Source: Vigna angularis
Taxonomy: Eukaryota; Streptophyta; Magnoliopsida; Fabales; Fabaceae
Direction: 5' to 3'
Length of the DNA stretch: 64,000 nt
Assembly: GCF_016808095.1 (NCBI RefSeq)
Contig: NC_068970.1
Location: forward strand, 46,721,630 to 46,785,629
Shown: positions 1 through 64,000 of the stretch, in pieces
How positions within the stretch are numbered: position 1 is the stretch's first letter
Layout of the letters: the number at the start of each line of letters is the position of its first letter
Notes under the pieces: generated by a model
What the model was told of the DNA's origin: nothing
Databases searched by the model: none
What the model saw: the letters and a program-made list of their open reading frames with translations, nothing else
Translations under genes and position numbers: made by a program

Positions 1-18
1 TCCCCGGCAACGGCGCCA
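1..18 (-). other. Primer-binding site, tRNA-Asp type
   Basis: The 18 bases are identical to the 3' end of plant tRNA-Asp(GTC) including CCA, so on the minus strand this is a perfect tRNA-Asp primer-binding site. It follows the LTR at 25-1327 after a six-base spacer. The internal region of this minus-strand element runs off the left edge of the window. Confidence 0.9.
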
Positions 19-24
19 AAAACT

Positions 25-1327
25 TGATGGACAAATTTATGAACACCAAAATATGATGTCACAAACTTGTTTTTAAATCGGCAAGTATGACCGAATCGTT
101 CAAGTAATAAACTTGGTAAGACCAAGTATCGTTCTTCCCAAAGGACTCACGGCCTAGTTTAGTTGTGTGGTTTCTTGATTAACTAAGACTTAAAGACGAA
201 ATATTTGGATTTTATATGCAAAAGACGAAAATTAAATATGTATGCATGAAGTTTTGATCAATGGCAAAAGCAAAAGATAAACACTTTCAATGAAATATAT
301 GTATGAATATGTTGTTGGGGGTCAATTTCATCTTATCCACTCTCATATATTTTAGGAATTCAACATTCAAATCATCATTGTTAATGCCACTCTCTAAAGT
401 ACCTTTCAAGAAGGCTTCTCCCCAATCACGAGTTCATACAATTCCTAGCATTCCTAATGATCAGTTCATAAGTGCAGGAGCTTAACGACAACCAATATAA
501 TATTGGGAGAAATTCCCCGGATCTAGACTTCCCCGTACGCGCCCGTATCGACAAAACCAATAATCATGCATCGAATGAGTTAAACAATGCAAGCATTAAG
601 CAAAGAGGAAAAACCCTAACTAATGATAAAAGAAAGCATAGGTCTTAATTAAAAGAAGTAAAAATAAATTCCATATATGAGAGCTTCAAAAGATTACATT
701 GATTCCCCAACAAACATACAGAGTTTAGTTCACCATATTCATGGTGAACCTAGATGAATAACAATGAAAGAATGGAAGATAAAACCCTAGAAAGGTGAAG
801 AGGTAGCCTGAGCATCCAAGATCCTCCTTCAAAGGGGTGGAAGAGAGAGTGTTTGCTTCATTTCTGCCAAAGATACAAACCCTAGGACGTCCTAAAGCTT
901 ATATACTATTCTAAAATTACAAAAAATCTAGGTCCAAGCCCATAAGTGTGCCGCTCAGCGGTAAACTACCGCTCAGCGGTAAGTGCGCGTCTCGTTTCTT
1001 CCCCTCAGTGGCCATTTTGCCCCTCAGCGGACCTCCCGTGACTTCCTGAGTGCCGCTCAGCGGTAAACTGCCGCTGAGCGGTAACTTCGGCTTCTCCTTT
1101 TGCACTTTTTGATGTCTTTTCTGATTCCATCTTTCTCCTTCTTCACTTCTTTCACCAAATTCACCTTAAAACCTGCACAAAAACACTGAAATCAAGCATA
1201 AACCTGTCCAGCTCTCTTATTTCTGAAAATATGAATAAAAGCATGATTTCAAGCTAGTTTCTAAGTATAAAGGTTGCTTTTAGTATCAATTTTAAGCATG
1301 AAAATAACAGTTTTTCAACTGTTATCA
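25..1327 (-). repeat. Athila-type LTR shared by two element bodies
   Basis: Minus-strand LTR with TG...CA ends. The right end reads (on minus) TGATAACAGTTG and the left end TTTGTCCATCA. It contains the GC-rich palindrome array (951-1081), a TATATAAG-type TATA box and an AAACCCTA telobox. A primer-binding site adjoins its left end, as for a 5' LTR, while a 3' untranslated region ending in a polypurine tract adjoins its right end, as for a 3' LTR. One LTR therefore serves two tandem bodies. It has the same length as the copy at 50272-51574 and is almost identical to it. Confidence 0.9.
951..1081. promoter_or_regulatory. CCGCT(C/G)AGCGG palindrome array in LTR U3
   Basis: Four complete 11-bp palindromes lie at 951-961, 969-979, 1053-1063 and 1071-1081, with two half-type copies (CCCTCAGTGG, CCCTCAGCGG) between them. 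The layout is pair, two halves, pair. It lies just upstream of the LTR TATA box, and equivalent arrays occur in every complete LTR here. A promoter-proximal protein-binding or recombination-prone role is inferred. Confidence 0.75.
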
Positions 1328-2530
1328 CAACCCCAAACTTAGAACTTTGCTTGTCCTCAAGCAAACAAGATGTGACTCAATCTTCTACCAATTCATATGA
1401 TGGTTCACTTTTTCAAAAATCTTCTTTTCAAGATAAGTAAATACTTCAATCAAACTTATGACCAAGAGTTCAATCAAGATGTGCACATGCTTTAGTGTTC
1501 ACAAAGTCATTTAAATTCCAACAAATACTATTTTTCATGAATGATCAATCAATTAAGCATGGATGTTCATGTGCTTATGGAATATTTCCTCACTAGGTAA
1601 AGTGTTTCACTCACACACAAGTGTATAAGAGGTAATCACTCATTCACTCCACTATCACAATGTCACATGAATCAACTTTGCCTTTCATTTTACCACAATC
1701 AAAAACATTCACAAGCATGCATCATCAAAAGGACTTTTCAATGGCTTATAATGTGGCTGGGCTAACAAGAAAATTGGTTTTTCTGGATCACAAAATCCTT
1801 GAGTTAAGAAAATCATAACAACACAATTATTCTTATTTTTCCCAACTTGCCTTTGCATTGAGCTTTGCCTTTCTTTTCTTTTCTTTCTCTTTTTCTTTTC
1901 ACATTCTTATTTCTTAGCTCTTAGCTCAATGCTTTCCTTTTTCATGCTTTCCTAACAACCCCAAACTTGAACATTTAACAATACCACACAAGATTTTCTA
2001 CTTAACTCAAGGTAAAGCTTTTCAATAAGGGTTTTCAATTTATGTTCAAGGCTAAGGGTTCAAAGGATAGAACACAAAGTGTTCTCTTTTAGTGGGCTAA
2101 TCTTATGAATTTGGCCAATAAAAAGGGTTCCAACAAACGGCCTTAATCACATGATGCAAAACAAGCAATTGATTCAATCATAGAAAACCTGGGCAAAGTC
2201 ATTCATGCTTTCAAAGCAATAGCATTCAATCAATAAAAACTCTGGAGCTCAAAACCTCACATATAAGCTCATTCACATTTGACATACACATCCTGCCTAA
2301 TTTCACAATCACAATCATAATATCCTGCATTTGTTCACAAAGCTTGTGAATCACCTGTATAAGCATTTTAATGTGCACATCATCTCATCAATCAATCAAG
2401 AAGCATCATCAAGCATTACTTATCAAACAATCACAGTTAATATCAAACCATCACACAAACCAGGTTTCCAATAAAGTACATCATAAAGTACATCAAACCC
2501 TAATCTAAAAATAAATAATGCTTACATAAT
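1328..2530 (-). other. 3' untranslated region of Athila-type element with polypurine tract
   Basis: Non-coding 3' region of a minus-strand element, nearly identical to 51575-52800 and homologous to 17174-18442 read on plus. Next to the LTR it carries, on minus, AAGTTTGGGGTTG, the likely polypurine tract priming plus-strand DNA. A second copy of that sequence and an A/G-only tract lie around 1860-1970. There is no plausible reading frame. Confidence 0.7.
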
Positions 2531-2579
2531 ACTGGGTTGCCTCCCAGCAAGCGCTTGTTTAACGTCACGAGCCTGACCC
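2531..2579 (-). other. Conserved ~50-nt structured motif (CTGGG/CCCAG hairpin)
   Basis: On minus this reads GGGTCAGGCTCGTGACGTTAA, then AGCGCTTGCTGGGAGGCAACCCAG in outline: a CTGGG stem, an AGGCAA loop and a CCCAG stem. The same motif follows the end of gag/pol in each copy and usually recurs after the hairpin array. Here pol runs directly into it and the array is missing. Confidence 0.75.
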
Positions 2580-2585
2580 AAACTT

Positions 2586-3047
2586 TCAAGGATCAACCAA
2601 CAACATCATTGTGGAAAATTGTTGCAGCTCTCCCCCTAGGTAGGGTTTGAGACGTTGACCATTCACCACCCAACTTCTCTGTGGATCATCAGCAGCTGGA
2701 TTAAATATTTCAATTGCTCCATGCGGATGCACTTCTTTTATCACATATGGTCCTGACCATTTTGATTTCAGCTTCCCAGGAAATATCTTCAATCTTGAAT
2801 TGAACAATAATACCTGTTGTCCTGGATTGAAAACTCTATTCACCAACTTCCTGTCATGATAAAATTTAATTTTGTCTTTGTAAGCCTTGGATGAATCATA
2901 TGCATGTAATCGCATTTCTTCAAGCTCCAAAATCTGCCGTCTGCGTGTGCATTGAGTTTCATAAGGATCAAAATTCAAGAATTTCAAAGCCCATAATGCT
3001 CTATGCTCCAATTCTACTGGCAAATGGCATGCTTTCCCGTTTAGACT
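2586..3047 (-). pseudogene. Integrase C-terminal fragment (Athila pol)
   Basis: About 150 residues corresponding to the last third of the integrase at 48595-49833. It runs from the region after the catalytic glutamate through the GPY/F-like module (KWSGPYVIKEVHPHGAIEIF) to the natural C-terminus. The catalytic core, RT, protease and gag are absent. The upstream end breaks at about 3047, where a plus-strand fragment of the third ORF begins, so this is a recombination or insertion junction. The fragment cannot make an active integrase. Confidence 0.85.
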
Positions 3048-3051
3048 AGGG

Positions 3052-3154
3052 CCACCTGGCAACCTACCCGTTTCTTGCTAATGTAGACATTGTCAAAGAG
3101 TTCTACACAAATGCAAAAGCATTAGGGGGAGAGGATGAGACGTACTTTAGCTAT
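3052..3154 (+). pseudogene. Fragment of third-ORF (plant transposon protein) gene
   Basis: About 32 codons encode a segment with the IVKEFYTNAK motif also seen in the complete third ORF at 15941-17173. The sequence is more diverged than the other copies. It is cut on the left by the pol fragment and on the right by an old LTR starting at 3155. Confidence 0.7.
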
Positions 3155-3975
3155 TGATAACGATTGAAAAACCGTTATTTTTGTACTTAATTTTGATAAT
3201 CAATCAACCCTTTTTGACTTAGAAACTTGCTTTAACTCATGTTTTTGCTTTAGTTTTTTGAGTAAGAGAGTTGAAGGTGAATTTAATGGTTTTGTGCTAG
3301 ATTCCTTTCATTTGTAGGTTATTCGAATGATTTGAAAGAAGAGTTAAAGTATCAAATGGTTGGAATGCAGAAAAGTCAACCAGAATGCAGAAAAGTCAAC
3401 CAGAGTGCAGAAAAAGTTGCGCTGAGCGGAAATTAGCGCTGAGCGCCAGTTTTGAAGTGCCGAAATCACCGCTGAGGGCTAAAAATGCAGCTAAGCTTCA
3501 TTCTGAAGAGCCGCAGTTACCGCTGAACGAAAAAAGTGCCGATGAGCGCCATTTTTATGGGCTTGGGCTTAGGGTAGACATCTTTTGGCAGACAGAGGCG
3601 AAACTTCACCCCTTGGAGGAGGATTTTGGATGCTAAAGCTCCTTTCTCAACTTTCTAGGGTTCTATCTTTCATTCTTTCATTGTTTTTCATTTAGTTTCA
3701 CCATGATTATGGTGCACTAAACCGTCATTGTTATTAGGGAACTGTTGTAATCCTTTGAAACTTTCACGTTTTTAATTGATTCTTTATAATATATGCTTTC
3801 TTTCATTAATTGTTAGGGTTTTTCTTCTATACTCTATGCATGCTTTGTTTAACTCATTCAATTGCATGATCATTAATTTTATTTGTATGGACACATCTAG
3901 ATAAATCTAGATATGAAGAAATTCTCCCAAGAGCAATATTACCTAGACATAGGGATAGGAGGATTGGTTGCCTTT
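3155..3975 (+). repeat. Old, diverged Athila-type LTR (interrupted)
   Basis: Starts TGATAACGATTG and contains decayed versions of the GC palindromes (about 3419-3545), the leader region and the later LTR landmarks. It is interrupted at 3976 by the insertion of a second element whose LTR starts TGATAACAG. The continuation was not found in the window. Confidence 0.75.
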
Positions 3976-5000
3976 TGATAACAGTTGAAAAACTGTTATT
4001 TTTATTCCTAATTTTCACATAAAAAACAACCTTTATGACTTAGAAACTAGCTTGGAATCATGCTTTTGCTTATGTTTTGGAAATAAGAGAGTTGGATGGG
4101 TTTTATGCTTGGTTTTCCTTGTTTTTGCTGGTTTTAAGATGAATTGAATGCAAGAAGTGAAGTAGCCATAAGTTGGAGTCAGAAAAGGAACAAAAAGTGC
4201 ATAAAAGAAGAGCCGCAAGTACAACTCAGCAGAAATTACCACTGAGCGGCACTTTGAAGTCCCGTAGTCACCGTTGAGGGGCAAAATTGCAGTTAAGCAT
4301 CAAATAGAAGAACCGCACTTACCGCTGAGCGGTAATTGCCGTTGAGCACCATTTTAATGGGCCTTGGGCCACTTTTCTATAATCTTTAGGAGTCTATATA
4401 AGGTTTTAGTCGACCTAGGGTTAGTATCTTTTGGCAGAACGAAACAAAATCACACTTTCTTCACCCCTTGGAGGAGGATTTTGGATGCTCAAGCTCCACT
4501 CTTCAAATTCTAGGGTTCTAACTTTCATTCTTTCATTATTTTTCATCTAGTTTCACCATGATTATGGTGAACTAAACCTTCATTATTGTTGGGGAATCCA
4601 TGTAACCCTTTGAAACTCTCATGTATTGAATTGGTTCTTTAATCCATATGCTTTCTTTCATTAATTGTTAGGATTTTTCTTCTATACTCTATGTTAGGGT
4701 AATGAAGAAGATGAATTCTTGAATACATGAGACTGGATAGGATGAATTGAAAACCCCCCAACAACATCATCATTCCATATATTTCAATCACACTTTGCTT
4801 ATTTTGTTCAATTGATCAATACATGCATTCATATTTACTTTTTAGTATTTGCATTTAAATCTAAAAGAATTCGTTCACAAGTCTAAATTAATCAACAAAT
4901 CACGTAATTGTCTAGGCCGTGAGTCCTTTGGGAAACGATACTTGGTCTTACCATTTATTATTACCTGATACGATTCAATTACACTTGCCGAGGGTTAACA
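3976..5000 (+). repeat. 5' LTR, short-end subfamily
   Basis: 1025 bp, TG...CA, beginning TGATAACAGTTG and ending GGGTTAACA. It lacks the extra 40-50 bp found at the 3' end of most LTRs here and so represents the earlier LTR boundary. The palindrome array around 4215-4350 is partly decayed. Confidence 0.8.
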
Positions 5001-5007
5001 AGTTTTT

Positions 5008-5025
5008 GGTGTCATTGCTGGGGAC
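5008..5025 (+). other. Decayed tRNA-Asp primer-binding site
   Basis: TGGTGTCATTGCTGGGGA differs from the perfect site by four changes. All are C-to-T or G-to-A, as expected from deamination of methylated cytosines. Confidence 0.75.
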
Positions 5026-5281
5026 TCGTGGTTTAACTATTCTATTTGTGTGATTATTGATTAACTTTGACTTGAATTTTTTTTTTTTATCTTTTTATTT
5101 TGTCTTTTTATTTTATCTTTCTATCTTTTTATCTTTTTTTTTTATCTTTCTATCTTTTTGTTTCTATTTTCTATCTTCTTATCTTCTTGTTTTTATTTTT
5201 TATCTTTCTATATTTTTAGTTTATCTTTTCTATCTTTTTGTGCTAACAATTGTTTCTAGGGTTTTGTGTTCTTGTGTATGT
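5026..5281 (+). other. T-rich gag leader with branch-point-like CTAAC
   Basis: Pyrimidine-rich untranslated leader with many TATCTTTTT units, then TGTGCTAACAATTG, and about 40 nt later an acceptor-like TGTATGTAG before the gag sequence. It resembles the 3' end of an intron. No long reading frame is meaningful here. Confidence 0.5.
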
Positions 5282-7624
5282 AGGATAAAATTAGGACTAG
5301 GAGCAAGAAAACTTTGGAACCTCTTCTTGAAGGATTGGACGAAAGTAGAAGGAGAAGGAGGATCTGAACTTCTAGAGAATTATTTCCTTCTCCGGAAACA
5401 CTTCTACAACCCTCACCACAAAGATCTAACCAGAACACTAAAGAGATGGCTGTAGAGAATAATGGTAGACGTACTCTGGCAGATTACACCACTGTTGTTG
5501 GCCCTCATCAATTTAATAGCATTGCTAGGCCGAATGCTGCAAACATGGAGGTGAAACCGGCGTTGATACAATTGGTCAAGAGCAACCAATTTAATGGGCT
5601 ATCACATGAAAGTCCATATGAGCATCTCACCACATTCAACTAAATTTGCAACACTGTAAAGATCAATGGTGTTCCGGATGAAGCAATAAAGCTTAGTTTG
5701 TTTCCTTTCTCATTGGGAGGCAATGCTAAGTTATGGTTGAATTCTTTTGCAGAGGAAAGCTTTACTGAATGGGAAGCCGTGGTTTCAAAGTTCTTAAACA
5801 AGTACTTCCCACAATCTAAAATCAACAAAGGGAAGCAAGAGATTTCTTCTTTTAGACAAGGCATGGAGGAGATGCTAGGTCAAGCCTAGGATAGATACAA
5901 GAGCTTGTTGAGAAAGACACCCACTCATGGCTTTGACGAAGCAACTGTAGTCATTCTTTTCCTTGGAGGTCTTGGTTCACAAACCAAGTTGATGCTAGAT
6001 GCCTCAGCTGGAGGTAATATTAAATGCAAGACTCCAGAGGCTACAAATGATAATGAGAAGCATAATGAAAGAGGAGCTCCAATTCAACAGAAGGGAGTTC
6101 TACAATTGCAAACTCAAGACGCCTTGCTTGCACAGAACAAAATCCTAACTCAACAGTTGGAGAATTTGACAAATACACTTGCTTAGTTGCCAAAGGAGTT
6201 AAAGAATGTTGCACAGGTTCAACAACAATTTTGTGAACTTAGTGGTGGTGACCATATCAATGGTCAATGCGCTTTTCTAGTGGAGGCTTTAGAAGATATC
6301 AATTTCATGGTAAATCAGTTTCCATACCGCCAAGGGAACTACAACCAAGGGTGGAAACCACACCCAAGCATGGGTCAAGATCAGAATGGACAAGCTGGAC
6401 AAGTAGGACAGTTTAATAGACCACAACAACAACCATCAATATGGCAACAAGTATCTGCATTAAATGAGAAATCATCAAAGCTTGAAGAAACTCTTCAACA
6501 ATTTATTCAGGTGACCATCTCCAATCATAAAAGCACTGAAGCTACAATTAGAAATTTGGAGATACAGATGGGCCAAATGGCTAAGGATTTGAAGGATATT
6601 CCTAATAAGAGTTTTGGGGCTAATACTGAGGTTAACCCTAGGCAAGAGTGCAAAGCTATTGTAAGTGCAGATGACAAGAGGGTGGACGAGAAAGAGAGTG
6701 TTGAGTTGGAAAAAAGAGTGGAAAGAAAAGAAGAGATAATAGGTGAGGATGAGAAAAGAGAGAATGAAAAGAAGAGGGGAGAGAAAAAAATTGAGAAAAG
6801 TGATAAAATTCTTCCTTATCCTAAGGGGAGTGAAAAGATTGAAAAAGAGAGACAATATGGGCGCTTTAAAGATATATTCAGGCAATTGGAGATTACAATA
6901 CCTTTGAATGAAGCATTGCAACAAATTCTAGCTTATGCAAATCACATGAAGCAAGTCTCCACAAAGAAGAGATATTTAGATGAAAAGGGAGATTGCAGTG
7001 CTATTGAGAAGAAGCCACTTCCTCCAAAAGTGAAAGATCCAGGAAGTTTTACTATTCCTTGCGTCATAGGGAAGGAGAAAATAAGGAGATCCCTAATTGA
7101 TTTAGGATCAAGCATTAATTTGATGCCTTTATCGCTGCTTGAAAGGATTGGTGATCTTGAAGTCAAGCCAACAAAGGTGACTTTGCTAATGGTGGATGGA
7201 TCTTCCAAGAAACCTTATGGTGTGGCGAAAGATGTGATGGTTTGGATAGACAAACTAAAATTCTTGGTTGATTTTGTGGTGATGGAGATGAAGGAGGATG
7301 AGAAGGTCCCAATCATTCTTGGAAGACCGTTTATGAAAACGACAAAGGTAATAATCAATGTGGATGATGGGATGACAGTGCTTCAAGACCGAGGAGAAAA
7401 GTGATCCTTAATGTCTTCAAAGAGGAGCATCAGATTCAAGAGAAGGAGGCTAGTCATAAAGCTGCATGTATGGATCAAACCCTTGACTGGTTCAAAAGTT
7501 GCAAAGTTGATCTTCGAAGGTAAACGTTGTTTCTTGTCACAGGTTAGGGAAGAAGCAAAAGATGGCAAAGGAAGGAAGGTTCATGATGACTTGATCCAGG
7601 CACAACTCAAACTTGGTAGTCCAG
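5282..7624 (+). pseudogene. Athila gag-protease, broken by several stops
   Basis: Gag homology starts at the basic RTRSKK-like region. It continues through the capsid-type segment (GGNAKLWLNSFAEESFTEW), a decayed zinc knuckle (second Cys is Ser, in CELSGGDHINGQC) and a Glu/Lys-rich coiled-coil region. It ends with an aspartic protease carrying DLGSS near 7110. In-frame stops occur around 5353, 5641, 5887, 6184 and 7402. RT, RNase H and integrase are absent, as in the related ORF at 39341-41209. The reading frame is cut at 7624 by the LTR of the next element and resumes at 20753. Non-functional. Confidence 0.85.
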
Positions 7625-9033
7625 TGATAACAGTTGAAAAACTGTTATTTTTATACTTGAAATTGACTTCAATTACAACCTTTATGACTTAGAAATTAGC
7701 ATGAACTCATGATTTTGTTAAATTATTGGAAATAACAGAGTTGGATAGGTTTTATGCTTGATTTCCTTGTTTTTGCAGGTTTTTAGATGAAATTGATGAA
7801 AGAAGTGAAAAGGGATAGAGATGGAATCAGAAAAGGACACAGAAAGTGCAAAAGAAAAGAAACCGCAAGTACCGCTCAAACAACCGTTGGCACCGCTGAG
7901 GGGAAGAAGTGGTCACGCGTTATTATCGCTGAGCGGTATTTACTGCTGAGCGACACTTTTTTGGGCTTGGGCCTACTTTTCTGTAATTTTTAGAAAATTA
8001 TATAAGCTTTAGGACGTTCTAGGTTTTGCATCTTTGGCTAGAACGAAGCAGAAACACACTTTTAACCCCTTGGGGGTAGAATTGGAGATGGTGACAACTC
8101 TCCTCTTCTCTTTCTCGGGTTTTTCTATCTCTTCCATTCTTTCATTCCATTGTTCATCTAGTTCTTCCATGATGATGGAGAACTAAACTTATTTTGTTGT
8201 TGGGGAATCAATGTAAATCCTTAGAAACTCTCTTGTATGGAATTTGTTCTTCAAGATCATTTTTATGATACATGCTTTCTTTCATTAATTGTTAGAGATA
8301 TTCTTCTTTGCTCAAATGCTTGTGATATTTTATTCATGTATGGCATAAATCTTATGATTTGTAAGTATCAGGATATTTCGTACTCCTAGGGTTGACGATT
8401 TGGGGATGTGACAGCTCTCCTCTTCTCTCCCTAGGTTTGTTATTGAGAGATATCTTACAAATCACGATCTGGGGAATTCTTCCAACAGTATATTACAAAC
8501 CTAGACATAAGAGTATGATAGTTGGTTGCCTTTAAGCTTCTGTTCACTATAATGCATGATTAATTGCTAGGGAGACAAGACATTGTAAACTAGTGATTAT
8601 GATTAGGCTTTCTTCACTAAAACATCAGGTTTAAAGTAATTTAGAAAATTGCATTAACATTAATGAAAAGAATGTTTTATGTGGATAGGATGAAATTGAT
8701 AAACCCCAACAACATATTCATCCATATATTTCAATTCACATTTTTTGTTTCTTCTTCATTGATCATCACATGCATACATATTTACTTTTCAGTCTTTTGC
8801 ATTTGAAACTTACAACAATTTGTTCACAAGTCTTAATTAATCAATAAATCACATAAGTGTCTAGGTCGTGAGTCCTTTGGGAGGACGATACTTGGTCTTA
8901 CCAGGTTTATTACTTGACACGATTCGGTTACACTTGTCGAGGGTTAACAAGTTTTTGACTCCGTTTTGTGGGATTGAAAATTTGTTCATCAAGTTTTTGA
9001 CTCAGTTTTCGGGGATTGAAGATTTGTTCATCA
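7625..9033 (+). repeat. 5' LTR of the middle element
   Basis: 1409 bp, TGATAACAGTTG to TTCATCA. It is longer than its relatives partly because of tandem copies at its 3' end (8949-9033) and extra sequence around 8386-8460 that repeats the CTCTCCTCTTCTCT leader motif. It contains a palindrome array near 7865-7955 and a TATATAAG box near 8000. Confidence 0.8.
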
Positions 9034-9057
9034 AGTTTTTGGCGCCGTTGCCGGGGA
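8949..9057 (+). repeat. Tandem triplication around the LTR/primer-site boundary
   Basis: Three successive AGTTTTTG... segments start near 8949, 8991 and 9033. The first two contain degenerate primer-site sequences (GACTCCGTTTTGTGGGA, GACTCAGTTTTCGGGGA) followed by ATTTGTTCATCA. The third holds the perfect site TGGCGCCGTTGCCGGGGA at 9040-9057. Older primer-binding sites have been absorbed into the LTR end. Confidence 0.85.
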
Positions 9058-9303
9058 CTCGTGGTTTAACTAGTCTATTTGTGTGATTTTTGATTATTTT
9101 TGACTTGTTTTGAATTTTGTTTTTCTGTTTTTATTTTCTGTTTTTATTCAGTTTTTCTTTTTTTTTTATTTCCTATCTTCTTATTTTTAAAATTATATCC
9201 TTTGATTATTTCTTCTCTTTTCTATCTTTTTGTGCTAACAATTGTTTCTAGGGTTTTTTTGCCTAATGCTTGCAGGATGTAATTCGGACAAGAATTTAAC
9301 TAT
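9034..9303 (+). other. gag leader with primer-binding site and acceptor-like end
   Basis: Holds the perfect 18-nt tRNA-Asp primer-binding site (9040-9057), a T-rich tract, the branch-point-like CTAAC at 9235-9239, and TTGCAG ending at 9275. The following ATG starts a Gag-like N-terminus (MQFGQ type). A leader intron ending at 9275 is inferred; no clear donor was found. Confidence 0.55.
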
Positions 9304-10140
9304 ATGGGCACTCAATTGTACCAAAGTAATCTCAACCACTGGTGGGAACCTCACTTAAGCATGGATCAAATCCATATTTGGCAAGCTTCCGAACAATTTG
9401 AGAACCAACCACAACAACAATGGCAACAACAAAGCTCTCTATCAGAAAGTTTGGATGACACCTTTCAACGATTTTTGCAAAATTCCATCTCTACTCAGAA
9501 AAGCATTGAAGCATCATGTAAAAGGATAGAGATGCATATTGGTCGCATAATTAAGAGATTGGAAGATGTTGAGGTTAATACTGAAGTTAACCCTAGGGAG
9601 GAAGGTCAAGCCATTGTCACTAAAAGTCACAAGATTTTTTATGAGGAAAAGATAGAGAGAGATGAGGAAAAGATAGAGGAAAAAGAAATAGAAAGGTTGA
9701 GTGAGAAAGATAAAGATAAAAAGAAAGAAAAAGAAGTGGTTGAGAGACAAGAAAAAAAGAGAATGTATGTGAAAATAAAGAAGTTGAGTAGAAAAAGAGA
9801 TGGGAAGAAAAAAATAAGAGAAAAGAAAAAGAGGAACAACAAAGTGAGAGAAAAGAGAAAGAGGACGAGAGGAAGTGAGAGAGAATCATATGAAAAACCC
9901 TTTCGTCATCCAAAGAAGTATCATAGGAAGGAAAATAAATTTAAGTGCTTCATGGAAATCTTCAAAAAATTGGAGATTAAAGTTCCTATGATTGAGACAT
10001 TGCAACAGGTTCCGGGTTTGATCAAATTTCTGAAGAAGTTCAGTAGAAAGAAGAAGAAAAAGAAGATGGAACTTCAACTTTATTGGGTCAAGCTAATGAC
10101 ATTAAAAGAGCGCTTGTTGGGAGGCAACCTAGTGATTTAA
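9304..10140 (+). CDS. Truncated Gag-like ORF of a pol-less element
   Basis: 278 residues. The N-terminal part is Trp- and Gln-rich (NHWWEPHLSMDQ, QPQQQWQQQ) and corresponds to the segment after the zinc knuckle in longer Gags. A predicted coiled-coil region follows, then an extremely Lys/Glu/Arg-rich stretch (about residues 115-200), then FMEIFKKLEIKVPMIETLQQVPG. The reading frame ends inside the conserved structured motif. Capsid-type sequence, zinc knuckle, protease and all pol domains are missing. The same deletion junction recurs in the ORFs ending at 14841 and 23866, so this architecture is inherited and not a single accident. Protein function is unknown; RNA or Gag binding through the basic region is a guess. 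Confidence 0.65.
   Translation: MGTQLYQSNLNHWWEPHLSMDQIHIWQASEQFENQPQQQWQQQSSLSESLDDTFQRFLQNSISTQKSIEASCKRIEMHIGRIIKRLEDVEVNTEVNPREEGQAIVTKSHKIFYEEKIERDEEKIEEKEIERLSEKDKDKKKEKEVVERQEKKRMYVKIKKLSRKRDGKKKIREKKKRNNKVREKRKRTRGSERESYEKPFRHPKKYHRKENKFKCFMEIFKKLEIKVPMIETLQQVPGLIKFLKKFSRKKKKKKMELQLYWVKLMTLKERLLGGNLVI
10085..10140 (+). other. Structured motif, upstream copy
   Basis: Copy of the approximately 50-nt motif (GGGTCAAGCTAATGAC, then AGCGCTTG, then TTGGGAGGCAACCTAG). It overlaps the end of the gag-like ORF. One stem pair (TTGGG/CCTAG) is imperfect in this copy. Confidence 0.7.
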
Positions 10141-10220
10141 GAACTTTTGTTTTTTGTTTGGTGATGTAATTATGAACTTTTGTTATTTTTGTTTTAGTTA
10201 TAAATTTTTTCTACAGGGTA

Positions 10221-10335
10221 TAACATCTACTGATGGATGCTAGGTGGTTAAGTAGCTACTGAAGGATACTAGGTTTGTTACACCTACTGATGGGTATTGG
10301 TAAGAAAGATTTACACCTACTAATGGGTGTTGGTG
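10221..10335 (+). repeat. Tandem hairpin array, 4 units
   Basis: Four units with loops TACTGATG, TACTGAAG, TACTGATG and TACTAATG flanked by short inverted stems. Several stems carry a mismatch in this old copy. Unit spacing is not a multiple of three, so it is not a coding repeat. Confidence 0.75.
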
Positions 10336-10341
10336 GATTTT

Positions 10342-10397
10342 GGGTCAGGCTCGTGACGTTAAACAAGCGCTACCTGGGAGGCAACCCAGTTGATTTA
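10342..10397 (+). other. Structured motif, downstream copy
   Basis: GGGTCAGGCTCGTGACG, then AGCGCTACCTGGGAGGCAAC and CCAG: the hairpin CTGGG/CCCAG with loop AGGCAA. It closes the hairpin array. Confidence 0.75.
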
Positions 10398-10552
10398 CTA
10401 TATTTTGTTTGTTTGTTTTGATTATGCTTTAGTTGCATGTTAGGGATTGAATGTATGAGTGATTTGAGAACTTAAATGCATGAAGTGAGTGAGAGGCATG
10501 AGTATAAGGTACCTAGGGCAATGTAGGAAGAAGGAGAGTATGTCAGGCAAGT

Positions 10553-10800
10553 GCCGCTCAGCGGAAATTTCCGCTGAGCGATATCACTGCAACATGGGTT
10601 TTTGGGTTGCCCTTAGCAGGATCGGAGTCCATTAGGGTATTTTTATACCCTGGGGTGCAGTTTTGGTTTTATTTTCAGATTTCTTTTCTCCCACACACTC
10701 TTAAACACTTTTCCAAGAGTTTTCTACACCTTTCCCTTGATCCCCATTTACAAAACCTCTATTCCACTCACTTTCTCACTAGGGTTCCATCCAAGTTTGG
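10553..10800 (+). promoter_or_regulatory. Promoter-like region before the third ORF
   Basis: Two palindromes (CCGCTCAGCGG and CCGCTGAGCGA), then GTCCATTAGG and the perfect inverted repeat GGGTATTTTTATACCC (TATA-like), then a C/T-rich leader with several CACTC stretches. The order matches the LTR promoter. A role in transcribing the downstream ORF is inferred. Confidence 0.5.
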
Positions 10801-10927
10801 GGTTAGGTTGCACTGAGGTGTTTTGATTACCCTCAACGGTGATTAGGAATGATTGTAGGGTGTTGTTTGTGGTTTACTAATGCTTAATGATGTTTCTTGT
10901 GGTTTTATGAATGGTGTTTGATGTAGG

Positions 10928-11210
10928 GATGGCCTCCTAATCGGACAAGAGATTAAAGACTACAGTATTCAAAAGGAAGGAGAAGGAACCAAATCAACCC
11001 TATTCCAGCAAGTTCCTTTCCCGCAAGCATGAGCAACACTTCCTCATTGCCCAAGATAGCATGGCAAGAGGAGCAGGCACATGCTAGTAGAGTTGGAGCA
11101 GCTGAAGCTTCAGTTATGGAGGAAGATGAAGATGATGATAATGATGACGCATTTGAGGATGCTGAAGATAATGAAGAGGAGGAAGATACAGATGACAACA
11201 TAGGCTGATG
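10928..11210 (+). pseudogene. Third ORF, internally deleted
   Basis: The N-terminal part (KRKEKEPNQP, FLSRKHEQHF) and the acidic C-terminal tail (EEDEDDDN-type) of the protein encoded at 15941-17173 are joined, with nearly the whole central domain missing. An early stop (TAA) lies near codon 4. Non-functional. Confidence 0.85.
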
Positions 11211-11735
11211 AGGAGTTGAGATAGCATTTACTGATGGATGTTATCAGCACTAGAGTAGGATCTTTTCTATCCAGTGTTTTAAATTTGTGAACTTATTTAC
11301 TTTTGTTTTTAGAATAGGATTGATGTACTCAATTTGAAACTTTCTCTGTTATGATGGTTTTCTTGTGACTATTGTGTGATAAGTAATGCTTGATGATGCT
11401 TTGATATTGATTGATGTTGAGATTGTGCATAGTATATGCTTATACAGGTGGTTCACAAGCTTTGTGAACAAATGCAAGATGTTGTGATTGTGATTATGAT
11501 TCTAAGCAGGATGTTATATGTGGAATGTGAATGAGCTTATATGTGAGGTTTTGAGCTCCAGAGTTGTTGTGATTGAATGTTATTACTTTGAAAGCATGAA
11601 TGACTTTGCCTAGGTTTGCTATGATTGAATCATTTGCTTGTTTGCATCATATGATCAAGGCCATTTATTAGAAACCCTTTTTGTTAGCCAAATGCATGAA
11701 TTTAGCCCAATTAAAGAGAACACAATGTGTTCTAT
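11211..11735 (+). other. 3' untranslated region of the middle element, left part
   Basis: Homologous to the start of 17174-18442. It breaks at 11735 after TCTAT, the target duplication of the inserted element, and resumes at 19761. Confidence 0.8.
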
Positions 11736-13053
11736 TGATAACAGTTGAAAAACTGTTATTTTCATGCTTAAAATTGATATTAAAAGCAACCTTTAGACTT
11801 AGAAACTAGCTTGAAATCAATGCTTTTATCTATATTTTCAGAAATAAGAGAGCTGGACAGGTTTATGCTTGATTTGAGTGTTTTTGTGCAGGTTTTGAGG
11901 TGAATTTAGTGAAAAGAGTGAAGAAGGAGAGAAGTGACATTAGAAAAGACAAGAAAGAGTGCAAAAAGAGAAGACGAAGGCACCGCTCAGCGGTATTTAC
12001 CGCTGAGCGGCACTCAAGAAGTCACGTTGGAACCGCTGAGGGGCAAAATGGCCGCTGAGGGGAAGAAAGAAGACGCGCAACCACCGCTGAGCGGTATTTA
12101 CCGTTGAGCGGCACTTTTTGGACTTGGGCTTTTGTAATCTTTTGTAACTCTAAATTAGTATATAAGGGCTTGCACGTCCTAGGGTTTAGTATCTTTGGCA
12201 GAACGAAGGCAAACACTCTCTCTTCCACCCCTTTGAAGGAGGATCTTGGATGCTCAGGCTACCTCTTCACCTTTTCAGGGTTTATTCTTTCATACTTTCA
12301 TTGTAATTCATCTAGGTTCACCATGAATATGGTGAACTAAACCTTGTATGTTTGTTGGGGAATCAATGTAATCTCTTGAAGCTCTCATATATGGAATTTA
12401 TGCTTGCATCTTAATCTAAGACTTATGCTTTCTTTCATCATTAGTTAGGGTTTTTCCTCTTTGCTTAATGCTTGCATTGTTTAACTCATTCTATTGCATG
12501 ATTATTGGTTTTGTCGATACGGACACGTACGGGGAAGTCTAGATCCGGGGAATTTCTCCCAATATTATACTGACAATATTATATTGGTTGTCGTTAAGCT
12601 CCTGCACTCATGAACTAATCATTAGGAATGCTAGGAATTGTATGAACTATTTGATTAGGGAGAAGCCATCTAGAATGGTACATTAGAGAGTGGCATTAAC
12701 AATGATGATTTGAATGTTGAATTCCTAAAATGTATGAGAGTGGATGAGATGAAATTGACCCCCAACAACATATTCATTCATATATTCCATTGAAAGTGTT
12801 TATCTTTTGTCTTTGCCATTGATCAAAATTCATGCATACATGTTTAGTTTTCGTCTTGCATAATATAATCCAATTATTTCGTTTGTAAGTCTTAGCTAAT
12901 CAACAAACCACACAACTAAACTAGGCCGTGAGTCCTTTGGGAAGAACGATACTTGGTCTTACCAAGTTTATTACTTGAACGATTCGGTCATACTTGCCGA
13001 TTGTGAAACAAGTTTGTGACATCATATTTTGGTGCTTACAAATTTGTCCATCA
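11736..13053 (+). repeat. 5' LTR of the youngest element
   Basis: Begins with the hairpin TAACAGTT-GAAA-AACTGTTA and ends TTTGTCCATCA. Palindrome array 11982-12112. TATA box TATATAAG at 12159-12166, preceded by CTTGGGCTT and followed by CCTAGGGTTTAG and ATCTTTGGCAGAACGAAG, the probable transcript start region. U5 contains a decayed primer-site copy. Confidence 0.9.
12159..12166 (+). promoter_or_regulatory. LTR TATA box
   Basis: TATATAAG about 50 bp downstream of the last GC palindrome and about 35 bp upstream of the conserved ATCTTTGGCAGAACG leader. The same box occurs at the equivalent place in the other LTRs, for example 43602-43609. Confidence 0.7.
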
Positions 13054-13059
13054 AGTTTT

Positions 13060-13077
13060 TGGCGCCGTTGCCGGGGA
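13060..13077 (+). other. Primer-binding site, tRNA-Asp
   Basis: TGGCGCCGTTGCCGGGGA, a perfect complement of the tRNA-Asp 3' end, six bases after the LTR. Confidence 0.92.
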
Positions 13078-13492
13078 TTCGTGGTTTAACTGGTTAATTT
13101 GTGTGATTATTGATTATCTTTGACTTTAAATTTCTGTTTTTATTTTTTCTGTTTTTATTTTATTTTATTCTGTTTTTATTTTTTTGTTTTTATTTTTCGG
13201 TTTTTATTTGATTAGGTTAGGTTAGATTTTATTAGATTTTATTTTATAGGTTAGATTTTATCTTTTAGATTAGGTTAGATTAGATTTTATTTTATTTTAT
13301 CTTATTTTATCTTTTAGGTTAGGTTAGATTTTATTTTATTTTATTTTATAGGTTAGATTTTATTTTATTTTTTTAGATTAGGTTTTATTTGATTCTATCT
13401 TCTAAATCTTTTTATCTTCTGAATATATATCTTCTCCTATATCTTTTTGTGCTAACAAATATTTTCTAGAGTTTTGTGCCTAATGTTTGCAG
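13078..13492 (+). other. Long T-rich leader with intron-like 3' end
   Basis: Low-complexity tract of TTTTATTTTATT and GGTTAGATTTTA units, expanded compared with other copies. It ends in TGTGCTAAC (13448-13456) and TTTGCAG (ending 13492). The CTAAC-to-AG distance is about 37 nt, the same as in three sister copies, which fits a branch point and 3' splice site. Confidence 0.55.
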
Positions 13493-14841
13493 GATGCAAT
13501 TCGGTCAAGAATTTAACTATATGGGCACTCAATTCTTCCAAGGTCAACAAAGGAAAGCAAGAGATCTCATCTTTCAGGCAAGGCATGGAGGAATCATTAG
13601 GTCATGCATGGGACAGATATAAAAGCCTATTAAGAAAGATTCCCACGCATGGATTTGACGAAGTGGAAGTAGTCCTAATCTTCCTTGAAGGTCTTGGTTC
13701 ACAAACCAAGATGATACTTGACGCCTCAGCAGGAGGAAATATCAAATGGAAAACTTCAGAGGAAGCCGCAGAAATAATTGAAAACATGGCTACTAATGAT
13801 AATGAGCTACACAGTGAGAGAGGAGCTCCTATGCAAAAAAAAGGAGTTCTGCAGATGCAATCCAATGATGCCTTGCTAGCTCAGAACAAGATACTAACTC
13901 AACAATTGGAGAATCTCACAAAGATACTTGCACAACTACCCAAAGAGTTGAAGACTGCTACACAGGTACAATCCCAGTTGTGCGAATTATGTGGAGGCGA
14001 CCATATCAATGGTCAATGTGCCTTTTCAGTAGAAGCAATGGAGGATGTAAAATACATGACCAATCAACACCGTCAAGGGAACTACAATCAAGAGTGGAAA
14101 CCACACCCAAGCATTGGTCAAGGGCAAACTGGGCAAGCTGGTCAATTTAATAAGCAGCAGCAGCAACCAACCTTATGGCAACAAATTTCTATACTTAATG
14201 AAAGATCAATAAGGTTGGAAGAAATTCTTCAGCAATTTATACAGAAAACTGAATCTTCTCAAAAGAGCACTGAAGCTGCTATTAAGAACTTGAAGATTCA
14301 AATGGGGCAGATTACCAAGCAGTTGGAAGAAAGGCCTGACACGGATTTTGGGGCTAATACTGAGGTTAACCCCAGGGGAGAGTGTCAAGAGCTAGTGAGT
14401 GTAAATGTTGAAAAAGTTGAGTTGGAAAAAGAAGAGAGAAAAGAGAGAGAAGAGAAAGAAGAAGAGAAAATTTGTGTGAAGATTGAGAAGGTGAGTAGAA
14501 AAAGAAAAGAAAAAAAGAAAGTGAGAGAAAAGAGAAAGAGGACGAGAGAAAAAAATAAAGAATCATATGAAAAATCTCGTCCCCATCCAAAGAAGTATCA
14601 TAGGAAGAAGGAATTTGAGTGCTTTATGGAAATCTTCAAGAAATTGGAGATTAAAGTTCCTATGATTGAGACACTGCAACAAGTTCCTGGTTTGATCAAA
14701 TTTCTGAAGAAGTTCAGTAGAAAGAAGAAAAAGAAGAAGGAACTTGAGCTTTACTGGGTCAAGCTAATGACGTTAAAAGAGCGCTTGCTGGGAGGCAACC
14801 CAGTGATTTACAAACTTTTGACTTTTGATTTGGTTTTGTAA
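13483..14841 (+). CDS. Gag-like ORF with zinc knuckle, no pol
   Basis: About 450 residues. The N-terminal half of the capsid-type domain is missing; homology starts at VNKGKQEISSFRQGMEE. A long helical region follows, then a zinc knuckle CELCGGDHINGQC (CX2CX3HX4C) and the Gln-rich RQGNYNQEWKPHPS segment. The ORF ends with a coiled coil, a strongly basic/acidic stretch and FMEIFKKLEIKVPM. Its last codons lie in the structured motif. The start is uncertain: the frame is open from before the acceptor-like TTTGCAG, while the first ATG after the acceptor is in another frame and soon stops. Protease, RT and integrase are absent. RNA binding through the knuckle is expected from the family. Confidence 0.7.
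   Translation: MFAGCNSVKNLTIWALNSSKVNKGKQEISSFRQGMEESLGHAWDRYKSLLRKIPTHGFDEVEVVLIFLEGLGSQTKMILDASAGGNIKWKTSEEAAEIIENMATNDNELHSERGAPMQKKGVLQMQSNDALLAQNKILTQQLENLTKILAQLPKELKTATQVQSQLCELCGGDHINGQCAFSVEAMEDVKYMTNQHRQGNYNQEWKPHPSIGQGQTGQAGQFNKQQQQPTLWQQISILNERSIRLEEILQQFIQKTESSQKSTEAAIKNLKIQMGQITKQLEERPDTDFGANTEVNPRGECQELVSVNVEKVELEKEERKEREEKEEEKICVKIEKVSRKRKEKKKVREKRKRTREKNKESYEKSRPHPKKYHRKKEFECFMEIFKKLEIKVPMIETLQQVPGLIKFLKKFSRKKKKKKELELYWVKLMTLKERLLGGNPVIYKLLTFDLVL
14755..14812 (+). other. Structured motif, upstream copy
   Basis: GGGTCAAGCTAATGACG, AGCGCTTGCTGGGAGGCAAC, CCAGTGATTTA. The stem CTGGG/CCCAG is perfect around AGGCAA. It overlaps the end of the gag-like ORF. Confidence 0.78.
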
Positions 14842-14884
14842 TTTTTAATTTGTGGATATTATTTTGTGAATATTTTGTTGGATC

Positions 14885-15030
14885 CAGCATCTACTGAAGG
14901 ATGCTAGGTGGTTAAGTATCTACTGAAGGATACTAAGTTTGTAACACCTACTGATGGGTGTTGGTGAGAAGATTTCGCACCTACTGATGGGTGCTGGTAA
15001 GTTTGAAACACCTACTGATGGGTGTTGGTG
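14885..15030 (+). repeat. Tandem hairpin array, 5 perfect units
   Basis: Five units in order, stem left / loop / stem right: AGCATC/TACTGAAG/GATGCT, AGTATC/TACTGAAG/GATACT, AACACC/TACTGATG/GGTGTT, GCACC/TACTGATG/GGTGC, AACACC/TACTGATG/GGTGTT. Every stem is perfectly complementary although the stem sequences differ. Start-to-start spacing is 29, 28, 34 and 30 nt, so the reading frame is not kept. Confidence 0.9.
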
Positions 15031-15036
15031 GATTTT

Positions 15037-15092
15037 GGGTCAGGCTCGTGACGTTAAACAAGCGCTACCTGGGAGGCAACCCAGTTGATTGA
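15037..15092 (+). other. Structured motif, downstream copy
   Basis: GGGTCAGGCTCGTGACG, AGCGCTACCTGGGAGGCAAC, CCAGTTGATT. It closes the hairpin array and precedes the promoter-like region. Confidence 0.78.
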
Positions 15093-15225
15093 TTGTTTTT
15101 GTTTGTTGATTTTTAGTTAGGATTTGCATAAGCATTTTTAACATTGAATGCAGGGAACCTATGAGGGGCATGTAGGGAAGGCACGCAGGTCATGAAAAGA
15201 AGGAGAGGAGCACTTCACGAAAGTG

Positions 15226-15529
15226 CCGTTGAGCGGCAATTACCGCTGAGCGGTACTATCGCAGATGGGCTTAATTTCCCCTCAGCGGGACCCGAGCCCA
15301 TTAGGGTATTTTTATACCCCAAGCTGCGTTTTAAGGTTTATGTTCTGGCTTCTCTCTGCACAAACACTTCCACACACATTCTCTTAGGTTTTCCACATCT
15401 TTTCACTCTTCCCTCTTTAGAAAATCTCTCTTTCACTCACTTTTTCACTAGTGTGCCATCAAAGTTTGGGGTTGGAAGAGAGCATTCTAGTTTGGAAGCA
15501 TTCTCATATCATCTAGCATCTCCACCCAA
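15226..15529 (+). promoter_or_regulatory. Promoter-like region and leader of the third ORF
   Basis: Palindromes CCGTTGAGCGG and CCGCTGAGCGG and a CCCCTCAGCGG half-type copy, then GAGCCCATTAG (TGGGCT on minus, a site II-like element), then the inverted repeat GGGTATTTTTATACCC. A C/T-rich stretch follows (15350-15455, many CTCTTT and CACTC) like plant 5' leaders. Conserved at 10553, 41691 and, in part, before 34873. Confidence 0.55.
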
Positions 15530-15938
15530 GTAAGTAAAATGCATTTTGTTCATTCTAGGGTTCTTGAATTTGAATGTAATTGTCAAAACATGAATATTTA
15601 GGGATTTTGATTTCTATGCATGATTTGATGATATACTTGATATTTGAACCGATTAAACTGCTTGATCATGAACTGGAAAACTGAAAATTGCATTTGGGTG
15701 GAGTTAGGACAGTTTAAAAATGAGATTTGCAAAAATCTGCAGGTCACCGCTGAGCGGCATTTACCGCTGAGCGGCACTCTGCCAGATTTGGTCTTTTCTG
15801 GTTTTGCGTGTGGTACTGGTGGCGCTGAGGGGAAATTCTGGCCCTCAGCGGTGGTTTAGCTTCGAAAGGAGTTGTGTTCTGAGTTTTACTAATGATTAAC
15901 ATCATGTTCTGTGGTTTTGGTTTGTGTTTTGAATGCAG
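15530..15938 (+). other. Predicted leader intron of the third ORF
   Basis: A perfect donor (CAA followed by GTAAGT) near 15530 and an acceptor TTTTGAATGCAG just before the ATG define an intron of about 410 nt. The same donor and acceptor occur at 34894 and 35313 in another copy. The intron holds a second set of palindromes (about 15746-15858). Predicted from sequence only. Confidence 0.6.
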
Positions 15939-15940
15939 GA

Positions 15941-17173
15941 ATGGCATCCTCTTCTGGAAAGAGATTGAAAACCATGGCAACCAAGAGAAAGGAAAAGGAA
16001 CCAGAGCAGCCCCATAATGGCAGGTTCCTCTCTAGGAAACATGAGAAGCACTTTAGGGTGGTTCAGGACAGGAGACTTCTGATGGAGAGAAAGGTTGGAA
16101 TGATACCTAACTTTGCTCCTCAATTTGGAGAGCAAGTGTTAGGGAATGATTGGGGAAAGCTAGCCACTTATCCAGCACCTGCCAACATAGCTGTGGTCAA
16201 GGAATTCTACACCAATGCAAAGAAGATTGGTGGTCATCCAGCTGAGAATTATTTGGGCTATGTCAGAGGCCATGCTATCAGGTTTGATCCTGATTCTATC
16301 AACAATTTCCTGGATACTGTCTGGGCTGGTGAGCAATGTCAGTTTGCTCTTAGTATGGAGGAAGGTGCTGACTTTGAGGATGTTGAGAGAGTACTGTGTA
16401 TACCTGGAGGACACTTCCAGAGGAATAGATCTGGCGCAGTGGTTAACATTAGGAGGACAGATTTGACTCCTCTTGCAAAGTATTGGATGGCATTTTCTCA
16501 TGCCAATATTCAGCCATGTTCACATGTGTCAGATATTACTCTCAGCAGGGCATTATTCATCTACTGTGCTATCAGAAACTTGAATGTTAATATTGGGAAG
16601 GTGATAGCTGATGAGATTAGTGTGTGTGCTAACACCTCCAACAACAAAGCACCACTAGGACATCCGTCTTTGATTACTCACCTTTGCAAGCAAGCTGGGG
16701 TGGACACTTCTGTTCCACCATTTGAGAGGCCAAGAAAAGCTATTGATGAGGCTTATTATAGACAGTACTGTGGAGGTGAGGATGCAGCTCAGCCAGTTCC
16801 ACCATGCCAGGTTCGTAGAGAGAGAGGGCCAGCACAGAGCCGGACATCTGCTGATGCACATGAAGCCGAACCATTCCAGATGAGAGACATGTATATGTCT
16901 CTTATAGGTGCTCAGTTGCAGTCCATTCACAGAGGGCAGGTGGCCACTGCTGAGATGATAGTGGGGATGTATGATAATCCTCCAGCCCACAGGTGGACTA
17001 TGGATGAATTCCATAATGTTGTAGCATGGCCAGAAGAACCATTACATGGAGGAGCTGGAGCAGCTGAAGCTTCAGCTAGAGATATGGAAGAAGATGAAGC
17101 TGAGGAGGAGGATGCATTTGATGAAGATGATGATGAAGAGGAAGAGGAAGATACAGAGGACAGCTCCGACTGA
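15941..17173 (+). CDS. Third ORF: plant transposon-protein domain, Athila 3' ORF
   Basis: About 410 residues, intact. The start MASSSGK is chosen because it follows the predicted splice acceptor by two bases; an upstream in-frame extension would be intronic. The N-terminus is strongly basic (KRLKTMATKRKEKE, nuclear-signal-like). The centre (residues about 30-270) matches what I recognise as the putative plant transposon protein family found in Athila elements (VVKEFYTNAKKIG, YVRGHAIRFDPDSINNFL, CIPGGHFQRN, LAKYWMAFSHANIQP). The last 30 residues are almost all Asp/Glu. There is no signal peptide and no hydrophobic membrane segment. It sits where retroviruses have env, but nothing in the sequence makes it an envelope protein. 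Function unknown. Confidence 0.8.
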   Translation: MASSSGKRLKTMATKRKEKEPEQPHNGRFLSRKHEKHFRVVQDRRLLMERKVGMIPNFAPQFGEQVLGNDWGKLATYPAPANIAVVKEFYTNAKKIGGHPAENYLGYVRGHAIRFDPDSINNFLDTVWAGEQCQFALSMEEGADFEDVERVLCIPGGHFQRNRSGAVVNIRRTDLTPLAKYWMAFSHANIQPCSHVSDITLSRALFIYCAIRNLNVNIGKVIADEISVCANTSNNKAPLGHPSLITHLCKQAGVDTSVPPFERPRKAIDEAYYRQYCGGEDAAQPVPPCQVRRERGPAQSRTSADAHEAEPFQMRDMYMSLIGAQLQSIHRGQVATAEMIVGMYDNPPAHRWTMDEFHNVVAWPEEPLHGGAGAAEASARDMEEDEAEEEDAFDEDDDEEEEEDTEDSSD

Positions 17174-18442
17174 TGAGGAGCTGAGATAGCATTTACTGAT
17201 GAATGCTATCATATGATTATGCTTTTGTGGTTTAAGTTTTCTGAACTTATTTGTTTTTGTTTTTAGATTAGGGTTTGATGTACTCTATTGAACACCTGGT
17301 TTGTGTGATGGTTTGCTATTAACTGTGATTGTGTGATAAGTAATGCTTGATGATGCTTGATTGAGGTTGAGATGATGTGCACACAAAATGCTTATACAGG
17401 TGATTCACAAGCTTTGTGAACAAATGCATGAAATTATGATTGTGGTTGTGAGATTAAGCAGGATGTGTATGTCAAATGTGAATGAGCTTATATGTGAGGT
17501 TTTGAGCTCCAGAGTTTTTGGTATGATTGAATGTTATTACTTTGAAAGCATGAATGATTTTGCCCAGGTTTTCTATGATTGAATCAATTGCTTGTTTTGC
17601 ATCATATGATCAAGGCCGTGTTGTTGAAACCCTTTTTATTGGCCAAATTCATAAAGATAGCCCACTAAAAGAGAACATGTTGTGTTCTATCCTTTGAACC
17701 TTTAGCCTTGAACATACACTGAAAACCCTTGATTGAAAAATCTTTACCTTGAGTTAAGTAGAAGATCTTGTGTGGTACTGATAAATGTTCAAGTTTGGGG
17801 TTGTTGGGAAAATATGAAAAGCATTGAGCTAAGAGCTAAAAAGTAAGAATATGCAAAGAAAAAGAAAAGAAAAGAAAAAGAAGTAAAGCTCAATGCAAAA
17901 GCAAAGGCAAAAGAAAGTTGGGAATGAATAAGAAAAATTGTGTTGTGATGATTCTCTTAACTCAAGGATTTTGTGATCCAGAAAAAACCAATTTTCTTGT
18001 TAGCCCAGCCACATTATAAGCTAGTGAAAAGTCCTTTTGATGATGCATGCTTGTGATTGTTTTGATTGTGGTAAAATGAAAGGCAAAGTTGATTCATGTG
18101 ACATTGTGATAGTGGAGTGAATGAGTGAAATACTTTACCTCTTATACACTTGTGTGATGAGTGAAACACTTTATCTAGTGAGGAAATATTCCATAAGCAC
18201 ATGAACATCCATGCTTAGTTGATTGATCATTCATGAAAAATAGCATTTGTTGGAAATTAAATGACTTTGTGAACACTAAAGCATGTGCACATCTTGATTG
18301 AACTCTTGGTCATAAGTTTGAGTGAAGTTGTTACTTATCTTGAGAAAAGGATTTTGAATGAGTGAACCATCATATGAATTGGTTGGAGATGGAGTTACAT
18401 TTTGTTTGCTTGAGGACAAGCAAAGTTCTAAGTTTGGGGTTG
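17174..18442 (+). other. 3' untranslated region with purine tracts
   Basis: Non-coding. It contains AAGTTTGGGGTTG twice, at about 17787 and immediately before the LTR (18430-18442, the likely polypurine tract), and a 35-nt A/G-rich tract at about 17855-17890. The region is conserved in all copies at about 1.2 kb, far longer than needed for priming alone. Confidence 0.7.
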
Positions 18443-19760
18443 TGATAACAGTTGAAAAACTGTTATTTTCATGCTTAAAATTGATATTAAAAGCAACCTT
18501 TAGACTTAGAAACTAGCTTGAAATCAATGCTTTTATCTATATTTTCAGAAATAAGAGAGCTGGACAGGTTTATGCTTGATTTGAGTGTTTTTGTGCAGGT
18601 TTTGAGGTGAATTTAGTGAAAAGAGTGAAGAAGGAGAGAAGTGACATTAGAAAAGACAAGAAAGAGTGCAAAAAGAGAAGACGAAGGCACCGCTCAGCGG
18701 TATTTACCGCTGAGCGGCACTCAAGAAGTCACGTTGGAACCGCTGAGGGGCAAAATGGCCGCTGAGGGGAAGAAAGAAGACGCGCAACCACCGCTGAGCG
18801 GTATTTACCGTTGAGCGGCACTTTTTGGACTTGGGCTTTTGTAATCTTTTGTAACTCTAAATTAGTATATAAGGGCTTGCACGTCCTAGGGTTTAGTATC
18901 TTTGGCAGAACGAAGGCAAACACTCTCTCTTCCACCCCTTTGAAGGAGGATCTTGGATGCTCAGGCTACCTCTTCACCTTTTCAGGGTTTATTCTTTCAT
19001 ACTTTCATTGTAATTCATCTAGGTTCACCATGAATATGGTGAACTAAACCTTGTATGTTTGTTGGGGAATCAATGTAATCTCTTGAAGCTCTCATATATG
19101 GAATTTATGCTTGCATCTTAATCTAAGACTTATGCTTTCTTTCATCATTAGTTAGGGTTTTTCCTCTTTGCTTAATGCTTGCATTGTTTAACTCATTCTA
19201 TTGCATGATTATTGGTTTTGTCGATACGGACACGTACGGGGAAGTCTAGATCCGGGGAATTTCTCCCAATATTATACTGACAATATTATATTGGTTGTCG
19301 TTAAGCTCCTGCACTCATGAACTAATCATTAGGAATGCTAGGAATTGTATGAACTATTTGATTAGGGAGAAGCCATCTAGAATGGTACATTAGAGAGTGG
19401 CATTAACAATGATGATTTGAATGTTGAATTCCTAAAATGTATGAGAGTGGATGAGATGAAATTGACCCCCAACAACATATTCATTCATATATTCCATTGA
19501 AAGTGTTTATCTTTTGTCTTTGCCATTGATCAAAATTCATGCATACATGTTTAGTTTTCGTCTTGCATAATATAATCCAATTATTTCGTTTGTAAGTCTT
19601 AGCTAATCAACAAACCACACAACTAAACTAGGCCGTGAGTCCTTTGGGAAGAACGATACTTGGTCTTACCAAGTTTATTACTTGAACGATTCGGTCATAC
19701 TTGCCGATTGTGAAACAAGTTTGTGACATCATATTTTGGTGCTTACAAATTTGTCCATCA
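18443..19760 (+). repeat. 3' LTR of the youngest element
   Basis: 1318 bp, the same length as and visually identical to 11736-13053. It is followed by the target duplication TCTAT. Confidence 0.92.
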
Positions 19761-20495
19761 TCTATCCTTTGAACCCTTAGCCATGAACATAATTTGAAAA
19801 CCCTTTTCAAAAACTTTACCCTGGAGTTAAGATGAAAATATTTTGTGGTATTGATAAATGTTCAAGTTTGGGGTTGTTGGAAAATAGAAAGGGAAAATAA
19901 AAAGCATTGAGCAAAAAGTTAAGCATGTGAAAAGCAAAAGAAAAAGAAAAGAAAAGCTCAATGCAAAAGAAAGGTGGGAATAATCAAGAATGGTTGTGTT
20001 TAGATGATTCTCTTAACTCAAGGGTTTTCTGATCCAGAAAAACCAATTGTTATTGTTAGCCCAGCCACATTATAAGCCATTGAAAAGTCCTTGTGATGAA
20101 GTTTGCTTGTAAGTGTTTTTGATTATGGTTAAATGAAAGGCAAAGTTGATTCATGTGACATTGTAATAGTAGAGTGAATGAGTGAATATCTCCTATACAC
20201 TTGTGTGCTTAAGTGAAACACTTTATCTAGTGAGGATAGATTCCATGAACACATGAACATCTTTGCGTAGTTAATTGATCATTCATGAAAATAGCATTTG
20301 TTGGATAGTATGTGTTTTAGTGAACACTAAAAGCATGTGCACATCTTGATTGAAGTCTTGATGATGAGCTAAATTGAGTATTTACTTGTCTTGAAAGAAG
20401 GATTTTTTAATGTGGTGAACCATTGAATGGATTGGTAGAAGATTGAGTTGCATCTTATTTGCTTGAGGACAAGCAAAGTTCTAAGTTTGGTGTTG
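19761..20495 (+). other. 3' untranslated region of the middle element, right part
   Basis: Continues the sequence broken at 11735. It holds CAAGTTTGGGGTTG near 19865 and ends in a mutated polypurine tract TAAGTTTGGTGTTG before the truncated LTR. Confidence 0.8.
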
Positions 20496-20752
20496 TGATA
20501 ACATTTGAAAAACTGTTATTTTTATACTTAAAATTGACTTCAATTACAACCTTTATGACTTAGAAATTAGCTTGAACTCATGATTTTGTTGAATTATTGG
20601 AAAAAACAGAGTTGGACAGGATTTATGCTTGATTTCCTTGTTTTTACAGGTTTTTAGATGAAATTGATGAAAGAAGTGAAAAAGGATAGAGATGGAATCA
20701 GAAAATGACACAGAAAGTGCAAAACAAGAGAAACCGCAAGTACCGCTCAGCG
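20496..20752 (+). repeat. Truncated 3' LTR of the middle element
   Basis: Starts TGATAACATTTG and matches the first 250 bp of the LTR at 7625. It stops inside the first palindrome (CCGCTCAGCGCC), where sequence of the outer element resumes. The rest of the LTR and the right target duplication have been deleted. Confidence 0.8.
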
Positions 20753-21155
20753 CCAAGATTCAAGAACAAGTTGTGGGTTGTGAAAGACTATAAAGAGAAT
20801 GGAGTGATAGAAATTGAAGCTCCATATTCAAGGAGAGTAAAAAAGGTGGACCGGAAGCAGTTGATGAGTTGGTGTAATGAAAGAAAAAGGAACACCAACA
20901 ATGAAGATGGAACTTGAGCTTATTGGGTCAAGCTAATGACGTTAAAAGAGCGCTTACTAGGAGGCATCCCAGTGATTTGAGAACATTAATTTCTTTGATT
21001 TTGGTTATGTAATTTTATAAACTTTGGGACATTGATTTATGTTGTTTGAGATTTCATTGTATAGCATCTACTGATGGATGCTAGGTGGTTGAGTATCTAT
21101 TGAAGGATACTAGGTCTGTTTACACCTACTAATGGGTGTTGGTAAGAAAGATTTG
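20753..21155 (+). pseudogene. End of the outer element's gag-protease ORF, structured motif and 3-unit hairpin array
   Basis: 20753-20917 encodes the C-terminal NKLWVVKDYKENGVIEIE segment homologous to the end of the ORF at 39341-41209. The structured motif follows at about 20926-20979 (one stem base changed, ACTAGGAGG). Three hairpins lie at 21061-21142: AGCATC/TACTGATG/GATGCT, AGTATC/TATTGAAG/GATACT and ACACC/TACTAATG/GGTGT. The second structured motif is lost at the break near 21155. Confidence 0.75.
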
Positions 21156-21189
21156 TGATGACAAATTTATGAACACCGAAAAACAACGC
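21156..21189 (-). repeat. 34-bp fragment of an LTR end in inverted orientation
   Basis: On minus it reads as the last 34 bases of an LTR (TTCATAAATTTGTCATCA). It directly abuts the plus-strand LTR start at 21190, making a head-to-head LTR-terminus junction. Confidence 0.7.
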
Positions 21190-22474
21190 TGATAACAGTT
21201 GAAAAACTGTTATTTTCATGCTTAAAATTGATACTAAAAGCAACCTTTAAAACTTAGAAACTAGCTTGAAATCAAGTTTTTGGTCATATTTTTAGAAATA
21301 AGAGAGCTGGACAGGTTTATGCTTGATTTCAGTGTTTTTATGCAGGTTTTAAGGTGAATTTGGTGAAAGAAGTGAAGAAGGATAGAGATGGAATCCGAAA
21401 AGACATAAAAAAAGTGCAAAAAGAGAAGTCGCAACTACCGCTGAGCGGCACTCAGGAACTCACGTTGGATCCGCTGAGGGGTGAAAATGCCGCTGAGGGG
21501 AAAGAATCAACTCACGCACTTACCGCTGAGCGGTAGTTTACCGCTGAGCGGCACTATTTTGGGCTTGGGCCTAATTTTCTGTATATTTTAGAATAGTATA
21601 TAAGCTTTAGGACATCCTAGGGTTTGTATCTTTAGCTGAGACGAAGCAAACACTCACTTTTCCACCCCTTGAAGGAAGATCTTGGATGCTCAGGCTACCT
21701 CCTCCTCTTTCTAGGGTTCTATCTTTCATTCTTTCATTATTGTTCATTTAGTTTCACCATGAATATGGTGAACTAAACCTTGTATTGTTGTTGGGGAATC
21801 AATGTAGTCTTGTGAAACTCTCATATATGGAATTTGTTTTAACATCTTATTTTAAGACTTATGCTTTCTTTCATCATTACTTAGGGTTTTTCCTCTTTGC
21901 TTAAAGCTTGCTTTGTTTAACTCATTCATTGCTATGATTATTGATTTTGTCGATATGGGAACGTACGGGGAAATCTAGATCCGGGGAATTTCTCCCAATA
22001 GCATATTGGTTGCCTTTAAGCTCCTGCACTTCAGACTTAATTACTAGGAATGCTAGGAATTGTATGAACTCGTAATTAAGGATAGGCCTTCTTGCAAGGT
22101 GATTTAGAGAGTGGCATTAGCAATTGATGAAAAGAATGATGAATTCCTAAAGTATATGAGAGTGGATAAGATGAAATTGATAACCCCAACAACATACTCA
22201 TCCATTTAATTCATTAAAGTGTTTGTATTCCTCTTTTCCATTGATCAAATTCATGCATACATGTTTAATTACTGTCTTTTGCATTTAAACCTACAATCAA
22301 TTGTTCACAAGTCTCAAATAATCAACAAATCATATAACTAACTAGGCCGTGAGTCCTTTGGGAAAACGATACTTGGTCTTACCTAGTTTTATTACTTGAT
22401 ACGATTCGGTCACACTTGCCGATTGTTAAACAAGTTTGTGGCGCCGTTTTTCGGTGTTCATAAATTTGTCATCA
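21190..22474 (+). repeat. 5' LTR with a clear fossil primer site
   Basis: 1285 bp. The last 45 bp read AAGTTTGTGGCGCCGTTTTTCGGTG and then ...TTTGTCATCA, a recognisable older primer-binding site inside U5. Palindrome array at about 21438-21556; TATA-like TATATAAG near 21597. Confidence 0.85.
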
Positions 22475-22920
22475 AGTTTTTGGCGCCGTTGTCGGGGGCT
22501 CGTGGTTTAACTAGTTCATTTGTGTGATTATTGATTATCTTTGACTTGTTTTTGAATTTTGAATTTAAATTTCGTATTTTTATTTTCTGTTTTTATTTTC
22601 TGTTTATATTTTTCAGTTATTATTTTATTTTATTTTATTTTTCTGTTTTTATTTTATTTTATTTTATTTTATTTATTTTTTATTTTTCGGTTATTATTTT
22701 ATTTTATTTTATTTTATTTTGTTTTGTTTTTTGTTTTTATTTTATTTTATTTTCTGTTTTTATTTTTATTTTATTTTATTTTATTTTCTGTTTTTATTTT
22801 TTCTGTTTTTATTTCCTATCTTCCTATCTTTTCAATTATATCCTTTGATTTTTTTATCTATCTTCTCTATCTTTTTGTGCTAACAAATATTTTCTAGAGT
22901 TTTGTGCCTAATGTTTGCAG
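22475..22920 (+). other. Leader with (TTTTA)n microsatellite and acceptor-like end
   Basis: Primer-binding site (22481-22498), then about 250 nt of TTTTATTTTATT repeats and TTCTGTTTTT, then CTAAC at 22880-22884 and TTTGCAG ending at 22920. Open frames through this T-rich tract are low-complexity artefacts. Confidence 0.6.
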
Positions 22921-23866
22921 GATGCAATTCGGACAAGAATTTAACTATATGGGCACTCAATTCTACTAAGGTAATTTCAACCACTGTTGGGAATCGACCA
23001 ATTTAAGAATCGACCACCACAACAATGGCAGTAAAACCCCTCTCTATCGGGAAGAAGGACAACGTTGGAGGACGCACTTCAACAGTACATACAAATATCT
23101 AATTGTCATCACAAAAGCACTCAAGCTGCCGAAGAATTTGATAGGCCGCCACCACAACAATGGCAGCAACAACCCTCTCTATCAGAAAGTTTGGATGACA
23201 CCCTTCAACGATTTTTGAAAAATTCCATTTCTTGTCAGAAAAGCATTGAAGCATCATGTAAAATGATGGAGATGCACCTTCGTTACATTAGTCAGAGATT
23301 GAACGTTAAGGTTAATACTGAAGTTAACCCTAAGGAGGAAGGTCAAGCCATTATCACTAAAAGTGACAAGATTTTTTATGAGAAAAAAATAGGGAGAGAT
23401 GAGGAAAAGATAGAGAGAAAAGAAAAAGAAGAGTTGAGTGAGAAAGAAAAAGAAAAAGAAGTGGTTGAGAGAGAAGAGAGAAAGAAAATTTGTGTGAAAA
23501 TAAAGAAGTTGAGAAGAAAAAGAGAAGGGAAGAAAAAAATAAGAGAAAAGAAAAAGAGAAAATTTAGGGAGAGGAAAAGTAAGAAAAAAAAGATGAGAGG
23601 AAAGAAGAAGGAATCATATGAAAAACCCCATCCTCATCTAAAGAAGAATCGTAGGAAGGAGAAGAAATTTAAGTGCTTAATGGAAATCTTCAAGAAATTG
23701 GAGATTAAAGTTCCTATGATTGAGACACTGCAACAGGTTCCTGGTTTTATTAAATTTCTGAAGAAGTTCAGTAGAAAGAAGAAAAAGAAGATGGAACATG
23801 AGCTTTATTGGGTCAAGCTAGTGACGTTAAAAGAGCGCTTGCTGGGAGGCAACCCAGTGATTTAAG
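22921..23866 (+). pseudogene. Gag-like ORF of a pol-less element, N-terminus disrupted
   Basis: The start (MQFGQEFNYMGTQFY) hits a stop near 22969. The frame is open again from about 23065 to 23866 (266 residues). It has the same Gln-rich, coiled-coil, Lys/Glu/Arg-rich and FKKLEIKVPM order as 9304-10140, ending in the structured motif. A short internal duplication (PPPQQWQQ / HHKSTQAA) is present. No pol domains. Confidence 0.7.
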
Positions 23867-23906
23867 AACTCTTAATTTTTGGTTTGGTGATGTAATTTTG
23901 AACTTT

Positions 23907-25757
23907 TGGGAATAACGAGCGTTCGAAAAGGGCTTAAGGTTCCCGGTCGTGCGTTTATTTCTGGGCTTGGCCCACCTGGGTGGTTTCTAACCTAGAATCC
24001 CCTAGGGGTTCAGCATCTTCCCTCATTCCTCACCCTACTCAGATCAAGCACTCCCCAGAGACCCGAGGTTCCCCGCTTCTCCCGCGAGCCCGTCGTCCAT
24101 CTCGGCCAGAGCAGCCACCACGCCTCACCTCCAGCAAAAACCGGCCACCGCGAGTAGCGGCCCAAGGCGTCGCAAGCGCCTCTGCTCACCGCCGAGACCC
24201 TCGCCGGCCGCCGCTCCAACTCTTCCTCTCTCGTTTTCAGTCGTTATCTCTTTAATTTGTACAACGGGCTATGTGCGTGTGTGCTGTTTGGTTAGAGGCT
24301 CGACTTTATGCGTGTGTTTGGAGAGGTGGTATTTGCTGCTTGAGGATTCAATTTTTTTGGGGATTGGAGATGAATAGAAACGTTGAAGGGTTCCATGAAA
24401 GGGGGAAGAAAAGAGAAGAGAAGAATGAGTTTTGTTTTTGTTTTTGTTTCTGAGTTTGGTTGATTGCAGGTGAGGGGGAGTGACACAGGTTATGTTTGTT
24501 GGGGTTGATGATGAATGTTGGCCGTGTTGAAGATGGTTACGGGTGAAGATGATGATGCTGGAGGTGGTATCCCGTGGGGAAGACGAGATGAATGTTGGCT
24601 GGGAGGTAAGGATGAAGATGGGGTGGCGAGCAAAAAGGGAATTGTGTCAGTGTGCTTGAGATCAAATGTTGGAGGTGAAAACGAAGAGGGAAGGGACGAA
24701 GATGATAGATGTTGGCCGTGGTTGTCAATATGGCTTGTGGCAGTGGGTGAATATGGATGAAGGGTGTTGGAGGTTCAGTGTCATGAAGGGATGAAGATTG
24801 ATGCTTAGAGGAAAAGGATGAACGAATGCTATAAGATTCTAAAATGGGGAATGTGGCAGACTCACCGTAGCATAAGCAAAATGGAATAAGCATAAAAGGC
24901 AGTTATGCAGTAAGCATACATGACCACACAGGTGAGCAAGAGGCTTACCTCTCGGAGCTCTATGGCTGCTGCTAGCTGCGAGTATCCGGTGACTTCCTCT
25001 CCTTCCTCCTCTAGCCCTTGTCTTTCTTTGCCGGTGCCAATGGTGGATGCCCTTCTGTGACTGGATGATGACTCAAGATGAAGGTCTGAAGAAGCAGTAT
25101 CCACTCCTTTGCTTTTCTCCCCAAAACCAGAATCCTCTCCTTCCCTTTGCTCTCTCTCTGTGTTTTTGTGCAATTCTCTCTGCCCCCAAATCGTTCCGTA
25201 CCCAGCCCGTATGCCCAAATCGCCTTGTACCAATTTCGTACGTCCCTCACGCATCTGCCACCACTCGCTCTCTGCAGAAAACTGTTTCTGCCTCTCCCCC
25301 TCCAACACACACTGTTTCTTTTTTGTCCCCCAACTCGAAAACATTCTCTCTTTTCTCATATCTCTCTTTTTTTCTTTTTTTTTTAACCGTATTAATTATA
25401 TTAAACATAATAAACTTTAAATAGGTAAAACTAAAGATGAAAATAAAATAAAAAATAAAAAATAAAATAATAAAAATGTAAGAAGAAATAAATATACATA
25501 TATATAAATAAAACTAGGATAATACAAAAATAATAATAATAATAAAAAATAATGAGAAAAGAAATAAATAAATAAATAACAATAAATAAATAAATAAAAG
25601 ATAAAAAAAACGAAAATAAAAGATAAAAAAATAAAAATAAAAAATAAAAAATAAAAAATAAAAAATAAAAATAACAAAATAAAAATAAAAATAAGTAAAT
25701 AATATAATAGACTACAGTAAAGCCAAAAATCAATCCGGACGAAATTTGGTATTGACA
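23907..25757 (-). repeat. 3' LTR of the Ogre-type element
   Basis: On minus it begins TGTCAATACC directly after the polypurine tract and ends ...TTATTCCCA at about 23907. It is about 1.85 kb, with an AT-rich U3 (25436-25700) and a GC-rich, C/T-rich R-U5 part (23980-24240 and 25040-25360). The left boundary is placed from the TG/CA rule and the sudden end of Athila homology. Confidence 0.65.
25436..25700. repeat. AT-rich low-complexity tract (AAATA/AAAAATA)n
   Basis: Simple repeats of AAATAAAT and AAAAATAAAA within the Ogre-type LTR. The long Phe/Tyr/Leu reading frames on minus are artefacts of base composition. Confidence 0.8.
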
Positions 25758-25760
25758 ACT

Positions 25761-25770
25761 GCCCCTCTTT
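25761..25770 (-). other. Polypurine tract of the Ogre-type element
   Basis: On minus AAAGAGGGGC, three bases before the LTR start. This is the expected plus-strand primer site. Confidence 0.75.
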
Positions 25771-25944
25771 ACTTAAATTTTACTAGATAATATGACAAAG
25801 TGATGCTTTCATATTATATTGTAAAATATAAGTAAAGATAGAAATACTAATTTCGTCTGGATTTCTAAGAAGGCGAAATGAAGGAAGATGAATACGAGAC
25901 ATAAGTTTAGCCAAATCCATGCAAAATGTGAGATTGTAATGAAA

Positions 25945-26655
25945 GAAATCGACCATTGCGTAGCAGAGGGCCGACATTGTAGGACAACAAATTGGAATTG
26001 ACCATTGCCTAGCAGAGGGCCATTAGCACAAAACGAAAATCTAGACTCGACCATTGCTTAGCAGAGGGTCGGTAGCACAGAACAACAAGCTGGATTTGGC
26101 CATTGCCGAGCAGAGGGTCAACAACACAGAGCAACGAGCTGAAATTGACCATTGCCGAGCAGATGGCCCGCAATACAACAATGAGATGGGATTAGACCAT
26201 TACTTAGCAGAGGGCCAACAACATAAAACGAAAACCTGAATTCGACCATTGCCTAGCAGAGGGCCGTTAAAAAAACTAAAATCTGGACTTGACCATTGCT
26301 TTGCAGAGGGCCATTAGAAAAACTAAAATCTGGACTTGACCATTGCCTTGCAGAGGGCCAACACGTAGAATAACAAGCTGAATTCGACCGTTACCGAGCA
26401 GAGGGTCAACAACATAAAACGAAAATTTGGATTTGACCATGGCCTAGCAGAGGGTCAACACATAAAATAACAAGTTTAATTCGACCGTTGCTGAGCAGAG
26501 GGTCAATAACATAAAACGAAAATTTGGATTTGACCATGGCCTAGCAGAGGGTCAACACATAGAATAACAAGTTGAATTCGACCGTTGCTGAGCAGAGGGT
26601 CAACAACATAAAACGAAAACGGGACTTGACCATGGCCTAGCAGAGGGTCAAGAAC
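25945..26655 (-). repeat. Minisatellite with 15 stem-forming cores in the 3' region
   Basis: Fifteen imperfect units, usually 40-60 bp, share the core GACCATTGCCTAGCAGAGGGTC. The core ends form stems (TTGACC/GGTCAA; in one unit CGACC/GGTCG), and minus-strand G.U pairs replace some Watson-Crick pairs. Later units alternate between two subtypes (CCATGGCCTAG and CCGTTGCTGAG), so the array grew by dimer duplication. Tandem repeats in the 3' region are typical of Ogre elements. Confidence 0.8.
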
Positions 26656-28696
26656 AAAGAAAACTTGGATTTGAAACTTTCTGAAACGGTAAACATTGAG
26701 CAAAACATTGAATATACTTGAAAGAAAATGTCGTATTATCCTTTTCACAACTTCTCTTGTGCCTTAAGGATTTTCAAACAAAATACCTTGCTTATTATGA
26801 AATGTAAGATGTAATGTCATGAGGGTGCATGAATGCATAAACACATGAAACCTTTGCCTTGTTGCCGCTTTTTTTTTCTTTTTTTTTTTTTTTAGCATCT
26901 CTCTCTTAATTAGACTGCCCATGTTTGGAACTCGTTGTCAACATCGTCATCAAACTTGATGTACGTTCAAAACATAATCATAAAAATGCCAGGAGACAGT
27001 GAGCCCTCTAATGAGAAAGAGAAGGGTGTAACCATGAGTTCAAATTCTCTTTATCGCTTCCTACAATCCAATTTGGCTTGAACCCGAGAAGGAGAGGAAA
27101 AACAGGGACGAGAAGTAGATAGCTGAATGATTGTATATGGAGCTAACATTTGTGTTCTCCTCATCTGGGGAGGTATGGTTAACATAGAAACATGTAGGGC
27201 CCAAGAGACTGCCCCAATTTTGCTGTGCACAGTAAGTACGATTTGGGGAGGTGAAAAGGTTTGGGTAGGAAGGATTGCCCCAGTTGGTTTGATTTTCTTT
27301 TGCATGCTGCTGGCTGGTTGACAAAGAGATCCCTTCTTCCTGAGACATTACTTTTTTTTCTTTTTTCATTCATTTTCAAAATTTTTTGTTTTGTTTTGTT
27401 TGTTTTTTTTTGGACACATTGCAAGTCATCTCGTCTTATCGCAAAATTAAACTTTATGAAAATTTGAGCAAACATTATTCAATCTGTGTGGACTTTATTA
27501 GGCTTGTAATGTGGCTAGGGCGAGAAGGTATCGAAAGAAAGGGTTAAAGGCCCAAATGAATGCTTGTCGGTTATTTGTTTGAAACAAGGGTTATCAGCTA
27601 GGCATCGCATCAACTATTTGACTTTTTGAGCACTTTGCTTTTTTTCCTTGAACTTCGTTTTTTCATTCCTTTCATTTATCACCACTTTGTGATTTTTTTT
27701 GTTTTTTTTTTTGTTTTTCTTTTTTATTATTATTATTTTTGTTTTTGTTTACTATTTTGAAGGATTCTCCTCGTTTGATCACTGAGTGCTCTTCATCTGC
27801 TTCCTGAGTTGACTCATACTGATGATAACCCTTGCTTGGGAATAATTTTGAAAAAGGATTTATTTTTGGCTCAAAACAGGGTGACAATGGATATATTTTT
27901 GTTTTTTTTTTTTGGATAAAGAAAGGAGGTCACACATCATTTCGAACTCTGATTGCTTTATTTTCAAAAGATTAACTCTACGATTAGATGACCTCAACAT
28001 GAGTCGTTTTTTTTTTTTTTTTTTTTTTTTTTAGACCGCCCTTTCGGGTTTTCAATTTAGTGGACTTATTCTCTTTTTAAAAGTTCCCTTGTTTGTCTCA
28101 ATGGATTCAGGGATCACCCTACTAGCGCAAGCGAGGAAAATTTTGGCCAGGCCAACCTGCCCCAGTGTTATATCCACGACAATCCTTTGTTTTGAAGGGA
28201 AATGAAAAGGTTAGGGGTTCACGCGATATGAAAGCAGATGCTTTAACGAGAAATGAACACAAGTTACCCCCGAAACCCTGAATCAGGAGAAAGACTCCAC
28301 ATCTTTGCCATTTCAAGTTATTGTTTTTTCAAAACCTTAATTATTTGCTTGTTTTTTTTTGAACGTACTATGCCCTAGACAACTTAATTGACAATGAATT
28401 CAACATGTGCATTTTTATTCTCTCCTTTTTTAGTCTTTCACGACATCCCTCACGAACGAGCTTGTGCCAACCGAATATACCCGCGATGCTTTTACTCATG
28501 TGTGCTTAATTATCATTGCCTTTATTTTCCCTTATTTACCTAAAAGCTCAACGCGACATGCAATATTTCAAGAAGGGTGCGAACAAAAATTATGAATGAA
28601 ACCATGCAGTATTTATTGAATGAAATAACACAGAGTACAACAAACTGTAAAGATCATGTCAATATCCCTTAACAGCATTCCCCCATCACGGAATCA
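26656..28696 (-). other. 3' untranslated region of the Ogre-type element
   Basis: Between integrase and the minisatellite. It contains several T-only or T-rich runs on plus (26870-26894, 27350-27415, 27690-27730, 28008-28033), which are A-rich on the sense strand. No credible gene was found. Confidence 0.6.
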
Positions 28697-30604
28697 TCAT
28701 GCGTAAAACTTTTTGACCGCATCCGAATTAACCGGTAATGGTAACTCCTCTCCATCCATCCTTGTGAGAATTAGTGCCCCACCGGAGAATGCTTTCTTCA
28801 CTACGAATGGCCCTTCATAATTCGGGGTCCACTTGCCTCTATGATCCTTTTGTATAGGCAAGATCTTCTTCAACACAAGCTCGCCTTCGTGGAACTCTCT
28901 TGGATGCACCCTTTTGTCAAATGCATTTTTCATCCTTCTTTGGTACAATTTCCCATGACACACTGCTGTTAACCTTTTTTCTTCAATGAGATTGAGCTGA
29001 TCAAATCGAGCTTGAACCCACTCAGCTTCCTCTAGTTGGGTTTCAATTAACACTCGTAAGGACAGAATTTCCACCTCAAATGGAAGTACTGCTTCCATCC
29101 CATACACAAGCGAGAAAGGTGTTGCCCCGGTTGATGTTCGCACCGATGTGCGATATCCATGTAGAGCAAAAGGAAGCATTTCGTGCCAATCTTTATAGGT
29201 GACCACCATCTTTTGCACAATTTTCTTGATATTCTTATTGGCAGCCTCTACCGCCCCATTCATCTTTGGACGGTAAGGAGAAGAATTATGATGATGAATC
29301 TTGAATTCCTCACATAACTCCACCATCATCTGGTTGTTCAGGTTAGTGGCATTATCAGTGATGATTCTGTTAGGGAGCCCGTATCTACAGATCAATTCCC
29401 TTTTTATGAATCTGGTCACCACCTTTCTAGTCACGTTGGCGTAAGAAGCAGCCTCCACCCATTTGGTGAAGTAATCGATTGCGACTAGTATGAAACGATG
29501 TCCATTTGACGCCTTCGGCTCTATAGCTCCAATGACATCTATCCCCCACATCGAAAATGGCCATGGTGCAGACAACACGCTTAGAGTCGTAGGTGGCACA
29601 TTGATATTATCTGCATACTTTTGACATTTCTCACACTTTCTCACATGTGTGCAACAATCACTTTCCATGGTCAGCCAAAAATAACCAGCTCTCAATATCT
29701 TCCTGGCCATCGAGTGCCCATTCATGTGCGTGCCAAAGGTACCCTCATGCACTTCTTTCAATACCAGCTCGGCCTCCTTTGCATCCACGCATCTGAGGAG
29801 GACCATGTCGTGATTTCTCTTGTATAAAATATCCCCACTCAAGATAAAATTGCCAGCCAAACTCCTTAGCGACCTTTTATCGTTTTCAGATGCTTTCTCA
29901 GGGTATTCTCGGGTCTTAAGATAATGCTTGATATCAAAATACCAAGGTTTACCGTCTAATTCCTCCTCGATGAAATGGCAATATGTTGGCTCTGCATGAC
30001 TCTTCATTTTAATCATTGGTAATTTTGCATCTTGGTCAACTTCAAACATTGATGACAAGGTAGCCAACGCGTCTGCCAATTGATTTTCTTCTCGCGGTAT
30101 GTGGTTAAATGTGATGGAATCGAAATACTCCACTAATCCCCTGATGTAAGCCTGGTAGGGAATTAATTTTGTATCCCTAGTCTCCCATTCTCCCTTCAAC
30201 TGGTGGATGACCAAAGCTGAATCTCCGTATACATCTAGAACTCTTGCCTTAGATTCAATCGCCGCTCGAATACCCATAGCACAAGCCTCATATTCTGCGA
30301 TGTTATTCGTACAATTAAAACACAACCTTGCTGTCATTGGTATGTACTGCTTCCCTGGAGAAACAAGCACTGCCCCTATTCCATGTCCCATCACATTCGA
30401 GGCTCCGTCGAATAATACCGTCCATGCTTTTTCGTCTCGGTTTTCTCCGTTCTCTTCGAGTAGAGCCATGATGTCTTCATCGGGAAATTCAGGTTGCATT
30501 GGTTGATAATCGCTAATGGGTTGATGAGCCAGGTATTCCGCTAGAGCAATACCCTTGACGGATTTCTGAGTAACATATACGATGTCATATTCTGACAATA
30601 GCAT
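28697..30604 (-). pseudogene. Ogre pol: archaeal-type RNase H and integrase
   Basis: 635 residues in one open frame. Residues about 60-200 form a second, archaeal-type RNase H (WTVLFDGASN, NNIAEYEACAMG, VYGDSALVI). Integrase follows with a His/His/Cys/Cys zinc domain (GTHMNGH, KCEKCQK) and the catalytic triad in WGIDVIG, IITDNATN and GAVEAANK. The C-terminal GPY/F-type module (NYEGPFVVKKAF) ends at AVKKFYA. In the living element this is the continuation of the RT ORF. Here an in-frame TAG between 30602 and 30604 separates them, so the polyprotein is broken even though both halves look otherwise intact. Confidence 0.88.
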
Positions 30605-32126
30605 CTACCGAGCTATCCTTCCAGTGAGAGCAGGCTTTTCAAAAATAAACTTGATAGGATCCATCTTGGATATCAACCAGGTAGAGTGACTCAACATGTA
30701 TTGCCTCAAGCGATGAGCAGCCCATGCCAATGCACAACAAGTTCGCTCTAACGACGAATATCGTTGTTCGCAGTCTGTGAATTTCTTGCTCAAGTAATAT
30801 ATTGCATGCTCTCTTTTTCCAGCTTCATCATGTTGACCCAATACGCAACCCATTGACCTTTCCAATACAGTTAAATACAAAATGAGTGGCCTTCCTGGCT
30901 CGGGTGGACGCAATACAGGTGGGTCTTGCAGGTATTGTTTGATTTTTTCAAAAGCTGCTTGACAATCCTCGTTCCAAACCATAACCTGATTCTTTCGTAG
31001 CAACTTGAACATTGGTTCACAGGTAGCGGTTAATTGGGAGATGAATCTAGCAATGTAGTTCAATCTACCCAGAAAACCGCGAACCTCCTTTTCCGTTCTA
31101 GGCATAGGCATTTCTGATATCGCTCGCACTTTGTCAGGATCCACTTCTATCCCTTTTTGGCTAACCACAAAACCCAACAACTTCCCGGATTTCACTCCAA
31201 ATGTGCATTTGGCGGGGTTTAACCTGAGTTTATACTTTCTCAACCTCTCAAATAATTTCTTCAAGTTGAGGATGTGTTCTTCTTCCAATTCAGACTTTGC
31301 AATCATGTCATCCACATAAACTTCGATCTCCTTGTGCATCATATCATGAAAAAGTGTCACCATCGCCCTTTGATATGTCGCCCCGACATTCTTGAGTCCA
31401 AAAGACATCACCTTATAACAAAAAGTTCCCCACAATGTGATGAAGGTCGTCTTTTCCATGTCCTCAGGCGCCATCTTAATCTGATTATACCCCGAGAAAC
31501 CATCCATGAATGAAAATAGCGAGTACTTGGCCGTATTATCAACCAAAGTGTCGATGTGTGGTAACGGGAAGTTATCCTTCGAACTTGCACGATTCAAATC
31601 ACGATAGTTAACGCACATTCGAACTTTACCATCTTTCTTAGGCACTGGTACAATATTTGCTACCCATTGTGGGTATCTCGCCACAGCCAGAAATCCTGCG
31701 TCGAATTGTTTTTGTACCTCTTCCTTGATTTTCAATGACATTTCTGGTTTCATTCTTCTTAGTTTTTGCTTGACTGGAAGGTATTCCGGTTTAAGTGGGA
31801 GCTTGTGTTGCACAATATCGGTATCCAAACCTGGCATGTCATTGTAAGACCAAGCGAACACATCCTTAAACTCCTTCAATAGGGCTCGCAACCCTTCTCT
31901 CACTTCCTTTTTCATGCTAGTACCGATTTTTACTTCCTTTATCTCTTCTTCCTCTCCCAAGTTGAGTACTTCAACATCTTCCTGATGGGGTTTTATCTCT
32001 TTAGACTCCTGTTCCACTAATCTCAAGAGCTCTGGAGAGGGTTCCGGATCATCTTCCGTATTATCGACAGGGTGCTCAAAATTAGGAATATCGACATTGT
32101 TATTTTCAAAACTTTCATTGTCATAT
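30605..32126 (-). pseudogene. Ogre pol: reverse transcriptase and first RNase H
   Basis: About 500 residues, open from the predicted splice acceptor at 32127 through the Met at 32026. RT motifs are present: VPKKDGKVRMCVNYRDLN, FSFMDGFSGYNQIKM, the catalytic YVDD box and the LGFVVSQKGIEVDP region. The first RNase H (LILYLTVLERSMGCVLGQ) lacks the usual Asp at its first catalytic position, as expected when the second RNase H carries the activity. A TAG terminates the frame at the boundary with the downstream part. Confidence 0.88.
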
Positions 32127-32315
32127 CTGCATTATTTAAATTTATGGAAAAAAGAATAAATAAAAAGGAAAAGAAAGATGACGAATGCGAAATGATGATA
32201 AAACACAAACAAACACGATTCGACTATCACGCTGAGCACAAAAACTAAACGTCAACCCGTAAGTCAAGAATCCTAAAGCCCCGGGTGAAGCTATAGGATT
32301 AATTAAAACTATTAC
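32127..32315 (-). other. Predicted Ogre intron before RT
   Basis: About 189 nt between a donor-like AAAAT/GTAATA (minus, 32315) and an acceptor AATAATGCAG (ending at 32127). Ogre elements are known for an intron at this position. The boundaries are read from sequence only. Confidence 0.55.
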
Positions 32316-32593
32316 ATTTTATTCAAATTAAGCATCACGGGTAAACTCAGAGTTTCCCAATTGTTGAGTGGTGCATCTAGGGAGCAAGCCCGCACGAAAC
32401 TTGAGCATTCAGAGCTATCTTCATCCTCCACGGCTGCTATATGGCCCGCGTTGATCCATCCAGCACTACGAAAGCTCTCCTTGATGTCACGAATACGAAT
32501 CCTTTCCAACCTGGGTTCTCGCCTTTCTACACGAGCCAGACCGCGCTCTCTCCTTTCTTCCATCAGCCTTCTCTTGTCCTCTTTGGTGGGCTT
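32316..32593 (-). pseudogene. End of the Ogre protease/linker exon, truncated
   Basis: Encodes KPTKEDKRRLMEERRERG, RIRDIKESFRSAGWINAG and FVRACSLDAPLNNWE, the segment preceding the intron in Tat/Ogre elements as I recall it. Cut on the upstream side at 32593 by an inserted LTR. Confidence 0.6.
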
Positions 32594-33895
32594 TGATGGC
32601 AAATTTATGAACACCGAAATACGGCGCCACAAACTTGTTGAACAATCAGCAAGTGTGACCGAATCGTTTCAAGTAATAAACTCGGTAAGACCAAGTATTA
32701 TTCTCCCAAAGGACTCACGGCCTAGTTTAGTTATGTGATTCGTTGATTATTTAAGACTTAAGAACGAAATAAGTGGAATTTAGTATGCAAAACAGAAAAT
32801 AAACATGTATGCATGAGTTTTGATCAATGGCTATCACAAAATACAAACACTTCAATGGAATATATGGATGAGTATGTTGTTGGGGTTATCAATTTCATCT
32901 TATCCACTCTCATATATTTTAGGAATTCAACATTCTTTTCATCATTGTTAATGCCACTCTCTAAATTACCTTTCAAGAAGGCTTATCCCTAATTACGAGT
33001 TCATACGATTCCTAGCATTCCTAATAATTAGTTCTTTTAGTGCAGGAGCTTAACGACAACCAATAAACTATTGAGAGAGATTCCCCAGATCTAGACTTCC
33101 CCGTACGTTCCCGTATCGACAAAATCAATAATCATGCATTGAATGAGTTAAACAAAGCAAGCATTGAGCAAAGAGGAAAAACCCTAACTAATGATGAAAG
33201 AACGCATAGGTCTTAAATATAAGATGTAAAAGCAAATTCCATATATGAGAGTTTCACAAGACTACATTGATTCCCCAACAACAATACAAGGTTTAGTTCA
33301 CCATATTCATGGTGAAACTAGATGAATAATAATGGAAGAATGAAAGATAAAACCTTAGAAAGGTGAAGAGGTAGCCTGAGCATCCAAGATCCTCCTTCAA
33401 AGGGGTGGAAGAGAGAGTGTTTGCTTCGTTTCTGCCAAAGATACAAACCCTAGGAAACCCTAAAGCTTATATACTATTCGTAAATTACAGAAAATTAGGG
33501 CCAAACCCAAAAATAGTGCCGCTCAGCGGTAAAGTACCGCTCAGCGGTAAGTGCGTGAGTTCGTTTCTTCCCCTCAGCGGCCATTTTGCCCCTCAGCGGA
33601 TCCAACGTGAACTCCTGAGTGCCGCTCAGCGGTAAACTGCCGCTGAGCGGCAGTTGCGACTTCTCCTTTTGCACTTTTTGATGTCTTTTCTGATTCGATC
33701 TCTCTCCTTCTTCACTTCTTTCACCAAATTCACCTTAAAACCTGCACAAAAACACTGAAATAAAGATAAACCTGTCCAGCTCTCTTATTTATGAAAATAT
33801 GAACAAAAGCATGATTTCAAGCTAGTTTCTAAGTGTTAAAGGTTGCTTTTAGTATCAATTTTAAGCATGAAAATAACAGTTTTTCAACTGTTATC
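32594..33895 (-). repeat. Athila-type LTR inserted in the Ogre element
   Basis: Minus-strand LTR with no primer-binding site on its left, so a 3' LTR or solo LTR. Its sequence type (TACGGCGCCACAAACTTG near its left end, a fossil primer site) is closest to 55507-56810. The right end lacks the final base and abuts the next LTR directly (TTATC then TGATGG). Confidence 0.82.
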
Positions 33896-34872
33896 TGATG
33901 GACAAATTTATGAACACCAAAATGTGATGTTACAAACTTGTTTTACAATCGGTAAGTATGACCGAATCGTTTCAAGTAATAACTCGGTAAGACCAAGTAT
34001 CGTTCTCCCAAAGGACTCACGGCCTAGTTTAGTTATGTGATTTGTTGATTAGCTAAGACTTAAGAACGAAATAATTGGATTTTACTATGCAAAAGACGAA
34101 AATAAACATGTATGCATGAATGTGATCAATGGCTAAAGCAAAATACAAACACTTTCAATGGAATATATGGATGAGTATGTTGTTGGGGTTATCAATTTCA
34201 TCTTATCCACTCTCATATATTTTAGGAATTCAACATTCAATTCATCATTGTTAATGCCATTCTCTAAATTACCTTTCAAGAAGGCTTCTCCCTAATTACG
34301 AGTTCATACGATTCCTAGCATTCCTAATAATTAGTTTATTTAGCGCAGGAGCTTAACGGCAACCAATATACTATTGGGAGAAATTCCCCGGATCTAGACT
34401 TCCCCGTACGTTCCCGTATCGACAAAACCAATAATCATGCATTGAATGAGTTAAACAAAGCAAGCATTGAGCAAAGAGGAAAAACCCTAACTAATGATGA
34501 AAGAAAGCATAGGTCTTAGATTAAGATGTAAACACAAATTCCATATATGAGAGCTTCAAAAGATTACATTGATTCCCCAACAAACATACAAGGTTTAGTT
34601 CACCATATTCATGGTGAACCTAGATGAACAATAATGAAAGAATGAAGGATAAAACCCTAGAAAGGTGAAGAGGAAGCCTGAGCATCCAAGATCCTCCTTC
34701 AAAGGGGTGGTAGAGAGAGTGTTTGCTTCGTTCCAGCCAAAGATACAAACCCTAGGAAACCCTAAAGCTTATATACTATTCGTAAATTACAGAAAATTAG
34801 GCCCAAGCTCAAAAATAGTGCCGCTCAGCGGTAAAGTACCGCTCAGCGGTAAGTGCGTGAGTCGTTTTCATT
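33896..34872 (-). repeat. Truncated Athila-type LTR in tandem with the previous one
   Basis: Minus-strand LTR missing its U3 start. It breaks inside the palindrome array at about 34872 and is joined to a third-ORF leader on plus. Diagnostic sequence matches the LTR at 43179-44481, its likely sister copy. Confidence 0.8.
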
Positions 34873-34893
34873 GCATCTAGTATCTCCACCCAA

Positions 34894-35313
34894 GTAAGTA
34901 AAAAGCATTTTGTTCATTCTAGGGTTCTTGAATTTGAATGTGATTGTCAAAGCATGAATATTTAGGGGTTTTGATTTCTATGCATGATTTGATGATATAT
35001 TTGATGTTTGAACCGATTAAACTGCATGATTATGAACTGGAAAACTGAAAATTGCATTTGGGTGGAGATAGGACAGCTTTAAAACAAGATTTTCAAAAAT
35101 CTGCAGAGTTACCGCTGAGGGGTAAACTGCCGCTGAGCGGCACTCTGCCAGATTTGGTTTTTCTGGTTTTTTGTGATTTGGACCATGGCATTGGTGGCGC
35201 TGAGGGGAAATTCTGGCCTTCAGCGGTGGTTTAGCTTCGAAAGGAGTTGTGTTCTGTGTTTTACTAATGATTAACATCATGTTCTGTGGTTTTGTATTTG
35301 TGTTTGAATGTAG
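34894..35313 (+). other. Predicted leader intron, second copy
   Basis: Donor CAA/GTAAGT at 34894 and acceptor TTTGAATGTAG ending at 35313. Same positions relative to the ATG as the intron before 15941. It contains the second palindrome set (about 35113-35230). Confidence 0.6.
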
Positions 35314-35315
35314 GA

Positions 35316-36265
35316 ATGGCATCCTCTTCAGGAAAGAGATTGAAAACCATGGCAACCAAGAGAAAGGAAAAGGAACCAGAGCAACCCCAATCTAGCAGGT
35401 TCCTCTCTAGGAAACATGAGAAGCACTTTAGGGTGGTTCAGGACAGGAGACTTCTGATGGAAAGAAAGGTTGGAATGATACCTAACTTTGCTCCTCAATT
35501 TGGAGAGCAAGTGTTAGGGAATGACTGGGGAAAGCTAGCCACCTATCCTGCACCTGCCAACATAGCTATGGTAAAGGAATTTTACACCAATGCAAAGAAG
35601 ATTGGTGATTATCCAGCTGAGAATTATTTGGGCTATGTCAGAGGCCATGCTATCAGGTATGATCCTGATTCTATCAATAACTTCCTGGACACTGTGTGGG
35701 CTGGTGAGCAGTGCCAGTTTGCTCTTTGTATGGAGGAAGGTGCTGATTTTGAGGATGTAGAGAGAGTACTGTGTATACCTGGAGGACACTTCCAAAGGAA
35801 TAGATCTGGCTCAGTGGTTAACATTAGGAGGACTGATCTGAATCCTCTTGCAAAGTATTGGATGGCATTTTCTCATGCCAACATTCAGCCATGTTCACAT
35901 GTGTCAGATATTACTCTCAGCAGGGCACTCTTCATCTACTGTGCTATCAGGAACTTAAATGTGAATATTGGGCAGGTGATAGCTGATGAGATTAGTGTGT
36001 GTGCCAACACCTCAAACAACAAAGCACCACTAGGACATCCCTCCTTGATCACTCACCTTTGCAAGATAGCTGGGGTGGACACTTCTGTTCCACCATTTGA
36101 GAGGCCAAGAAAAGCTATTGATGAGGCTTATTACAGACAGTATTGTGGAGGTGAGGAAGCAGCTCAGCCAGTTCCACCACGCCGTGCTCGTAGAGAGAGA
36201 GGGCCAGCACAGAGCCAGACATCTGCTGAGACACATGAAGCAGAACCATTCCAGATGAGGGACAT
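35316..36265 (+). pseudogene. Third ORF, left half, cut by LTR insertion
   Basis: Encodes residues 1 to about 316 of the protein at 15941-17173, close to identical and without stops, ending at FQMRD. The break is exactly at GACAT (36261-36265), after which an LTR begins. The missing acidic C-terminal part of a matching copy is on the opposite strand at 52845-53135, next to the same GACAT. Confidence 0.88.
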
Positions 36266-37502
36266 TGATAACAGTTGAAAAACTGTTATTTTCATGATTA
36301 AAATTGACACTAAAAGCAACCTTTACACTTAGAAACTAGCTTGAAATCATGCTTTTCTTCATATTTTTAGAAATAAGAGAGCTAGACAGGTTTATGCTTG
36401 ATTTTAGTGTTTTTGTGCAGGTTTTAAGGTGAATTTGGTGAAAGAAGTGAAGAAGGAGAGAGATGAAATCAGAAAAGACAATAGAAAGTGCAAAAAGAGA
36501 AGTCGAAGTCACCGCTCAGCGGCAGTTTACCGCTGAGCGGCACTCAGAAGCTTGCGGGAGGTCCGCTGAGGGGCAAAATGGCACTTTAATGGGTTTGGAC
36601 TTGACTTTTTGTAATTTACGAATGATATATATACTTTAGGGTTTCCTAGGGTTAGGTATCTTTGGCAGAAACGAGGCAAACACTCTCTCTTCCACCCCTT
36701 TGAAGGAGGATCTTGGATGCTCAGGCTACCTCTTCACCTTTTTAGGGTTTATTCTTTCATTCTTTCATTGTAATTCATCTAGGTTCACCATGAATATGGT
36801 GAACTAAACCTTGTATGTTTGTTGGGGAATCAATGTAATCTTTTGAAGCTCTCATATATGGAATCTGTTTTTACATCTTTTATTTAAGATCTATGCTTTC
36901 TTTCATCATTAGTTAGGGTTTTTCCTCTTTGCTTAATGCTTGCATTGTTTAACTCATTCGATGCATGATTATTGGTTTTGTCGATACGGGCGCGTACGGG
37001 GAAGTCTAGATCCGGGGAATTTCTCCCAATATTTTATTGGTTGTCGTTAAGCTCCTGCACTTATGAACTGATCATTAGGAATGCTAGGAATTGTATGAAC
37101 TCGTGATTGGGGAGAAGCCTTCTAGAAAGGTACTTTAGAGAGTGGCATTAACAATGATGATTTGAATGTGAATTCCTAAAATATATGAGAGTGGATAAGA
37201 TGAAATTGAACCCCAACAACATATTCATCAATATATTTCATTGAAAGTGTGTGTCTTTTATTTTAGCCATTGATCAAATTCATGCATACATGTTTATTTT
37301 CGTTTTTGCATATAAAACCTCAAATATTTCGTCCTAAGTCTTAGCTAATCAAGAAATCACATAACTAAACTAGGTCGTGAGTCCTTTGGGAAGAACGATA
37401 CTTGGTCTTACCAAGTTTATTACTTGAACGATTCGGTCATACTTGCCGATTGAAAAACAAGTTTGTGACATCATATTTTGGTGTTCATAAATTTGTCCAT
37501 CA
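36266..37502 (+). repeat. Athila-type LTR in the third ORF
   Basis: 1237 bp. Shorter than its sister at 53136-54434 because one palindrome pair and its spacer are deleted (GGC joined to CACTTTAATGGG near 36580). It shares private sequence with that sister (AATGATATATATACTTTAGGG). The left flank is the third ORF with GACAT. The right flank is not a primer site but the middle of a gag gene (CTTATTC), so the two ends belong to different insertions. Confidence 0.85.
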
Positions 37503-39340
37503 CTTATTCAAAATAGAATTATCTCTCAACAGCTTGAAGAAGCAACTATGAAACTTTCTCAAATACCACAGGAAATGCAACAGGTTTCAATGGTTCAAAC
37601 GCAACAACAAAAATGGCAGATGCAATCTACTCCAGTTGAGAAAACAACAAAGCTTGAAGAGACTTTCCAAAGATTCTTGAAGACGAATGCATCTTATTGT
37701 CATAATATGGATGTTGCATTTAAAAAATTGGAGGTTTATGTGGAGAAAATAGTTGACGAGATGAAACATGATAATCTTGGAAAGGATTGTAAATCTATTG
37801 TGACTAGAAGTGGTAGAGTGTTAGAGGAGAGACAAAAAGAGAGAGATGAGAAAGAAAAGGAGAGTGAGAGTGAAAAAGAAACATGTGAATGGAAAGAGAG
37901 AGTTGAGAGAGAGAAAAAGAAAAAAGAAGAAGAGGAGAAGAGAGAAAAAAAAGAGAGAGAAGAGAGACAGAAAGAAAAAGAGTATGAAAAGCCACTTCCT
38001 TATCCAAAGAATTATTCAAGGAAGGAGAAAGAAAAGCAGTTGGAAAGATTCATGGAACTGTTTAAGAAGTTGGAGATCACTATACCATTCTCTGAAGCAT
38101 TGCAACAGATGCCAGCATATGCAAAATTTTTGAAGGAACTTCTCACAAAGAAACACAAGTATATTGAGAAGGAAACTATCACTATACAGGGTAATTGCAG
38201 TGCAATCATACAGAAACTACCTCCTAAACTTAAAGACCCAGGAAGCTTCACTATTCCATGCACCATAGGGGATGTGAAAGTTGGAAGAGCATTGATTGAT
38301 TTGGGAGCTAGCATTAATCTAATGCCGCTATCCATGTGTAGAACAATTCAAGGGCTGGAAATTAAACCAACCAGAATGGCTCTTCAATTGGCGGACAGGT
38401 CTCTTAAATATCCATATGGAGTGGTTGAAGATGTTCTAGTGAAGGTCGACAAATTTGTATTCCCAGTGGATTTTATTGTGATGGAGATGGAAGGAACGAG
38501 TGATGTTCCTCTCATTCTTGGGAGACCTTTTATGAAGACTGCTAGAGTTTTGATTGATGTAGAGAATGGTAAGCTTAAATTGAGAGTTGATGATGAAGAA
38601 GTCACTTTTGACGTATCCAAGGCCATGACATATCCAAATGATGACAAAGCATGTTTTCAATTTGATGAAGTTTGTATGGTGCAAGAGAGGATGGTGCGAA
38701 ATATTTCTCCATTGGAAAAAATTCTCATTGATGCATGTGACGATTTAGATGAAGAAGAAGAGAAATTGATTGATGAATGTCTGATGGACTTGGAAACATT
38801 GAAAAAGAGTCCAGAGGAAGATCCAATATTCGAAATAATTGATAAAGAAGAAACAGTCAAAGCACAGACACCAGAATTAAAAAGATTGCCATCACATCTG
38901 AAATATGTGTTTTTAGAAGAAGATGGAACAAAGCCAGTCATCATCAATAACTCTTTATCTCTACAAGAAGAAGAGCAATTGATAGAAATTCTGAAAGCCA
39001 ACAAAGAAGCAATTGGATGGTCAATATCAGATCTTAAAGGTATTAGCCCAACTTATTGCATGCACAGAATTTTTATGGAAGAAGATTATAAACCAAGTGC
39101 TCAACCACAGAGAAGGTTAAATCCCGTTATGAAGGAGGTGGTCAGAAAAGAGGTGTTGAAACTGCTAGAAGCTGGTATCATCTACCCAATTTCTGACAGT
39201 GAATGGGTAAGTCCAGTACAGGTAGTTCCAAAGAAAGGTGGGATGACAGTAATTTATAATGATAAGAATGAACTTATTCCTACTCGGACAGTCACTGGTT
39301 GGCGTATGTGCATTGATTACAGGAAGCTTAATAACAAAGG
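37503..39340 (+). pseudogene. gag (C-terminal)-protease-RT (N-terminal) fragment
   Basis: Begins in Gag just before QQLEEATMKLSQIP, then a coiled-coil and Lys/Glu-rich region, then the protease (ALIDLGASINLMPLSM near 38300), the linker, and the start of RT up to WRMCIDYRKLN. At about 39340 the RT is joined, in a different frame, to a second gag gene (NKGKQEIS...). The frame continues about 40 residues out of register to 39458. It matches 45590-47430 closely. Catalytic RT motifs are absent. Confidence 0.88.
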
Positions 39341-41209
39341 CAAGCAAGTGATTTCTTATTCAGGCAGGGCATGGAAGAAGCACTGGGTCATGCATGGGAT
39401 AGATATAAAAGCTTGCTACGAAAAACACCCACGCATGGATTCGATGAAGTGGAAGTAGTCCTTACCTTCCTTGGAGGTCTTGGTTCACAAACCAAGATCA
39501 TTCTTGATGCCTCAGCAGGAGGAAACATTAAATGGAAAACTCCAGAGGAAGCAACAAAAATTATTGAAAATATGGCTACTAGTGATAATGAGCTCAACAG
39601 TGAAAGAGGAGCTCCTATGCAACAGAAAGGAGTTCTACATTTACAGACACATGATGCCTTGCTAGCACAAAATAAAATTCTAACTCATCAGTTGGAAACT
39701 CTTACTAAAACACTTGCACAATTGCCTAAAGAATTGAAAACTGCTGCACAGGTACAATCTCAGTTGTGTGAATTATGTGGGGGCGACCATATCAATGGTC
39801 AATGTGCCTTTCCAGCAGAAGCCGTAGAGGATGTGAACTACATGACCAATCAATACCGTCAAGGGAACTACAATCAAGGGTGGAAACCACACCCAAGTAT
39901 TGGTCAAGGGCAAACTGGGCAAGCCGGTCAATTTAATAAGCAGCAGCAGCAACCCACCTTATGGCAGCAGATTTCTATGCTTACTGAAAGGTCCATGAGG
40001 ATGGAGGAAACACTTAATAATTTCATACAGAAAACTGAGTCTACCCAAAAGAGCACTGAAGCTGCTATAAAGAATTTGGAGATTCAGATGGGGCAGATCA
40101 CTAAGCAGGTGGAAGAGAGGCCAGGTAAAAACTTTGGGGCTAATACTGAGGTTAACCCCAAAGAAGAATGCAAGGTGGTAGAGAGTACTAATAAAGAGAT
40201 AGTTGAGTTAGAAGGAGGAGAAACAGAAGAGAAAAGACAAATAGAGAGCAAAAATACTTTTCCTTTTCCAATAAATCAAGGGAAACAACTGGATTTCACA
40301 GAATTATTCAAGATGGTGGATAATGATGCACCTTGGGAGCAGATTCTACAACAAATTACAGTTTACACTAAATCTGATGAAGAAGTCTCTACTAAGAAAA
40401 GACGTAGAGATGATGAGGCAAAGAAGTGTAAAACTGTTAAAAAGGAGCCATTCCCTCCTAAAGCGACAGATCCAGGAAGTTTTTCTATCCCTTGTACCAT
40501 AGGGAAGAAAAGGATTAAAAAAGCTCTTCTTGATTTAGGTTCAAGTGTTAACTTGATACCTTACTCTTTACTGGAGCAAATTGGCAATGTTAATGTGAAA
40601 CCTGTAAAGGTTAATTTGGTGATGGCCGATGGATCTTCAAAGGAACCATGTGGGATTGCAGAGGACATTATAGTTTGTGTGGGTAAACTCCAGTTCTTGG
40701 CAGACTTTGTGGTGATGAAGATGGAGATAGAAAGGATACCTATCATTCTTGGAAGACCGTTTATGAAAACGGCCAAAGCCATTATTGATGTAAACGAAGG
40801 TATAGTGGTGCTCCAAGACCAAGAGGAGAGAGTTGTTGTAGATGTCTTTAAAGATGAGAGGCAAACACAGGAGGAAGAAGCTAGTTATAAAGTTGCATTT
40901 CAAGATGCACACATGACTAGCCATCAAGATGAAGAGCCCAAGGTTACAGGTAACCATTGTTTGTTGTTTCAGGTGCATAAAGGAGAAAAGATTGGAAGAG
41001 GAGGAAAAGTTCCTGAGGACTGGAAGAAAGGAAGACCCCAACTTGGTACACCAGTGAGAATCAAAAATAAGTTGTGGGTTGTGAAAGGCTATAAAGAGAA
41101 GGAGATGATAGAGATAGAATCTCCACATTTTGGAAGAATCAAAACAGTGCACAGGAAACAGCTGAGGAGTTGGTGGGATAACAACATCAACCATGAAGAA
41201 GGAACTTGA
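39341..41209 (+). pseudogene. gag-protease with zinc knuckle, no RT or integrase
   Basis: Starts inside the capsid-type region at the chimeric junction. Open from 39371 to 41209 (612 residues). A helical region is followed by the zinc knuckle CELCGGDHINGQC, NYNQGWKPHPS, a coiled coil, protease (ALLDLGSSVNLIPYSLL near 40525; IILGRPFMKTAKAIIDV), and a C-terminal NKLWVVKGYKEKEMIEIE-HRKQLRSWW domain. The natural stop is followed at once by the structured motif. The same domain order is seen in the broken gene 5282-7624, so ending after protease is a property of the subfamily. Confidence 0.82.
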
Positions 41210-41217
41210 ACTTTACT

Positions 41218-41550
41218 GGGTCAAGCTAATGACGTTAAAAAAGCGCTTACTGGGAGGCAACCCAGTGATTTAAAAACTTTTGAGTTTGTTTTGTAACTTT
41301 TAATTTGTGGACATTATTTTTGTAAATACTTTGTTGGATATAGCATCTACTGAAGGATGCTGAGTCTGTAACACCTACTGATGGGTGTTGGTGAGAAAAT
41401 TTTGCACCTACTGATGGGTGTTGGTAAGTTTGTAACACCTACTGATGGGTGTTGGTAAGATTGTAACACCTACTAATGGGTGTTGGTGGATTTTGGGTCA
41501 GGCTCGTGACGTTAAACAAGCGCTACCTGGGAGGCAACCCAGTTGATTGA
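41218..41550 (+). repeat. Structured motif, 5-unit hairpin array, structured motif
   Basis: Upstream motif 41218-41273, array 41341-41487, downstream motif about 41495-41550. Units: AGCATC/TACTGAAG/GATGCT; AACACC/TACTGATG/GGTGTT; GCACC/TACTGATG/GGTGT (one G.U pair); AACACC/TACTGATG/GGTGTT; AACACC/TACTAATG/GGTGTT. Confidence 0.88.
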
Positions 41551-41690
41551 TTGTTTTTGTTTGTTTCATTATAGTAGTATAATAGGGTTGTGCATAAGTA
41601 ACCTGAGAATTGAATTGTAGGGAACCAGTGAGGGGCATGTTTAGGAGGCACGTAGGTTAAGAAAAGAAGGAGAAGAGCACTTCACGAAAG

Positions 41691-41956
41691 TGCCGCTGAG
41701 CGGTACTCTCACAGAATGGGCTTTAGCTTCCCCTCAGCGGAACCTGAGCCCATTAGGGGTATTTTTATACCCTAAGCTGCGCCTTGGCCTCTCTTTTTTG
41801 ATTCTTCTATGCACACACTCCTACATACTTTTCCAAGGTTTTCTACAACTTTTTCCTCACCCCTCTTGAGAAAATCTTCCTTTCACTCACTTGCTCACTA
41901 GTTTTCCATCTAAGTTTGGGGTTGGGAGAGAGCATCATTTATGGGGCTGAGTTTTT
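41691..41956 (+). promoter_or_regulatory. Promoter-like region, third ORF deleted
   Basis: CCGCTGAGCGG, a CCCCTCAGCGG half-type copy, GAGCCCATTAG and GGGGTATTTTTATACCC, then a C/T-rich leader. The coding region is missing: at about 41957 the sequence jumps to the 3' untranslated region. Confidence 0.55.
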
Positions 41957-43178
41957 CAAAGCACTAGAGCAGGATTTGTTTTATTATTCACTTATTTGTT
42001 TTTGTTTAGGGTTTGATGTACTCAATTGGAAACTTTATCTGTTATGATGGTTTGCTGATGATTGTGATTGTTTGATAAGTAATGCTTGAATGATGCTTTG
42101 ATATAGATTGATGGTGAGATGTGCACATTACATGCTTATACAGGTGGTTCACAAGCTTTGTGAACAAATGCATGATATTATGATTGTGATTGTGAGATTA
42201 AGCAGGATGTGTATGTCAAATGTGAATGAGCTTATATGTGAGGTTTTGAGCTCCAGAGTTTTTATTGATTAAATGCTATTACTTTGGAAATATGAATGAA
42301 TTTGCCCAGGTTTTCTATGATTGAATCAATTGCTTGTTTTGCATCACATAATCAAGGCCATTTGTTGGAACCCTTTTTATTGGCAAAATCCATAAAGTTA
42401 GCCCACTAAAAGAGAACACTTTGTGTTCTATCCTTTGAACCCTTAGCCTTGAACATAAATTGAAAAACCTTGTTGAAAAGCTTTACCTTGAGTTAAGTAG
42501 AAAATCTTGTGTGGTATTGTTAAATGTTCAAGTTTGGGGTTGTTGAGAAAGCATGAAAACGGAAAAGCATTGAGCTAAAAGCTAAGGAATAAAAATGTGA
42601 AAAGAAAAAGAGAAAGAAAAGAAAAGAAAGGCAAAGCTCAATGCAAAGGCAAGTTGGGAAAAATAAGAATAATTGTGTGGTTATGATTCTCTTAACTCAA
42701 GGATTTTTTGATCTAGAAAAAAACAATTTTCTTGTTAGCCCAGCCACGTTATAAGCCATTGAAAAGTCCTTGTGATGATGCATGTTTGTAAATGTGTTGA
42801 TTGTGGTTAAATGAAAGGCAAAGTTGATTCATGTGACATTGTGATAGTAGAGTGAATGAGTGATTACCTCTTATACACTTGTGTGTGAGTGAAACACTTT
42901 ACTTAGTGAGGAAATATTCCATGAGCACATGAACATCCATGCTTAATTGATTGATCATTCATAAAAAAATAGCATTTGTTGGATATTAAGTGACTTTGTG
43001 AACACCAAAGCATGTGCACATCTTGATTGAAATCTTGGTCATAAGTTTGATTGAAGCTTTTACTTATCTTGAAAAGAAGATTTTTGAATGAGTGAACCAT
43101 TAAATGAATTGGTAGAAGATAGAGTTACATCTTGTTTGCTTGAGGACAAGCAAAGTTCTAAGTTTGGGGTTGTGATAA
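41957..43178 (+). other. 3' untranslated region with polypurine tract
   Basis: Same region as 17174-18442, with A/G tract at about 42595-42630 and polypurine-like AAGTTTGGGGTTG at about 42532 and 43160. A six-base duplication (TGATAA, 43173-43178) precedes the LTR. Confidence 0.75.
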
Positions 43179-44481
43179 TGATAACAGTTGAAAAACTGTT
43201 ATTTTCATGCTTAAAATTGATACTAAAAGCAACCTTTAACACTTAGAAACTAGCTTGAAATCATGCTTTTGTTCATATTTTCATAAATAAGAGAGCTGGA
43301 CAGGTTTATGCTTGATTTCAGTGTTTTTGTGCAGGTTTTAAGGTGAATTTGGTGAAAGAAGTGAAGAAGGAGAGAGATGGAATCAGAAAAGACATCAAAA
43401 AGTGCAAAAGGAGAAGCCGCAACCGCCGCTCAGCGGCAGTTTACCACTGAGCGGCACTCAGGAGTTCACGTTGGCACCGTTGAGGGGCAAAATGGCCGCT
43501 GAGGGGAGAAAACGACTCACGCACTTACCGCTGAGCGGTACTTTACCGCTGATCGGCACTATTTTTGAGCTTGGGCCTAATTTTCTGTAATTTACGAATA
43601 GTATATAAGCTTTAGGGTTTCCTAGGGTTTGTATCTTTGGCTGGAACGAAGCAAACACTCTCTCTACCACCCCTTTGAAGGAGGATCTTGGATGCTCAGG
43701 CTTCCTCTTCACCTTTCTAGGGTTTTATCCTTCATTCTTTCATTATTGTTCATCTAGGTTCACCATGAATATGGTGAACTAAACCTTGTATGTTTGTTGG
43801 GGAATCAATGTAATCTTTTGAAGCTCTCATATATGGAATTTGTGTTTACATCTTAATCTAAGACCTATGCTTTCTTTCATCATTAGTTAGGGTTTTTCCT
43901 CTTTGCTCAATGCTTGCTTTGTTTAACTCATTCAATGCATGATTATTGGTTTTGTCGATACGGGAACGTACGGGGAAGTCTAGATCCGAGGAATTTCTCC
44001 CAATAGTATATTGGTTGCCGTTAAGCTCCTGCGCTAAATAAACTAATTATTAGGAATGCTAGGAATCGTATGAACTCGTAATTAGGGAGAAGCCTTCTTG
44101 AAAGGTAATTTAGAGAGTGGCATTAACAATGATGAATTGAATGTTGAATTCCTAAAATATATGAGAGTGGATAAGATGAAATTGATAACCCCAACAACAT
44201 ACTCATCCATATATTCTATTGAAAGTGTTTGTATTTTGCTTTAGCCATTGATCACATTCATGCATACATGTTTATTTTCGTCTTTTGCATAGTAAAATCC
44301 AATTATTTCGTTCTTAAGTCTTAGCTAATCAACAAATCACATAACTAAACTAGGACGTGAGTCCTTTGGGAGAACGATACTTGGTCTTACCGAGTTATTA
44401 CTTGAAACGATTCGGTCATACTTGCCGATTTTAAAACAAGTTTGTGACATCACATTTTGGTGTTCATAAATTTGTCCATCA
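43179..44481 (+). repeat. LTR shared between two plus-strand elements
   Basis: 1303 bp. Landmarks: terminal hairpin at 43181-43200, palindrome array 43428-43558, TTGGGCC at 43571-43577, TATATAAG at 43602-43609, telobox-like TTTAGGGTTT at 43611-43620, and U5 end TTTGTCCATCA. Confidence 0.9.
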
Positions 44482-44487
44482 AGTTTT

Positions 44488-44505
44488 TGGCGCCGTTGCC
44501 GGGGA
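44488..44505 (+). other. Primer-binding site, tRNA-Asp
   Basis: TGGCGCCGTTGCCGGGGA, perfect, six bases after the LTR. Confidence 0.92.
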
Positions 44506-44712
44506 CTCGTGGTTTAACTGGTTAATTTGTGTGATTATTGATTATCTTTGAGTTTAATTTTGAATTTCTGTTTTTATTTTTCTGTTTTTATTTTTTCTGT
44601 TTTTATTTTATTTTATTTTCTGTTTTTTTTTTATTCTCTGAATCTTATATCTTGTCCTATATCTTTTTGTGCTAACCAAATATTCTAGGGTTTTGTTCTC
44701 TTGTGTATGCAG
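44506..44712 (+). other. Leader with CTAAC and TATGCAG acceptor
   Basis: T-rich tract, CTAAC at 44672-44676 and ATGCAG ending at 44712, 37 nt from the branch-point A to the acceptor, as in the other copies. No donor was identified. Confidence 0.55.
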
Positions 44713-47700
44713 GAGGCAATTCGAACAAGGAGCAAAGTAACTGCAGAACCTCTTCTTAAAGGTTTAGACGAGAGTAGACGGAGGAGAAGAATCCGAACAT
44801 CTAGAGAACTTTTCCCTCCTCCGGAAACTCTGTTTCAACCATCACCACAAGGTTCTGACCATAGCACAGAAAATATGGAGAACAATAATATCAGAAGAAC
44901 TCTTGCTGATTACACCAATACAGCTGGGCCTCAGCACTTTAACAGTATAGCTAGACCGAGAGTCAATGCAGCTAACATGGAGGTCAAACCAGCATTGATC
45001 CAATTGGTAAAGAGCAATCAGTTTAATGGGTTATCTCATGAAAGCCCATATGAGCACCTCACTACATTTAATGAGATCTGCAACACAGTGAAAATCAATG
45101 GGGTGCCAGATGAAGCGATCAAACTTAGCTTGTTTCCTTTCTCATTAGGAGGCAATGCTAAGCTTTGGTTAAATTCTTTTCCAGAAGGAAGCTTCACAGA
45201 GTGGGAAGCAGTGGTAACCAAGTTTCTAAATAAATACTTCCCACAATCAAAGGTGAATAAAGGCAAGCAAGAGATTTCTTCATTCAGGCAGGGCATGGAA
45301 GAATCACTGGGTCATGCATGGGATAGATACAAAAGCTTGCTACGAAAAACACCCACGCATGGATTCGATGAAGTGGAAGTAGTCCTTACATTCCTTGAAG
45401 GTCTTGGTTCACAAACCAAGATGATGCTTGATGCCTCAGCAGGAGGAAACATTAAATGGAAAACTCCAGAGGAAGCAACTGAAATTATTGAAAATATGGC
45501 TAGTAGTGATAATGAGCTCAACAGTGAAAGAGGAGCTCCTTTGCAACAGAAGGGAGTTCTACATTTACAAACACATGATGCGTTGCTAGCACAACATAAA
45601 ATTATCTCTCAACAGTTGGAAGAAGTAATTATGAAGCTTTCCCAAATACCACAAGAAATACAACAGGTCTCAATGGTTCAAGGGCAACAGCAAAAATGGC
45701 AAATGCAATCTACTCCATCTGAGAAGACAACAAAACTTGACGAGACTTTCCAAAGATTCTTGAAGACGAATGCATCTTATTGTCAGAATGTGGATGCTGC
45801 ATTTAAAAAAATGGAGATCTATGTTGAGAGAATAATTGACAAGATGAAACATGATAATCTCAGAAAGGAGTGTAAAACTGTTGTGACCAGAAGTGGTAAA
45901 GTGTTAGAGGAGAGAAAAAAAGAAAGAGAGGAGAAAGAAAATGAGAGTGAGGGTGAAAAAGAAACATGTGAGTGGAAAGAAAGAGTTGAGAGAGAGAAAA
46001 AGAAAAAAGAAGAAGATGAGAGGAGAGAAAAAAAAGAGAGAGAAGAGAGAGAGGAAAGACAAAAAGAAAAAGAGGGTGAAAAGCCACTTCCTTATCCAAA
46101 GAATTATTCAAGGAAGGAGAAAGAAAAGCAGTTGGAAGGATTCATGGAGTTATTTAAGAAGCTGGAGATCACCATACCATTCTCTGAAGCATTGCAACAG
46201 ATGCCAGCATATGCAAAGTTTTTGAAGGAACTTCTTACAAAGAAAAACAAGTACATTGAAAAGGAAACTATCAATGTACAGGGTAACTGCAGTGCAATCA
46301 TACAGAAACTACCTCCTAAACTTAAAGATCCAGGAAGTTTCACTATTCCATGCACCATAGGAGATTTGAAAGTTGGAAGAGCATTGATTGATTTGGGAGC
46401 TAGCATTAATTTGATGCCGCTATCCATGTGCAGAACAATTCAGGGTTTGGAAATCAAACCAACCAGAAGGACTCTTCAACTGGCGGAAAGGTCTCTTAAA
46501 TATCCATATGGAGTGGTTGAAGATGTTCTAGTAAAGGTTGATAAATTTGTATTCCCAGTGGATTTTATTGTGATGGAGATGGAAGGAAATAGTGATGTTC
46601 CTCTTATTCTTGGGAGACCTTTTATGAAGACTGCTAGAGTTTTAATTGATGTAGAGAATGGTAAGCTTAAATTGAGAGTTGATGATGAAGAGGTCACTTT
46701 TGACGTGTCCAAGGCCATGACATATCCAAATGATGACAACGCATGTTTTCAATTTGATGAACTTGATAAAGTTTGTATGGTGCAAGAAAGGATGGTGCGA
46801 AATATTTCTCCATTAGAGAAAACTCTCATTGATGCTTGTGAAGATTTAGATGAAGAAGAGGAGAAATTAATTGATGAATGTCTGATGGACTTGGAAACAT
46901 TGAAAGAGAGTCCAGTGGAAGATTCAATCTTTGAAATAATTGATAAGGAAGAAGAAGTCAAAGCGAAGAGGCCAGAATTAAAAAGATTGCCATCACATCT
47001 GAAATATGTTTTTCTAGAAGAAGATGGAACAAAGCCAGTCATCATCAATAACTCTTTATCTCTACAAGAAGAAGAGCAGTTGATAAAAATTTTGAAGGCC
47101 AATAAAGAAGCCATTGGGTGGTCAATATCAGATCTTAAAGGTATTAGCCCAACTTATTGCATGCACAAGATTTTTATGGAAGAAGATTATAAACCAAGTG
47201 CTCAACCACAGAGAAGGTTAAATCCTGTTATGAAGGAGGTGGTCAGAAAAGAAGTGTTGAAACTGCTAGAAGCTGGTATCATCTATCCAATCTCTGATAG
47301 TGAATGGGTGAGTCCAGTACAGGTGGTTCCAAAGAAAGGTGGGATGACAGTAATTCATAATGATAAAAATGAACTTATTCCTACTCGTACAGTTACTGGC
47401 TGGCGTATGTGCATTGATTACAGGAAGCTGAATAAAGCTACTAGAAAGGATCATTTTCCTCTTCCCTTCATGGACCAGATGTTAGAAAGATTATCAGGTC
47501 AAGCTTTCTATTGTTTTCTAGATGGATATTCTGGATACAATCAAATTGTGGTAGATCCAAAAGACCAAGAGAAGACGGCTTTTACTTGTCCCTTTGGTAT
47601 CTTTGCATATAGAAAGATGCCATTTGGATTATGTAATGCTCCAGCTACATTTCAAAGGTGTATGCAGGCAATTTTTGCAGATCTCTTAGAAAAATGTATT

Positions 47701-48537
47701 GAAGTGTTCATGGATGATTTCTCAGTTTTTGGGAACTCTTTCCAAAGATGTCTGGCTAATTTGAACACGGTTCTTAAAAGATGTGTTCAGACAAATCTTG
47801 TTCTTAATTGGGAGAAATGCCATTTCATGGTAACTGAAGGAATTGTGCTGGGGCATAAAATCTCTGCTAAAGGAATTGAGGTAGATAAAGCTAAAGTAGA
47901 GGTCATTGAGAAACTGCCTCCACCCACAAATGTAAGAGGGATTAGGAGTTTTCTCGGTCATGCTGGGTTTTATAGAAGATTCATCAAAGATTTCTCAAAA
48001 ATTGCTAAACCATTGAGTAATCTTTTGATGAAGGATGCTCCTTTTGTGATGGATGAAGACTGTTTAAAAGCTTTTGACACATTGAAGAATAAATTAGTGT
48101 CAGCCCCAGTAATTGTAACGCCAGATTGGAATCAAAATTTTGAATTAATGTGTGATGCAAGCAATTATGCAATAGGGGTTGTTCTTGGCCAGCGAAAAGA
48201 ACAAAAGTTTCATCCAATTTATTATGCTAGCAAAGTTCTGAATGATGCTCAACTGAATTATGCTACCACAGAAAAAGAATTCCTGGCTATTGTGTATGCT
48301 TTAGAGAAATTTCGATCTTATCTTATTGGATCTAAGGTGATTGTCTATACAGACCATGCAGCTATCAAATATTTGTTGACAAAGCCAGATTCTAAGCCAC
48401 GTCTGATTAGATGGGTACTACTGTTGCAAGAATTTGATGTAGAAATCCGTGATAAGAAAGGAAGTGAGAACTTGATTGCTGATTATTTGTCACGGTTAGT
48501 CAACAATGAGGTCACTAGCAAGGAATTCGAAATCTGA
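44701..48537 (+). pseudogene. Athila gag-protease-RT-RNase H polyprotein
   Basis: One open frame of 1278 residues. Order: basic N-terminus (RSRRRRRIRTSR near residue 25), capsid-type Gag (GGNAKLWLNSFPEGSFTEWE near 150), helical and Lys/Glu-rich coiled coil (about 290-480), aspartic protease (ALIDLGASINLMPLSM near 560, ILGRPFMKTARVLIDV), RT (MCIDYRKLNKATRKDHFPLP near 905, the FMDD box near 1003, LGHKISAKGIEVD), and RNase H (DASNYAIGVVLGQ near 1150, YTDHAAIKYL). No zinc knuckle is present. The start is uncertain: candidate Mets are near 44707 and 44875, and a leader intron may supply the first exon. The frame ends in TGA, and integrase continues in the same frame after a second stop, so the polyprotein is broken. 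Confidence 0.9.
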
Positions 48538-49833
48538 GAGTCTTTTTCAGATGAAACACTAATGTATATTCAGTAGAGGCCCTGGTTTGCTGATATGGCT
48601 AATTTCAAAGCTGCAAAGGTCATGCCAGAAGACTTAACTTGGCAACAAAGAAAATTTTTTTTGCATGATGCTAAGCAGTTTGTTTGGGATGATCCTTATT
48701 TGTTCAAGATTGGAGCAGATAATCTTCTGAGGAGATGTGTGACAAATGAAGAAGCAGAAGGAATTCTCTGGCATTGTCATGATTCACCTTATGGAGGACA
48801 TTTTAATGGAGAAAGAACAGCAGCAAAAGTCCTTCAATCAGGGTTGTATTGGCCAACTTTATTTAAAGATGCCCATAATCATGCCAGAAATTGTGATAAA
48901 TGTCAAAGAGCAGGGACGATCACTAAACGTCATGAGATGCCATTACAAGGCATTTTAGAGGTTGAGGTTTTTGATTGCTGGGGTATTGACTTTGTTGGAC
49001 CTTTTCCTCCATCTTTCAACAATGAATATATTTTGGTAGCAGTGGATTATGTGAGTAAATGGGTGGAAGCACTAGCTTGTCCTAAAAATGATGCTAGCAC
49101 GGTAATTAAATTTTTGAAGAGGCAGATATTCTCACGTTTTGGCACTCCAAGAGTGTTGATTAGTGATGAAGGATCTCATTTTTGCAATTATCAGCTAGAA
49201 AAAGTACTCAAACACTATGGAGTGAAACATAAGGTAGCTGCACCTTATCATCCACAAACCAATGGACAGGCTGAGGTATCTAACAGGGAAATAAAAAGGA
49301 TCCTGGAAAAAACAGTGACTTCATCAAGAAAGGATTGGTCACTCAAATTGGATGATGCTCTTTGGGCTTACAGGACGGCAATGGAGACGTCCATGGGATT
49401 ATCACCGTTTCAATTAGTCTATGGGAAAGCATGTCGTTTGCCAGTAGAATTGGAGCATAGAGCGTTATGGGCTTTGAAATTTTTGAATTTTGATCCTCAT
49501 GAAACTCAATGCACACGCAGAAGGCAGATTTTGGAGCTTGAAGAAATGATCAAATTTTATCATGACAGGAAGTTGGTGAATAGAGTTTTCAATCCAGGAC
49601 AACAGGTATTATTGTTCAATTCAAGATTGAAGATATTTCCTGGGAAGCTGAAGTCAAAATGGTCAGGACCATATGTGGTAAAAGAAGTGCATCCGCATGG
49701 AGCAATTGAAATATTTAATCCAGCTGCTGATGATCCACAGAAAAGTTGGGTGGTGAATGGTCAACGTCTCAAGCCCTATCTAGGGGGAGAAGTGCAACAA
49801 TTGTCCACAATTATGCTGTTGGTTGATCCTTGA
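48538..49833 (+). pseudogene. Athila integrase
   Basis: In the same frame as the upstream ORF, behind TGA (48535) and TAG (about 48577). The open part from 48595 has 412 residues. Zinc domain: His62, His69, Cys100, Cys103 (CHDSPYGGH, NCDKCQ). Catalytic core: Asp132 (GIDFVG), Asp191 (ISDEGS), Glu227 (GQAEVSN), with exactly 35 residues between the last two. The C-terminal part has KWSGPYVVKEVHPHGAIEIF and ends RLKPYLGGEVQQ...LVDP. No chromodomain, as expected for Athila. A short deletion after LELEEM compared with 2586-3047 removes about a dozen residues. Confidence 0.9.
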
Positions 49834-49839
49834 GAGTTT

Positions 49840-50152
49840 GGGTCAGGCCCGTGACGTTAAACAAGCGCTTACTGGGAGGCAACCCAGTGATTTAAGAACT
49901 TTTTAATTTTTGTTTTGGTTATGTAATTTTGAACTTTTGGGTATTTTTGTTTTTGTTATAAGTTTGTTACAGGATTTACATCTACTAATGGATGTTAGAC
50001 GGAAGAGTATCTACTAAAGGATACTATGTTTGTATACACCTACTGATGGGTGTTGGTAAGGAAAATTTGCACCTACTGAAGGGTGCTGGAGGATTTTGGG
50101 TCAGGCTCGTGACGTTAAACAAGCGCTACCTGGGAGGCAACCCAGTTGATTA
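49840..50152 (+). repeat. Structured motif, 4-unit hairpin array, structured motif
   Basis: Motif 49840-49894, array 49977-50089, motif 50098-50152. Units: ACATC/TACTAATG/GATGT; AGTATC/TACTAAAG/GATACT; ACACC/TACTGATG/GGTGT; GCACC/TACTGAAG/GGTGC. All four stems are fully complementary. Confidence 0.9.
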
Positions 50153-50271
50153 ATTTTTCTGTATAATTTTTGTTTTGATCCTGCTTTAGTTGCATAATAG
50201 GGTTGTGCATGAGTGATTTGAGAATTTTATTGTAGGGAGCCAGTAAGGGGTATGTTTAGGATGCATCTAGG

Positions 50272-51574
50272 TGATGGACAAATTTATGAACACCAAAATA
50301 TGATGTCACAAACTTGTTTTTCAATCGGCAAGTATGACCGAATCGTTCAAGTAATAAACTTGGTAAGACCAAGTATCGTTCTTCCCAAAGGACTCACGGC
50401 CTAGTTTAGTTGTGTGGTTTCTTGATTAACTAAGACTTAAAGACGAAATATTTGGATTTTATATGCAAAAGACGAAAATTAAATATGTATGCATGAAGTT
50501 TTGATCAATGGCAAAAGCAAAAGATAAACACTTTCAATGAAATATATGTATGAATATGTTGTTGGGGGTCAATTTCATCTTATCCACTCTCATATATTTT
50601 AGGAATTCAACATTCAAATCATCATTGTTAATGCCACTCTCTAAAGTACCTTTCAAGAAGGCTTCTCCCCAATCACGAGTTCATACAATTCCTAGCATTC
50701 CTAATGATCAGTTCATAAGTGCAGGAGCTTAACGACAACCAATAAAATATTGGGAGAAATTCCCCGGATCTAGACTTCCCCGTACGCGCCCGTATCGACA
50801 AAACCAATAATCATGCATCGAATGAGTTAAACAATGCAAGCATTAAGCAAAGAGGAAAAACCCTAACTAATGATAAAAGAAAGCATAGGTCTTAATTAAA
50901 AGAAGTAAAAACAAATTCCATATATGAGAGCTTCAAAAGATTACATTGATTCCCCAACAAACATACAGAGTTTAGTTCACCATATTCATGGTGAACCTAG
51001 ATGAATAACAATGAAAGAATGGAAGATAAAACCCTAGAAAGGTGAAGAGGTAGCCTGAGCATCCAAGATCCTCCTTCAAAGGGGTGGAAGAGAGAGTGTT
51101 TGCTTCGTTCCAGCCAAAGATACAAACCCTAGGACGTCCTAAAGCTTATATACTATTCTAAAATTACAAAAAATCTAGGTCCAAGCCCATAAGTGTGTCG
51201 CTCAGCGGTAAACTACCGCTCAGCGGTAAGTGCGCGTCTCGTTTCTTCCCCTCAGCGGCCATTTTGCCCCTCAGCGGACCTCCCGTGACTTCCTGAGTGC
51301 CGCTCAGCGATAAACTGCCGCTGAGCGGTACTTGCGGCTTCTCCTTTTGCACTTTTTAATATCTTTTCTGATTCCATCTCTCTCCTTCTTCACTTCTTTC
51401 ACTAAATTCACCTTAAAACCTGCACAAAAACACTGAAATCAAGCATAAACCTGTCCAGCTCTCTTATTTCTGAAAATATGAATAAAAGCATGATTTCAAG
51501 CTAGTTTCTAAGTGTAAAGGTTGCTTTTAGTATCAATTTTAAGCATGAAAATAACAGTTTTTCAACTGTTATCA
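50272..51574 (-). repeat. 3' LTR of a minus-strand element
   Basis: 1303 bp, nearly identical to 25-1327. The left flank CTAGG belongs to the plus-strand element it entered. The right side is its own polypurine tract and 3' region. Confidence 0.9.
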
Positions 51575-52844
51575 CAACCCCAAACTTAGAACTTTGCTTG
51601 TCCTCAAGCAAACAAGATGTGACTCAATCTTCTACCAATTCATATGATGGTTCACTTTTTCAAAAATCTTCTTTTCAAGATAAGTAAATACTTCAATCAA
51701 ACTTATGACCAAGAGTTCAATCAAGATGTGCACATGCTTTAGTGTTCACAAAGTCATTTAAATTCCAACAAATGCTATTTTTCATGAATGATCAATCAAT
51801 TAAGCATGGATGTTCATGTGCTTATGGAATATTTCCTCACTAGGTAAAGTGTTTCACTCACACACAAGTGTATAAGAGGTAATCACTCATTCACTCCACT
51901 ATCACAATGTCACATGAATCAACTTTGCCTTTCATTTTACCACAATCAAAAACATTCACAAGCATTCATCATCAAAAGGACTTTTCAATGGCTTATAATG
52001 TGGCTGGGCTAACAAGAAAATTGGTTTTTCTGGATCACAAAATCCTTGAGTTAAGAAAATCATAACAACACAATTATTCTTATTTTTCCCAACTTGCCTT
52101 TGCATTGAGCTTTGCCTTTCTTTTCTTTTCTTTCTCTTTTTCTTTTCACATTCTTATTTCTTAGCTCTTAGCTCAATGCTTTCCTTTTTCATGCTTTCCT
52201 AACAACCCCAAACTTGAACATTTAACAATACCACACAAGATTTTCTACTTAACTCAAGGTAAAGCTTTTCAATAAGGGTTTTCAATTTATGTTCAAGGCT
52301 AAGGGTTCAAAGGATAGAACACAAAGTGTTCTCTTTTAGTGGGCTAATCTTATGAATTTGGCCAATAAAAAGGGTTCCAACAAACGGCCTTAATCACATG
52401 ATGCAAAACAAGCAATTGATTCAATCATAGAAAACCTGGGCAAAGTCATTCATGCTTTCAAAGCAATAGCATTCAATCAATAAAAACTCTGGAGCTCAAA
52501 ACCTCACATATAAGCTCATTCACATTTGACATACACATCCTGCCTAATTTCACAATCACAATCATAATATCCTGCATTTGTTCACAAAGCTTGTGAATCA
52601 CCTGTATAAGCATTTTGTGCACATCATCTCAACATCAATCAATCAAGAAGCATCATCAAGCATTACTTATCAAACAATCACAGTTAATATCAAACCATCA
52701 CACAAACCAGGTGTTCAATAGAGTACATCATAAAGTACATCAAACCCTAATCTAAAAACAAAAGCAAATAAGTTCAGAAAACTTAAACCACAAAAGCATA
52801 ATCATATGATAACATTCATCAGTAAATGCTATCTCAGCTCCTCA
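51575..52844 (-). other. 3' untranslated region, minus-strand copy
   Basis: Same as 1328-2530 with few differences. It leads from the stop of the third ORF (52845) to the polypurine tract next to the LTR. Confidence 0.8.
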
Positions 52845-53135
52845 TCAGTCTGAGCTGTTCTCTGTATCTTCCTCTTCGTCCTCATCTTCATCATCTTCAA
52901 ATGCATCATCATCATCAACTTCATCTTCTTCCATCTCTCTAGCTGAAGCTTCAGCTGCTCCAGCTCCTCCTCCTTGCATTGGCTCTTCTGGCCAAGCTAC
53001 CACATTATGGAATTCATCCATAGTCCACCTGTGTGCTGGAGGTGTATCATACATCCCCACAATCATCTCAGCAGTAGCCACCTGTCCTCTGTGAATGGAC
53101 TGCAACTGATCACCTATAAGAGACATATACATGTC
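52845..53135 (-). pseudogene. Third ORF, right half
   Basis: Encodes the last 95 residues (MYMSLIGDQLQSIHRGQ to an Asp/Glu tail) of the protein at 15941-17173. It starts immediately after GACAT (53131-53135 on minus) and an LTR end. It complements the left half at 35316-36265 with a 5-base overlap. Confidence 0.88.
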
Positions 53136-54434
53136 TGATGGACAAATTTATGAACACCAAAATATGATGTCACAAACTTGTTTTTCAATCGGCAAGTATG
53201 ACCGAATCGTTCAAGTAATAAACTTGGTAAGACCAAGTATCGTTCTTCCCAAAGGACTCACGGCCTAGTTTAGTTATGTGATTTCTTGATTAGCTAAGAC
53301 TTAGGACGAAATATTTGAGGTTTTATATGCAAAAACGAAAATAAACATGTATGCATGAATTTGATCAATGGCTAAAACAAAAGACACACACTTTCAATGA
53401 AATATATTGATGAATATGTTGTTGGGGGTCAATTTCATCTTATCCACTCTCATATATTTTAGGAATTCACATTCAAATCATCATTGTTAATGCCACTCTC
53501 TAAAGTACCTTTCTAGAAGGCTTCTCCCCAATCACGAGTTCATACAATTCCTAGCATTCCTAATGATCAGTTCATAAGTGCAGGAGCTTAACGACAACCA
53601 ATAAAATATTGGGAGAAATTCCCCGGATCTAGACTTCCCCGTACGCGCTCGTATCGACAAAACCAATAATCATGCATCGAATGAGTTAAACAATGCAAGC
53701 ATTAAGCAAAGAGGAAAAACCCTAACTAATGATGAAAGAAAGCATAGATCTTAAATAAAAGATGTAAAAACAGATTCCATATATGAGAGCTTCAAAAGAT
53801 TACATTGATTCCCCAACAAACATACAAGGTTTAGTTCACCATATTCATGGTGAACCTAGATGAATTACAATGAAAGAATGAAAGAATAAACCCTAAAAAG
53901 GTGAAGAGGTAGCCTGAGCATCCAAGATCCTCCTTCAAAGGGGTGGAAGAGAGAGTGTTTGCCTCGTTTCTGCCAAAGATACCTAACCCTAGGAAACCCT
54001 AAAGTATATATATCATTCGTAAATTACAAAAAGTCAAGTCCAAGCCCATTAAAGTGCCGCTCAGCGGTAAACTACCGCTGAGCGGTAAGTGCGTCAGCTC
54101 GGTTCTTCCCCTCAGCGGCCATTTTGCCCCTCAGCGGACCTCCCGCAAGCTTCTGAGTGCCGCTCAGCGGTAAACTGCCGCTGAGCGGTGACTTCGGCTT
54201 CTCTTTTTGCACTTTCTATTGTCTTTTCTGATTTCATCTCTCTCCTTCTTCACTTCTTTCACCAAATTCACCTTAAAACCTGCACAAAAACACTAAAATC
54301 AAGCATAAACCTGTCTAGCTCTCTTATTTCTAAAAATATGAAGAAAAGCATGATTTCAAGCTAGTTTCTAAGTGTAAAGGTTGCTTTTAGTGTCAATTTT
54401 AATCATGAAAATAACAGTTTTTCAACTGTTATCA
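53136..54434 (-). repeat. 3' LTR of the element that entered the third ORF
   Basis: 1299 bp. Sister of 36266-37502 by shared private sequence. The right side has polypurine tract and 3' region; the left side has GACAT and the ORF half. Confidence 0.88.
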
Positions 54435-55506
54435 CAACCCCAAACTTAGAACTTTGCTTGTCCTCAAGCAAACAAGATGTAACTCCATCTTCCACCAATT
54501 CATATGATGGCTCACTTTTTCAAAAATCTTCTTTTCAAGATAAGTAAATACTTCAATCAAACTTATGACCAAGAGTTCAATCAAGATGTGCACATGCTTA
54601 GTGTTCACAAAGTCATTTAAATTCCAACAAATGCTATTTTTCATGAATGATCAATCAATTAAGCATGGATGTTCATGTACTTATGGAATATTTCCTCACT
54701 AGGTAAAGTGTTTCACTCAAAACTTGGTTACCACTGCTTCCCACTCTGTGAAGCTTCCCTCTGGAAAAGAATTTAACCAAAGCTTAGCATTGCCTCCTAA
54801 TGAGAAAGGAAACAAGCTAAGTTTGATCGCTTCATCTGGCACCCCATTGATTTTCACTGTGTTGCAAATCTCATTAAATGTAGTGAGGTGCTCATATGGG
54901 CTTTCATGAGATAACCCATTAAATTGATTGCTCTTCACCAGTTGGATCAATGCTGGTTTGACCTCCATGTTAGCTACATTGACTCTAGGTCTAGCTATAC
55001 TGTTAAAGTGCTGAGGTCCAGCTGTATTGGTGTAATTAGCAAGAGTTCTTCTGATATTATTGTTCTCCATATTTTCTGTGCTATGGTCAGAACCTTGTGG
55101 TGATGGTTGCAACAGAGTTTCCGGAGCAGGGAAAAGTTCTCTAGATGTTTGGATTCTTCTCCTCCGTCTACTCTCGTCTAAACCTTCAAGAAGAGGTTCT
55201 GCAGTTATCTTGCTCCTTGTTCGAATTGCCTCCTGCATACACAAGAGAACAAAACCCTAGAATATTTGGTTAGCACAAAAAGATATAGGAGAAGATATAA
55301 GATTCAGAGAATAAAATAAAAACAGAAAAAATAAAAACAGAAAATAAAAACAGAAAATAAAATAAAATAAAATAAAATAAAATAAAAATAAAATAAAAAA
55401 AACAGAAAAAATAAAAACAGAAATTCAAATTTAAAGTCAAAGATAATCAATAATCACACAAATTAACCAGTTAAACCACGAGTCCCCGGCAACGGCGCCA
55501 AAAACT
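54435..55506 (-). pseudogene. Internally deleted Athila body: 3' region joined to gag N-terminus, leader and primer site
   Basis: 54435-54719 is 3' untranslated region. At 54720 it jumps to gag. 54720-55244 encodes the Gag N-terminal 175 residues (RTRSKITAEPLLEGLDESRRRRRI to EWEAVVTKF), highly similar to 44701-45230. 55245-55482 is the A-rich (minus: T-rich) leader, and 55483-55500 is a perfect tRNA-Asp primer-binding site. Everything between mid-capsid and the 3' region is deleted. Confidence 0.85.
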
Positions 55507-56810
55507 TGATGACAAATTTATGAACACCGAAATACGGCGCCACAAACTTGTTGAACAATCGGCAAGTGTGACCGAATCGTTTCAAGTAATAAACTCGGTA
55601 AGACCAAGTATCGTTCTCCCAAAGGACTCACGGCCTAGTTTAGTTATGTGATTCGTTGATTATTTAAGACTTAAGAACGAAATAAGTGGAATTTAATATG
55701 CAAAACAGAAAATAAACATGTATGCATGAGTTTTGATCAATGGCTAAAACAAAATACAAACACTTCAATGGAATATATGGATGAGTATGTTGTTGGGGTT
55801 ATCAATTTCATCTTATCCACTCTCATATATTTTAGGAATTCAACATTCTTTTCATCATTGTTAATGCCACTCTCTAAATTACCTTGCAAGAAGGCCTATC
55901 CCTAATTACGAGTTCATACAATTCCTAGCATTCCTAATAATTAGTTCTTTTAGTGCAGGAGCTTAACGACAACCAATATACTATTGGGAGAAATTCCCCG
56001 GATCTAGACTTCCCCGTACGTTCCCGTATCGACAAAATCAATAATCATGCATTGAATGAGTTAAACAAAGCAAGCATTGAGCAAAGAGGAAAAACCCTAA
56101 CTACTGATGAAAGAAAGCGTAGGTCTTAAATATAAGATGTAAAATCAAATTCCATATATGAGAGTTTCACAAGACTACATTGATTCCCCAACAACAATAC
56201 AAGGTTTAGTTCACCATTTTCATGGTGAAACTAAATGAATAATAATGGAAGAATGAAAGATAAAACCCTAGAAAGGTGAAGAGGTAGCCTGAGCATCCAA
56301 GATCCTCGTTCAAAGGGGTGGAAGAGAGAGTGTTTTCTTCGTTTCTGCCAAAGATACAAACCCTAGGACGTCCCAAAGCTTATATACTATTCTAAAATTA
56401 CAGAAAATTTAGGTCCAAGCCCATAAGTGTGCCGCTCAGCGGTAAAGTACCGCTCAGCGGTAAGTGCGTGAGTTGGTTTCTTCCCCTCAGCGGCCATTTT
56501 GCCCCTCAACGGATCCCCCGTGAACTCCTGAGTGCCGCTCAGCGGTAAACTGCCGCTGAGCGGCAGTTGCGGCTTCTCCTTTTGCACTTTTTGATGTCTT
56601 TTCTGATTCCATCTCTCTTCTTCTTCACTTCTTTCATCAAATTCACCTTAAAACCTGCACAAAAACACTGAAATCAAGCATAAACCTGTCCAGCTCTCTT
56701 ATTTCTGAAAATATGAACAAAAGCATGATTTCAAGCTAGTTTCTAAGTGTTAAAGGTTGCTTTTAGTATCAATTTTAAGCATGAAAATAACAGTTTTTCA
56801 ACTGTTATCA
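55507..56810 (-). repeat. 5' LTR of a minus-strand element
   Basis: 1304 bp. The left end is next to the primer-binding site. U5 holds a fossil primer site (GGCGCCACAAACTTG on plus). The right flank GCTAG belongs to an old element. Most similar to 32594-33895. Confidence 0.88.
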
Positions 56811-57600
56811 GCTAGAAAGGAAATTGGTTTTTCTGGTCAGCAAAATCCTTGAGTTAAGAGAGACATTTATGATTTCATCATTCAAGCACAAACTCTATTT
56901 CTTTTCCGAGCTTTCCCTTGCATTGAGCTTTTATTTTCGTTTCATTTTTCTTTTTCTTTTGCTTTTGCTTTTCAAGTACTCACTGCTTAGCTCAATGCTT
57001 TTTCTTTTTCCTTTCTCAATCTTTCCAACAACCCCAAACTTGAACCTTTGTCAATACCTCATCAAATGTTCTCAACTCAACTCATGGTAAAGATTTTCAA
57101 AAAAAGGTTTTTCAAGCATACATAAGGCTCAAGATTCAAAGGTTAGAACAATTTATTCTCTTTTCAGTTGGCAAAAGTTCATGTGAAGGCTAAAAGAATA
57201 AGGGAAAACAAAAGATGGCCTTGATCATATGAAACCTGCAAGCAAGTAGTTCAATCACAAAAAGTTTGGGCAAAATCATTCATGCTTCCAAGGTAATAGC
57301 AATTATTCACACAAAAACTCTGAAGCCCAAATCTCACACAGGTAAACTCACAAGTCCCAGAATTCAGAAAAACACCCTGCTCAGTATCTCAATCAAGTTT
57401 TACCTCAAGCACCTGTTTCATACACTTTGAGCCATCACATGTATATCAGCACATCATGCATCATCTCAACATTAATCAATACACTAGAATATCACAAAGC
57501 AATACTCATCACAAAACACAACACAGTTGAATCAAAGCAGTGTGGTTCATTCAAGCAAAGTACAATAACAAAACAATGGATTAAAAAGAAAGGGTTAGAA
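56811..57600 (-). other. 3' untranslated region of the old element
   Basis: Diverged version of the conserved 3' region. AAGTTTGGGGTTG on minus lies near 57030, next to an A/G-rich tract. No gene is seen. Confidence 0.6.
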
Positions 57601-58301
57601 AGCTGGGTTGCCTCCCAGTAAGCGCTCTTCTTTAACGTCACTAGCTTGACACCATCTTCATCATCATAGCATCCATCAGTAGATGCTCTCAGTAACATCC
57701 ATCAATAGATGCTGTTAGTAACATCCATCAATAGATGTCTAATCACATAGCATCCATCAGTAGATGCTAATATTTCTTATCTTCATTAGTATCCCTCAGT
57801 AGACACCAATCTTTCTCATCTTCATCGACATCCATCAGTAGATGCCTAATTACCTAACATCCATCAGTAGATGTCTAGTCACCGTCCTCTTCCATAACAG
57901 CATCCATCAGTAGATGTTGTCATTCATCATCCTTATCATAGCAACATCCATTAGTAGATGTTGTAGAAGCATCCATCAGTAGATGTTATCATTACTGCCG
58001 TTAGAAGCAGCATTTAACCTAAAAAAACTCAAACACACAAAGAAAAAAAATCAAATCAAAACCACACAATTAAATCAAATAAAAAGAAAATGGGCTATCA
58101 TTCATCGCAACAGCATCCATCAGTAGATGTTGTTATTTGAATCCTCTTAGCATCCCTCACTAGATGTTGTCCAGCATCCATCAACAGATGTTGTCATTAC
58201 TGCAAAACAAAATCAAATCCACACCACACAACTTAAAAAAAATCAGAAACTGGGTTGTCTCCCGACAAGCGCTTCTTTAACGTCACTAGCTTGACCCACT
58301 A
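57601..58301 (-). repeat. Structured motif, 13-unit hairpin array, structured motif
   Basis: Motifs at 57601-57653 and 58249-58301. Ten hairpins at 57667-57990 and three at 58108-58195. On minus most loops are TACTGATG or TATTGATG. Stems include AGCATC/GATGCT, ACATC/GATGT and CAACATC/GATGTTG (7 bp). One unit has GTGTC/GATAC, with one G.U. The array is larger than in younger copies. Confidence 0.85.
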
Positions 58302-59172
58302 CAATTGCTCTATGCCTCAGTTGTTCCCTTTTTTGGATATTTTTTTTTGTTGAATTTTTTCAGGAATTTAATATAACCAGGAACCTGTTGTAGTGTCCCA
58401 ATCATAGGAATTTTAATCTCCAATTTCTTGAAGATTTCCATGAAACGCTCAAACTATTTTTTCCTTCTCCTTCCTATGATACTTCTTTGGGTGAGGAAGG
58501 GGTTTTTCATATGATTCTTTCTTTTTTCTCTCATTCTCCTTCTCTCTCTTTTTCTTTTCTTCCCTCTCTTTTTCCTCCTTAGAATACTTCCTTAGGGTAC
58601 AGAAGATTTTTCTCAATTTTTTTTCTTTTCTCTTTCAACCTCTTCTGTTTCTTTTCTCTCTTCTTCCACATTCTTCCCCTTTTCTTTTCTCTCAACCTCA
58701 CTTTTTCTCTCTTCTTTTTCTTCCTCTTTGTTTACATCTTTCTCTTTTTCACTCAACCTTTCTTCTTTTCTCTCTATTTTTCTCTCATCTAAAACTTTGT
58801 CACTTCTAGTGCTAATAACTTGATATTCTTCCCTAGTGTGAACTTCCATATTGCCCCCAAAATCATCCAGCTTCTAAAGTATGTGACCAAGCTGCATCTT
58901 GATCCTTCTGAATGCTGCTTGAGTGCTTTTATGATGAGAATCAGACATCTGGATTAACTGTTGAAGTGTGTCATCCATCTTAGCCATTCTTTCTGAAAGA
59001 GAGGGTTGTTGCTACCATTGTTGTTGTGGCAGCCTATCAAATTGTTCGACAGCTTGCCCAAATTGACTTTGACTCATGTTTAAGTGAGGTTTCCACCAGC
59101 GGTTGAAATTACCTTGGTGGAATTGAGTGTCCATATAGTTAACTTCTTGTCCGTATTGCATCCTACAAGCAC
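58302..59172 (-). pseudogene. Gag-like remnant of the old element
   Basis: Recognisable on minus: start MQYGQEVNYMDTQFHQGN next to an acceptor-like CTTGTAG, HLNMSQ, the Gln-rich segment, and a Glu/Lys/Arg-rich region (58613-58849 open). It ends with the sequence around YEKPLPHPKKYHRKE and KKLEIKIPMIGTLQQVPG. Several frameshifts and stops. Same architecture as 9304-10140. Confidence 0.75.
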
Positions 59173-59331
59173 TAGACACAAAATCCTAGAGAACACTATT
59201 AGCACAAAAACAAAAACAAACAAAACAAAACACAAATTAAAAATAGGATAAAAATAAAAATAAAAATAAAAAATAAAAATAAAGTCAAAGTTAATCAAGA
59301 ATCACACAAATAGAATAGTTTAAACATTGAG

Positions 59332-59349
59332 TCCCCGTCAACAGCGCCA
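59332..59349 (-). other. Primer-binding site, two changes
   Basis: TCCCCGTCAACAGCGCCA on plus differs at two positions from the tRNA-Asp end. Confidence 0.8.
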
Positions 59350-59355
59350 AAAACT

Positions 59356-60631
59356 TGTTGATGAATCGGCAAGTGTACCGAATCGCACAAGTAATATAAA
59401 ATGGTAAGACCAAGTATCGTATCCCAAAGGACTCTCGGCACTAGACAGTCGTGTGATAACTTGATTAATTAAGACTTAAAGAAAACGAGATCATTGGTTT
59501 CAAATGCAAAAACAGAAAATTAAATATTAATGCAGTTTGATCAATAGCAAAATAGCACAGTGATGAACGGATGTTGTTTGTAATATGAGATGAGTATGTT
59601 GTTGGGGTTAGATTTCACCAAGTTCCCTCTCATGTATGTAAGAATTGTTCTTTATGCATTAATGTTAATGTCACTCACTAAATTACTTACCCTTTGTTCA
59701 CTTGAATGGATTTGGGGGAGAGTAATTGAGTGGATTTGAGAGGATTTGAAGATAAATTTTGTTGTTGTTTATTTGAGTGAATTTGGAGGTAAATGAGAGT
59801 GAATTTGGAAGCAACGTTTGTGAGAATTAGTGTAGGATTTGATTGATGTGACAAATTAAAAAAATTTACTTCCAAATCCACTCTCACCTACCTCCAAATC
59901 TACTCAAATAAACAACAAAAAAAATTATTTTCAAATCCTATCAAATTCATTCAATCACTCTCCCCCAAATCCATTCAAGTGAACAAAGCCTTAAACCCAA
60001 TCCCTCAGCAAAATAAGTATGTCCTTAATCACTAGTTCATGCAATTCCTAGCATTTATAGTAATTAAATGTGAAGATCAAGAGCTTTAAGACGACCAAGA
60101 ATCATATACCCTCATCCTTGAGAAATATTACTCTTCGGAGTAATTCAACAAGAACTTGAACTGTAAGGAACCTCCCGGAACTCATGCAATTCATACACCA
60201 TGCTATGAATGGGTTAAACAAAGCATGCAATAATCGCAGATGAATTACTCTAACAATTATTGAAAAAGCATATGTTATTAAGAATCAATTCAAATACATG
60301 AGAGTTCACAAGGTTACATCATCCCCCAACAACAAATAAAGTTTAGTTCATCATAGACATATATAGTGAAATTAGATGAACAATGAAGAAGAATGAGATA
60401 GAAAAACCCTAAAAGTAGAAGATGGAAGCTCTTGCATCCAAATCCGCCTCCAGAGAGTGAAAGAGTGTGCTGCTGCGCTCCTCCAGCTAAAGATACAAAA
60501 CCTAGGGCGTCTGGGTCCTTTTAATAGAGTCAAATCAAAACAGAAAATCATGATTTCAAACAAGTTTCTAAGCAGAAAAGGGTGCATTTAGTATCAAAAT
60601 TATATCACAACGGTATTTTCAACCGATATCA
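59356..60631 (-). repeat. Old LTR, short-end subfamily, containing a foldback element
   Basis: The right end on minus reads TGATATCGGTTGAAAATACC; the left end ATTCATCAACA goes directly to the spacer and primer site. Without the 297-bp insertion it is about 980 bp. It lacks a clear palindrome array, which may be an ancestral state or a deletion. Confidence 0.75.
59692..59988. mobile_element. 297-bp foldback element (MITE-like)
   Basis: Both arms begin CTTTGTTCACTTGAATGG and continue ATTTGGGGGAGAG as inverted repeats. Further arm matches (TTATTTGAGT, TTTGGAGGTA, AGTGAATTTGGAAG) extend to a short central loop near 59838-59868, so almost the whole element folds on itself. There is no coding capacity. 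The target duplication is not clear. The superfamily was not identified. Confidence 0.8.
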
Positions 60632-60859
60632 CTCATCCAACTAAAACATTGTTGCATTTTGACCACCACTATTATTTATAAGTTAATTGGATGCTTTTAA
60701 GATAAAAAAATTCAACCTTCTTTATAAGTTATATAATTTTAAACATATCTGAAAGCATAAATTTGAAACATACAAAAATTATTTTATTTGAACGGTAGAT
60801 ATTACTATTGAAAAAACACACAACATTTAGTTTATTTGAATTTTAGATATATAGAGAAT
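60632..60859. other. Intergenic, 3' flank of the oxidase gene
   Basis: Unique AT-rich DNA between the old LTR and the oxidase stop codon. On minus, AATAAA at 60831-60836, about 24 nt after the stop, is a candidate poly(A) signal. Nothing else is recognised. Confidence 0.55.
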
Positions 60860-62497
60860 TTAAATTTCTTCGTCCAACAGCGTGGGAATACTTTGTTCGT
60901 TTCTGAAAAAGTTGTAAGGATCAACCCTGGTCTTCACGGTAGCCAATCTCCTGAAATTGTTACCGAAATACTTGAGACCCCAAATACTTGCTTGATCGTA
61001 GCTTGTATAACCATTGTTATTAACCCCAATGTCAAGGTCTCTGTAATTCACATATGCAGCTCTTGGGGAGTTTGAAACATAAGGTTCCATATATTTATAC
61101 AGTTTTCTAATCCAAATCATGTGCCTTTGTGCAGCCTCGTCCCCTGCAGTTTGCCAAATGGTCACGTAGTGCATATGAAATATGTATCCAGATCTGTGTG
61201 CGAATGGAAGTTCAGATTCAGAAATCTCATACATTCTGCCTCCATAAGGAGCAAATTGAACCTGGGAATATTCAATCTCATCGTCATAAAGAAAGCGCCA
61301 TAATCCTCGTAATCCATCAACAGAAATAGGTTGCCTTACATAATCAGATTTTGCTTTGAAATAACCTGAATAAATTTGAGTTCTGTTCAGCAAAACCTCT
61401 GGGGCTTCGAGGGTTGTAGTTACAATCCACGGAGAATTCAAGAAGACAACTGAGCCAATCCAACTAGTCTCAGTACAGTCTTTTCTGTCCAAACCCAACT
61501 CCGGTAAACTCTTTTGCATCAGTGGAACAAGTTCTTCTACACCTCCTAGAAACGTGGAGACAAAATTGACTTGTATTGTCTTCTTTCCATATTCACGTGA
61601 GGGTACCTTTGTCATGTCCACCCTAATGTATATACGGTCGTCCAATTTACTCGCCACAACCTGCCACTTTTGAAAGATCTCGGTTGCATTCTCTTCCAAT
61701 GTTCTTTCAACGTTGAATACTGTCACAGTTGATGGAACTGGAACTAGTTTTATCTTCCAAGCCACGATGACTCCAAAGCTTGCTCCACCACCTCCTCTAA
61801 TTGCCCAAAACAAATCCTCACCCATGGCATGTCTGTCAAGTAGATTACCATTCACATCTACTATTTGAGCATCTACGATATTATCTGCGGCAAGACCGTA
61901 CTTACGCATCAAGAATCCATAGCCACCTCCACTGATGTGGCCACCAGTGCCCACACTATAGCACACACCAGCTGGAAACCCAAGTGTTTTGCTTTTCTCG
62001 TAAATCCTGTAGTAGAGTTCTCCCAGGTGTGCTCCAGTTTGAACCCACGCAGTTTGATTTTCTGCGTCAACTGTGACTTCTCGAAGGTTTATGAGGTCAA
62101 TGATGACAAAGGGAACCTCGGCAACGTACGAGAGACCCTCGTAATCATGACCTCCACTTCGGGTTCGAATTTGCAGGCCATGACGTTGGGAGCACATTAT
62201 GGTGGCCTGAATATGAGAAACGTTCACTGGCGTAACAATGACTTGAGGTTTTGAGACTATGTTTAAGAACCTAAGATTTTGAATGGTAACATTTAGGACA
62301 GAGGAGTACGAAGAGTTTGTTTGGGTGTAAAGAACATTGGAGATTGAGTTGGTGATATGGGGATAGTTGTAAAAACATTGAACAAACTTTTCAGGAGTAT
62401 CAAGTGAAGGAGGTTCAAATGAAAATAAAAGAGCAATGGCAGTAACGAAGGTGAAAGAGGAGCTCAGATGCTTCATTTCTGTGGATGTTGCTGACAT
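60860..62497 (-). CDS. Berberine bridge enzyme-like FAD-linked oxidase
   Basis: 545 residues, intact, no intron. Family members are secreted or vacuolar flavoenzymes that oxidise substrates such as alkaloids, monolignols or oligosaccharides using bicovalent FAD and O2. The two FAD-linking residues are visible: His117 in SGGHDYEG and Cys179 in GVCYSVGTGGH. They are 62 residues apart, exactly as His104 and Cys166 in poppy berberine bridge enzyme. Cys41 and Cys102 may form the conserved disulphide. A hydrophobic signal-type segment follows Met8 (MKHLSSSFTFVTAIALLFSF), so Met8 may be the real start, seven codons downstream. The C-terminal BBE domain is complete (YDQASIWGLKYFGNNFRRL, VDPYNFFRNEQSIP). 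The physiological substrate cannot be read from the sequence. Confidence 0.93.
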   Translation of the reverse strand: MSATSTEMKHLSSSFTFVTAIALLFSFEPPSLDTPEKFVQCFYNYPHITNSISNVLYTQTNSSYSSVLNVTIQNLRFLNIVSKPQVIVTPVNVSHIQATIMCSQRHGLQIRTRSGGHDYEGLSYVAEVPFVIIDLINLREVTVDAENQTAWVQTGAHLGELYYRIYEKSKTLGFPAGVCYSVGTGGHISGGGYGFLMRKYGLAADNIVDAQIVDVNGNLLDRHAMGEDLFWAIRGGGGASFGVIVAWKIKLVPVPSTVTVFNVERTLEENATEIFQKWQVVASKLDDRIYIRVDMTKVPSREYGKKTIQVNFVSTFLGGVEELVPLMQKSLPELGLDRKDCTETSWIGSVVFLNSPWIVTTTLEAPEVLLNRTQIYSGYFKAKSDYVRQPISVDGLRGLWRFLYDDEIEYSQVQFAPYGGRMYEISESELPFAHRSGYIFHMHYVTIWQTAGDEAAQRHMIWIRKLYKYMEPYVSNSPRAAYVNYRDLDIGVNNNGYTSYDQASIWGLKYFGNNFRRLATVKTRVDPYNFFRNEQSIPTLLDEEI

Positions 62498-62516
62498 GAG
62501 AAGTGCAAAGTGTCTA

Positions 62517-62530
62517 ATTTATAATAGTCT
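62517..62530 (-). promoter_or_regulatory. Oxidase TATA box
   Basis: On minus ATTATAAATTAG, about 25-35 bp before CACTTTGCACTTCTCATG, which would place the transcript start roughly 15 nt upstream of the first ATG. Confidence 0.5.
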
Positions 62531-62574
62531 GGAGTTTGATGTTAACATCCACTGTTTCGCTTTCTCTTAGCATA

Positions 62575-62715
62575 AAAACGCAATAGAAATAAAAGAACAA
62601 TAGCAGCGAAGAAGGTGAAGGTTAAATAGGTTCGTTGTTGATATGAGAAGTGCAATAAGGGGAAAGTAAATTGTAGTCTGGAGTTTAACGTTAATGTCCA
62701 TAAGTGTGGATACTA
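62575..62715 (-). pseudogene. Duplicated 5' end of the oxidase gene, decayed
   Basis: Homologous to 62415-62560: the signal-peptide region (AAATAAAAGAACAATAGCAG), the leader (GATATGAGAAGTGCAA) and the upstream block (TAGTCTGGAGTTTAACGTTAA) recur in the same order, with indels. It is the remnant of a tandem duplicate or a copied promoter. Confidence 0.65.
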
Positions 62716-64000
62716 GATTTAACTACCAATGCATGCACCAAAATAACACACATTTATATTTATTTTATTAGACACATAAATAGTCATAAAAAATTATTTT
62801 TTTTATTTAAAAAAAATATAAAATATAAAGAAAAATAGGGTTAAGTAAATGCAAACGATTTATATATTTTAAAATATCATTTCTATATTATTTTAATCAA
62901 TGTTGACTAATGTTAACAAAAGTGAGAAAGATTATTTTGTCGGCCTTATATATAAAGAATAAAAAACATGCTTAAGTCACAACCTAACTCAAAACTAGCT
63001 AAAGAAATATTTTTTTGGGTACTGATACTTTGAGAACAAAAAAATAAAATTATATTTATTTAATATTATAAAATAATAATATTTTAAGTATACTTATATT
63101 AGTTTTTTAATTAAAAATTTTAATATATATTATTATATTATTAAAAGAGAGTGTTGAATATTTTTAAAGATAGTCTCAAACAAAGTGTTTTTTTTCTAAG
63201 GAGTGGTGGTATTTGACTCCACATAAGACAAAATTATATTTATTCGATACCGAAAAGTAATAATATTTAATTATCTGTATATTATTTCTAATTTAAAAGT
63301 GTATTATATAATATTATATCATTAAAAAAACGTGCGAAATAAATGTGTATTTTGTAGACCATATTAAAGAAGAAAAATAATCATTTATTGCACGACAATA
63401 TTTTACAATCTTGACATTATTTTTTTATTTTATAATAAATATTAAAGTATATTTTTTTTATAATATTTTATTCGTATAATATATATCAAATAAATATAAA
63501 TATAAATATGTGTTTCTTTCCCTCATAAAATAGTTTCCTACGTTGTAAATAGCTGTCGACTCATAGGATGCAGCTTTTTACTGAAGAAAAGTTACTTTCA
63601 ACGTACAAGGAATTCAACCAGCGATATTCAATGCTTACTATTGCTATTTACACTATTCACAATTTTCTAATAACCTCTTTTTCCATTTACAGATCCTACG
63701 TTAATGAATTCTTTCTTAATAATATGAATTTTATAAATTAACGGTTATGATCAAATCATAATCATGAAAAGGATTTTAAAGATAATTTTATCAATAATGT
63801 TAAATGAGTTAAAATTAAACAAGTATCAAATTTTCAAGTTCTATCAAATGTAAAATACTATAATCACTTCATAAATATTTTTAAAATTATAAACAAATTG
63901 TTGGAAAAAATTCAAATGAAATATTTTAGTGACGTAGAATTTAATATATTTCTCCAATAAGAAATTAACACTATTAAATCACTGTAAAACAATATTAAAC
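62716..64000. other. AT-rich intergenic DNA
   Basis: No gene, RNA gene or recognisable mobile element found. Many A/T runs. This is the distal upstream region of the oxidase gene. Confidence 0.5.

Follow-up and report, generated by a model that had tools for sequence, protein, structure and literature searches.

What maintains a row of short tandem hairpins between pol and the third open reading frame (ORF3) of a plant retroelement, and what might such a row do? The question is raised by a 64,000-nt stretch of Vigna angularis DNA (the window), in which a first-pass annotation had noticed hairpins with a constant loop and changing stems, and had read them as the product of selection on RNA structure. 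To our knowledge, the RNA signals that act in cis in plant Ty3/gypsy elements, whether for export, packaging or splicing control, are little known.

Layout of the elements and their hairpin arrays

The window, part of an assembly of 448 Mb and 33 contigs, contains Ty3/gypsy elements of a Vigna-like legume that are nested in one another. The youngest element, E2, whose LTRs are 100% identical to each other, has apparently lost the greater part of pol, and we therefore took the gag-pol layout from element E5 (44701-49833), where the integrase follows RT-RNaseH, which is the domain order of Ty3/gypsy and not of Ty1/copia elements. A third ORF after pol, as in Athila-type elements, was also present, with PF20167 in the ORFs 15911-17173 and 35286-36278. 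This layout, on which the label rests, suggests that these are Athila-type Ty3/gypsy elements, the env function being putative. Similarly, passages of PMC1142308 describe a Ty3/gypsy gag-pol and, in most members, an env-like third ORF for the Athila/Calypso/Diaspora lineage. The best matches of the ORF3 protein were Vigna angularis proteins (92-93% identity over ca. 90% of its length), and the best 120 of its 365 relatives were Vigna angularis hypothetical proteins, mostly also named putative plant transposon protein.

In E2, the end of pol is followed by motif M1, a T-rich stretch, the hairpin array and motif M2, and then by a candidate TATA box, a putative leader intron, ORF3 and one further hairpin. 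The features of E2, and the ORFs of E5, are as follows (a slash in a donor or acceptor marks the splice site):

11736..13053, plus strand: 5′ LTR of E2, 100% identical to its 3′ LTR
14755..14803, plus strand: motif M1 (TGGGTCA.GCT..TGACGTTAAA..AGCGCT..CTGGGAGGCAACCCAG), upstream flank of the E2 array
14886..15026, plus strand: array E2, five units (14886-14905, 14915-14934, 14943-14962, 14976-14995 and 15007-15026) with 8-nt loops TACTGAAG or TACTGATG
15036..15084, plus strand: motif M2, downstream flank of the E2 array
15243..15253, plus strand: GC palindrome CCGCTGAGCGG, shortly upstream of the candidate TATA box; the same box occurs in LTR-like segments and in the putative ORF3 intron
15304..15319, plus strand: candidate internal TATA box GGGTATTTTTATACCC of a putative promoter, identical in E1, E2 and E4
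15530..15938, plus strand: putative ORF3-leader intron, with donor CCAA/GTAAGT, branch-point-like TACTAATG at 15887 and acceptor GAATGCAG/GA
15941..17173, plus strand: ORF3 of E2, PF20167 “putative plant transposon protein”, in env-like position
17185..17210, plus strand: dispersed hairpin 3′ of the ORF3 stop, with a 9-bp stem (GATAGCATT/AATGCTATC) and loop TACTGATG
18443..19760, plus strand: 3′ LTR of E2, pairing with the 5′ LTR
44701-48537: E5 ORF with gag, protease, RT and RNaseH
48595-49833: E5 ORF with integrase

We infer the start of ORF3 transcription and the splicing of its leader from such signals in the sequence; the donor CCAA/GTAAGT was found at six places. Because E2 keeps the putative intron and its LTRs are identical, the RNA from which it was reverse-transcribed was probably unspliced. 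The window also contains an uninterrupted ORF of 545 aa (60860-62497, minus strand), which, by its motifs, may be a berberine-bridge-type oxidoreductase.

Besides that of E2, five arrays were found:

10222..10331, plus strand: array E1, 4 units
21063..21140, plus strand: array E3, 3 units; the element is cut off directly after it and M2 is missing
41342..41484, plus strand: array E4, 5 units
49977..50087, plus strand: array E5, 4 units
57668..58192, minus strand: array E6, 13 units, of a divergent subfamily

A rule-based census gave 35 units in the six arrays and, after removal of a degenerate site at 58006 (three core mismatches), 34 (4, 5, 3, 5, 4 and 13 per array), which is the total of the first-pass annotation; all five stem types that it had named were found among them. 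Shuffling predicts 0.05 occurrences of the core AYMTACTRAWGRDT in the window, where 27 are present. Hairpins with 8-nt loops and 5-bp Watson-Crick stems were collected from the window; of their 12 commonest loops, only three sat on more than one stem sequence, namely TACTGATG, TACTGAAG and TACTAATG (given as their complements). In the 34 units, loop position 3 is C in 29, T in 4 and G in 1, position 5 is G in 28 and A in 6, and positions 4 and 6 are always T and A, respectively; the loop described earlier as constant was indeed near-invariant, as TACTRAWG, in units sampled from the genome. The start-to-start spacing in E2 is 29, 28, 33 and 31 nt, correcting the earlier 29, 28, 34 and 30, and the exclusion of a coding repeat on account of spacing held: the spacings are not multiples of three, with 202 of them leaving remainders of 0, 1 and 2 in 47, 58 and 97 cases. 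Known Rfam families were also rejected: the whole window gave 0 matches at the gathering score, and the minus strand of 14700-15110 gave one sub-threshold match, to snoZ185, which scored 17.9 bits where 50 is the gathering score. Loop-loop or long-range pairing was rejected, there being no reverse complement of the loop on the E2 sense strand.

Motif M and the spread of the arrays

The arrays sit between two copies of a motif, M, that is more conserved than the arrays themselves. Both copies are present, some slightly altered, at five of the six arrays, E3 being cut before M2, and in four elements (E1, E2, E4 and E5) the 64-nt block containing M2 is 99.2% identical, against 53% in the next 46 nt. 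M is an extremely conserved motif of ca. 50 nt (GTCA.GCT..TGAC...AGCGCT..TGGGAGGCAACCCA), situated in the window at 2546, 10375, 14789, 15070, 23843, 41251, 41528, 49873, 50131, 57617 and 58284. At least 2,222 exact copies exist in the assembly, with 0 for the reversed control. M forms a hairpin of its own, whose loop reads AGGCAA at 129 of the 130 sites, with an outer pair that is C-G in 109, T.G in 8, T-A in 5, C.A in 4 and other in 4.

The sample consisted of 60 stretches, selected among the first 100 listed places of M and all on contig 1, together with a 2.5-kb stretch at about 0.96 Mb and 24 stretches of 10 kb, taken blind, that adjoin the window. The TACTRAWG array was found in none of the 14 stretches chosen for other variants of M (L028-L041, 1.1-1.3 kb after M), so its function is not general to M-bearing elements; it was present in 42 of 46 other M stretches (L042-L087), and absent from L057, L058, L059 and L066. 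Locus L040 has M three times in a row. A CCCC-TACTGATG-GGGG hairpin lies ca. 0.8-1.0 kb after the variant M in five of the 14 loci (L028, L031, L034, L037 and L039), inside a cluster of GC palindromes, and may be there by chance.

M also occurs in contig LFMX01000071.1 (L001), filed under Candidatus Burkholderia humilis, in plant-like retroelement DNA with GC palindromes and a TATA-containing hairpin, and with no TACTRAWG array. The contig is mixed, because its other end has bacterial-looking ORFs (by eye), and its retroelement part would come from the host plant, presumably a Psychotria. Since M occurs without arrays at other loci and in this plant-like contaminant, the array would be a lineage-specific addition; M looks old, and the array a local acquisition. 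Viral contigs gave 0 matches to two M patterns and 0 in an integrase search, and the sole match to a looser M pattern (L002) was discarded as GC-rich DNA without retroelement features, phage-like by eye.

Pairing around a constant loop

Among the 24 distinct units of the window, pairing held in 91.7% of the cells of the six stem pairs; shuffles gave 82.8%. Cells changed on both sides numbered 23 (8.3 in shuffles) and the covariation score was 0.439 (0.257 shuffled), with 0 of 500 shuffles reaching either observed value, and none of the slid registers came near the true one. The number of pairs with two-sided change (4) was reached by 39 of 500 shuffles, and is thus unexceptional alone; that of further pair types (7) was reached by 499 of 500 and was not above shuffles.

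Under a looser rule, the genome sample gave 261 units (32 from the window), corresponding to 64 distinct 20-mers in 59 runs; these counts include the two rows of L037, a run that is a GC palindrome and no array, and a few other doubtful rows. Of 1305 cells in the inner five pairs, 1236 (94.7%) were Watson-Crick, 36 G.U, 16 A.C and 17 other, and 202 of the 261 units had five perfect pairs; by our count, joining the five perfect stem types requires at least four double changes. When the 190 column pairs of 61 distinct 20-mers were ranked by background-corrected mutual information, stem pairs took ranks 1, 2, 6, 8 and 11, and the sixth, nearly invariant, rank 91. Ranks 3 to 5 went to the non-stem pairs (12,18), (1,12) and (1,16), so shared ancestry contributes to the signal too. 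The first-pass annotation had tied its reading to covariation in a larger alignment with shared ancestry modelled; the excess was kept in the larger alignment, in which ancestry was handled only by this comparison of all column pairs.

Conservation follows the same design. For 257 units, the majority base of a column had a mean share of 0.94 at loop, 0.76 at stem and 0.49 at spacer positions; the 13 units of E6 alone gave 0.92, 0.90 and 0.50, respectively. Likewise, in the alignment of E1, E2, E4 and E5, identity was 86% for loops and stems, and 73% and 63% for two spacers.

The loop is also associated with stems outside the arrays. The window contains 12 further exact TACTRAWG sites, five of them on Watson-Crick stems of at least 4 bp, against 0 of 185 one-off loops (Fisher, 3e-7 with sites that are partly homologous, and 1e-4 when the three stem loci are counted once). 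The five comprise two copies of one coding-region hairpin, two of the hairpin after ORF3, and one site at 63579, near which no M motif was found; among the other exact loops, that at 11229 is on a stem with wobble pairs and three lie at the putative branch point of the ORF3 intron. The seven matched copies of the hairpin after ORF3 include three perfect ones, one with T.G at the closing pair, and one each with G.U, A.C and another mismatch; an eighth, at 11229, has T.G and G.U. Its closing pair is found as T-A instead of C-G, with T.G intermediates, pointing to a compensatory change. The coding-region hairpin has the same loop on a GGTTAA/TTAACC stem (9579 and 23316 in the window, 1825 in L003, 1705 in L007 and 5090 in L019), and in a second group the stem is GGGGCTAA/TTAACCCC, with a single mismatch. 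We give little weight to this hairpin because the sequence reads as a repeated Val-Asn codon pair, and it may be a by-product of repeated codons.

Overall, selection of the hairpins for pairing around a fixed loop is well supported by these comparisons. Covariation in the window and genome units, column conservation and the hairpin after ORF3 thus uphold the base-pairing part of the earlier claim of selection on RNA structure; the part referring to sense RNA was not borne out by wobble counts, which gave no significant strand preference in window or sampled genome units. The imperfect pairs, earlier described as often G.U in the sense strand, were 4 G.U and 7 A.C in the inner five pairs of the 34 units. 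Sampled genome units had 36 versus 16 cells in all, 18 versus 13 in distinct units (p 0.47) and, by our own count of kinds, 9 versus 4 (p 0.27). Folding of the linker was not better than shuffles for the sense RNA (z -1.35), and was better for the antisense strand (z -6.47); in context, units were predicted to pair more in sense in two of the six arrays, equally in one and less in three.

The lack of a significant strand preference in the wobble counts would also be expected if the arrays had arisen with no selection, by tandem duplication and by template-switch correction of imperfect palindromes during reverse transcription. The number of units per array is variable, mostly 3 to 7, with 14 rows in E6 under the looser rule; units of ca. 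31-33 nt are near-identical in some arrays, and 59 of the 261 units lack five perfect pairs, all of which suits such an origin. However, it leaves unexplained that the loop is the best-kept part of the unit, far above the spacers, that one-off loops in the window never sit on stems, and that E6 and the other arrays share a design though upstream of M1 their DNA shows no more than 73-78% identity. We thus regard a neutral origin as rather unlikely.

Position of the array and possible roles

Because neither wobble counts nor folding favours the sense strand, the level at which the array acts has to be deduced from its position. It is situated upstream of the candidate ORF3 promoter and of the putative leader intron, and would therefore be absent from ORF3 mRNA; for this reason, we infer that it acts as RNA, rather than DNA, within the full-length transcript. 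The hairpins are not all confined to full-length RNA, since that found after ORF3 would be in ORF3 mRNA also.

We propose that selection maintains, in the pol-ORF3 linker of these Athila-type Ty3/gypsy elements, a series of short hairpins specific to their lineage. Each unit presents the 8-nt loop TACTRAWG on a stem that can change in sequence provided that pairing holds. The repeated loops could form a multivalent site for a loop-reading protein, either Gag or a host RNA-binding protein, whose binding would mark unspliced full-length RNA for export or packaging, by analogy with the dispersed stem-loop packaging signals of some viruses. The chances of such multivalent sites marking full-length RNA seem to us a little short of even, the packaging, export or splicing step being deduced throughout; a role in export or packaging, as the first-pass annotation had proposed, is possible. 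Dispersed packaging signals, such as the HBV stem-loops with an RGAG loop described in PMC7612645 and PMC8677749, likewise consist of several stem-loops with a common loop motif, and a shared motif on variable stems is what we find here. The present hairpins differ in that they mostly form one tandem array in one place, and in that binding by a coat protein or Gag is hypothetical. The covarying hairpin family, of which one genome holds many copies, and its recurrent M flank offer a handle on how full-length transcripts could be distinguished from those of ORF3.

The branch points of plant introns follow the rule YURA, and loop positions 3-6 fit it. This raises the alternative that the array is a splice decoy, with branch-point-like loops and spacers resembling the 5′ splice site G/GTRAG. 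An acceptor search that did not require the loop sequence gave 11 rows, of which two were removed as unrelated; within 75 nt upstream, all nine remaining acceptors have ACTAATG and seven have the loop 8-mer TACTAATG, ca. 50 nt before the ORF3 acceptor. Additionally, G/GTRAG followed by T, A or G occurs eight times in sense and 0 times in antisense in 626 nt of E1-E5, while its frequency in the window is 0.43 per kb of strand. These spacer matches are, however, homologous copies and not independent, and E6, with 13 units, has no G/GTRAG spacer at all. Furthermore, the loops TACTGAAG (91 of 261 units) violate the branch-point rule at position 7, and one of the nine acceptors, from the array-less locus L041, has GAACTAATG, and therefore the resemblance of the loop may reflect merely a good branch point. 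We consider a splice-decoy array unlikely, and slightly more so its fuller version, in which hairpin-displayed loops would mimic the branch point of the element, alternate with 5′-splice-site-like spacers and restrain splicing of the full-length RNA. Were it true, this plant retroelement would possess a negative splicing regulator of novel design. The NRS is described in PMC9143442 as a decoy 5′ splice site; there too, a retroelement with a gene downstream has splice-signal-like sequences in its full-length RNA. The NRS lies in gag, and is not described there as a hairpin array.

The hairpins might instead be a source or target of small RNAs, as proposed for siRNA854 of Athila6. Dicer substrates are far longer than 20-nt hairpins, and the units, of 20 nt and with stems of 5-7 bp, fall far below that length, making this role very improbable. 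In its favour, Athila6 gives 21-22-nt siRNAs, and fold-back hairpins are one model for their start in parts of PMC3276544.

A further alternative, modelled on the RM repeats of Sireviruses, is that the dyads act as DNA and provide several binding sites through which the downstream ORF3 promoter is partly driven. The array is ca. 270 bp 5′ of the conserved candidate TATA box, the wobble counts show no significant preference of strand, and RM repeats are similarly placed, before ENV in 77 of 79 linker copies according to passages of PMC2829016. In Sireviruses, as in the plant LTR retrotransposons studied here, many palindromic units lie in the linker directly before the env-like gene. However, RM repeats belong to Ty1/copia elements, have fixed CGG-CCG arms and a variable centre, occur also in LTRs and were read as DNA boxes, whereas the present array belongs to elements with the Ty3/gypsy domain order, its TACTRAWG units lack conserved CGG-CCG arms, its centre is fixed while its arms covary, and the LTR-like segments in the window showed no such array. 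This renders a role as DNA rather improbable.

The words “hairpin” and “stem-loop” occur 0 times in PMC1142308, whose passages mention no array of hairpins in the interval from pol to ORF3. Neither the array nor the motif was described in the literature surveyed, at the level of listings and the starts of abstracts and with a minority of the subscription papers; a text match to the letters GGGAGGCAACCC came from unrelated bacterial work only.

The same linkers contain separate GC palindromes, CCGCTGAGCGG and CCGCTCAGCGG, a presence that would fit a DNA role in the linker. The window has 40 exact copies (at 12000, 12084, 15243, 15747, 15764, 18707, 18791 and 33 more positions), with 34 in LTR-like segments and six in pol-ORF3 linkers or putative ORF3 introns. 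PMC2829016 reports that, of the Ty1/copia elements it compares, Sireviruses alone have palindromic boxes of this kind in linker and LTR. The CCGCTGAGCGG boxes are RM-like and lie in a Ty3/gypsy element, so that the Sirevirus-type palindromic boxes have a look-alike there.
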